Below are positions 1-64,000 of a stretch of DNA of 64,000 bases, piece by piece. Position numbers and translations under genes: made by a program. The notes below the pieces were generated by a model that was not told where the DNA came from, did no database searches, and worked only from the letters and a program-made list of their open reading frames with translations. Location: NCBI GenBank assembly GCA_963669155.1, contig OZ022589.1:10875965-10939964 (forward strand). Reading direction: 5' to 3'. Numbering within the stretch: position 1 is the stretch's first letter; each line of letters begins with the position of its first letter. The DNA is from Arbacia lixula. Lineage: Eukaryota > Echinodermata > Echinoidea > Arbacioida > Arbaciidae.

Positions 1-354
1 GGGAGGTGATTCAGAGCGTGCAGCTTATCTCCCTCATTTATCACATATGTCTTGATATAAGAGAAAGGTTCTTCCATGGTTAAAAGTATCTGATGGGTTT
101 TATGGTACACCATACCATGGTACTTCACATGTTAGAAATTAAAAGGACTGGTTTCTTATTCTTTCGGAATCCCTCTGGAAGAAAAATGCTCAGAGAGCAA
201 GTCAAAAGAGAGAGAATATGGAGTGGAGAGGGTGAAAGAGCTGTTGGCTTGATGTTTTGAATCTGGTAGTAAGTGAAAGGAATGTTTTCTCCCAGTGTTC
301 ACTCTTCACATTCCACTGTTTACCATACATTTGTGTCTCTCCCTGTTGTTTCAG
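1..354 (+). other. Intronic/flanking sequence before terminal exon
   Basis: No exon is recognisable here. The last 20 bases form a pyrimidine-rich stretch ending in TTTCAG at 354, the splice acceptor for the exon that follows. The upstream part of that gene lies outside the window. Confidence 0.6.
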
Positions 355-527
355 CGCTATGCCAGGCAGGCCAGTATTCCCCCTCAGGACTCGGGCCCTG
401 CACTCTGTGTCCTCTGGGTACCTACCAGGAGAACACCCAGCAGAAGAGTTGCAGTGCCTGTCCGAGAGGTCAAACAACTCGCTCACCAGGAGCACAAAAC
501 AAACAAGATTGTTTCCTGCTGGATTGA
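355..527 (+). CDS. Terminal exon of extracellular protein with ephrin-receptor-like/EGF-like cysteine module (partial)
   Basis: This is the 3'-terminal coding exon only. It starts after TTGTTTCAG at 354, begins in phase 1 (two bases complete a split codon) and ends at TGA 525-527, giving about 57 residues. The peptide has the spacing of GCC2/GCC3 (Ephrin_rec_like) modules: a CxAGxYS-type start, then CTLCPLGTYQ, then CSACPRGQTT, and a final cysteine in the last residues. These modules occur in secreted or membrane proteins such as SCUBE, SVEP1 and Eph-like receptors, and phase-1 introns are typical of such shuffled extracellular modules. There is no transmembrane segment or cytoplasmic tail after the module, so the protein ends extracellularly. 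The parent gene cannot be named from one exon. Confidence 0.72.
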
Positions 528-2426
528 AAGGGAAGCAGCAGCAGCACACCTATAAAAAAGGTGTTGCCTAGCAACTAACCCGCCCCCTCCCCCACCCCCC
601 TCCATCCCAACACCTCCTTTATGCACCACATGGACATTTTGATACTTCCTACAGAACAGCGTTTTCATTAAAGTAAAGGAGGAGTTGATATATCATAGTA
701 ACATAAACAGATATCTCCATACCCGCTCAGTAAAGGTACATCTCATCAGCTTTTAAAAAAAAATTCTTCTTTTGGTCAAAGAAAAAAGTCTGCAATGTGC
801 ACATACATTAGTTGCTACTATATCGGTAACACCTTGGGCTAAATGGAAGGTAGTTATTGGCTGCATAGTGGTGCAGGTTCATCTGTATTTGGAACATCTT
901 GGTCAACCAGTTTATGTCTTGCTTTTCAAGATAAAATCAAAGTACATTTTTGCCCAGCATAATACAAAATGCACCTGCCAATATTGGTAGGAAAGAGTAA
1001 AGTTAGAATTTAGTTGCAGATATCCTTTAACAGAGTGAACATTTCTGTAAATGTATACTTTATATTATTGTTAGCAGTATCTTTATGAGCTGAGAATAAT
1101 TAAATCTTAGATATAGTGTAACTCTTTCGTATACTATTTAGAAGAGTTCAGGTTTTGGGCCTAAAGTAATTGCACAAATCAATTTCCTAGAAATTGCATG
1201 GTTTGCCTTTGGGAGCCAAGTTTGATTACCACCATAAGATGTTTATTGATAAGAGGCTGAGATATCTTTAAAAAAAATATAGAAACCGGTACATGTAAGA
1301 CAACATAATTGTATGTGTGCAGCAGTAATACAGTATGCAGTTTGTTACCGGTTTGAAATATGGTGTTGGTTCTCATTCACATTAGATCCAGATACATGTA
1401 TGTGTTTTATACATATCTTTTTAAGTAGTTGGAAAGCATTAACTTGTGTCAAATGATAAAGCTAATCAAGCTACATTGACAAGAAATTATGGTCTATGAT
1501 TTTTCTATTTTTCTGTTTTTGTATTACATGTATTATGTAGTCATTATGTAAATATTCTTGTTTCTTTGACTGTGTGAGATAATCATAAATTGTCACCATG
1601 TGTTATCTGCCAATTCAAACCCACCAATTAAACAAATCATGAAAAGAAGTTGTTATCTCTGAATACTAGTAAACCTTATTGATTTCTCATAACATAACTA
1701 GAGAAAAAGAGATTCTAGGCATACGACCTAGTATCTGTTTGGTTCTTCCACAATAAATTAGATTCATTATGCGTGTGTACCATTGGAAAGTTGTTAATCT
1801 CTATTTCAGAATCTGTTTCCAACACAACAGTTATTCTCAGAGACTTTTTGATGGTTTTGAGGTCAACCTACAATGTCCTTTCTGCCAGAAGCATCATGAC
1901 ACTGTAATGTGAGTCATTTTGCTGAAAGTTTTGGTTTAACATGCTTTGATATTTTTTTTATATCTGCATGTTTATTGTTCACAAAATCAGACGAGGCTCG
2001 TCGTTCGCAAACAACCTTGTTTCACTTAGCAGCTATTTCAAAAGTAACATCTTTTTTAACCCGCACGGTATAGTAATATGTACAATTTAAATGTTCATTC
2101 TGGATTCTTTGAATCACCTAATCAAGTGTTTACATATTATTTCTAGATTTGTTGGTTGACTTTTAGGTCATTGTTTGGTCTTTGTGAATATATGATGAAT
2201 GAAATGTTCATTGGTTCCTTGGGGTATTTTAAGTGTGATTCTCATGATATAGAGCCAGACGCAGTGGGTTAGGCACTTAGTTTGTTCATTGTCTACCATT
2301 TGGGGTCTCATATTGCGTGTATTTCTGTCATTTCAACCAGCTGGGATATGTGTATTAAAAGTTTTCTGGTGAAAATAGAGTGGTCTGTCATTGATTTTCA
2401 ATGTGTTTGCAGAACTTGGATGTGAT

Positions 2427-2430
<4 letters not shown>
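528..2430 (+). other. 3' flank / probable 3'UTR and unique AT-rich DNA
   Basis: The first few hundred bases should be 3'UTR of the exon at 355-527. An ATTAAA at about 668 is a possible weak poly(A) signal. No exon is convincing in the rest. A short motif at 1860-1905 (CCAGAAGCATCATG) belongs to a dispersed repeat also seen near 25190 and 27380. Confidence 0.4.

Positions 2431-2465
<35 letters not shown>
2431..2465. repeat. (TG)n microsatellite
   Basis: An alternating GT/TG run with a GCGC interruption near its end. It is a simple repeat without coding meaning. Confidence 0.9.
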
Positions 2466-2467
<2 letters not shown>

Positions 2468-3560
2468 TGTATGTCTGTGTCATGCAATCAGTCTAGGAGC
2501 TGTTTATTAAGTTGATTAATCACACGGCCATTCATTAACCAAGCAGTTAATAATTGCTTCCATCTATCTATCTACTAGCCCATCTAGCAATTTGGTTGTT
2601 TATTTACTTTTCTTCTAATAATTTATACTATGTATGTCTATCTCTCTATACATGTATCTATCTTTCACTTTTGATAAAGGCCCTTGACCCAAATATTACA
2701 TGAACAAATTGTCTCCGTCGTTTTCATTCCCCTCTAGTTTATATCTCTCAATATATCTGTATATGTTATTCATTGTAACATGTTTTCATATGCATAGAAG
2801 AATATATGAGGTACGATGGCGCTTAAAAAAATAGAAGTAAACACCAACAAATAGATAAAATAAGACGCCAGAGAAGAAAGTTTATCGAATTTTCGGTCAT
2901 AGATAAAAGTGTATGACTGAAAATTCAATATTTTTTCTTCTCCTGTGTCTCATTCAATTTGTTTGTGTTTATTTATACAAATACTTATAATGTTTACCTT
3001 TCTTTTGTCACTTGTGGAGTATTTCACCATTAAAACACAAGTCTATAGAGCAGCATTTTGTCTGGCACTTGAAGAGTTACTATAAGGGGAAACGCGTCCT
3101 CATCTTCCCATAAACTTCACATGAAACTTGAATTGATGTTATTGATATCGATAAATGTATTCTGTTTATCAAAGGAAATATTCATTAATGCTAAATATAT
3201 TGCTCTTTGCGCTGCCCTGACCAAATGGTATTTAAGCCCTTTACTTACTACAATTTCGTGTCACACCTGACGAATTGTTGCAGCGGCGCACGAAACTTCG
3301 TGATCATTTTTGTTTCCGTTGACCATACATTGCGAGACAAACGATTATCACTAGCGAAATATTCATTCTTTGAAGGTGTGTACATGCAGCTAGAATATTG
3401 AAATAAAAAAAGGAAAATGGGCAAATTAAACATAACAAAAGTTAAGCTGCAAGGGATATCAGGGGTATTTCACATAAAAATGAAAGTCTAGACTCCCGGC
3501 CAGCATGAAGGACAGTATGTTCCATCCCGTAAATGATTGTAAAACTAAGTGAGAAGCTTG
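2466..3560. other. No gene recognised
   Basis: AT-rich sequence. A small inverted repeat near 2890-2935 surrounds a GAATTTTCGGTCATAG-type motif. A fragment around 3320-3365 (CATTGCGAGACAAACGATTA) recurs at about 56850, inside a fold-back element, so part of this stretch is repeat-derived. Confidence 0.45.
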
Positions 3561-3630
3561 TAACCAAATGAGATTCGAACCTGCGTCTACTTCTAGCTGG
3601 CCACTGACTTACACCAGACCATTTCTGATC
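3545..3630 (-). repeat. tRNA-like SINE trace (minus strand)
   Basis: On the minus strand a box-B-like GGTTCGAATCT (complement of 3571-3581) lies about 35 bases after a box-A-like TGGTGTAAGTCAGTGG. This is the layout of a tRNA-derived RNA polymerase III promoter. No full cloverleaf can be drawn, so a degenerate SINE head is more likely than a functional tRNA. Confidence 0.4.
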
Positions 3631-4232
3631 GAAGGAAACGACGACAAAGTAACAAATTACATCATAATATAGGTCTCGATCGTAAAACGACTTTTTGGGA
3701 TATTGAAATTGTAAACATACATGCTAATTGAAACGAGCAAATGAGATCTCCAAGCCTAACAACCGAGTTGTCAATTAACTGAAAAGGATCAATCACTAAT
3801 GTGATTAGGACAAAACAGCTGCACGGGCTTTCTGTGGAAATTTCAATTTTGACAAACATTTAGGCAAACATGCAGTCATGCAGTTACGCTAATTTGCAGA
3901 GATAGATGCCCCATTGTCCATTGCTTGTACATGTACAGTACATGAATTCTATGAAGTTATATCTACAGTATATACGTTCAAAGGGCTTAATGACGGTCTG
4001 TAAATACCATAGTAATACCAAATTATTGTGTAATTTGCAGAGATCGATGCATCGGTTATTTGCGTGCACTATATAATTCTCATTTGAAGCCAAACGGCAC
4101 AGTATAGGCCTATGAAACTCAAGATTCCAAACAGTTTTCATTAATGCTTTAATCTCCGTCCAGTGACCTGCCCCTTCCCCACCCCCACACATTCCCTGTC
4201 CACAAATCCTCATGATTGCTTTGAACTCCCAC

Positions 4233-4637
4233 GCAAGTACTGCGCCCCCTCGGCATGGGCGGAAATCCCGGGGAGACGGTGGAGGGGGGGGGGGGGGGGG
4301 TCGTGTCCCCCCCACCATTTCGAAGGGGGCGGGGACAGAATATGAAATGCCCCCCCCCCCCACTATTTTCGTTCGTGTACAATTTTTTTAGAAAAACGTC
4401 ATAACCCCCCCCCCCCCACCATTTCGAAAGGGGGGGGGGGGACACAATATCAAATGTCCCCCACTATTTTCGGTCGTGTACCCCCACGAGACTGGCGGAT
4501 TGGCGGATTGAATTTTTTTCGAAGAAAATACCCCCCCCCCCCCCCCCCCCCCCCCCCCTCACTGAGAGCATTTTCAGAGACTGGGCGGGATAAAAAAAAT
4601 GAAGGAAAAAAAAACACCTCCCCAAAATCCCATCACT

Positions 4638-4675
<38 letters not shown>

Positions 4676-4722
4676 CCCTCCACCTTCGGGGAGCGATTTC
4701 CGCCCATGCCCCTCGGCCCTAA
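4233..4722. repeat. Fold-back element rich in G- and C-homopolymers
   Basis: The outer arms are inverted copies: CATGGGCGGAAATC near 4252 pairs with GATTTCCGCCCATG near 4695. The interior has repeated runs of 12-34 G or C and two tandem copies of a block containing CCACCATTTCGAA and CACTATTTTCG (about 4308-4380 and 4410-4480). Palindromic ends and no coding potential fit a non-autonomous DNA element. The homopolymer lengths may be assembly-sensitive. Confidence 0.65.
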
Positions 4723-6197
4723 TTCCTGAGCTCTCCCAGAACAGAATACAATATATATCTACACATTGATAATTATCTCCGAGTATTCGTTTCATGCAGG
4801 CTCATTTCTCAAGCTTGAAATAAAACGAGGTAAACATAAGCATAGTATACGATGATATTAACCTTTTAAATATGAATGAAAATAAAGCACCAATTACTTT
4901 TCTCATTTACAAGCGAACATTTATCCCGTGTTCGATGTTCCATGTTTCCGCCCGAATGCTGCTGAGCTACCTGTTCGAGTATGATGATGCGTGAGAAGTA
5001 CGTCGTGTAGTATGCTTGGGTATTAAATTGAAATGTACTTTTTTTTTTTCAAATAATTTAACCATTGAATGAATGATGTGCTTTGATCTTGTTGTGTTTG
5101 GAGCTTAATTGGCCTTATAAAGGTCGGATAATTTGTTGTGGTCTCCTTTTTACAAATATCACTTGTTAAAGTTTTGTCATTTTTTCCCAAGTCTGTGTTT
5201 TATGGGTGTGATATATATATATTTTTTATATTTATGTGAGGGTGTGATATTCATATAATAATGTTTTCCCCATTGATACTGGTAACATAAAATACATAAA
5301 ACAGCTAATTTTTGCATACCAGCAAGCAAACCTCTGAAAGGATGATTAATACAAGGTTTTATTGTGTCGAAAAAGTGGATTGTATGTGTACTCATGTAGG
5401 CTCTGTGGCCTAACTCAGTATACGAACCCAACAGAATTATACCGGAATTATCTCAAGCATGTCTCAACCGTAGCCTTTCGCAGCATGAACTAGCAGCTCC
5501 ATGCAGCTAGCTCGCTGGCCAGTCTATGCCCATATGCTGCCCTCAACGTTCGACCACAAATACACACGTATTACCGGTCTTTCACATCACCTCCACATCA
5601 CAGCTTTTATCGAACGTACAATTCCTCATACGTAAGTAAAGAAATGTGTGAAAAATTCGCTTTGTTGTTATAGTTTTATCATATATATGTCAACGAGAAT
5701 CACTACTTGTAATTGAGTGTACATTATGTTAAAATAGTATCGTATTTTGCCCGGAATTTTGGAAGTCACCCGCTGTTACACAGTTTCACTGTCCAACAAA
5801 CCAGCAATGTATTGCACTGCACTGTATAGACGGGCGTGTACCGCCCGTGCCAGGGGGAATATGCATTCAACTACTTACTAGAGTAGAGTCTAGAGTCCCA
5901 TCGTGTGGAACGATATACCATGGCATGGCATTGATTTATCTAGACAGAAATATCAGTCTCTGTAGACGTTGGCTCCGCTGAGATTGCATCCGGCTCCGCT
6001 GAACGCCCCTATTTCTAAGTTTAACTATTCAGGGGTATGTCCAAAAATGTAATGTCGATTAAAGCCCTGAATAAGACGGTTATTAATTATTCCTGTCAGC
6101 CTGTCATGCCTGTCTATGATGCTGTCATCTTCATGACTACTGCAAATAATAGCCAGTGCTGATTATACAGAATCTATCCAGCGTATTCACATGACTT
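4723..6197. other. No gene recognised
   Basis: AT-rich non-coding sequence with short T runs. No exon with consistent splice sites or a recognisable peptide was found. Confidence 0.45.
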
Positions 6198-6652
6198 TAA
6201 CCCCGTTCATATGCACCGCCTATCCGCGAAAAAGGCGCAACTTTTGCGGTAATTTTGCCGATGCATTACCGATAGGTGCGTATATGAACGGGAATCACTC
6301 AAATAAAACGATATTTGCTACTTCCTTTTTTGCGCTTATTTTGCGGCTTTTTCGTGGTCGAGACCTAGTAATAATACTGCAATATTGCGGTAAGTGAATC
6401 TTGTAAACTGCGTCCGCAAAATAGGTTCAAATGTTGCGCCTTTTGCATCACGCTCTGGCGTGTGGGTTGCTAATCCTACCGCTCGTATGGCTGAGCGGAA
6501 CATGTCACCATTGGTTTGGAGAGAGTCCAGCTGTCCAAAACACCGCAACATTACGGCTTTTGGGGTGTATATAAACGGTGCTTTTGCGGCTCACTGGAAA
6601 CTTGCTTACAGATGTGCATCGGTAATATTAGCGGTACATATGAACGGGGCTA
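6198..6652. mobile_element. MITE-like element with terminal inverted repeats
   Basis: The left end ACCCCGTTCATATGCACCGC matches the inverted right end GCGGTACATATGAACGGGG, and both ends are flanked by TA. Internal copies of the same motif (TATGAACGGG near 6282) make it a compound fold-back. At about 455 bp and without a transposase it fits a non-autonomous DNA transposon. Confidence 0.65.
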
Positions 6653-6839
6653 TAGAGTCTACAAAACATTCAACTTTCTGTGAATTAGACAAGTGTTAGA
6701 TACAAGAAAAATGGGCAATCCTGTACAATGGGGGACCAGGGTATCCTACTAATTTTATGAATTTTTACCCTCTAAACCTAACCCTGACGCTTACTGCACA
6801 ACGAACAATAGTGTACAACGGATAGCGGAGCGTGGTCGC

Positions 6840-7090
6840 TAGCGGTCGTGTCCATTTTTGCTTATTACATGACGTCATCCAGCCACTGCCGAGAGCCAAT
6901 TTATGAATGAAAATATAGTAAGCATGCGCAGTGCAAACCTTCTATGTCCCCACATAGTATTCCACCAAAACAAGTGTAAAATTCTCTATCACCTCGTACC
7001 AAAATCGACCTAGAATTTCACTTTCCTATATTTTATATGAATTTTGAAAGGTATTCTCAGAGGATCTATTTTCTCACCGATACCGCACAG
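6840..7090 (+). promoter_or_regulatory. Candidate housekeeping promoter and non-coding exon 1 of the ARF gene
   Basis: A perfect CRE (TGACGTCA, 6870-6877) and an NRF1-like GCATGCGCA (6922-6930) lie in a locally CpG-richer stretch. They are followed by a textbook splice donor CACAG|GTAAG at 7090/7091. ARF genes commonly have a non-coding first exon, and the next plausible acceptor is TTAATTAAAG at 8296, 47 bases before the ARF start codon. The TSS itself is not visible, so the assignment is inference. Confidence 0.4.
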
Positions 7091-13516
<6,426 letters not shown>

Positions 13517-13860
13517 TCCTCTATTCCTCGGAAAACGGAGTGCTTAGCAGAAGATGAAAATTAACTAGGGTTATATTGTGCAGGAGGTCCAACAAATCAC
13601 AGTGCATATTTGGTTGTATGTATATTGTGTATATGCATATAGAATTCAACTAGTTCCCCCTCCTCACCCATTTTTTTGTTCAAACATATAGGGGGTATCC
13701 CATTAGTCATAATGATAGAATGCTAAGATCAAATAAAGTCATGATGTTGAACAAGTTTTGGCTGTGTTTCACTACTACCCCCCCCCCCCCCCCCCCTCCT
13801 CCACACACACACACACACATCTTGTTTGTACATGTATAGCAAAACACATTTGAAATAAAG
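13517..13860 (+). terminator. ARF 3'UTR with poly(A) signals
   Basis: Canonical AATAAA hexamers occur at 13732-13737 and 13854-13859. A C-run plus CA repeat (13772-13818) lies between them. The first hexamer would give a 3'UTR of about 240 nt. Longer alternative ends cannot be excluded. Confidence 0.55.
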
Positions 13861-16800
13861 GAAAAAAATCATTCCAAGTATGTACTTTCAGAAGCATACA
13901 CCTTACTTCCAATGCCCTATTTATCATATCTTTTTGTTAGGAAAGGGGTGGGGGATTTATTTTTACCATGGTAGTTAACATTAAGCTTCTATGTATAAAA
14001 ATTAATCGAATTATCAAGTTTTTATGGAGAATGAATATGTAGCATCTTTCCAGAGTAACCCATCATTTGCTACAGTATTTATTCCTATTCCCATTATAGA
14101 CTATCAATATATTTGTAAATATGGTGTGAAATATTTCCTTTTAAATTGGTTTAAACCATAGAATCTAGCCGTAAAGATTAAAACATAGGTGTGTATATTT
14201 CCTTTTTTTGCTCTCATCTTTTCCTTAATGATACGTAGTTTGACATGCAAAGAGACAAGCTTTGGCATGTATGTGTAGGTTTTTCCCTCTTAGTCCCTGT
14301 CACTATTGCTTTAAAATAATACTTGGACAAAAACAATGTGTGTGGCAAACTTTTCTTGTTGTAAATACATCAGCACTTCCCCATTGTTTTTAGAAAGTTA
14401 TAGGAAAGGAGCTCCTATTTAATTTTTTGTACTTTTCTGAGAGTGTAGAAAAAAAAAATACATCATATTCCCTTCTATTCTTACATTTGAAAAATGAAAT
14501 GAATTATATTTTGCATAATCACTTTAAACGTAGGCTAGTATCATATACTAGGTGACTGCTGCGCTCTTGTTTACCAAAAGCATTGCTAAATTTTGTATCA
14601 TTCATTGCTTCAAAATATCACATTTAAAGAGAGACGATATGTACAGTAGACTGAATCCATTCTTAGATTTTGAGCGTGTATTTGCATGCTGATAATAGAA
14701 GTATAGACAAATCTGTAATAATATATGATAGGAAAAGACTATGATGCATTAGGTATAAACTGTAGTTGTTTTCATTTTAGCACATATGTGTATTTTTTGC
14801 AAATTTCCATGCTATCATAGAAAATTATGAATATTATCACACACATCACAGTTCACTCCATATCTTGGTCGACTGCTCATAGATGCGAGTATTTTGCCTG
14901 CCTGTAATGTACACATCAGCTGATAAATGCTATGTTCACATTGAAGTAGGTCCCTACACATGGTCAACACTGAAATGGCTTATGTGTGAACACAACTGAA
15001 TGAGTGTGGAGAGAGTCGCCAAAAAAGGAATACTTTTTCTCACTTTGGGGCAAGATGTGAAATTTCAGAAATGGTTTTACTGTGTGGATGTGTTCATACC
15101 AAAGCAAAGTGGAATCCAGAATAGGGGCACAAGTTCAGATCTTAAGATCTGCACTGCACTGCAAGAAACTAGTCTACCACTTTCTTTCTCTTATCCACAC
15201 CCGTTTCTCTGTCTCTATCTCTCTCTGTCTCCCACTTTTTATCTGCATTTGTCTCTTTTCAGGTTTGTGTGATTTTATCAAATGATTTGCTGGAGTTTGT
15301 TTTCTAGCATCAGATTTTCAACTTTTAATACTCTGCACATGTACCTAGATTTCGCGGCATCCTTCCAAATCTCTGGACATGTGAGTACCAAAGAACATTA
15401 TCACCCTCGATGCTATGTTTTAACGTTATATGATGCAGCCTGCAGGCTTTTATCTTGTTGTGTTATTCAAATACTGCCAAGAGATGTGATGAATGTGCAG
15501 AAATATGGAAGATTAACATTTGTGCATGTGTATGTATAGATTTAAGGCTTGTTTGAATCAATCAAGAGTATGCCATTGATCACACACTGCACGAAGGTCT
15601 CAATGATTATCTGGATTGTTTGAAAATACCTAGAAAAGTCTTAACGCTATATTTCTTGTTCAGGTATTGGTATGAGGTGTCCGCACTTTCAGAAAACAAA
15701 AACTGATAATCCATATACGACATCATAAGACTGCATTTCATGAGGAGGAGTAGAATAACCCAGCATCAAGAAAGATTTCAGTCGTTACTGCAGACAATTC
15801 CAATCATTTCTGACAAAACTACTTCTCATCAAGTTTTTGCGATCAACCTGATATTCTCCACCAAATGCATAGCTAGAAACAGCCCGTACAATAGTCCGAT
15901 CGTTGCAGCTGTCAGTCCAGCTCTATTCAATGAAGAATACTTCAGGAAGTACAGCGTACGTCACAGAGTTATTGCATTCCAGTTTTGTTCGGTAGTGGCA
16001 ACGCGACTACTAGGTACAACTTGAAGAGACATTTCATTGTGATACATGTATAAGATTATGTGCATAGAAAATAAGTGTTAAGACAGTTACTGTAGTAATG
16101 TAATAAAGTTAGGTGAGATATATATATATATATATATATATACAAGTGAATGTCATGGTATTTACAAAATTATAGTTTTTCAATAAGTTCATTGATATGG
16201 AAAAGGAAGTTTGTTTGGTCAAGTGTGGGAACCCATTACAAGAATCGTGTGTTAAATTTGTGATTTGATTACAGGTATATTTTGCTGATTTTTCTCTTTT
16301 TGTATAGTAATGATAATATATATAACACAACATATGTTATGATATCCTATTCAGATTGAATTCACATTTATCAGGAATGGTGATTGGAGGTAACCCAAGT
16401 CACATCAGTGCTAGCATTATCCCTGTTTACTTAATCATGATTTGAATATCACCAGTTCCATGCAGTATACATTACGAAACTGACCGAGAACAGTCGAGAA
16501 GAATGCAAAGGAATACAAATAGTGTGAATTTTGGGCGATGGATATACATTGACTTGAAACCGATATTGTGATTGCATCCTCTCCCTCAAAACACATTCTG
16601 CTCATATATAACATGCTTATGTACTAGGCATGCAGGAATGTGCAGCAAATTGTTGCAGTAGTGACAATTTAGGACATACGTTATATTGACAAAATTGTGT
16701 ACATGGAGGGTGGAAAGTGAAATGTGCACGTTACGTCTTGTCTTCCAAGAGTACCTGTGGACAGATAAATCCCTGATACAAACACCCAAAGAAGAAGGAT

Positions 16801-17159
16801 GCTCATATGTTTGCCTGTATTATTTTCCCTCCCCTTTTCTTGGTTCAGTTCATGCAGGTATCAAACCATATGTAGTGTACACATACGCTGTGGAAAGACC
16901 TCTTCAACTGATACATACTGAAAAAAGAGCGTGTGTATACTTTCTCAAGACATGTTCCGAATGTATACTTTTTTTTTCAATAAATGAACATGTTTGAAAG
17001 CAGTCAAAGCTATAATTAAATTCTTCATTCATGCTGTTTTTTATGTTGTGTGACATGTTTTTAAAAAAAAAATCATTCCAACAGGGAGTAAATCGACTGA
17101 AGGTGGTTCTGAAACCAACTTTTTTTTTGTTTGACTGCTTTCCACTCAACTATCTGGGA
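13861..17159. other. Intergenic region without recognised gene
   Basis: AT-rich, largely unique DNA. It contains an (AT)n run at 16117-16142. A 94-codon open frame at 15740-16024 has no recognisable domain or flanking splice logic, so it is not called. Confidence 0.45.
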
Positions 17160-17429
17160 ATTACTTATGATTTTTTCTTATGAATGCTTGAGAAAAAAAA
17201 AATGTTATATGGATTTAGACCCTTTTGGAATGAAACGTAGATTTGATTGGTTTTGAGAATGAAACGTGATTTTGTAGCCTAAGATTTTCACACTTTTATC
17301 TGGAATTTGAAATTACAGTACATGTTTCTAAAATATGGATTTAAACCCCTTTTGGAATGACACTCATTTCTCCGCATATCTCACTTTCAAAAATGCTTCT
17401 ACCCGATACACACGCATAGTGAACCTAGT

Positions 17430-17665
17430 TACTAGGCTGAGGAGTGCATGGACACGACCGAGTCTGTAAGCAACTATCTCTGGTAACAGAGACTATGCCC
17501 TAATCCCACTTGCTGGCCTGGCCTGTCCTCACACTGGCCTCTCCACAGATGAGGAGAGGCCAGGCCCGAAAGCCGGAATAGGGCGTAGTCTGTGTTACCA
17601 GACATAGTTAACAGACTCGGTTGTGTCCATGTACTCCAAAGCCTAGTAACTAGGCTAACGCACAG
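17430..17665. repeat. Hairpin element (GTGCATGGACACGACCGAGT family)
   Basis: The left arm GTGCATGGACACGACCGAGT pairs with the right arm GACTCGGTTGTGTCCATGTAC, and inner GACTATGCCCTA pairs with TAGGGCGTAGTC. Relatives lie at about 31758-31965 (its duplicate), 21608-21757 and 54050-54170. Confidence 0.75.
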
Positions 17666-18005
17666 AATCAAACGTACGATGTGTTACAGTTCATCTTATT
17701 ACATTCCAACATTCTCTAAAATCATGTAAGTCAATTAGAATAGAATGTAAGCAGAAGTAATGACTCACACTCAATGCCATATCGTTCCAAAATTCATTTA
17801 ATTTCATTCGATGGGCATATGTTTTGATATTAATTTGTGCTCTTTCCCAGCACCTCATAATTCGTATGAAGAGCAAAGACTCAAAGCGGTAAACTTTGAT
17901 AAACATTAACGATATATCCCACGAAGCTATTATTAATCAGCCCAAAATACATCCATCCCACAAACATCTTAAGGTCATGAAATAAAATCAGATGGCAGTT
18001 TATCC

Positions 18006-18949
18006 GCCAATCTTTTTTTTTAGATAATTGATAAAAAGCGACATCATCTTTTATATAACCCCCCCCCCCCCAAAAAAAAGGAAGAAATAAAGAAAGAGGT
18101 AAATACAATTAAAAATGAAAAATAAACAACATTCTAAGCTCGCTGCCCAAACTAGTTTTTAAAGGTGTTTTTCTTTGTTCTGACAAAATTAATATTCTTT
18201 TTAAAACGCAATAATTTGTATGTGGAAATGTAATGCAATTTTGGTAAAATGCACTTGCTGGTGTGTATAGGCTACCATGAACAATAATATCTGGCAATAT
18301 ACTAACAAAAAATGAAATAACGATTTAACGATATTAAAGTAAATGAATGAGAGAAGATAATCTGTTGAGACCAAGTGTGCACTTCCACGTGCGCACTTCC
18401 CGTGTGCACTTCCACGGCCTCGAATTTGCAGTTGGCCTAGCTAATATCGAGTGACGTTTCTACTTGATCAGATATGCATAGTACAGTGTATTTGTAACGA
18501 ATGGCCTATTCCATTTCATAAGGTAATAATGAGACAATGAACTATAAAACTGCAATCGTAATAATCAGAACGATGACTTGCATTGATACAATTGGGTTTA
18601 CATGACAGAAGAAAGAGAATTCAACGAACTATATCAATCAAGCCATTTGTATGTATGGTATGGTATAGCTTAACTCATAAAAAAAGAGACACAAGCAGGT
18701 CAATTGTAGCAATCTTTAGTCAGAGCTTTAGGGGTCGCAATTTTTGTGCTGCATAATCATTGGTGCGTGAGGTAACTCTAACAAGTAATATGAATATAAT
18801 CTTTAAAGTGAATGAGGACTATAATTGATGACCTAGAAATTAATTTGAGTGTACGTGCTCTGAAATATGACTTTCATGCATCCATTTTTAAACAGTCCCC
18901 TTCCCGAATCTAGCTCTCTCCCGCACGGTGGCTACATACTACCCGGCTA
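18006..18949. other. Sequence present in lysozyme unit A but not unit B
   Basis: This ~940-bp stretch interrupts the alignment with unit B. It has a short triple repeat of GTGCACTTCC (about 18374-18415). No open frame or mobile-element signature is convincing. Confidence 0.4.
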
Positions 18950-19060
18950 ATATAATATACAGCAAGAAATCGACACTACATTCCATCAGTATGCCTGGAT
19001 CTACCATGGACCCTTTTAGGTCCATGTTAACTAGTGCATATAGCTTCACCCTTGCAAACG

Positions 19061-21146
19061 CTAGTCCAAACACTGCAAACACTCCTGAACGAGATTCCAG
19101 TACTTGACAGTTTTGGATTTCATATAACCGTCTGGGCCCCCGTTGTGGATGCGGGCAAAATCTTCGCATGTTGGGTCGTGCCCCAGTCGCCTGTGCACGG
19201 CGTAGCGGGCCATGTATGCCTGGACAGCCTGTTCGCTGCATTCAAAAGAAGCGGCGCAGGTTTTCCAACCTGACGGAGATGGTTCAGAGAGAGAGAGAGA
19301 GAGAGAGAGAGACCAAAGGAATCAGAAGGGGAGGCAAAACAAAATAATTTGCATGTAAATCAATTAATTCCATTTTTTTATCATCAATTTCGTTATATTT
19401 GTTACAGTGTACCCCAGCAGGCCCATTGTGGGAACTATTACAAAATGGTGGGGGCATATCAGTATGGGAGGCCCCATCTCTTTCCTTAATCAGTATCATT
19501 CACACTTCATGCACCCCCGCATGCACCTATCATCATGTGCAGTTGCCACCAATGAAACAAAAAAAAAAAAAACAAACAAACAAACCATCGCCCTTTTCCA
19601 CCCCATCAACATACTCACTTCCCATCAGGTGTAAGCCACTTCGTTCGCCTGCATCATCGTAGTAGTCAGAATGCATCTGGTACGGGCCGCATGCTAAACT
19701 CCCGACATCCATCTTACATAAGGGATCTGGCATCTCGCAGTTCGACTCCACCTTGCAGATGCAGCGCAGGCAATCCGCTGGCACGGGTTCTACAATGATG
19801 AGGAGGAAAATGATGATCGTAATATTGATTAATGATAGTGATAACATGATGATGATAATGGTGCTGTTGGAATGATAACGCCGACGATGATGATAGTGGT
19901 AGTGATGATGATGTTGATTATCATAGAGTACCGAAGTGTGACGTAATATGAACCCTACGTTGTCAAGACAACTGATTCTAAACTATGTAGGTATGGGCCA
20001 AACAGCGATGATCACAGCGGAGTGCCCGAGACTAGGCCGATAGACAATGTCGAACCAGTAAATCTTGATATGTTGTTTTAGAACCAGAGACCTCCGTGAC
20101 AGTGGGTATACCCCTTCGATACTCTAGAAATGATGATGCTGAATCATATTACGACTTCAAGTCCAAAAAATAAGTTAACACAAAGGATGTATTTCTGTGT
20201 ACGGAGTTCCGCTTTCTTTCGAAATTGATCTGCCTTCGGCGTTTGATACTATATAAAAAGTTACGTACTATAAGTACTATGGAATAAGAAGTGTAGTAGC
20301 ACATGACTTATTTCGAAACTTTTATTTCGCACCACATATAATTCTGTAAACTTCGACACTACCACTAAAAGGTCCACACGGTAAGGATCTAATAACAAAG
20401 AATATATCAATGAATGATGTAACAAATAATTTATGATCTTTATTCGGGATCTTTATGGAGTCTATTGGTCCCCTCAGTGAAATCATGCACTCGGGAAAAT
20501 AATACCGTACGCCCTCCACTTCACCTCGGGAACAAGATTCCTCGTGATCATGAAATATGTGTACATTTTTGTATGTACAAATGACAAGGATCTACTTGGA
20601 TGTTATATACAACAAATAAATGTTTTCCATTCGTTCAATAGAAAGAATATTTGCATTATTTATATATCATTAAAATGTTTTGATATTAGTTGATATATAT
20701 TCGTGCTGCTACTGAGCGCTACCACGAAGAATTTGAACAAAATATCGACACAACAGTCATGAAAAGGAACGGAGGCTCCGGTATTTTTGTTTCAAAAAGG
20801 CACTTCATGTTTTGTTTGCATTTCGTTTGAACATGCTCATTTGCTGAATGGTTATATTATTTTGATTCATGATGATTAAGTGTTAGTTTTAGTAAGCAAT
20901 TATGTGTTCTCACGATTTATTTTGATGAATGCTATGATGAAATCGTAGTTGTATCCTTCGAGCTAACATACTTCGCCTTTCACCTAATAGACTCCGACAC
21001 AGAAGAAATAATGACATAATCAGTATACAGTCGGTATACTGTTGAAGCAAGGCCGCGCGCACTTAATTACCCTGACCCCATGCTTGGGCACTAAGAACCA
21101 GCACCAGCAGCGAACACACAGCCAGGCGAGCCAAGATCCCCATCAT
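19061..21146 (-). CDS. Invertebrate-type (destabilase) lysozyme, gene A
   Basis: Minus-strand coding exons are 21146-21071, 19789-19619 and 19269-19061 (TAG). Junction phases are 1 and 1 and the product is 151 aa. i-type lysozymes are secreted muramidases that cleave peptidoglycan, some with isopeptidase activity. Residues 1-25 form a signal peptide (MMGILARLAV, then SLLVLVLSAQAWG). The mature part has CLRCICKVESNC with the presumed catalytic Glu40, then MDVGSLACGPYQ with the presumed catalytic Asp53, then exon 3 with AYMARYAV and CEDFARIHNGGPDGY. Cysteines are abundant, as in the family. The start could be either of two adjacent ATGs; the second aligns with the single ATG of gene B. Donors are GTAATT and GTGAGT, and acceptors are TTGTAG and CGTCAG. 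Confidence 0.93.
19270..19618 (-). other. Lysozyme A intron 2
   Basis: Short intron with a (GA)n run at 19286-19313. Read on the minus strand it is a (CT)n tract close to the acceptor. An A-run lies at 19558-19572. Confidence 0.7.
19790..21070 (-). other. Lysozyme A intron 1
   Basis: Contains a GAT/ATG-rich triplet stretch at about 19795-19915, just upstream of the exon 2 acceptor. A fragment of the palindromic element family seen at 27.5-28.6 kb lies at 20322-20540. Confidence 0.6.
20322..20540 (-). repeat. Fragment of 27.5-kb palindromic element family
   Basis: In inverted orientation this matches 27910-28110: shared blocks are GGAGGGCGT.CGGTA, GAGGGGACCAATAGA, CCCGAATAAAGATCAT and AATATATTCTTTGTTA. 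It sits inside intron 1 of lysozyme A and is absent from the equivalent intron of B. Confidence 0.7.
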
Positions 21147-21237
21147 GTTTTCAGTCAGTCTAGCCTCAACAACTTCGGAGAAAACAATCTCGTGATTGTT
21201 GGTTCCAAGTGAATTTGGTTTCTGTTTGAGCTTAAGT

Positions 21238-21243
21238 TTTATA
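21238..21243 (-). promoter_or_regulatory. TATA box of lysozyme gene A
   Basis: The minus strand reads GGGTATAAAACTTAAG, 92 bases before the first ATG, predicting a TSS near 21210 and a ~60-nt 5'UTR. The same element and the flanking TTGGAACCAACA and CACGAGATT are kept in gene B. Confidence 0.75.
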
Positions 21244-21803
21244 CCCGCAAAGTCGCTATCGCGTGACGCGGATGTGCGTCAAAAGAATCAACATCAAATT
21301 TCGACAGCGTTCCGTGTGCAGAAATGTTAAGATATACGCCCCTCTCTTCTCCCCTCTCCGTCTGCATACGGATTTTGGGCTACATTACGTGAGTGGATGT
21401 CTACTCCCCCATCGTAACATTACAAATCATCCTAATTCGCCCATTCTTATTCAATCTTATTATAACGAGGAAAATTTGTAGCAAACCATTCATGAGTACG
21501 CGTTGATGCTTTGTCATGCTTTGAGCATCTCGATCTTGACAATGTCATAATGAAGGTTATTGAATTGGTGCAGCTGTTCCATTTCAATTGAGATAGGCTC
21601 TGGGCCTTAGGGTGCATGGACTAACTGAGTCTATGTCAGGTAGAACAGACTACGCCCTACCACCACGGCCAGCAAGTGGGGGAAGAGTGTTGTCTTTGCT
21701 ACCAGACATACTTATATCTTAACAGATTTTATCGTGTCCATGCATTCTACATCTCAGATCAACCTATCTCAAACATGAGAAACTTAGAGGGATTGTTAAC
21801 CAT

Positions 21804-22294
21804 GTTAACCCTGAAGAGAAGTTGGTTTAAATAAAAACAGACACTTGAAATGAACATTACTGACGGTTTGATGAAAATCGGTCAAAGTAAAAGAATATTA
21901 TTCGATTTTGAAATGTACATTTTGTGACGTCACGTGCGAGGTGCTCTTCCATTTGTTCTGTGTACAGTATAATTACAAGATTTGCTCTTTTTCTGTTTTT
22001 CACAACGGAATTATTTTTGTTTTTTTCATGCAGATATGTGTGTAAAAAGGTATTTTTGATGATATGTCAATTGCACAAGTACAAGAATGCATATATTTTG
22101 AGATATGCACATTTTCGAGAAAAAATTTGTACACAGCATAATTATGGGAGAGCAACTCGCACGTGACGTCACAAACTGAAAACTTTAAAAGATCATAACT
22201 TTCTTATCCTGTGACGGAATTTCATCAAACCTTCGCTTATATGTTTCTTTCACGTGTCTGGTTTTATTGAAACAAAACTAATTTCAGGGTAAAC
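21804..22294. mobile_element. Long fold-back element (~490 bp)
   Basis: Left arm GTTAACCCTGAA...GACACTTGAAA...GACGTCACGTGCGAG pairs with the inverted right arm CTCGCACGTGACGTC...TTTCACGTGTC...TTCAGGGTAAAC. The central part recurs without arms near 39070-39230 and, more diverged, near 62930-63020. Confidence 0.75.
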
Positions 22295-22500
22295 TATCGT
22301 GGATGATAACTAGTGCATCATTTTTTTCCGCTGCACATATCATTATTCTGTAATCCAGGAGATCTTAGCTGGATCCTCCTGGTCAATAATATTTATCCCT
22401 TAATCCTCTAACATTGATGGAGGTGATCAAAACGTACGTTCAATGTACCCCTTACACAGAAACATACAGACATACGCAGACGCGATAACACACGACACGC

Positions 22501-22739
22501 CCCCCCCCCCCCACCCCTCACACACACACACACACACACACACTCACGTTTTGGTTAATGTTTTATCTTCTTTCTTTTTCGAAATGAACAGTAATTACAA
22601 TACAAACCTATATGCATTACAATACTAGTAATATTCATCAAAGTATTACATATCAATGATTCACTGATGGAATGGTGAAAAAGAAAAAGTTCTCTATGTA
22701 TAAACAAAGAAAACACAAGAGGAAATCAGCAGAAGACAA
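22501..22739. other. CA microsatellite and flanking unique DNA
   Basis: A C-run at 22501-22512 is followed by (CA)n to about 22545. No gene is recognised. Confidence 0.6.
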
Positions 22740-23040
22740 CCCCACATGCTCCCTCAATATTTGAAGGGGGGGGGGCAAAATAGATTTTTGCCCTCCCAAA
22801 AGGCCCCCTCGCAATACGAAATGAATACCATTCGTACAGGTATTGATATACGACAAAACACAACTATTTTGAGCTCTAAGATTTGAAGTTTAGACAATCA
22901 AGAAACAAAATGTTCACATGCGCTCCCTCGTATTATCAACATTTCGTTAATTTATCAAGGGTCATTTGTGTTCCTCTCTCTCGATCCCTCGCATATTAGT
23001 TGGGGATAATACCCATTATATTCCACATACTAAGAATGTT
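22740..23040. repeat. Diverged copy of the 29.4/30.7-kb repeat block
   Basis: Shares TTGCCCTCCCAAAAGGCCCC, GTGCTCCCTC-type, CTCGCATATTA and ATAATACCC-type blocks in the same order as 29466-29640 and 30779-30965, with lower similarity. Confidence 0.6.
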
Positions 23041-23234
23041 GCTATATGATTGGTCAAGAGTTGATCACGTGATGAGGCGTAATTTTTCCTATCAGATCAC
23101 TTGAGAATAAAAGTTCGTTACACTCTAGATGATAGTACTTTTTCGTTTCGCTGATCTCTTCACTCTTCACAGTCCTAACGCGTGATAAATTTTTTGAGTA
23201 TGCGCGAAATAAAAGCGCGTTACACTCGGACTAT

Positions 23235-23335
23235 CAGCTCCCACTTACGCGTCCAAACGCGCATCATGATGCGCGTCCTAATTAAACGCGCGTCATAATG
23301 CGCGTCCTAATTAACGCGCATCCTTACGCGTGTTC
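23235..23335. repeat. Palindromic CGCG cluster
   Basis: Two and a half units of about 30 bases, each with CGCGCATCATGATGCGCG or a close variant followed by TCCTAATTAA. Both the repeats and the palindromes are unusually CpG-dense for this neighbourhood. Confidence 0.75.
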
Positions 23336-23464
23336 CCCATGGCAGCGGCTCGGGGTTAGGTAGAGAAGTAAACATTACTTTTGTACGTCAAATTGTCATT
23401 TTTGGTATAGATAGTTGGTTTCAGATGTGGAATATAAATCAAATAATCAACTTTTGGTTTCAGG

Positions 23465-23582
23465 CAATGAGACGAACTATCACTTCCTCGGCGATCTGAA
23501 TGTATACGCTATCTTTCCTCAGCTGCGCTTCGGAAAGATAGCTACATCCAGATCGCCTCGGAAGTGATAGTTCATCCCATCA
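23465..23582. repeat. Near-perfect ~117-bp hairpin
   Basis: ATGAGACGAACTATCACTTC followed by CTCGGCGATCTGAATGTA and GCTATCTTTCC is mirrored as GGAAAGATAGC, TACATCCAGATCGCCTCG and GAAGTGATAGTTCATCCCAT. The loop is only about ten bases. Confidence 0.85.
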
Positions 23583-24561
23583 CCTTCACCAACGTTGATT
23601 ATTTGTTTACTAACAATTAAGGGGCATGCTCTTGAGCCCCTCACAAGACAAAAAGTCTAGAGCCCGTTTTCCAGAGATTTTCCTTTTCTGTAATTCTGAG
23701 TACATTGTAAGCGCATATATCTTCATAAATTTTCAATCTTAAAAGGGACATTTTTGTCGGCACAAATGTTCTAACCAAAATGGCTCCTCTGTCGATACAT
23801 TGGGCCCTATGAAGACAAATATAATTTCAACTTATCTTTAGGCAGCAAGCGCCCTTCCCTCGCTTGCCAAAGGGTATCATACCGTATGATACGTGCTCCA
23901 CCAAAACACAAGGTCTCTTTTCGATTGATATATCTGTGACATCTTGCACGGGCAAAGTTACCTTGAGAACAAATGTGTATGCTTCGATGAAATTAGTGAT
24001 ATAAGCTCGTATGTGTACATTTCGTTAGCTTATATATAATATCTACATACACACATACACACGCACATACGCACACACACGCACACACAGTTTAATTCAT
24101 AATACAAAATTTGGGTTATAAGATTGTTTGCGCTTCATTTATTGAATATTCATTGGAGTTCCTAGCAAGCTGCTTCACTCGCTCTCAAAAAGTATTATCA
24201 AAGTAAGAAAATAAGTTGCAAAACGAAAGAGGAAATGTAACTCTGATGATTGTTATTACTTTCTAACACATGGGCTTATTGTATATTACAAGGTAGGCTT
24301 ATATATTTTTTTTCGCGCTTCATTAATCAAATATTCTTCAGAGCTACTCGCTCGCTCGGAATAAGAATGATAAAAGTCAGAAAATAAAGTGCAAACAGGA
24401 GTACAAAATGTAACAATGATGATTAAAACTATGTGTTAGCCCTCACCATGGATGGACAGACTTTGATTGTCGCACCCCTCCAAAATATACTTGTGAAACT
24501 TGTCGCTCACAAAGAGAAAGAGTGTGCAATTAATGGGGCGTGAATATCTTGCATGTGTGCA
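23583..24561. other. No gene recognised; repeat fragments
   Basis: Two direct partial repeats end in a CACTCGCTC-type motif (about 24115-24190 and 24305-24360). The block at 24460-24560 (GGGGCGTGAATATCTTGCAT) matches 31125-31225, so it belongs to the duplicated lysozyme spacer. Confidence 0.5.
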
Positions 24562-26611
24562 TTTTTCCTGAAGCAGGATATGTTGACACATGAGAAGAGT
24601 ATCGTGATTTCCAGTACATCACCCACTGTAAACAACGATCACATTCTTCATGCCAATAGCAACATTATAGAGAATGTCAGATCCTCGGCCTTGCGTGATG
24701 TTTTCAAGTTTGGCATTATGCACGCATGATACTAGCCTATGTCCCGGGCTGTGAAGTGTGTCGACAACTGTTATTATAACACAATGCAATTAAAACAATT
24801 AATGAAACTGTTTCAACACATCAAACGTACCAAATAATATGCTTAGATTACTGATGTGTGTATGCTTGAAGGGCACCACCGGACAGAGATTTAGTTCTTT
24901 TACATCAAAGATATATCTCAAATAAACATACAAAATCAAGTTTAAAGGTGATATTCATAGAAAATCCAAAAATATGAAGATATTCATGTACAGAAAGCTT
25001 ATAAGCCATACAATGAGCTCGGATGACATTCAAACAATATATCACTTTCCAAAAAGCGAAATTAGGGTGAAAACAATCACCGTATTCTCGGGGACAAATT
25101 TGACCTACTGTCATCCGAAACGGCCGTTAGGTCTGACGTAAGAAACGGGAGGCGTTATTGTGCATCACACATGCCAATCCGCAGCTTCTTTTCCGCCAGA
25201 AGCATCGGGCATTGTTAATGAAACTGTGATGGCAGTTGCTAGTGGAATAACAGGTGTGATACACAATGGTCATTGTGAAGCATATCCCGGCTGTGACGTA
25301 CACACAACGCCACTTTCCCTTAGGCGATTTCGTAGGTCAGGAAGAGAGTCAATTTAGTGAAATTTGACTTTCATTAAACACATAACTGAACACTTTCATG
25401 GCATGTTAGCTGCATAAATTGCTTTAATAACTCATTTAATTATAAAATAAACTATATTTATTTGATTTTATTTCCTATGATTACCACCTTTAAGATCCTG
25501 AGTTTAATTCTACATTGCTTGGGAACATCATGTTTCAATAGTTATGTCAGCGCAGTTCCCATAAAGATACCACCTAACGATACTCAAATCGATCGCAATT
25601 GCGATATATCGCAGCCAGCAAAGAAAATTAAAAAAAAAAAAAACTTTGTGTACACGCCGATCACTATCGTTTCCGCTGTGCGATAAATCGCTTAGGTACG
25701 CGAATCGATCTAGCGGACATGCAAAGAAAGTGCACGTGAACATCGAGATACTATAGTAACCGATGTTCCGCATTAATTCATTGCATTGTTCTCAAATTAA
25801 ACCTATCAGTATGATTGATATTCAATTCTAGTGCCAAAACAACGACGCATTGGTTTTGTAATACCCGGTGGTCCCCTTTAAGAGTAGAATAGCCCTTTAA
25901 AACTCGGCATTGTTCAGCAGTTTTCACAACCCTGTAAACATTTTTGAAATTATACAATCATTCTTTCCTTTCTTTCCTTCTTTGTTTATAATTATGTTTG
26001 AAACACCTCGTTTCATATAGCGACCTTAGTTTCCATCCATGTAGCTTATTGCACTGACCAGTGGTCAGCGGTCGTCATTTTGGTCTAATCCTGGTCGCAC
26101 CAATGCATCCCTGTGGCACGGACAGCTGGAAAGGAAAGGAAAGTTTTGTCACTATTCCTAGAAAGATTCGTTAAGCCATGGCTGTGGCATTTCAAACTTA
26201 TCGCAAGGGTTGGGTATATACTGCTGATCCATGCCGAAATTTGTGACTTTGTAAAAGGGATATTCTACGTTTAAACATACATATTAGAATCATCTGAGCA
26301 TATATCGGTACACTGGATGTGTTAAAACAGTGTCCTTTATTATGTCAATCAAATTGTGTTGTGATAGCAGATATCCCATTTGTCGACACACTTCACAGCC
26401 TGGAACTTAGGCAAGCAACATGTGTGCATAATGCTAAACATAATTCATGCAAAACATCACGCAAGGCCGAGGATCTGACACTCTATATCATGCTGCTATT
26501 GGCATGAAAAATGTGGTCGTTGTTTACAGTGAGGTCGTTGTTTACAGTGGGTGATGTACTGGAAGTCATGATGCTCTTCTCATGTGTCAACATTTCCTGA
26601 TTTAGGAAAAC
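24562..26611. mobile_element. 2-kb element bounded by ~210-bp inverted repeats
   Basis: The left arm 24562-24767 and the inverted right arm 26381-26611 share GACACATGAGAAGAG / CTCTTCTCATGTGTC, CAGTACATCACCCACTGTAAA, GATCCTCGGCCTTGCGTGAT and TGTCGACACACTTCACAGCC (as complements). The right arm carries an extra copy of GTCGTTGTTTACAGTG. The 1.6-kb interior has no transposase, only a dispersed repeat (25165-25300) and AT-rich DNA. Confidence 0.75.
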
Positions 26612-27469
26612 GCGTGATGTATGTATTGCATAAATCATTTCTAGTGACGCCCTCTCTCATACAGAAAATGAGTGAGAGAAGACTTCCCTACCCTTGCACG
26701 ATGTGCCTTATCTTGTGATGGAAAACTGGTTATTAGAAATACAAGAGTCTTTCCCCCGCTGGATTGGCCGGAGCTCTTTCACACCCATTTTCCCCTTGAT
26801 CTTACAACATGATTACCAAACACACTCATGTGCTTCTTGCGACAATGATTAACGCTCCTTCTTAAAAACAAATTAGTTTGTTAGCGTTTGTATGTATACC
26901 CCCCTTTAAAAGAAAAGGACATTTCAAACGTACAAGAACGATTCCGCTCTCGCAAGCTTTGTATTCATTCAATTCAAATCAATTTTATCGATAAACACCA
27001 TGCTGAAAACGAGAGGCCGGAGACTTTAAGAAATCAAGTGGTGATCTGTTATGACAGACCACTTATTTATGAAAGAAAAAAATTAAATCGAGAGATGACC
27101 GGTAAATATGACAGACTACCTAATAAAGAGAGAAAGATGAACGAGATTAAGAGATGATCTGTCGATTACGACAGACCATCTAATAATTTACAACTCAACT
27201 AAATCTGAAATGAACACATCACATGCCGGTAGAAATTTCATCAATTATTGTTCTTGTAATAATTCTCGGAACATTCAATGAGATTTTCACTTTCATACCA
27301 AGTTAGACCTAAAATTGTATTTGTATTCAAAACACAACAATGTCCATTTTGCATCAAACATGCTAACCTACAAGGCCTTTTTGCCAGAAGCACCATGTAT
27401 TATTGACACTCTGATAACAGTTGCTATTGGATTGACAAGTTTGATGCACAATGATTACTCCGTATATTA
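26612..27469. other. No gene recognised; dispersed repeat copy
   Basis: 27340-27475 is a copy of the family also at 25175-25300 and 1855-1905 (GCCAGAAGCACCATG, then GATAACAGTTGCTATTGG). Short copies of a GAT.TGT..ATGACAGACCA motif recur near 27040, 27090 and 27160. Confidence 0.5.
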
Positions 27470-28655
27470 TACAAAACATATACCAAGCTGTGAGATTGTA
27501 TAGTGGAAATTTTCTATCTGAGGAGGGAGTGGCACAGAACTATTTTTTTCCGAGGGGTGAAGCCCCCGAGGAAAAAATAGTAAATTATGCCAGTCCCTCC
27601 GAAGATGGATAATTTTCGATATACTTTCGAACTCAATGCTTGGTATATTTGTTTTTATATCCCTTTTGTAAAACAATAACAGAACAAAAATAGTTGCCTT
27701 TTTTTCTCTGTGTCAATATCGGTTCATCCCAGGTAAATGAGCAACACGCCGCGCACTGCATTCACTGTGCACTAATTTACGCCCGGTCAGGTAGAGAGCG
27801 TGCGCAGTAGTCCCAAGGAAGAAAATAGTAAATAGAGCATGCGCAGTCCTCCCCAGGAAAAAATAGTATGCAAATATTTCATGACCATGAGGGATCTTGT
27901 GGAATCTATTTGCACCGAGGTTAAGTGGAGGGCGTGCGGTACTATTTTCCCGAGACCGCAGGTCGAGGGAAAATGGTACCGCACGCCCTCCACGTCACCG
28001 AGGGGACCAATAGATTCCACAAAGTTCCCGAATAAAGATCATGAAATATTTGTTTTATATCCGTCATTAATATATTCTTTGTTAATTAATTTAATCCTTA
28101 CCATGGACCTTGTAATTATAGTGCCGATGCTCTAAGCTCTGAACGCAGGAGCCCGATCCAGATGTTTGTTATTTCCTGCGGCTTGAGCAAACCAACGGAA
28201 ATTCAAGTTGCACCTCGGCCGCAACACCGCGGGTGTGCCGGCAGCGCGCCCAATGATTTTCCGCTAAAACGCCAAAAGGCAGCTGGAAAGAAATGTATCG
28301 CGTAGATTTTGCGTGTCGCGCATTTACCTGGGATGAATCGATGAAAATTGTATCGATTACCGATAACCCAGATATCGATAGTCCAGAGGGAAAAATAAGA
28401 CTATTTTTGACATGACGTCACGAAATAGTACTTTTTTCCCTCTGACGTCACGAAATAGTACTTTTCTTCCCTCTGAGCTCTCTTCCTTCAATAAGTACAT
28501 CTATTTGTGGTCATGTGACACCCTTTCAACCAATCAACGGACTAGAATATATTAATGAGGGATATAATGAAAACTATCCGGAGCTCTTCGAGCATCAATT
28601 GACCAATCACGTTCCTATAGAATACTCATGAATATTCATAAAAGGGATATAGCCT
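27470..28655. mobile_element. ~1.2-kb palindrome-rich non-autonomous element
   Basis: Contains nested hairpins: GAGGGAGTGGCA...AACTATTTTTTCCGAGGGG with its mirror CCCCCGAGGAAAAAATAGT...TGCCAGTCCCTCC (27515-27602), and GGAGGGCGTGCGGTACTATT with its mirror (27928-27995). A shorter inverted copy lies at 49885-50411 and a fragment at 20322-20540. Near 28395-28475 a 33-bp unit with TGACGTCACGAAATAGTACT is tandemly repeated. No ORF encodes a transposase. Confidence 0.7.
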
Positions 28656-28689
28656 AATAATATTTTTTATTTTTGTTACCATGAAATAA

Positions 28690-29410
28690 TAATTTCATAG
28701 GTTTTTGAACGATGGTTTAACCATGGTTCATTGACAGTTGTATTAGTACAGTTCTTGAACGACGGTTAAACCATGGTTCATCAAAGGTTTTATTACGACT
28801 GTGTTTGAATAATGGTTAAACTATGGCTCGTCACGGCTTGTTCTACTTTGGTTTCATTTACGGGTTTCTCACCACTGTTTTTGAACGATGGTTAAATCAT
28901 GGTTCATTAACGGTTTTATTACCACTGTTTTTGAATGGTGGTTTAGGTGTGGCTCGTTTTAGAAATACGGTTTTTGTATGGTGGTTAGACAATGGCTATA
29001 TGACGGTTTTAATACCACTGTTCTTGTACGATGATAAAACCATGGTTCATCAACGGTTTTATTAACTTGGTTCTTGAACAATGATTAAACCATGGTTTAT
29101 TGATGGTTTTACTACCACTTTTTTTGAATGATGGTTTAAGTATGGTTGATCGACTGTTGTAAAACTACGGGTTTTGTAAGGTGGTTATACATTACCACTG
29201 TTTTTGTACAATGGTTATACCATGGTTTATTGACGGTTTTATAATTACGGGTTAATTAAACGTTTGATTACGATGGATTTTGAATGAAAGTTAAACTATG
29301 ATTAATGGACTGTTTTAGAACTATGTTTTTGTATGGTGGTTAAACTATGATTGTATGACGGTTTTGAAAGCACGGTTCTATAACCTTTGTGAAACCACGG
29401 TTTTACCATG
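28690..29410. repeat. Degenerate ~50-bp minisatellite
   Basis: About 14 copies of a unit like GTTTTTGAACGATGGTTAAA followed by CCATGGTTCAT.GACGGTTTTATTACCA run head to tail, for example from 28699, 28752, 28802, 28877, 28928, 28971, 29020, 29071 and 29122. Most units contain a small palindrome around CCATGG. Open frames crossing it are not genes. Confidence 0.8.
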
Positions 29411-29680
29411 ACAAAGTCCTCCTTAAGATTTGAACTGTGTGTGTGTATAGGGGGGAGGGGGGGGGGGGGGTTGCCCTCCCAAAGGGCCTCCTCACAAAAA
29501 GAAATCAAATACCATTTGTACTATACCCTGCTCGATGGCTATGTGCTCCCTCATTATATTAACATTTTGTATTTTTTCAGGATTCATTTATTTTCCCCTC
29601 TCTCCCTCGCATATTAATGGAAAATACTGCCCTCTATCAAGAGAAACGCTCGTATGCACGTTACGCGTATTTCATTTGTG
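29318..29680. repeat. Local direct duplication, copy 1
   Basis: Closely matches 30637-31010 (TTTTTGTATGGTGGTTAAAC through AGAGAAACGCTCGTATGCAC). The duplicated block includes the last minisatellite unit, so the array end was copied with its flank. Confidence 0.85.
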
Positions 29681-30636
29681 TTCATATATTTTCTGTCCAT
29701 AGTTTGTGTCTCCGATACATGTAAATGGGTTCTGGGTGGAGGTTTTGTGGACAACGGGCATCATGTTACCTTTCTCCTACCCTGGCAGCCCATTGCTTGC
29801 ATCCAAGCCATTCAAATGCGTATCACTTCTATGTAATAAAATGTTGTTAAATTAATGGAATTCCTGTTATTTGACATTGACTTAATTAAGGTAACAGTTA
29901 ATTGAAGCCGAGTTCCTATCACTGTAAAAAAAAAAAATCGTTTTTTTAACGGGAATGCCCGTTTAATTAAGTCCTATTAATTTATTAATACATACTTGGA
30001 TACCCTAATCCTAATCCTAGCCTATTCCTAATCTAACATTAAGCCTAATCTAACCTACACCTAACCATCATTAACTTGCTTGGACATTCTTATATAGGGC
30101 ATCCTATTTATACATACTTTCGTTATGGTTAGTACTTGCGGAAAGATGCACTAATTAGACAGATAAATTAACATTTTGATAGTACTTTCAATTCAATTAG
30201 CGACCCTTTATAGAGTAAATATTTTCTATTAATATGCCATTACAGTCACAATTTTAATATTCTATAAAAGAGCAATTAATTTCATGGATAATTGTTATTT
30301 TTTAGATCCCTTGCTAACAGAATCATGCTAATGAATATTCATTGAAAATAAAAATGACGTAACAATTTGTAATTTAACAAAGTAGCTCGTTGAAATACCA
30401 GAACTTATGCTGACTTCCTGTAGAGAAACAAACTTCCTGTTATTTTACATGGAAAAGACAGTAAATTTAATGTAACGGCGGTATCTTGTAATTTCACGGG
30501 CAAAATTTTTTGTAGTTTTACAGTTTTTACAGTGTATAGACAAAACAATTTCCTTGCCACTTTACAAGAAATATACCGTAATAATGGAGAAACAACTAAA
30601 ACTGTCAAAAAGACAGTTTTACAGTGTGCAGAACTT
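29681..30636. other. AT-rich spacer between duplicated blocks
   Basis: Contains a CCTAATCCTAATC-like stretch (30003-30062) and a TTTACAGTTTTTACAGTGT-type region (30510-30620) with inverted repeats of the ACAGT type. No gene is recognised. Confidence 0.45.
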
Positions 30637-31010
30637 TAGAATTACGTTTTTTGTATGGTGGTTAAACTATGATTGTATGACGGTAAGCATGGTTCTATAA
30701 CCTTTGTGAAACCACGGTTTTACCATGACAAAGTCCTCCTTAAGATTTGAAGTGTGTGTGTGTGTGTGTAGGAGGGGGGGTTGCCCTCTCAAAGGCCCCC
30801 CTCACAAAAAGAAATCAAATACCATTTGTACTATACACCGCTCGGTTGCTATGTGCTCCCTCACTATATCAACATTGTAATTTTGTCAGGATTCATTTGA
30901 TTTCCCCGGGAGGTCCCTGGTTTTCCTCTCTCTCTCTCGCATATCAATGGGGAATACTGCCCTCTATCAAGAGAAACGCTCGTATGCACGTTCCGTGTAT
31001 TTCATTCGTT
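30637..31010. repeat. Local direct duplication, copy 2
   Basis: Second copy of 29318-29680, with a small deletion in the GTATGACGGT region and an insertion near 30900 (CCCGGGAGGTCCCTGG). Confidence 0.85.
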
Positions 31011-32316
31011 TTAATAAGTCATACAAATGTGTATCACTTCTATTTTTGAAGGAATTGTGCTTCTCATTTCTGCTATATGTTGTATTTGTATTGAAGTGCC
31101 GAGTGAATAGAAATAAACATAATAGAATGACAGACTTTAATTGTAGCACCCCTCTAAAATACACTTTGGAGCTTGCTGCTCACAAACAGAAAAATCGTGC
31201 AAGAAATGGGGCGTGAATATCATGCATGAGTGTGTATGTGTGTGTGTGTGTGTGTGTGTGGGGCGGGGGGGGGGGGGGGTGGGGTGATAGGGACCGAGGC
31301 CAGAGGGTGTCAAAATCAAATTAATTAAATGAGGGCCCCTAGTGAGGTTTTCCCAGCCATCTATTTTACGTGTGGTATACACAGAACATGATAAACGTAT
31401 TTCATTTGATGTAGAATGTATAATTCAAAAGACTCCAGGAATTAAGTACTTATGATTTTTTTAATGAATGTTTGAGAAAAACATTTTTATGTGGATTTAC
31501 ACCTTTTGGGAATGAAACCTACATTTTATTGTTTTTGGGAATGAAACCTACATTTTATTGTTTTTGAGAATGAAACATGATTTTGTAGCCTAATTAGATT
31601 TTCACACTTTTATCTGGAATTTGAAATTGCAGTACATGTTTCTAAAATATGGATTTAAACCCTTTTGCAATGACAGCCAATTTTCCACATACAGTGTATC
31701 TCACTTTCAAACATGCTCTTACCCGATACACACGCATAGTTAACCTAGCTACTAGGCTGAGAAGTGCATGGACACGACCGAGTCTGTAAGCAACTATCTC
31801 TGGTAAGAGAGACTATGCCCTAATCCCACTTGCTGGCCTCTCCACAGATGAGGAGAGGCCAGGCCCGAAAGCTGGAATAGGGCGTAGTCTGTGCTACCAG
31901 ACATAGTTGTAAGCAGACTCGGTTTGTGCCCATGTACTCCACAGGCTAGTAACTAGGCTAACGCACAGAATCAAACGTACGATGTGTTACAGTTCATCTT
32001 ATTACATTACAACATTCTCTAAAATCATGTAAGTCAATTAGAATAGAATGTAAGCAGAAGTAATGACTCAAACTCGATGCCATATATCGTTGGAATATTC
32101 ATTTAATTTTATTTCGATTGACATATATTTTCAAATTAATGAATTAATCATAATTCGTATGAAGAACAAAGACTAAAAATGGTTAACTTTGTTAAACATG
32201 TTTACGATAAATGAAAAAGCTGAAATACATACAATATATCCCAAGAAAATGTGCTATTCATCACCCCCAAATACATCCATCCCAACAAATGTTTAAAGGT
32301 CATGAAATAAAAACAG

Positions 32317-32772
32317 GTGGCAGTTTATCCCGGCCAAAAACAATTGAAGAGCTTGTTTGCAAAAGGGGTTAGATCCACTTTAGACCATTCTGAGAAAATC
32401 GATCTACTTTTTTACTCTCCCATATTGCACTATATATCTTATGCGAAACTATATGATCATGATATACTACCCTACCATTTAAGCATGAAATTGGGTATAA
32501 AAGAAATCTACCTGTCTTCATATTTTAAAAATATTTTTTCAAAAAATTACCTCTGTGGATCTTTTATAGCCCCTTTTTACAAACAAACTGAAATGGATCT
32601 AACCCCTTTTGAAAAAGAAGTGATTTTTCTTTGCCATTTTTGTCCACTTTTTAATGGGAATTTCAACTTTTGTTTGGTATCATCTTATATAGAGCTACTT
32701 CAAATCTATACATTGAGGGGAAAAATCAAATTTGATGAAAAATGGATTGCAAATGAGTTTTTCAATGGATAA
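32317..32772 (+). other. Unassigned 151-codon open frame in a repeat-like insertion
   Basis: The open frame lies almost entirely in a block absent from lysozyme unit A. The block carries an internal inverted repeat (AAAAGGGGTTAGATCCACTT near 32357 and its mirror near 32590). The peptide is rich in F, Y, I, L and K with no recognisable domain or signal peptide. It is more likely an open frame in an AT-rich mobile element than a gene. Confidence 0.3.
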
Positions 32773-32962
32773 TTCTTCTTCATGAAGAGACCCCATATGA
32801 TAAACAGCATGATTTACAGCAAGAAATTGACACCTTATGTCTACCATAGTGTACATTACATTATTATGCCTAGATCTACCATGGACCCGACTATATGTAT
32901 CTACTAACTCTGTAGGGTAGGGCCATGTTTAGCTAGCTAGTGCTTCATAGCTTCACCCTTGC

Positions 32963-37100
<4,138 letters not shown>

Positions 37101-37198
37101 TATGTTTTCAGTCAGTCCAGCTTCAACAACTTCGGAGGAAAGAATCTCGTGATTGCTGTTGGTTCCAAATGAATTCGCTTTCGGTTTGAACCGAAGTT

Positions 37199-37204
37199 TT
37201 TATA
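37199..37204 (-). promoter_or_regulatory. TATA box of lysozyme gene B
   Basis: The minus strand reads GTGTATAAAAACTTCGG, 99 bases before the ATG. It is conserved with gene A, as are TTGGAACCAACA and CACGAGATTCT downstream. A CACGTG E-box lies about 25 bases further upstream and is not kept in A, which has GCGTGACGC there. Confidence 0.75.
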
Positions 37205-38260
37205 CACATAAGTCGCTCAAGCGTCACGTGGATGGGCGTACATGACGTCAGGGTTTTCCCCTTCCGAAAACCCAAACGACACCAACAACGAATAAATCAA
37301 TCGATATGGAGGAGCTTGTCAGAATATGGCGTTGCGTGCCAGAATGAATTCCTTTTTTTTCTGGCAGTGGCGTACGTATGATATAAAGGGGCCTTAATGT
37401 GCCAGTGGCATCTCTGATTGAGCCCAGAGAGGAAAGTCAGCCTCTGTCGTCCTCTTGATCTACGTCCCTGAACAGCACCAGTGAAGGCAACTTTCTCAAG
37501 AGCATTCTTGCGAAGGATGTGGCATAAGAAACTTATTTGTCTTATGACAATAGCTTGAAGTAACTTTCGAGGTGACTTTGCTCTTTCTAGGACATCTTCA
37601 TTTGTAACATAATCATTCCACGATCATCCTACGTAGAAACCACACTTCCGTCGCTTCTAAACGCTGTTGCATAGATTTACTTATAATCCAGCATTCCGAT
37701 CCATAAAGAATATAGTCTGCCAAAAAGTTCGCATATACGCCCCTTCCGCTGCAGCCCCCCCCCCCCCCCCTCCTCCACTGCCCTCGATTCCTGCCACCTC
37801 CCTCTCCCCCGTCATCTTCCCTCCCCGTCCCCAAAATGCATTTGGGGCGACATTGCGCAAGTGGTATTCTACTCCCCCTCCGCCCCCCCCCCCTCCAATC
37901 GTAATAGATCTTCCTGATACGCCATTCATTCTTATGCGCGAGATGCCGCTTTCTCATGCATTGAGAATCTTAATCTTCATTAATGAAGGTTATTGAATTA
38001 TTGCTGCCCACGGTTTCAATGCAACATTTGTCAAACATGGCAAACCTAATGCTGGTGGTATTTAGGCTGTAGACCACACGTCAGATGATAAACGCATTAT
38101 TCGAGCGCTGTACATGCATATCCTCTAATCCAGGATATTTTGGCAGAAATCCTCCTGGTCGATAATATTCGACTTTTCGATATCGATCCTGTAACATGGC
38201 TGTGAGTGCTTTAAAACGTACTTTCACTGTAACTCTCACACAGACACACGCATACATACA

Positions 38261-38440
38261 AACGTACATACAAAGAGAGGGAAAGAGAGGAGAAAGACAC
38301 ACACACACACGACTACACATGCTACTTCTCCCCCCCCCCCAAAAAAAAAAAAAACAAACAAACAAACGATTGAATAAATAGATAAAGAAATGAATAAATA
38401 CATGCACACATTATACAACCCTCCCCCACCACCCCTCCCC

Positions 38441-38533
<93 letters not shown>

Positions 38534-39240
38534 TTCATTCACACAAATATTCGCAGCACACATACGCACTACACTACATCATTTACATGTATAAACAAGA
38601 AAAACACTATAGTACTCAGATAATGAACGCCTGCACTGCCTTGTCAGGTCGTTGCAACATAATATTCGTGGTTGGGGCCCATGGTCATGATGGTTGCAAT
38701 GAGGAAGTACATGCAAGCATGAATTCTAGTTCACTTTTTGCATGTAGCATGCATCCATACGACGCCGCGTTCAAACCTATATGTAAGGATCGCGTACTTT
38801 CTTCTTTTCCCAGGCTTCCGGAGAGTCATAGGAGAAGGAAGTTTAATTATGAAACTAAATCGGTTACATCATATATGAGGAATATCTTTTATCGCACATC
38901 CTGTAATCCGATTTGTTAATATTATGACTAACATGCTCATTCGCTCACGTATCAGTTTCGATTCCGGATCGCTTTCACTTGCGTCGTAAACGATAAGACC
39001 GAAACATCCACGTAATCAGTGAAAAATCAAGGGCAGCAGCTGGGGGTGGGGTGGTGGGAGTCATGATTTATGTTGTGTGCAGTATAATTCCATACATTTT
39101 TCTTCTTCTGATTTTGAGAGCCTGTTTTTTTTCTTCTATAAGGTATGTGTGTAAACACGTATTTTTAATGATGTTTCAAATACACAGGTAAAAGGATGCA
39201 TACCTTTTAAATGCAATGCACATTTTCCAAATCTAGGGAT
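38261..39240. other. Microsatellites and repeat fragments, no gene
   Basis: Holds (CT)n at 38443-38489 joined to (CA)n at 38490-38530. A copy of the centre of the 21.8-22.3 kb fold-back lies at 39070-39230. A 110-codon open frame at 38587-38919 has no recognisable features. Confidence 0.5.
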
Positions 39241-40239
39241 CTGGGGGGGGGGGGGGGGGGGAGGTCATTTCCATCTCCCCAAGAAAGGAGTAACAAGGAG
39301 AGTTAAGAGGTCAACGCCACTTCTCACGGGATTTAAAAAAAAAGGCCACCGGGGTGATAAAAAATTGTCCAATAGGGGGGAAAATACAACACTCAACACC
39401 CCCGCTTTAGCGACTCTGGCCCTGGAATGTCTCATCCCTTTGTATGTCAGATAAACAGATGCTCTATCGGATTTGTGTGTATACGGTGTGAAATCATGCA
39501 CATAATAATCATGGCACAAAAAGAGTTAACAAAGATGTTAACCTTGGCATGTCTTACCCCCCCCCCCCCCCATTAGCAAAGAGCTGGATCCGCCTCTAAA
39601 GCTCGGATTAGCAGAAAATTATATATATTATAAGCTCGATTGTCTTGTGGGATAATGATTTTTTGAGGTAATGCTTCTTTTATTAGCTGGTACATGAAAG
39701 AATTTAGACTGTAAACTTGAAAATCAGGATATTTCAGGACTTGATTTTGGTAAAATGAATTACATGTATTTGGGTGCTGTCGGTAGCATGTTCCACATTG
39801 TGACGTGATAAACCCCTTTACCAATTGATATACAGAAATTGGAGTGCGAAAGCAAAGCGGAGTAGGTTAGAGACATAAAAGTGCGCGTGCGGGGGAGAAA
39901 GTCGCAGTTGAGTTTGTTAATAATTCCTATGTTACGCATGCACAAGTGAGAGCATCCCATCGTCAACATATAGCCTACACCCATGAATTTAGTGGATTGT
40001 AAGCCCACTCTTTGTAAGATAGCTGTATGTTTTAACATAGTGTTTGGGAATTTAAAGTGAAATATTTTTGCCGAAAAGCATGTAATTCGTTTCGTCAAGG
40101 TTTAGTTAGAGAATGTAAATTTACATGTAATATCCAGCTGTTTACGTTTTTGAGTTACTATGGCTCAGTAACTCCAGAACCCTGACTCCAATGCCTTTAT
40201 CCTTAATTCGGAATGTTACATGCAGGTGTCTACCGTTAA
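39241..40239. other. No gene recognised
   Basis: G-run at 39242-39262 and C-run at 39557-39571. AT-rich, otherwise without repeats or exons that I can support. Confidence 0.45.
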
Positions 40240-40690
40240 TACTGGCGGGACAGTCGAGACACGGCACAGGTGTAGGTTTCCGGGGATTCCCCCTTTAACA
40301 ACAACCGTAGCGCTGAACAGCACGCTGCCCGCTGCGCAGTGAAGATTTACCAGCACAGCTAATGCACATCGTATTGGCTTTCACATGCACGTTGTCGGCT
40401 GAGCACTATAGCTACTATACAGCGCAACTACCTCACATGGCTGCTAAAACTGTTTGGCCTCAGGAAGTACAACTAGGCTGTGTATCTGCTGCAAGGGAAA
40501 GTACCCCATCAAATATCGACCAGTAAGCTAGGTCATGATCGTAGATCTGACGACTGGGTGCCTGGCCTTGTTTAGTGTTAGTGGGGAATACCCTGTCTGG
40601 ATCGAGGGGCTGCCTGGGCCTGGGGGAGCTAGGACGCATGCCCATGGATGAATGCCAGGTCTGTGAACGCGCAGTCACGCCAATTGCCTA
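40240..40690 (+). promoter_or_regulatory. Candidate promoter region of the death-domain gene with kB-like site
   Basis: A locally CpG-richer stretch about 1.3-1.7 kb upstream of the first recognised exon. GGGGATTCCCC at 40282-40292 is a perfect palindromic match to the NF-kB/Rel consensus. A non-coding first exon could start here, but no donor is decisive. The link to the downstream gene is inference. Confidence 0.35.
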
Positions 40691-41130
40691 GTTCATGTTC
40701 TTGACCAACCTACCTCCATCATTTACGTACTACTGGGATGGGCGTGCAATCTACATCACTACTAATTGAGTACTACTAGCGACAGCACGTTCTTGAGGTG
40801 GGTTAATTACATTTGAACTTGGTACCTTAAAACCTAGACAGAAACAACCATATTTCATTCGGGGCTTTCTTTAATCAAAATTATACATTGTAGGTAGGGG
40901 TGTTCAGACAGGAACATGAGAGAAGCCAGATGCAATCTCAGCAGATCCAACGTCCTACAGAAACTGATTTTTCGGACTGCTTATAACCATACCTGCAGCA
41001 ATTGCTTAAACAAATACAATGCGAACTTATTGATTCTTCCATGTGACATACCTGGAACATTTCTGACATATGTTTACAGGTACTCCCATGAAAGGTTGAT
41101 GACATTTTGTGAAGACGTGTGTGATACTAG

Positions 41131-41378
41131 TGACTGCAGCTCAAAGGAATTAGCATAGGGTAAGGGAAAGGGAAGAAAGGGAAGGAGCCTTTGTTTTAAA
41201 CCATTGTATATTTTGTTCAGTTCAGCATGAAATGTGATGCTTAAGCCTAAAATTAAAGCATCATGTGTCAAGCTGAACTGGACAAATTATACCACGGTTT
41301 AAAACTGCATGATGCGGCTCCATTCCCTTCTTCCCTTTCCCTTTCCCTATGCCAATTATTCCTGTGAGCTGGAGTGTA
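41131..41378. mobile_element. Palindromic MITE (CACTCCAGCTC family), copy 1
   Basis: The arms carry GCATAGGGTAAGGGAAAGGG and its mirror CCCTTTCCCTTTCCCTATGC. The ends are AGCTCAAAGGAAT and a mirrored GAGCTGGAGTG followed by TA. The hairpin is about 240 bp. A cleaner copy is at 60201-60431. Confidence 0.8.
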
Positions 41379-41481
41379 GGTGGAGTTTCAATGCTGACTA
41401 TATGTGCATAAAATTCTGTCCATTGTTCTGCTCATTTCTACCTAGTTTGATGTCACAATTAATGTCATCTTGATCTGAGAT

Positions 41482-41806
41482 GAGGGGGGGGGGGGGGAAA
41501 CATGTTTCACCAAGCTGTTCTATTCAGCTTAGAATAACTTTATGCGTGTCTCATGGTGACCCTTTCTTAATGAGATACTCCAATTTGTTCCTGTTTCAAC
41601 ATAGTGGGGGTTAATTTCCAACAATCCCAATCAAATTTGACAAATCATAAACTTTGATTTCAGGCACTTGTTAGCAAGAATTTTAATTTATTAACATCAC
41701 ATTTGAACTTAAGCTGATAGGAATCAACATCTATGAAAATCTGATGAAGCACAAGAAAGGGTCCACCAGTCGTGTGTAAGAACTGCTTGGTGAAATACCC
41801 CCCTGT
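41482..41806. mobile_element. Fold-back element (GTTTCACCAAGC family)
   Basis: Left end G-run plus GTTTCACCAAGCTGTTCT, right end AGAACTGCTTGGTGAAATAC plus C-run. Arms extend inward (GGTGACCCTTTCTT mirrored by AAGAAAGGGTCCACC). Related full copy at 56640-56997 and a truncated copy at 42285-42349. Confidence 0.75.
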
Positions 41807-41967
41807 AGGACTTTTTGGAGCTGGCCGGGGCACAGCAGTGCTAAGAAAAGTTATTTTAGAATAATATTTTCATAGTGATTTTGTAGTACATTTGCATCAA
41901 GAGAAGTTGATCAATGAATAATTAGATGTGAGGGGACCTGTAAGTCAAAACTCAAGTTCTTTTGCAG

Positions 41968-44900
41968 GATACCATCCATGACCACAGTACAAATTAGCAA
42001 CATGCCGTTACCGGCGGCCTTGGTTGCCACGGATACCGAGAGAGATGTCCAGATGACGACGCCTGGAGCTGGCTCCGAGCAGCGGCTGCAGGGGCCAGTG
42101 GACATTGGGCAGATGTTTGACCACCAGGCCCGGTGTTTTGACCAGCTGAAGGAGGCCGTGCAGAGGAGAGACGCAGAGCTGCTGGACCGTATCTCTGCCC
42201 TTGAGCAGCAGAACGAGATGAAAGACCAGGAGATCGCAGCTCTAAGGTCACGACTCGCCGTTGCTTTGAGGGTAAATATAATGCCAGGGGGTGTTTCACC
42301 AAGCCGTTCGTAAGCTAAGAACGACTTTACGCACAACTAGTAACTTAAGGTCTGTTCTATAATTACACATATTATTACTGTCCTCCCTCTGGCTCCCAAA
42401 AACAAACAAATAACACAATAATACACTTCAATTATTGTGGGATAGCCTGACAACGACTACTAAGAGCCGGCCTTTTATTATGTATAAATGTTTAACAAAC
42501 ATTTCTTCTCGTTTCCTTCAGGAAACCGGACCGAGCGTGTTCCAGGATAAAAAACCAGAGATAAAACTCAACGAGAATAAAAACTCTGGAAAACCTTAGG
42601 AGACACAGCCATGTCATAACATAACACAACACACTTTCATTGCAAATAAAAGTTGTCTCGTTGAAAGTTCAAGCTAGAATGATTCAATTACGTACTAATT
42701 GATGCCACGTACCCCCGTACGTGCCCTGGTCACCGTGGCAGAATTAGCTCGCACACCTGTACGAGCTACCTATGCAAATTACATTCCATTGGGACAACGG
42801 CCCCGTACCCAACATAAGTATGCATTAATTAACGATACAAACAACATTTGTCTGCTATACAACCGTACCGCAGACAAATAACAGTCTGTTCTATAATTAC
42901 ACATATTATTACTGTCCTCCCTCTGGCTCCCAAAAACAAACAAATAACACAATAATACACTTCAATTATTGTGGGATAGCCTGACAACGACTAGAATTCA
43001 AAGAACGGGAGCAAAAGGTGAAAGAAGAGAAATGACCGATTATAATTCAAAGTCATGCCCATAATACTTGATGTAACTCGGCTAGATATCGACAACAAAT
43101 TTTGTTCATCCATACACATGAACAAACCTTTTGAATCGTGTCCGATTGACTCCTTGAACATTTTTCAACATTGTTTACTATAATGAAATACAAAGTTAGT
43201 ACACAACTGACAAATGAACCCGATATGGACCAAAAAAGGACAATCTTGCCCGTCTAAACATACTACCTCGTCTGAATACAACTGATTCCGAAGTATATTA
43301 GATTTCAGGGAACACATGCTAAAAACTTGCCTTTCTCACCTCGTACATAAAAGTACAGAATTCTGTCATTGAATGGTTTGATTTATAACCATGAAATTTT
43401 ATTTTTCCGGAATGTCTTAATTAATTCTTTCAAGAAAAGAAGACGCTTTTTGTACATTATATGACTAATGGTGCTGTTTTTCCATCAGCTATCTCAAATT
43501 ATGTTCAATCTTTGATCAATCATGCAGTGAATTTCCTTCCACATGGAAACGATATAAGTAATTCTCCTGAAAGAAAATTTATGATTATTTAATCATGTCA
43601 CATGTTTAAAGTGAACAAGAATAGATTGCCCAAGGCACGAACAGATACACCTTTGTCATTAACATGTTTCGAAAATGATCAAAGCAAAAGTTGTACTTAA
43701 AAACCTATATCTTACATATATTTAAACGCACGAAACCTTGTGCTATTTCTCAAGTCGAACGAAAACAAAACGACCCCCCAAAACAAAAGAACCCTTTTCA
43801 TAATTCCAAACACTTGGTAACCAATAATTTGTTCTCCAAACTATCATCAACATAGTCGTCTTCAGACTTTTCGCTCTTCTATCGCTCGTGCCTCTTCCAA
43901 AGCCTATCTGGCACGGAAGCTCAGGCAGCGGCGATAGCCCCTCCTGATCTGAGTGAAGGCCCAAACTAGCATCTTTCCCGTATAACTCCCGCAAACGAGC
44001 TAATACTGTTTCCCAGGGCCCTGGTTTAACTTAGACAAACCATTTCTCCGTTTGTTACATTAAGCAGATATGAATACAAATTGATCAGACCTCTCGAGAA
44101 TACCTGCCTTATCCACATATTCTCTTAAAATTTCCACTGGACAGGCATTTCTAAAAAAAAAAAAAAAATATCTTCACAACCTTCGTACTTCTTGCATAAA
44201 TCAATGATTTGGCGCGAAAACCCGCGCCTTCTTGACAACGGGTCTCGACGACCTTCGTTTAGCACTCTCCAAAATAAGTTTAACGAAAGCGTTATCCATT
44301 GGATCAACTTCTCCTCTCATGCTATTTGCCCATTTTATTGACTACAGTGCTGCCTGAATCACACCGAATGAGGACCCTTGAGATATTAAACTTGATATAT
44401 ACAATGCGACGTGTATGGGATCTGCTGGTAATGCTCTGCCCCCCTCTGCTATGATGCAAGACTCCTATCTCTTGAATGAACCAAATTACTTGCTCTTAGT
44501 CCCTTCGCGTCTGGCCCCTATGATGTGAAGAGCCATGATGACTGCCTGGTCGATCAGACTCTCGGATCGAACCCCTGCGTCGTCCACCGCACCTTGTATA
44601 GCCTCCTGGACGCCTAAAGCTGAAATTGGGAAAAAAAAAAAAATATAGTGCAGCACTATAATCTTATCTTCAATGCGATCAGCCTAAAGTTGCTTCGAGG
44701 GCTTACAAAAATTCAATTTTGTCTCCGCCCCCTCATCACTACACTAGAGGGCAACAGCTCATATTCTTTAACAAATGAGAAGAACCCCTCACCATCCCAA
44801 ATCTTGGGCCAAAAGGGAGCAGATTTCCAATATGGGACTATTAATGTGCCCCTTGCCTTTTCCCGCACTAATTCTTCGACCGTTCTAGCAATGACTCGAG

Positions 44901-47900
44901 GTGGTGGTACCCACCAATTTATATCTTTCTCCCAACTCTGAGAAAAAGAGCATCATTATCAGTTGTTTCATTACACCACCATCTGGAATTAAACTTCCTA
45001 CATTTGGTATTATAATGGCAAGCAAAACTGTCATACACACTTCTGATCTAACCTATAGTACACGCCCCAATTTTCATGCCAGTCGACACTGTCGACGTCC
45101 TACTCAAATCATCAGCCCGCTTGTTCTCACCTCTGGGTATCCAACCCGGGTCCATTTTCACATTGTTTTCTTCAAAAACTTACTGTAATCTCAAACCCTT
45201 TTGTTGCAAGGCGGAATTAGCACTCCCCTTTCTCATGGTTTTCACAACATCCTTGTCTGTGTACCAACGTACATTTCGCCCTTCCAGGCGATGCTCGAGT
45301 GACAGTACCATTCTCACAACGGCCTCGAGCTCGACCTCTCCCCGTGGAGCTTTGAATCCATTTTCACATTGTTTTCTTCACAAACTTTCTGTATTCTCAA
45401 AGCCTTTTGTTGTAAGGCGAAATTAGCACCCCCTTTCTCATAATTTCCGCAACATCCTTGTTGTCTGTGTACCAACGTACACTTCGCCCTTCCAGGCGAT
45501 GCTCGAGTGACAGTACCATTCTCACAACGGCCTCGAGCTCGACCTCTCCCCGTGGAGCTTTGAATCCATTTTCACATTGTTTTCTTCACAAACTTTCTGT
45601 ATTCTCAAAGCCTTTTGTTGTAAGGCGAAATTAGCACCCCCCCTTTCTCATAATTTCCGCAACATCCTTGTTGTCTGTGTACCAACGTACACTTCGCCCT
45701 TCCAGGCGATGCTCGAGTGACAGTACCATTCTCACAACGGCCTCGAGCTCTCTCCACGTGGAGCTTTGAATCCTCTCAGACTCAGACCAAAATCCCATGA
45801 GCTCGCGTTATCACTCTCAACTATATAACCCCCGTATCCAAAACCGGAGGCATCTGTGTATACTTACCAATTGTACGTAACCACACCTGATATACTATAC
45901 TATTCAACTTGTCTACACTTTCCCTCCAATAAACAAACTCTGCCAGCATGTTTGATGTTACCAAGGTATGAGCATTCCAGTTCGCCCTACTGTTCATACA
46001 CCTGAACAATTCCCTTGTCTTCAACTGTACCAATGATCCTAACGCCGTGTGCGTATTGACACTATCTTTCATACGGCCTTTGGTAACTTTGCTAAGAACC
46101 TAACGTGCGTAGGTGTACTAAGCTTCCGACTTTTAGAATGGAAATTGAAAACCTCAAATAGTCGATGCGATTCTTTGAGATTCGCAACTGATCGATTAGA
46201 AATTCATAATCTAATCCTAGTCAGGAAGTTTGTGGTTTTGGCTCCCACTGACATTTTTCTTCAGCAGGAAGAAAACCTAGATCTTTGAGATATTTTTGCA
46301 CTAAGACACTTAGAGAATCGGCCCCTTCCTTAATGGCATTTTCCGCGATTCCGTCGTCAAGGAACATAATTACTTTAATGACCCTGATCACGCCAATGAC
46401 TGACGACAGATCTCATCACTTTGGCGAATACATACCCCTCGGTAAAAAAAGATGCCCAAAGGTAAAACGTTGCACACGTAATACTTCCTTACTACACCAA
46501 AATCCCAGGCAAATACCAAATATTGCCTATGCTCATGAGCTATATCAATGTGATGATAGGCCGACTTTAGGTCGAACGTGAACGCATAGTCACCCATTTC
46601 AAACACATCTTTCACAGCAGAAGCATCTTCATACTTTAACTTCTCTTTGTATAAATGAGGATTACATTTTCCTCTTCTGACACAGTTATAAGATTTACTA
46701 CATGAGGCCTCTCTTCAGCCTCGGTAATACATTTCCTCTCTATCAATTTACGTATCTCACTCCCAACAAATTTCAAATGATCTCTGGCAGAGAAATTATT
46801 GAGCAAATTAACCCTTAAAGAGGTTGAATATAAGGGTAATTTGTACCCTTGATCGATTATACCACAGATGTATTTATCAGAATTTATTCTTTCCCAACAT
46901 TCCATCCTCTCTCATAGCCTCCTTGCAGTAGATGGAATTTGGCCAGCTACGAAACTCGTTTCACATTCCGTTTCAATTCACGGTGAAACTTCACTTTTGT
47001 TTCAATTCACACCTCATCATAAGTAAGAAAGTATCACTTAGCTTTGTGTTGTAGGGAAGATTAGTGGTAAATTCTCTGCAGTCAGCTCTCCAATGCCCTG
47101 CTTTTCCACACGAAAAACACGAACCCGGCTTTCAGCTCGACTGTGATCTCGACCGTTTCTCGTTGGTTCCGGCAACACCGGAACCGCCCCTTCGGCAATC
47201 TTTATGTGCGAGTCTTTCTTGCCATCTCTCCCCTCATCTACCATCAATGCGTCTCCCTCTATCAACTTTCTAGTGACTTTGACATTGACTTTGTACTGTT
47301 CTTCGTTTCCGCGTTTTTGGAACTTGTACATGTCCTTCTTCATCTCCTCAATTCCCGCTATTTAAAATTCGCTAAGCTCTCTATGGTTGTCATTCACTCG
47401 CTGCTGAAAAGTTCCTAATTTATAGAAATCAACGAATCAATCTGGCTTAGAAGCCCCGCCTGGCTTTCTTGAATTTCCGCGCTCACGAGGTCAGCGACTG
47501 CGGTCGGCTCCACAGTAGTTGTCTCGTTGAAAGTTCAAGCTAGAATGATTCAATTACGTACTAATTGATGCCACGTACCCCCGTACGTGCCCTGGTCACC
47601 GTGGCAGAATTAGCTCGCACACCTGTACGAGCTACCTATGCAAATTACATTCCATCGGGACAACGGCCCCGTACCCAACATAAGTATGCATTAATTAACG
47701 ATACAAACAACATTTGTCTGCTATACAACCGTACCGCAGACAAATAACATTTTTAGCATTGAAAGCTTGATACAAAGAAGGTTGAAGTCTTGGGTGTTGA
47801 AGGCAATACTTTCTAATAGGTCAGGCCTTAAATTTTTAAATTTAGTTAGAAATATGACTTGGACAAACAATGCTGAAGGTCTGTGTAAATGCAGAGCAAA

Positions 47901-50551
47901 ATCTACCAGAATTCACCATTAAAAGCGAATATACATTTTTTAAGCTGTTATGTACCAAACGATATACTGTTCCATGAGAGCTGTGTGTATTACTGACAGT
48001 GCAAAAATTCCCCTGTGGAGTGTCAAGGGTTAATGATTTTTCTTGTCAAATACATTGTATGTATTACATCGTCAAGTAAAAATCAAGCTTCCATGAGCTA
48101 AATTTGCAATGCCCAGCATGGGATGCTATGTACATGAATGCGTACCAGCATTTTCCAGAAGTGAAACAAGGAAGTTTATTAATTATGTGAAACTGTGTTA
48201 AAAAGCGGACCTTAAAGGTTTAAAGGAGCAGTACCTAATAAAAGTGCTTTCAGTTAATAAAGAAGAGTTTGGGTGAAGTTTATTTCAAAATAATTTAATA
48301 ATCATTATTATGTTCATTCAAAGAAATTATAATCACTATGTTATCAAAAGTATTTATCAAAGCTTATGCTAGTGAGTCGATGTCACTGCCATACAAATGC
48401 AGATTTTATACCACTTTTATTCCCATTCAGTGAAGCTCTCACATGCCCATGTCATAACTCCCAAAACTAACCCATGTGTACATAATCAAATTCAATAGAG
48501 AAACATGGGCCTAAAATCACTAAACAACAACAACATTAACATTCCAAACGAATCAACATTCGTATCTGCAAGAATCTTCTTATCTGCAAGAATCTTCGAA
48601 CCTGCAAGAATCTTCAGGATTGAAGGAGGCAGATTAACCTGAAGAAGAAGAAGAAGATTCACAGCAGGCATTGAAGCATGATTCTGAGATTGGTAGCTGC
48701 CAGGAATTTATAGAAATGTGATGGCGCTTAGCCAACGAAAATTGAAATTGAATTTGCCCTGGCTTGTTCTTGAATATTTAGGGGACTGAATCCCAAGCTA
48801 CTGTGCAACCAGCGCACTCTCTGCAAGACCAAACCTCCTCTCATCCTGGGAGCCTCGTTCAGCCGGGCGGGGATAATAATCCTTCCGTGGGATCTAGTCA
48901 ACTGGAAAGAAAATTGTCGGGTAATATTATTTTTCTTCTGAAAACTCAAAGATGTTTTAAGGGCCCCCGTCATCAAAATATATGTTGACTTCTGTTGATG
49001 CAACTTAATATGTATATAACAAAATCACTAACTGTTCAATGGAAATATGTGTCCTATATTTTAAAATACTTTTTCTATATTATTTCTCAGCACTGATAAG
49101 CCCCGCCTCCAAAATATCCTCCAACTCAAGATTCCCCCTGTGACATCATCGAAGGTAGAAATTAGCAGGATAATAGACATAATTTATGCACAAACTAAAC
49201 ATTGCAATGACTACCTGCAAGTGCTTATAATAGCATCACATAGCTAGCACATTTCTGACATAAGGAAACGATTATTCCCACATGAAAGGTTGTTAGATGG
49301 TATTGTGTGAAGACATGTGATGCTCTTGTGGGCAGGTGGAGGTAGTCATTGCAATGTTTAGTTTGTGCATAAATTATGTCTATTATCCTGCTAATTTCTA
49401 CCTCTGATAATGTCACTGGGGGAATCTTGAGTTGGAGGATATTTTGGAGGCGGAGCTTATCAGTGCTGAGAAAAAATGAAGAAAAATCATTTTAAAATAT
49501 AAGACACATATATCCATTGAACAGTAAGTAATTTTGTTATGTACATATTGTGTTGCATCAACATAAGTCGACATACATTTTGATGACAGGGGACCTTTAA
49601 AGAGATGGATATCCATCCCTTTGAGACCATGTTCCTTGCAGCCACTCAATATTCATGACCCGCAGCTGCTCCTCACAATATGCTGTGTAGATGATTGCCC
49701 GGATGATACAATAGAAAAGGCAGGTTCTGAATATGCCTGTATTAGCATTTTTGCTGATAAACAGTTTTGTCATGTATCGTTTGTAATGTGTACTTCTGGG
49801 GACAAGCGAATATGAATTTCAGTACATGTACTTTTCGAGACAAAAATACTAGTGGTCTCCATGTGACAAGCATATATATATATATATTTATATCCCTTCT
49901 ATGAATATTCATGAGTATTCTAGGAGTGATTGGTCTATTGATGCTCGAAGAGCTCCGGATATTTTTCACTATTTTTTCCTGGGGAAGACTGCGCATGCTC
50001 TATTTACTATTTTCTTCCTTGGGACAACTGCGCATGCTCTCTACCTGAGCGGGCGTAAATTAGTGCGCGCATGAATGCAGTGCGCGGTGTGTTGCGCATT
50101 TACCTGGGATGAACCGTACCGATATCGAGACAGAGAAAAAAAAAGGCGACATACAACCACATGGTGTTACCGAAAGTTTTACTATTTTCTAAATAGTATT
50201 TATTAGTTATTGTTTTACAAAAGGGATATAAAACAAATATACCAAGCATTGAGTTCGAATTTATAGTGAAAATTATCCATCTTCGGAGGGACTGGCATAA
50301 GTTATTATTTTTTCCTCGGGGGCTTCGCCCCTCGGAAAAAATAGTTCTATGCCACTCCCTCCTCAGATAGATAATTTCCACTATACAATCTCACAGCTTG
50401 GTATATTTGTATAATATATATATATATATGTGTGATCCGAAGAGGGGGGTTTTTGAAGAGGGCCGTTGCAAGACATTGTATACCACTAGTTATAGGACAC
50501 ATATATGACGAAGAACCGCAAAAAACGTACATCACCGAGACTGATCACAAT

Positions 50552-50588
<37 letters not shown>

Positions 50589-53500
50589 GGAAAATATATT
50601 ATAGCACCAGTTCAATATATGTTCTAATGGGGAAAGATGCGGCAACGTTAAAAATTAACTTAAGCACAGCTTCATGAAACAGTGCGGTGGGCTCTTTTTT
50701 ACTTTGTAGCCTGGGCTAAGTCGCCCATTGACTTTTTTTCACTGATCACCTCTCCCTCTTGCTCAAACTAGATTTGCAGGTCACTCCTGTGACCGAAAGG
50801 GTGACCCATGTACGGTCAGCGCCAGTGATGTCCAGTGGTCCCTGCGTCTACCCTGGTGCCACACACGACCCCCAACCTGTGGGGAATGGTAGGGGGGGCG
50901 GACCGGCAATGCCAACTCGTCAAGATTCAGAGGTACACTTTTCACATATTTTCTTTGCCTGTGTGTTATCATGTCTGCATCACTAAAATTTTGGCGGTTC
51001 CTTGTACCTTAGGCGGTGTGTACAAAAGTTTGCGTCCCCAGAATCAGTGTTTTGTAGATGAGCGTATCGGGGACGTTTATAAGATTTTTGTTTTTGGCTA
51101 GCAACACTGTTTTCCGAATGTGCCACTTTTTGCGCCACTCATTCTGTGCTGTTTGTCCATTAATCATATTCTGAATGGGCTTTTTTGAGAGCAATTAACT
51201 TCTGGGTGAGGGCCGGGGTTAATGTTTAAATTGATGAGTAGGGTTAACAAGGGGTGCATTTTTAAGATTTTTGTTCCAGCAAAGAAACACTCTTTTGAAA
51301 AGAGTATGATATGACAGACTGTTTCTAGCACCCCTTAAGATGCAACTGCAGTAATGCAAACAAGAAACTTCTCCATCTTTGTGTTGCTACCATGCTCCAA
51401 CGACTGATTGGTGTCTTGAGTCTTGATATGCAACTGCTCGTTGTTTGCCCCGCCATGTCCAATGTTGAAATCTGATGCACATATCGTGCACCTAGCATGA
51501 TTTTTTTTTGATGGAACGATGCATCTCCAATTCTTACTGTATTCTTCTTTAAAAGTCTGTAACTTCTTGCCACGCTTCTTAGTTGTGTAGGATTCATAAA
51601 TAAATCCAACCAAAATGAGTTCAGATTGTTGACAAAAATCAACAAACGCTGTAATGGCCTGTGAGAAATCCGACAGTGTATACGGCGCTAGCATAGCGAG
51701 GCCTGGCGCTGGCCGCTCGGTAGCGGGGCGGCGCGGGGAAGATTTCACTCGGCCCCTGCTCACAAAGCTGTCTTTCTCTGTTGGGTACACACGCACACAC
51801 GTACACACAGTCATAATACAAAGACACACTAAGTCATGTATGCACCTGCACTGTGAAAGGGGTGTGCTAGATAACAAATTGTCCAATCGGAAGCCCCACA
51901 GGATTTCGATGCATGCATTCAAGGATGGCTGCGCTTGAATAGTCAAAAGTACATGTACGTGCTTAACCTCGGAGTGCTAATTTTGAAAATTCGCAAAATC
52001 TGCAAAATCCAGGATTTATGGGATGAAAATCATACCACCCGCAATTGGCGGATTTTCCATAGAAATTATGGGAAATTTGTACTAGATGGCATCTCTGCTA
52101 AAGTAGTGTTGGACTTTTGGTCTATCCTTATGGGCTATTGTTCACTTTTAGCATGTTATATAAAAAAAAAAGATTTTTGCTTAGGTTCTAAAAATGTGTT
52201 CACTCTGCTTGAGTCAGAACTTACTGCTGCATATACGGTCTAGGAACATACATTGTAGACTGTAATCGGTACAACAAGAGGGAATCCAAATATGAAAAAA
52301 GGTAAGGTTATTTTTTAAAACTTTTCTTGAAATGGTAAGTTAAGTTGTAACTGTTATTAGAACTCATACATGTTATAATGCCATGTTGTTGTGGAGTTTC
52401 ATGACTTTTGGAAGTGTAGAACACTACTTTTGATTTTGTTCATCCATTAAGTTACTTACGAAAGATGTATTAAAAGGATAGAAGTAATCATTAATGGACA
52501 AGTGTATTATAGCCCCAAAGAGCTATTGATGATTTCTTTTCTTGTCCCTTTGCATCTGTAGGAGAAATGTGACTTCCTTCCGGAGCACAGATTGTACCTG
52601 GTCGACGAAATGCCTGCCAAACAGGTCAAGCAGCTTCTGCGACACCTCAGCATTCCCGAACAGAGGATCGACGGCTTTTACATGGCAAACCCAACCGAGC
52701 CAACAGAATGCTGCGTCCAGGGACTGTATTATTGGAAAAATTTCAAGGGCAGTGAGGCAACAGTGGGGGCAATGCTCACAGCTCTGATTAAGTGCAGTTT
52801 ACGCGACGTGGCCGAGAAATTCTGCCAGTACTTCAAATTTCATCAGCTGCTCAATCAATTGAGAGGTAGGATTGACCGGCTTGGATTGGCTCATTTCAAT
52901 TTCAAGATTATTTTGGATCGCTGGCCTTGAAGCTTAATCGGTGTTCAACATGTTCTGTACTAAGCCTGTATAAATGCAGGCCTGCTTTTTTTCCGCTCAG
53001 ATATAACATGACTCCATTGTGATCAGCTATTTGGACAGTAGACAACAGACTACAAATACACTTCAAATACCTCATAGGTCACAAATAAGCAAACACCCCT
53101 TTTGTAAATGCAGTTCCATGGCAATTTTTGACATCCTAATTGGACCAGGGCTCACAAAGCCAGAATGTCTATGAGTAAGCAACGGGTTAATGCTCTCACA
53201 CATTATGCGGAAAAAAAAGAAAAGCAATTGCCCATTTTTATGCTGCCTAAACTAATGATCAAGGGGGAGGGGGGAGGTGGACACATTCCATTCTAAATAT
53301 TGTATTCCATTATATATTTGTTTGTCCTTTCTTTTTGGAAGAGAGAAAGTTATATTTACAGAAATCAGTATTACGTAGTCGTAGACCTAGCTCTATAGAA
53401 ATGGAGAAATTTTTTAAGATGCGAGACTATTGCCAGTTGAGGAAACTTGTAAAATTTATTAACATAATCATGAGTCATTTTAGTCATGAACCAAAAAGAA

Positions 53501-55410
53501 GTGATTTTGTTGATGTTACTGTTCAGCGTCACAAACATGTAGTTACACGTAGTGGTAGAATTGTAAGAAATCCTGTGTGCTTGGTGTTGTAAATACTGAA
53601 GAAGTTATGTACTCTATTTACTTTATGTATTTGTATGTATTCATGTTATTGTATATCATTGTAAATATGTTGAACTCTCATACCCCGAGAGGGGGTCGAT
53701 AGAGTTAATAAAATCTTAATCTTAATCCATCTGTCATGAGTGCCGTTTAACCTTTCCAAGATTGCTCCTGCTTGAATATATCAACTCATTTGGATCAACT
53801 GACTTGGATCGTATGTGCAAAAAAAGATCCTTTCTTGTATGTGACCGTGAACCCATTCGGGACCAAGTATGACAAGTATATGGTTTGGGACTATGTTCTT
53901 AATTCTGTTGAATTGAACTTAATCTTCAAGTTGGCAACACATTTTAAATCATGTTTTTACTGCAAAGTTTAAAATCATGTTTTTGCTTTTCATGTTGGAG
54001 AAACTATTGCTTTAGATTGTATTTGTTTGATGTTTAGTTGCTGTTTTTTCGTATCTGCTCTCTTGTAGGCAGAAAGAGGGTTTAGTCTTTATCACCAGAC
54101 TTAGTCGTTTCCAGACTCAGTTGTACGTGCCCATGCACTCCACTGCCTAGAACCCTGGCTATTCAAGAATAGCTAAAGATACACAATGTGTTTGATGGGA
54201 TGTTTTCTTACATTGCAGAGAGTTCCGACCGAGGCCAGGATAGTGATGGGTCAGCTCAGTCTCCTCCACCAACAGGTCAGTAGACGGGTCAAACATTAGC
54301 CTCATTATCTGATCAGGGAAATAGGCCAGAAGTTTAAATCGCGTTTGCAGTCATGCCCGCTTCCATTCTATTGCGCTAGTGAAAGAGAGCTGAAGCAGAT
54401 GTAAGTGCCAATAAAAATCTGGATGTCGCTTTGCAGTGCATTCTGGGATGACTTTCCCCATTTTGCTTACAGAGAATTGATCTAAAACTCCACTTTAGTG
54501 GTCTCTTAGTAGGGGTATGTGAGGGTAGGGTGCAGATCTCTTGATGACATTTGCATGGTGGTGGTGGTGGAGGTGGGGGAGTGGGGGGGGAGGGGCGAAG
54601 TGAACATAGTAACATGTAGAGAGATGTTTAAATGCTCCATGTAGTTTTCTTTTATTCATGTTCTGTGTGATTGTTTCTTCAGCTCAACAAGTCTGGAGTA
54701 CGGATGATGATACAGATGGGCCAGGTAGATATGTGAATTGTTCTGGATTCTGGGCTTTTGAACAATGGGTGTTGTGAAATTCACAAGAGTATGGTTCTGT
54801 CATAGTAATTATGGCATGAATAGAGAGATATGATTACATAATTATCTTTTTCAAATATGTTTTTTTTTATTGAATCATAATTTATTACAGTGTATGTATT
54901 GCTCAAAGAAGGCTTTTGAATAATGTTCACTTCTTACCTTCCTTCATGTTCTTTTCAATGCATTCCTTTGTCCTTTTTTAATGTTCCTCCATTCAATTTC
55001 CCCTTGCTGCCCACTTTTCTTTTCTTCTTCATACACCCTTTTCTCTTTCCCCATCTTCTGGCATACCACTTTCACTTTCTTGTCTTCTTCTCTCTCCTCC
55101 ATTCTTACCTAGTTGTCTCATTCCTTCTCCCTTCTGTCTTTTTTCGCTTTCTTTTCTTTTCTCCTTTATTTTCCTTAACATAATTTCAAACTTTGGTACC
55201 TATCCTCTCAAATCTCCTCACTATTGCTATTCCCTCCCTTCCCACCCCTCATTCTTGCCTCTCCTCACCCTTTCCTCTCACTTCCTTTCTGTGTACCCCT
55301 ACCATCGACTTACTCTTCTATATTCACCTTATTTCCCCCCTTCTTTCCATCTCCTCTTGTCCTTCCTTGCCCCTCTCCCTTCTTTCCTCTCCCTCTCTCT
55401 CCCATCTTCC

Positions 55411-55448
<38 letters not shown>

Positions 55449-58400
55449 TCTTCCCTCTCTCCACTTTTCTCTCACCCTTCTCCTCTCCCATCTTCCCACC
55501 CTCATCCCTCTCCTCTCCCTTCTCCCCTCTTCTCAATCCCCTTATTTAACCCTCTTCCCTCCCTCCTCCCTCTCTCCCTTCTTCCCTCTCTCCCCATATT
55601 CCCTCCCCTCCCTCTCATCTCCCCATCTCCCCTTCCTCCCTCTCCACGTCATCCCAACCCCTCCCTCTCCTCTTCCTTCTCCCCCTCCCTTCTGTCTCCT
55701 CCCCCTTCCTCCCTCACCCCTCTCCTCTCCCTCCCCACCCCACATCATCCCAACTCCTCTCCCTACTCCCCCTCCCCTCTGTCTGTCTCCCCCTTCCACC
55801 CTCATCCCTCTCCTCTCCAATTTTCCCTCCATCTCTCCTCCTCCCTCCCTCTCCCCTTACTGTCAGTCTCATCCCCCTTCCTCCCACACTCCTCTCCTCT
55901 CTCATTTCCCCTCCCCTTCCTCTCCCCTCAGCCCCCCGCCCATCACCACCAGCTCCATGCACCTGCCCCCATGATGCCCCTCCCCTCCAGAGACTCCTGT
56001 GGCCCCACCTCAGGAGCACAGACTCCTTCTCAGACCTGGAGCAGGAGCTCGAGGACAAGGAGATCTTTACCCCTGAGCAATTGAGCAACTTCTCCAAAGG
56101 CCTATTTCCAAAGGAAACAGCCAAGCGTGACCCCTTTATCCAGGTATCTTCAAGGTCCCTCATTATTTAAATAGTTGTTATCTATTACTACATGGTCAAA
56201 TACCAAAGCTCACTCTTTCTTAACTCCATCTCTGCCAGCCTTCATACTGCCTTATGTGAATGGTGTGTATTAGAAATACAAAAATACCTCAACGCTGCAT
56301 AAAGAGTTTATCATGAATTTGTGGGTTTATATGGTTCAGGAACAGCATGGTATGGTTTTATGTCATTCAGCTTCTTTGGTAGCATAGCATCCAGGCTGTT
56401 AGGGATATTTTTTTTTAATCCAAACTACTCAAAATAACAAATCTGGCTGCAGTAGACTGCTGACTCTAGAGTGATCATAGACGGAGAAAAATAGAGGATG
56501 AACCCTATTCTACAGTTTGGATGAAAAATGTTTAAGAGCGTCGAAGCAAGTCTACAGCTTGTGGTGATTTTGGTCACTTGTGCTATTAAATGACACCAGG
56601 GAAGTTTGACCATGGCAGTCATCTGGGATTTAGTCCTCAGGGAGGTGTTTCACCTAGCTGTTATTAGGATACGAAGGACTTCAGGCACGACTGGTGACCC
56701 TTTCTTGTGCTAAGTGAGATTCTCAATGATTTTGATTCCCATCATTAATAAGTTGAAAATTGATCCATGTAAATCGAAATTCTTGTTGTTAACAAGCTTC
56801 TGAATACAAAGATGATGATTTGTCAAATTTGATTAGGATTGATCATACATTGCGAGACAAACGATTATTACTAGCAAATTCCCGTAATGAGTAACATTGT
56901 TGGAAATTAACTAATAACAGGAAAGTTAAGCACAGGAAAGTGTCACAAGACGTGCATAAAGTCGTTTGTAGCTTACGTACGGCTTGGTGAAACACCAGCA
57001 AGAATGCTTCAAGAGCCATGGTAGACGACAAAAGAGGTCATGTGACATATTCATTTGTGATTTTCTCTTAAGGTTTAATGCACATCATCGTTCAGTGTGT
57101 TCATTTTATGGCCTCAGGGACCTGTCTTATAACAAGTTGCAATAGATCGCAACTTGATTTGCAATGGAGGCTTGCAATCATTACTCTGAACATAAGTGAT
57201 ATGGGATTGTACTTGCAATTGATTCAGAACAATTTGCAACTCTATATAAGTCAGGGCCCCAGGCTTGACCCCAAAAGTCCCCCCAAATAAATAGTTCTTT
57301 AAATTTTTCTTTGAGCCCCATTGCATAAGAGTTACCATTAATGAACTGCCATCAATGGTAACTACCATGGTAACATCGCTTGACAGCCAACGAAATCAAG
57401 GTTTCCATAGAAGTTACCATTGGTAGCAAAGATGCCATTCAATTGTAAGTTTTAACAAGGTCCTGGTCTCTCTTGCTCTCCTAGGCGTGCGGTGATGGTA
57501 ACGCACACACAGTTCTCTTAGAGTGGGCCAAGGTGGAGGTGATGGCATCACCGAAGCAAGCGGAGGTTACCAGCGGTGCCCTGAGAGGTCTGGGTAAGCT
57601 GCTGAGGAGAGCAGACCGGAAAGACATTCGGTCTTGCCTGCTATCCTACATCGAGTATGGAGTTCTTGGTGAGCATGGTTTATACAGTGATTAGGATGTT
57701 TTAAATCTGTGTGGACGTGGACGGCTTTCAGATCCAATGATGCCATTCTGAAGCTTTGAGCATGCCCCAAGGCCATGATGCATATAGGCTTTTCAATTTT
57801 TGTAACTCACCATCAATGGTAACTACCATGGCAACAGCCAATGAGCTCTCAGTATTGCACCTGTTGCCATGGTACTTATGATTGGTGGTAAGTTACTATT
57901 TTTACGGTTAAGGGCTAATGTTAGGCTGCCAAAGACTGGGACCATGGCTGAGGTATTGAGAGGAAGACTAGAATAACAAACGTGGACCAACACAAGGACC
58001 AAGACTGACAAGCTGTGACCAAGTCTGAGACCAAGACAATACCCAACAGTCCTGTGGTGATATTCCAACATTCCTCCCAAGTTTTCCCCCAAGTTTTCTT
58101 TGAGGACCTTACCAGACACGGCAGTGTGATGCAAGGAATGCGTAACCAAGCACCCAAACTAACAGTGCATGCTCATGCCAAATAGGTGAAGAAGTATTCA
58201 TAACCTTGTTTGATAATGAACAATCAATTTTTATGTTAACTTGATGTGAGATTATCTTACATTTTGTAGATAGTTACCACTTCTCATAAATGTTCTTAGT
58301 TTTAGTTTATTAGTTGACACCAATGTGAGGCAATGACTCAAGCTGTAAGCTTATGTTGTCATACCTCTGTATGTTCCACTGTGTACAATTAGTATGTGTA

Positions 58401-60971
58401 TAATACTTTTATCTTGTTTAATAATGTATGTATGTATGTATGTATGTTTAATAACTTGGTATTTGACATATGTGTACTTTATGTGTCATTTTTTGTCTCG
58501 CCCACCGGAGGTGAAGGCGAGACTAAGGGATCCAAATGGCGTCCGTCCGTCGCCCGTCCGTCGTCCGTCCGTCGTCCGTCGTCCGTCCGTCGTCCGTCGT
58601 CCGTCCGTCGTCCGTCACAAATGTTAAAGTTTACCTGCAAGACTCTCTTATGATCCATAACTTGGCAACTGTTACAGCAATGGCAGCCACACTTGGATGA
58701 TAGAAGCACTAGGGGTATCTTCATAGTATGGTGTTGTCAGAGGTCATGTGATGATGTCAAAGGTCATTTGAGGTCATATATTAAAGAGTATGTGCAAGAC
58801 TCTCTTTTTCTATGTTAAAGTTTACCTGCAAGACTCTCTTTTGACAAATAACTTCACATAGGTAGCTTGGATTACAACCTAACTTGGGTCATAGATGTAC
58901 TGGGGGTACCTTCATGTTATGGTACCGTTGGAGGTCACAGGATAAGGTCAAAGGTCATTTGAGGTCATACGTTAAAGTTTACCTGCAAGACTCTCTTTTG
59001 ACAAATAACTTCACATGGGTTGCTTGGATTACAACCTAACTTGGGTCATAGATGCACTGGGGGTACCTTCATGTTATGGTACCGTTGGAGGTCACAGGAT
59101 AAGGTCAAAGGTCATTTGAGGTCATACGTTAAAGTTTACCTGCAAGACTCTCTTTTGACAAATAACTTCACATGGGCTGCTTGGATTACAACCTAACTTG
59201 GGTCATAGATGCACTGGGGGTACCTTCATGTTATGGTGCTGTTGGAGGTCACAGGATAAGGTCAAAGGTCATTTGAGGTCATACGTTAAAGTTTACCTGC
59301 AAGACTCTCTTCTGACAAATAACTTCACATGGGTTGCTTGGATTACAACCTAACTTGGGTCATAGATGCACTGGGGGTACTTTCATGTTATGGTGCCGTT
59401 GGAGGTCACAGGATAAGGTCAAAGGTCATTTGAGGTCATACGTTAAAGTTTATCTGCAAGACTCTCTTTTGACAAATAACTTCACATAGGTTGCTTGGAT
59501 TACAACCTAACTTGGGTCATAGATGCACTGGGGGTACCTTCATGTTATGGTGCTGTTGGAGGTCACAGGATAAGGTCAAAGGTCATTTGAGGTCATACAT
59601 TAAAGTTTACTTGCAAGACTCTTGGTGGAGGCTTTTTATTCCATCTCAAAGAAGGGGGAAGGTGGGGGAGGGGGAGAAGATAGAGGAAGTAGCATTGCGT
59701 GCAATAGCCCTTCTCATTTATGGAATGTTACATTCTATGGCAGATATTTCACAATCAGCCAGGGATAAAATTCTTTTGCGTAGCAATGGAGATCGCGATA
59801 TTTCTGGTTATTTTCGCAAGTGGGCGAGACACAATATTGCTAATGCCTTGTTTGTAATACATTGTCTATTTTTGATGAACTATGTAGGAATGAATAAATG
59901 AAATTCAAATGATTAAAAGAAAAGATTAGAAGTTTGGGCTTGCTCCTCTAGAAGAATTAATGACCGGGCATACAATAAGAACTTTCTCTTGGATATTTGA
60001 TGTGTACTTTAGGCCCCAGCGTTGATGAAAAGGATAACCTTCGGAATGATGCAGTGGTCTGCTATACTACAAAACGTGATCTTGGGATAGAGCTTTCCAC
60101 CGAACAGACCAGTGGTATGTAAAATCCAGCTTTTAAATCTTTAATTTCTTTAAAAGTGTGAATGTCTCTTGATTAACCTGTTCTTTACTGACCCCACATA
60201 CACTCCAGCTCAAAGGAATTGGCATAGGGAAAGGGAAAGGGAAGAAAGGGAAGGAGCATCAGTTTTAAACCGCGGTATATTTTATCCAGTACAGCATGAA
60301 ACGCGATGCCTTTTAGGCTACAGTATCATGTTTCATGCTGAACTGGACAAAATATACCGCAGTTCAAAACTGCTGCTCCTTCCCTTTCATCCCTTTCCCT
60401 TTCCCTATGCCAATTTCTTTGAGCTGGAGTGTATATTCGAGCTGGCTTTCCTTCACTTGGAGAGTACATGTATGTGAAATAAATCAAACAAAGAGAAAAT
60501 TGATGTGTATTGTCGATAAACTGGTTGACGGAAGCTTTTCCATTCTTTCTGTATCTTCTTTCTTTTCCAGCCATATGCATTAACAAATGCTACAGTTATG
60601 TCTATTGGAATGACGTGTGTTACAAGTGCAAAGATGTCTCGATTGTGCTTAACGATTGGTGTGTGTGACCAATGCAAAAAATGCCTCAATGGCTCATACA
60701 AATCTAATGACCACAGCAAATTGATATGTTCCCTTCATCTCCAGGTATCAAGGACTGGCGAACTTTTGCCAGTGACGTTGGCTTTAAATCTCAGCACATC
60801 GAAGCCTGGGCGAAGGAACGCTATCCAGGGGCTCACGTCCTAAAAGCGTGGATGACTGGGAAAAATTCAACTGTAGGGAACTTGTACAACTGGGCGGTGC
60901 AAGCTGGTCGCATGGATATTCTGAAAATTTTGGAATCAGATATGTCAGCAAGGAACTCTTTTCTCTCGTAA
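41968..60971 (+). CDS. Triple death-domain adaptor-like protein with N-terminal coiled coil
   Basis: Coding exons: 41978-42271 (exon starts 41968), 48782-48920, 50772-50932, 52562-52865, 54219-54275, 54683-54724, 55932-56143, 57485-57668, 60013-60114 and 60745-60971 (TAA). Every junction is GT/AG, phases agree throughout, and the sum is 573 codons plus stop. Residues ~46-98 are a charged coiled coil (FDQLKEAVQRRDAELLDR). Residues 99-198 are a low-complexity linker. Death fold 1 is ~199-300 (LYLVDEMPAKQVKQLLRHL, then YYWKNFKGSEATVGAMLTAL). Death fold 2, more divergent, is ~365-464 (LLEWAKVE, LGKLLRRADRKDIRS). Death fold 3 is ~499-565 (IKDWRTFASDVGF, LKAWMTGKNSTVGNLYNW, AGRMDILKIL). There is no kinase, caspase, TIR or membrane segment. 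Death domains oligomerise by homotypic contacts in immune and apoptotic signalling, so a cytosolic scaffold is inferred. A further upstream coding exon is not excluded. Confidence 0.87.
42285..42349. repeat. Truncated fold-back fragment at retroelement insertion point
   Basis: GGGTGTTTCACCAAGCCGTT is the start of the GTTTCACCAAGC element family. The copy breaks off exactly where repeat B2 of the retroelement begins, so it probably marks the insertion target. Confidence 0.65.
42350..42459 (-). repeat. Split direct repeat B2 (element end)
   Basis: 110 bp identical to 42884-42993 as read by eye. Outer boundary of the retroelement; host repeat sequence stops at 42349. Confidence 0.9.
42522..42599 (+). 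other. Candidate alternative terminal exon of the death-domain gene inside the retroelement
   Basis: A good acceptor (CTCGTTTCCTTCAG, ending 42521) precedes 25 codons and TAG at 42597-42599. The frame is phase 0, matching the donor at 42272, so splicing exon 1 here would give a 123-aa protein with only the coiled coil and no death fold. AATAAA follows at 42645-42650. The segment lies in the A2-B2 spacer of the retroelement, antisense to it. It could be an exonisation or a coincidence. Confidence 0.35.
42645..42650 (+). terminator. AATAAA after candidate alternative exon
   Basis: Canonical hexamer 46 bases after the TAG at 42597, on the host-gene sense strand and inside the retroelement spacer. 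Confidence 0.4.
42651..42883 (-). repeat. Split direct repeat A2
   Basis: 233 bp, matching 47517-47749 with one substitution seen (CCATTGGG versus CCATCGGG). It abuts B1 exactly. Confidence 0.92.
42884..42993 (-). repeat. Split direct repeat B1
   Basis: 110 bp, identical to 42350-42459 by eye and directly adjoining A2 at 42883/42884. Confidence 0.92.
42994..43789 (-). other. Retroelement non-coding region between recombinase and B1
   Basis: AT-rich with no coding motif. It belongs to the element body by position. Confidence 0.6.
43790..44430 (-). pseudogene. Tyrosine recombinase of the DIRS-order element (broken)
   Basis: Minus-strand fragments follow the order of DIRS/Ngaro recombinases: an N-terminal PADPIHVALYISSL and WANSMRGEVDP-type helix region near 44300-44430, then LRSGGAIAAA (active-site Arg) near 43930, KRHER (His-x-x-Arg box) near 43890, and DDYVDDSLENKLLV with the presumed nucleophile Tyr near 43845. 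Stops and frameshifts interrupt the frame. The enzyme would integrate a circular cDNA; this copy cannot encode it. Confidence 0.75.
44690..45175 (-). pseudogene. C-terminal pol segment of the DIRS-order element
   Basis: Minus-strand motifs typical of the region after RNase H in DIRS/Ngaro elements: WIPRGENKRADDLSR (about 45145-45100), NWWVPPP (about 44925) and KSAPFWP (about 44815). Frames shift between them. Confidence 0.7.
45155..45785 (-). repeat. Triplicated ~207-bp unit within RNase H coding region
   Basis: TTTTCACATTGTTTTCTTCA occurs at 45155 (variant), 45361 and 45569. Each copy is followed by the same ~200 bases containing ACGTACACTTCGCCCTTCCA and GGCGATGCTCGAGTGACAGT. Spacing of 206 and 208 bases is not divisible by three, so the expansion breaks the frame. 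Confidence 0.88.
45176..46072 (-). pseudogene. RNase H domain of the DIRS-order element (broken, internally triplicated)
   Basis: The minus strand shows YTDASGFGYGGYI near 45860-45830 (first catalytic Asp region) after a thumb segment containing SLVQLKTRELF and ANWNAHTLVT. Then come WYTDNKDV and ELEAVVRMVLSLEHRL, the latter repeated with the tandem units. A frameshift separates the thumb from the Asp motif. Confidence 0.75.
46150..46905 (-). pseudogene. Reverse transcriptase of the DIRS-order element (broken)
   Basis: Minus-strand pieces, in order: HLKFVGSEIRKLIERKCI (finger region), GDYAFTFDLKSAYHHIDIAH (first catalytic Asp), VLPLG and MFLDDGIAEN (the DD pair, about 46350-46368). This is the DIRS-type RT signature with FLDD. 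At least two frame changes and a stop (near 46245) are visible, so no functional enzyme is encoded. Confidence 0.85.
47038..47343 (-). pseudogene. Gag-like segment of the DIRS-order element
   Basis: The minus-strand open frame starts MKKDMYKFQKRGNEEQYK, resembling the conserved KxKGNExQYKxN stretch of DIRS/Ngaro Gag-like ORFs, and continues with a charged helical region. It is only ~100 codons, so partial. Confidence 0.55.
47517..47749 (-). repeat. Split direct repeat A1 (element 5' end)
   Basis: 233 bp starting AGTTGTCTCG and ending CAAATAACA in plus orientation, identical to A2 but for one base seen. Host DNA resumes at 47750. Confidence 0.92.
47750..48781 (+). other. Death-domain gene intron 1, host part 3' of retroelement
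   Basis: Unique AT-rich sequence. A triple ATCTGCAAGAATCTTC repeat (48563-48615) with a mirrored GAAGAAGAAGAAGATTC (48641-48657) lies ~130 bases before the exon 2 acceptor. Confidence 0.5.
48956..49604. mobile_element. ~650-bp fold-back element just after death-domain exon 2
   Basis: Arms of about 260 bases are mirrored end to end: GTCATCAAAATATATGTTGA, GTTGATGCAACTTAATATGT, CAGCACTGATAAGCCCCGCC, AAATATCCTCCAACTCAAGA and TAATTTATGCACAAACTAAA. The loop (about 49225-49335) resembles 41060-41130. It begins 36 bases after the donor at 48920. Confidence 0.85.
49885..50411. mobile_element. Shorter inverted copy of the 27.5-kb element
   Basis: Reverse-complement match to 27485-27870 (CTCGGGGGCTTCGCCCCTCG hairpin, GACTGCGCATGCTCTATTTA) plus the far end at 28576-28650 (GCTCGAAGAGCTCCGGATA). 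The middle ~650 bp of the longer copy is missing. Confidence 0.8.
50412..50771 (+). other. Death-domain gene intron 2, distal part
   Basis: Contains (AT)n at 50556-50584. Ends in GCTCAAACTAG, the acceptor used for exon 3. A nearby CAG at 50779 would break the frame. Confidence 0.6.
50933..52561 (+). other. Death-domain gene intron 3
   Basis: Mostly unique. It holds a transposon-derived zinc-finger-like frame on the minus strand (51335-51600) and a CpG-rich patch at 51690-51760. Confidence 0.55.
51335..51600 (-). pseudogene. Transposon-derived zinc-finger-like fragment
   Basis: On the minus strand KLQTFKEEYSKNW, then ARCTICASDFNIGHGGANN and a trailing histidine resemble the C-x2-C...SISHGG.ND..H module at the N-terminus of several hAT-like transposase-related proteins. 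The surrounding 203-codon frame has no other recognisable part and no transposase core, so a fragment is likely. Confidence 0.4.
52866..54218 (+). other. Death-domain gene intron 4
   Basis: Contains an open frame (53335-53592) ending RSGRIVRNPVCLVL, reminiscent of the C-terminal tails of retroelement pol proteins. It is followed by AATAAAATCTTAATCTTAAT near 53709-53727, a LINE-like or retroelement 3' tail. At 54050-54170 there is a copy of the GTGCATGGACACGACC hairpin family. Confidence 0.45.
54725..55931 (+). repeat. 1-kb polypyrimidine (CT) tract in death-domain gene intron 6
   Basis: From about 54930 to the acceptor at 55931 the sense strand is almost pure C and T with few purines. It includes (CT)n at 55415-55446 and a degenerate ~30-100 bp pattern of CTCCCTCTC/TTCCCTC. 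Large open frames in it are composition artefacts. Confidence 0.9.
56144..57484 (+). other. Death-domain gene intron 7
   Basis: Holds a fold-back element of the GTTTCACCAAGC family (56640-56997) and palindromic repeats with GTTGCAA and TGGTAACTACCATGGTAAC (57120-57440). Confidence 0.65.
56640..56997. mobile_element. Fold-back element (GTTTCACCAAGC family), second copy
   Basis: Left GGTGTTTCACCTAGCTGTTA and right TACGGCTTGGTGAAACACC are inverted. GGTGACCCTTTCTTGTGCTA mirrors GCACAGGAAAGTGTCAC with divergence. Confidence 0.75.
58535..58618. repeat. (CGTCCGTCGTC)n minisatellite
   Basis: Units of CGTC and CGTCCGT alternate for about 80 bases. Just before it, TGTCTCGCCCACCGGAGGTG has an inverted partner GGCGAGAC. 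Together they form the head of the 157-bp array. Confidence 0.9.
58619..59622. repeat. 157-bp tandem array, about six copies
   Basis: ACTTCACAT(G/A)GG.TGCTTGG occurs at 58851, 59008, 59165, 59322 and 59479, exactly 157 bases apart. A divergent unit (58623-58800) precedes and a partial one follows at 59599. Each unit ends GGTCAAAGGTCATTTGAGGT, a run of AGGTCA-like half-sites. Confidence 0.95.
60201..60431. mobile_element. Palindromic MITE (CACTCCAGCTC family), copy 2
   Basis: CACTCCAGCTCAAAGGAATT at the left and its mirror ending GAGCTGGAGTG at the right, flanked on both sides by TA (60199-60200 and 60432-60433). The whole 231 bp folds on itself. It lies in intron 9 of the death-domain gene. 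TA flanks fit a Tc1/mariner-type target site. Confidence 0.85.
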
Positions 60972-61067
60972 TATTTAAGATGGCCTTTATTTAATGCAAT
61001 ATTTCATGTCATGTCCAGACAGTTGTTAACTATCATTTCATTTATTATATTGTCATAGTCAATTTAG

Positions 61068-61073
61068 AATAAA
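61068..61073 (+). terminator. Poly(A) signal of the death-domain gene
   Basis: AATAAA 97 bases after the TAA at 60969-60971, the first canonical hexamer downstream of the stop. Confidence 0.6.
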
Positions 61074-61278
61074 GAATATTTGTCCATAACAAAAGATAAC
61101 AGCAATATTTGACTGTGCTGCTGTCATTTAAGCTTTTTTATCACTTGTAAATATAGGTCAGTATATAAAGCATAGTTGGCATGTCTAGTTATCTTATCTT
61201 TTCCTTTAAAGCAATGATTTTATTTTCATTGAAACCATATGTTGTAATTCATGAAAATAATTCACAAACTTTCATGTA

Positions 61279-61478
61279 CTTTAAGTGGTAAGCACTCGTT
61301 ATTCCGAAGGTTCGTTATTCCGAACTTTACGTGACAAATGCTCGGATTAACGAACCCTTTTTCATTTTCGAGCATTGAGGTATAGGCAAGTAAGTGTTTC
61401 AGAATTACGAACCTTCGGAATAACGAACCTTAGAAATAAACGAACTTCGGAATATCGAACTGTAACCCTTTAAGTGAT
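61279..61478. repeat. GTTCGTTATTCCGAA inverted-repeat cluster
   Basis: GGTTCGTTATTCCGAAC-type units occur several times in both orientations (near 61296, 61310, 61403, 61420 and 61440), making a ~200-bp palindromic repeat. Confidence 0.7.
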
Positions 61479-62538
61479 AGCAAGTAGAAGTAATTAGGAT
61501 TTTGCTTTTAATATATCGATTATGTACATATCAAAATTGATTAAATGAAATTAGATTTTAGCATCTTTATACCACCAAATGTAATACCTGGAAGGCAATT
61601 TTTATGACTTATAAATCTATGTAAGTAATTTTTATTTTTATCCATATTCCAAATTAAGGTGCCACCCTTAATACATCTGTGATTATCCATCAGTATGTTT
61701 GAAAAATTGACTTGTTAGTATGGCATGTCTGACTATTTCACAGAACTTATGAATTAATGAATATTAACACTAGATGTACTTGTTTAATTGGATGATATAT
61801 GAAGTGAAGTTGAGTGATTTGACGTCATGTTTTAGGATATGGCTGTTTTTGCTTACTTTGCACATATTATATCTACAGTGTATTACATTGAACTCATGAA
61901 AATTTTTTAATTTATAATTAGTGCGATTCCTGATAGATAACTATCATAACTAGTTGAATCAATTAGAAACCACTTGAATGTACAAGGCATAAAAGCTCAG
62001 TTTTCTTGCCCTTAAAATGTTGCATTATTCTGCAAATAGATATCTTTTCCATGATCTTATTTTATGCTCCTGTGTGCGTGAATGGCAATAACATCATTTG
62101 TTGTACAGGATTATATTTTTGTTATGATTCTTTAAATGCTCAATGTTCTTTGAAGGTGTCTATGGTGAGAGTGCACTAATAAAGACTATTACGAAAATAG
62201 CTAAACTGTTGGTAACACGCCATGTGATTGTATTCTTTCAGGATATTTAACCCACTTATGGGGCGAAGAAAGGGAAAAGGAAGAGATAGAGTGAAAAGAG
62301 GAGATTTTTATGTTTCATATAACACTTCCACAAGACTGGTTTTAGCTTTAGTTTCAGTAATAAACTGAAAATAAATAAGATGAAATAGAAGTAGGAGGAG
62401 AGGGTGGTATAATTAGAGTTGTTAACCAGTCACAATGTAGTCATACTGAAAAAAAAAAGAAAAGAGAGAGGCAAAGTGTGGTGAAACTATAGTAAGTGTT
62501 GCAACTACATTGTAACTATAGGTTTATTTCAATATCAG
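61479..62538. other. No gene recognised
   Basis: AT-rich flank with no exon, repeat array or mobile-element end that I can support. Confidence 0.45.
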
Positions 62539-62725
62539 AACGAGAGAAAAGCAGTCGACAGGTCAGACAGTGTGCTCTGTTTCTATCCAGAGAATAACTC
62601 AAAAGAAACTACATGATTTGAGCGCGCCGTATATTCATAGGAGCTGCGGGGATGTGAAGAAACCCAAACGTGTCCGAAACCAGCTAATCAGAATATTGTG
62701 TATTTGCGGTGATGTGAGGGGTGCA
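62539..62725. repeat. Direct repeat copy 1 (GAGAGAAAAGCAGTCGA block)
   Basis: Closely matches 63817-64000: GAGAGAAAAGCAGTCGACAG, CTGTTTCTATCCAGAGAAT, AAACGTGTCCGAAACCAGCT, ATTGTGTATTTGCGGTGATG. The two copies are about 1.28 kb apart. Confidence 0.85.
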
Positions 62726-63816
62726 GCATTTGTTCTAAACCTCATCAACATCAAAGAAATGTTATGGTTGCTGTGCTATCTTGACTAATCACTGAACAGG
62801 ATTTCATTAAAGGGAATCTCACCCTGATGATAAATTGGTTTCAATAAAAGCAAAAACATGAGAGAAACATATTGGTGATGGTTGAACAAGGCTATCAAAG
62901 TTATGATCTTTTGAAAGTAAAATTTTTGATGCGGCGAGGTGCTCTCTCTCATGGTATAATTCCATAAATTGTTTTTTTTTTCTGCTTTTGACAACTGAAT
63001 GATTTTTTTTTTATACAGGTATATGTGATTAAATTATAAATCCACAAAGTGTTCAGGCCGAATATTTTGAGGATTCGTGATTTAAACACTAATTACTCCA
63101 AATGTGGATCATTTGAGGGCTAATAAGTTTCAGCAAGTTCCTAAAATGGACAATTAGTACACTGTACATGAATTAGAAGATTGCTTACAATTACCTTTTT
63201 GAAGACTTTTTGTCTTCCCAGTACTGGAGTATATATTCCCTTTAATGAAGGGTGAATATACTGTCATATATGCATGCCTAATACCTTGTGTGCCAGACGT
63301 GCATTTTTTCACCAATAATGCACACAATTAAGTTCAATGGAGCAGCATTTAATCTGCCACAGGAAGGTTCAATACATGTACCAACAACGTGATAGCCTCT
63401 GCATCTTCCTGATATGTTTATTTGTGCAATTTTGCCAAATAGATATGCTAAATTATGTATATCATGGATTTATATTGAATATCATCTCTCTGCGTGATTT
63501 AAAGGGGGGGGGGGGGGTGGGGTGGGGTGGGGGGAGGGGGGTCAGTTGTTCCAGATCCCATCCGTACTCCTTCAATACAAAACAGAGAGAGAAAGATAAG
63601 GAGAGAAAGATCGAAAGAGAGGGATCAAAAGAGAGAAAGAGAGAGGGGGGGGGGGTAGATTGGCAGAGAGAGGTAGAGGGAGGGGTTAGCAGAGAGAGAG
63701 GGAGAGATCTGGAAGAGAAAATCTGTCACACACAAATCGAGGGAGAAAAAGATACAGTAGAGAGTGAGTTATTTACAGAGACAGAGAAACAAAGAGAGAG
63801 ATTGTGGCATAAGAAA
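62726..63816. other. Spacer between direct repeats; GA-rich stretch
   Basis: 62805-63020 is a diverged relative of the 21.8-kb fold-back arm. A G-run (63505-63541) and a purine-rich GA region (63580-63815) follow. A 167-codon frame through the GA region is a composition artefact. Confidence 0.5.
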
Positions 63817-64000
63817 GAACGAGAGAAAAGCAGTCGATAGGTCAGACAATGTGTTCTGTTTCTATCCAGAGAATCACTCAAAAGAAACTACATGAATTGA
63901 GCGCGACGTATATTTATAGGAGTTATGCGGGGATGTGAAGTATCCCAAACGTGTCCGAAACCAGCTAATAAGAATATTGTGTATTTGCGGTGATGTGAGG
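63817..64000. repeat. Direct repeat copy 2, cut by window end
   Basis: Second copy of 62539-62725; the match is still running at base 64000. Confidence 0.85.

Follow-up and report, generated by a model that had tools for sequence, protein, structure and literature searches.

The gene described here (gene A) is predicted to encode an N-terminal coiled coil followed by three different death domains (DD1, DD2, and DD3), and a diverged sister gene (gene B) on the same contig appears to have kept that order. We give somewhat better than even odds (about 0.55) that the product is an oligomerising adaptor or scaffold, in which a coiled coil, a FADD-like DD1, a divergent DD2, and a p75NTR/MyD88-like DD3 would together link receptor-proximal death-domain platforms. 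The window, that is, the whole stretch of DNA that was analysed, comprised 64,000 nt of Arbacia lixula contig OZ022589.1 (C14; positions 10,875,965-10,939,964), with gene A on the plus strand; genome searches covered 607 Mb in 590 contigs. One contig of this genome carries a COX1 with 12 in-frame TGA codons, which scored best under genetic codes 9 and 14 (502.1 bits each, against 501.3 for code 4 and 493.7 for code 5), as would suit an echinoderm. An initial annotation of the window had proposed a coiled coil and three death domains in succession, without kinase, TIR, caspase, or receptor parts. This architecture was supported by Pfam, by genome search, by the sister gene, and by a profile test of DD2.

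Gene model and splicing

The model of gene A, rebuilt from the sequence, spans 10 exons from the ATG at 41978 to the TAA at 60971. As first annotated, the exons join in frame at canonical splice sites into a 573-aa protein: the joined exons total 1722 nt, all borders are AG/GT, and there are 0 internal stops. The G+C content was 47-60% in the exons and 37-48% in the introns. Positions in the window were as follows:

41968..42271, plus strand: exon 1, encoding aa 1-98 and the coiled coil; ATG at 41978, preceded by the acceptor ttttgcag and 10 nt of 5'UTR
48782..48920, plus strand: exon 2, linker rich in Ser/Gln/Pro, aa 99-145, possibly skipped (splice model)
50772..50932, plus strand: exon 3, linker, aa 145-198, with tandem acceptors ahead of 50772 and 50780
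52562..52865, plus strand: exon 4, DD1, FADD-like death domain, aa 199-300 (Pfam Death, PDB FADD)
54219..54275, plus strand: exon 5, acidic/Ser/Pro linker (splice model)
54683..54724, plus strand: exon 6, acidic linker (splice model)
55932..56143, plus strand: exon 7, Pro-rich linker and putative N-terminal half of DD2 (conserved in gene B)
57485..57668, plus strand: exon 8, C-terminal half of DD2, probable divergent death domain (hhalign of the A and B pair)
60013..60114, plus strand: exon 9, linker into DD3 (splice model, comparison of A and B)
60745..60971, plus strand: exon 10, DD3, p75NTR/MyD88-like death domain, with TAA (Pfam Death, PDB p75NTR/MyD88)
61068..61073, plus strand: match to the AATAAA polyadenylation signal, 97 nt past the stop of gene A

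The acceptor of exon 1 sits 10 nt ahead of the ATG, and a non-coding 5' exon is therefore likely. Exon 3 of the 573-aa model uses the first of the tandem acceptors (50772), not the second (50780). An alternative splice that skips exon 2 and uses the acceptor at 50780 is also in frame, yielding 9 exons and 524 aa; because this form keeps the frame as well, the count of ten exons is not proven, and the splicing of exons 2-3 is uncertain. The linkers look disordered. Two other candidate exons were rejected: an additional AG..GT segment at 49091-49154, which breaks the frame and falls within an inverted repeat with 287-nt arms, and a different candidate for the second exon, found by eye at about 42523-42598, which ends in a stop and falls between repeat units of the retroelement in intron 1.

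Neighbouring elements in the window

That retroelement occupies 5.4 kb (42350-47749, minus strand) of the 6.5-kb first intron. Its split direct repeats are 100% identical (42651-42883 with 47517-47749, and 42350-42459 with 42884-42993), which suggests a recent insertion. It gave a zinc-knuckle match, weak RT_RNaseH matches, and no recombinase match; its layout is presumably like that of the PAT/Ngaro-type tyrosine-recombinase retroelements. The intron after exon 2 carries an inverted repeat (48955-49241 / 49315-49601) with 287-nt arms that are 90% complementary.

Farther from gene A, exons of two i-type lysozyme (Destabilase) genes were located on the minus strand at 19064-19982 and 32966-35159, and a signal-peptide-like exon was recognised by eye near them (21066-21278, minus strand). 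The plus strand carries a gene for an ADP-ribosylation factor (Arf), with exons at 8254-8508 and 11647-11877 and a last exon, placed by eye, near 13295-13513, as well as a cysteine-rich Ephrin_rec_like exon at 273-524 (E 8.2e-18). Scans of the 64-kb window with Rfam (gathering level) and for tRNAs gave no matches.

The first and third death domains

The whole 573-aa protein matched Pfam Death with an E value of 3.3e-20. The match in DD1 covered aa 211-285 (E 6.2e-12; 45.9 bits against a cut-off of 22.6), and DD3 alone was recognised at E 9.7e-8 (32.5 bits against the same cut-off). On the strength of these two profile matches the predicted protein is assigned to the death-domain superfamily (PF00531). 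Among solved structures in the PDB, DD1 was closest to FADD (E 5.3e-5), and DD3 was closest to p75NTR (1.1e-4), NRADD (6.4e-4), and MyD88 (1.9e-3). An AlphaFold2 model of the DD1 exon was weak (pLDDT 56); the highest-ranking Foldseek matches of this low-confidence model were Fas/FADD death domains, none with an E value better than 0.12. BLAST of the genome with DD1 (E<=1e-3) returned only DD1 itself, and a scan of viral contigs with DD1 gave 6 stretches that fit a pattern and 0 relatives.

When the genome was searched with DD3, the best match after itself was gene B (C14:22041175-22041363, E 4.0e-8), followed by a gene on contig C1 (8.3e-4); weaker matches were to five copies of a family on C3 (0.6-0.9) and to one place on C9 (4.9). 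The stretch matched on C1 carries a death domain (6.7e-11) and a TIR domain (6e-6) on one strand and looks like a MyD88-like gene. In the reverse search, the DD3 of gene B recovered gene A (E 8.6e-8) and the C1 gene (0.04); the DD3 domains of the two genes are reciprocal best genome matches after themselves, with the death domain and TIR gene next for both.

Parts that might belong to a larger signalling protein were sought around and between the exons. The Pfam scan covered the three plus-strand frames of 35200-41967, 42272-47749, 47750-57484, and 57485-64000, with an E ceiling of up to 1 in one scan and up to 0.1 in the others. No enzyme or receptor domain was found in these plus-strand frames in the introns, in the 6.8 kb upstream, or in the 3 kb downstream of gene A. 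DD1 and DD3 were the sole Pfam domains in the frames scanned; one FoP_duplication match (E 0.17), below threshold, appeared in the scan at E<=1.

A sister gene with the same domain order

Gene B is located at about 22.04 Mb on the minus strand of C14, 11 Mb from gene A. Its relatives of the three death folds follow one another as in gene A (tblastn E 0.057 for DD1, 0.005 for DD2, and 3e-9 for DD3), and as assembled it has 8 coding exons and encodes 530 aa. The two proteins aligned by blastp over 378 residues (187-564 of A) with 22.7% identity and an E value of 7.9e-25. Compared fold by fold, DD1, DD2, and DD3 scored 27.7, 43.5, and 52.8 bits, each a score reached by 0/200 shuffles. Phases at the starts are also common to both genes: 0 for DD1, 1 for the linker after DD1, 1 and 0 for the two halves of DD2, 1 for the linker before DD3, and 1 for DD3. 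The linker exons are divided up differently, with two in gene A and one in gene B between DD1 and DD2, and one in gene A and two in gene B before DD3; no counterpart of exon 2 of gene A was recognised in gene B.

Parts of gene B are weaker when taken singly. Its DD1 alone gave a weak Pfam match (0.097), and the exon with the N-terminal half of its DD2 is followed by a poor donor (gttcgt). Genome searches with its DD1 and coiled-coil exons returned only themselves, and a search with its DD2 exon returned only gene A, at a chance-level E of 7.1. From the sequence comparison, one architecture is kept in two diverged genes, the two members of the family found in this genome. With gene B, what was a model on paper becomes a conserved architecture.

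The divergent middle domain

The initial annotation had called a death fold in the middle segment and proposed a check of the protein against Pfam Death, CARD, DED, and Pyrin. Death was found in DD1 and DD3, but DD2 gave no match above cut-off. Neither gene had a Pfam Death match in DD2; the best Pfam match was DED in gene A (E 0.13; 13.0 bits against a cut-off of 35.9) and a spurious-looking Sulfotransfer_3 in gene B (0.098). There was no useful match among solved structures in the PDB, and genome BLAST with exon 8 (E<=10) found only itself. The AlphaFold2 model of exon 8 alone, which is part of DD2, was poor (pLDDT 59, three helices), and Foldseek with this poor model returned no useful match and no death-fold match.

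Conservation of the middle segment as a domain follows from its relative in gene B, the alignment score of the two being reached by none of 200 shuffles. The DD2 pair from A and B was aligned by hhalign with a death-domain profile built from four PDB segments and 13 other death domains of the genome, none of them from A or B. It scored 28.7, reached by 0/200 column shuffles (mean 10.2, sd 2.0, maximum 18.4), with the DD1 and DD3 pairs scoring 69 and 62 as positive controls. Scores against other profiles were 12.3 for DED (26/200 shuffles), 11.8 for CARD (47/200), and 16.3 for PYD (2/200), the last of these being not quite at its null but somewhat above it. The alignment to death domains covers the C-terminal half only; in the last three helices, the Trp and Leu/Ile positions agree with those of death domains. 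Against a set that included DD1 and DD3, hhalign gave a probability of 82. This paired test, with A and B kept out of the profile, replaced an earlier HMM comparison of DD2 by itself with a set containing DD1 and DD3, in which 3585/5000 shuffles got a reported score and 9/5000 scored at or above the observed value.

Could the middle segment be some other small helical domain, so that the order reads coiled coil - DD - X - DD? Such a reading draws on the missing Pfam Death match, on DED and Sulfotransfer_3 as the nearest families (both under cut-off), on an alignment confined to the C-terminal half, and on a PYD score that just 2/200 shuffles reached; but the score of 28.7 against the death-domain profile and the fit of the Trp and Leu/Ile positions in the last three helices speak for a death domain, and we think another kind of domain doubtful. 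In all likelihood DD2 is a divergent death domain, its N-terminal half being included tentatively. The initial call is supported for the C-terminal half, which groups with death domains by profile, but not at the level of the Pfam Death cut-off.

The predicted coiled coil and the probable unity of the gene

Within exon 1, the strongest heptad pattern over 35 residues was at aa 59-93; its score was reached by 28/1000 shuffles of exon 1 and by 5/1000 when aa 40-98 were shuffled. Applied to the coiled coil of gene B (aa 75-176), this test gave 31/1000. Heptad support for a coiled coil in gene A is thus moderate. Pfam Tropomyosin matched aa 58-95 at E 0.034, below its cut-off, and genome BLAST with exon 1 (E<=1) returned only itself. 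In gene B, a 176-aa coiled-coil exon lies on the same strand, 3.5 kb upstream of the DD1 exon, with its ATG 8 nt past a 5'UTR acceptor; its Pfam matches were to bZIP_1 (5e-4) and XRCC4_CC (2e-4), both below cut-off. The alignment of the exon-1 coiled coils of A and B does not stand out (score reached by 2/200 shuffles). The donor of the gene B exon is ambiguous, since a phase-1 site lying two bases upstream seems stronger than the phase-0 site chosen, and there may thus be an extra exon before DD1.

These details bear on whether exon 1 (41968-42271) is instead a separate gene, with the death-domain gene beginning downstream. A first intron of 6.5 kb filled largely by a retroelement of 5.4 kb would suit two transcripts, as would the uncertainty over whether exon 2 is included and which acceptor exon 3 uses, the lack of a clear alignment between the two coiled coils, and the fact that the stronger-looking donor in gene B is out of frame with a direct joining to DD1. 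Gene B, however, also has a coiled-coil exon that directly follows a 5'UTR acceptor and lies on the same strand, 3.5 kb ahead of DD1. With the same domain order and border phases in gene B, several transcripts for gene A are unlikely, and we judge the division into two genes to be quite improbable.

The death-domain repertoire and known adaptors

PF00531 was found in at least 106 places in the genome at E<=0.01; DD1 and DD3 of gene A were among them, and the death domains of gene B were absent. Three matches fall on one strand within 2.5 kb at C6:6420269-6422740 (L046), and three more lie close together on one strand at C92:27672-37275 (L047/L048); these loci are possible further multi-death-domain genes. 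Clusters of death-domain exons are not unique to gene A. Separately, 29 of the 106 matches listed, with similar scores, lie at C17:18.0-21.0 Mb, and this 3-Mb group probably represents a large family in tandem.

Sea urchin and amphioxus have many death-domain proteins (PMC2246300), and Table 1 of Zmasek 2007 gives 87 (82) for S. purpuratus (PMC2246300). From that count in the purple sea urchin, death-domain-rich genomes with new combinations are expected. The same paper describes NB-ARC proteins with novel death-domain combinations; the double death domains that it reports in CED-4/Apaf-1 homologues differ from the layout of gene A, in which three follow a coiled coil (PMC2246300). No description of the gene A architecture appeared among the papers listed by our literature searches; databases probably contain an unnamed orthologue, and a named one may exist.

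The initial annotation had found gene A to match none of MyD88, FADD, IRAK, PIDD, or CRADD, and we agree, the second domain of each being one that was not found in gene A. The protein resembles MyD88 in its DD3 (PDB 1.9e-3; 8e-4 to the death domain and TIR gene of this genome) and in its presumed adaptor role, but it has two extra death domains and an N-terminal coiled coil, and no TIR match was found in the protein, in the plus-strand introns, or in the 3 kb downstream. FADD is nearest to DD1 (5.3e-5), whereas gene A has no DED above cut-off (13.0 against 35.9 bits), and the DED score of the DD2 pair was reached by 26/200 shuffles. Although p75NTR and NRADD are the best solved-structure matches of DD3 (1.1e-4 and 6.4e-4), Pfam found no cysteine-rich domain in gene A such as p75NTR has. 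Unlike in IRAK and RIPK1, no kinase match accompanied the death domains in the protein or the plus-strand frames. Gene A differs from CRADD/RAIDD in having no CARD match (the CARD score of the DD2 pair was reached by 47/200 shuffles), and from PIDD in having no LRR or ZU5 match beside its death domains. Scaffolds of the CARD9/CARD11 type have a coiled coil, a death-fold module (CARD) as the assembly seed, and a MAGUK part. Gene A may work like them in pairing a coiled coil with a death-fold seed, but it has three death domains, no CARD, its coiled coil first, and no MAGUK.

Proposed function

As an adaptor, the protein would act as follows: the coiled coil would hold two or more chains together, and the pairing of chains would bring copies of three different death domains to high local density. 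Each death domain could then seed death-domain assembly with its own partner, and one scaffold might nucleate several complexes. By sequence likeness, DD1 would most likely bind a death domain of the FADD/Fas type, and DD3 one of the MyD88/IRAK type or the p75 type. The protein would in this manner link receptor-proximal death-domain platforms, perhaps serving innate-immune or death signalling in an adaptor role.

The main rival is that the protein is a decoy or brake: its death domains would cap assemblies of the MyD88 or FADD type and, there being no effector domain, stop the flow of signal. No match to a kinase, TIR, or caspase and no DED or CARD above cut-off would be expected of a brake, and the likeness of DD3 to the death domains of MyD88 and p75NTR would give it a target. 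However, an oligomerising coiled coil with three different death domains fits a nucleator better than a cap, and enzyme domains are also absent from the classic adaptors. We hold a braking role to be rather unlikely and favour the adaptor.

A more far-reaching idea, which we put forward as tentative, is that genes A and B represent a dedicated family of death-domain hubs, with a FADD-type, a MyD88/p75-type, and a private third death domain coupling Toll-type and death-receptor-type platforms in one chain. In vertebrates these pathways are kept on separate adaptors, and we know of no single vertebrate adaptor that links the two types of platform. A family of two genes that combine a coiled coil with three dissimilar death folds and nothing else would be a testable candidate for such a pathway-joining hub.
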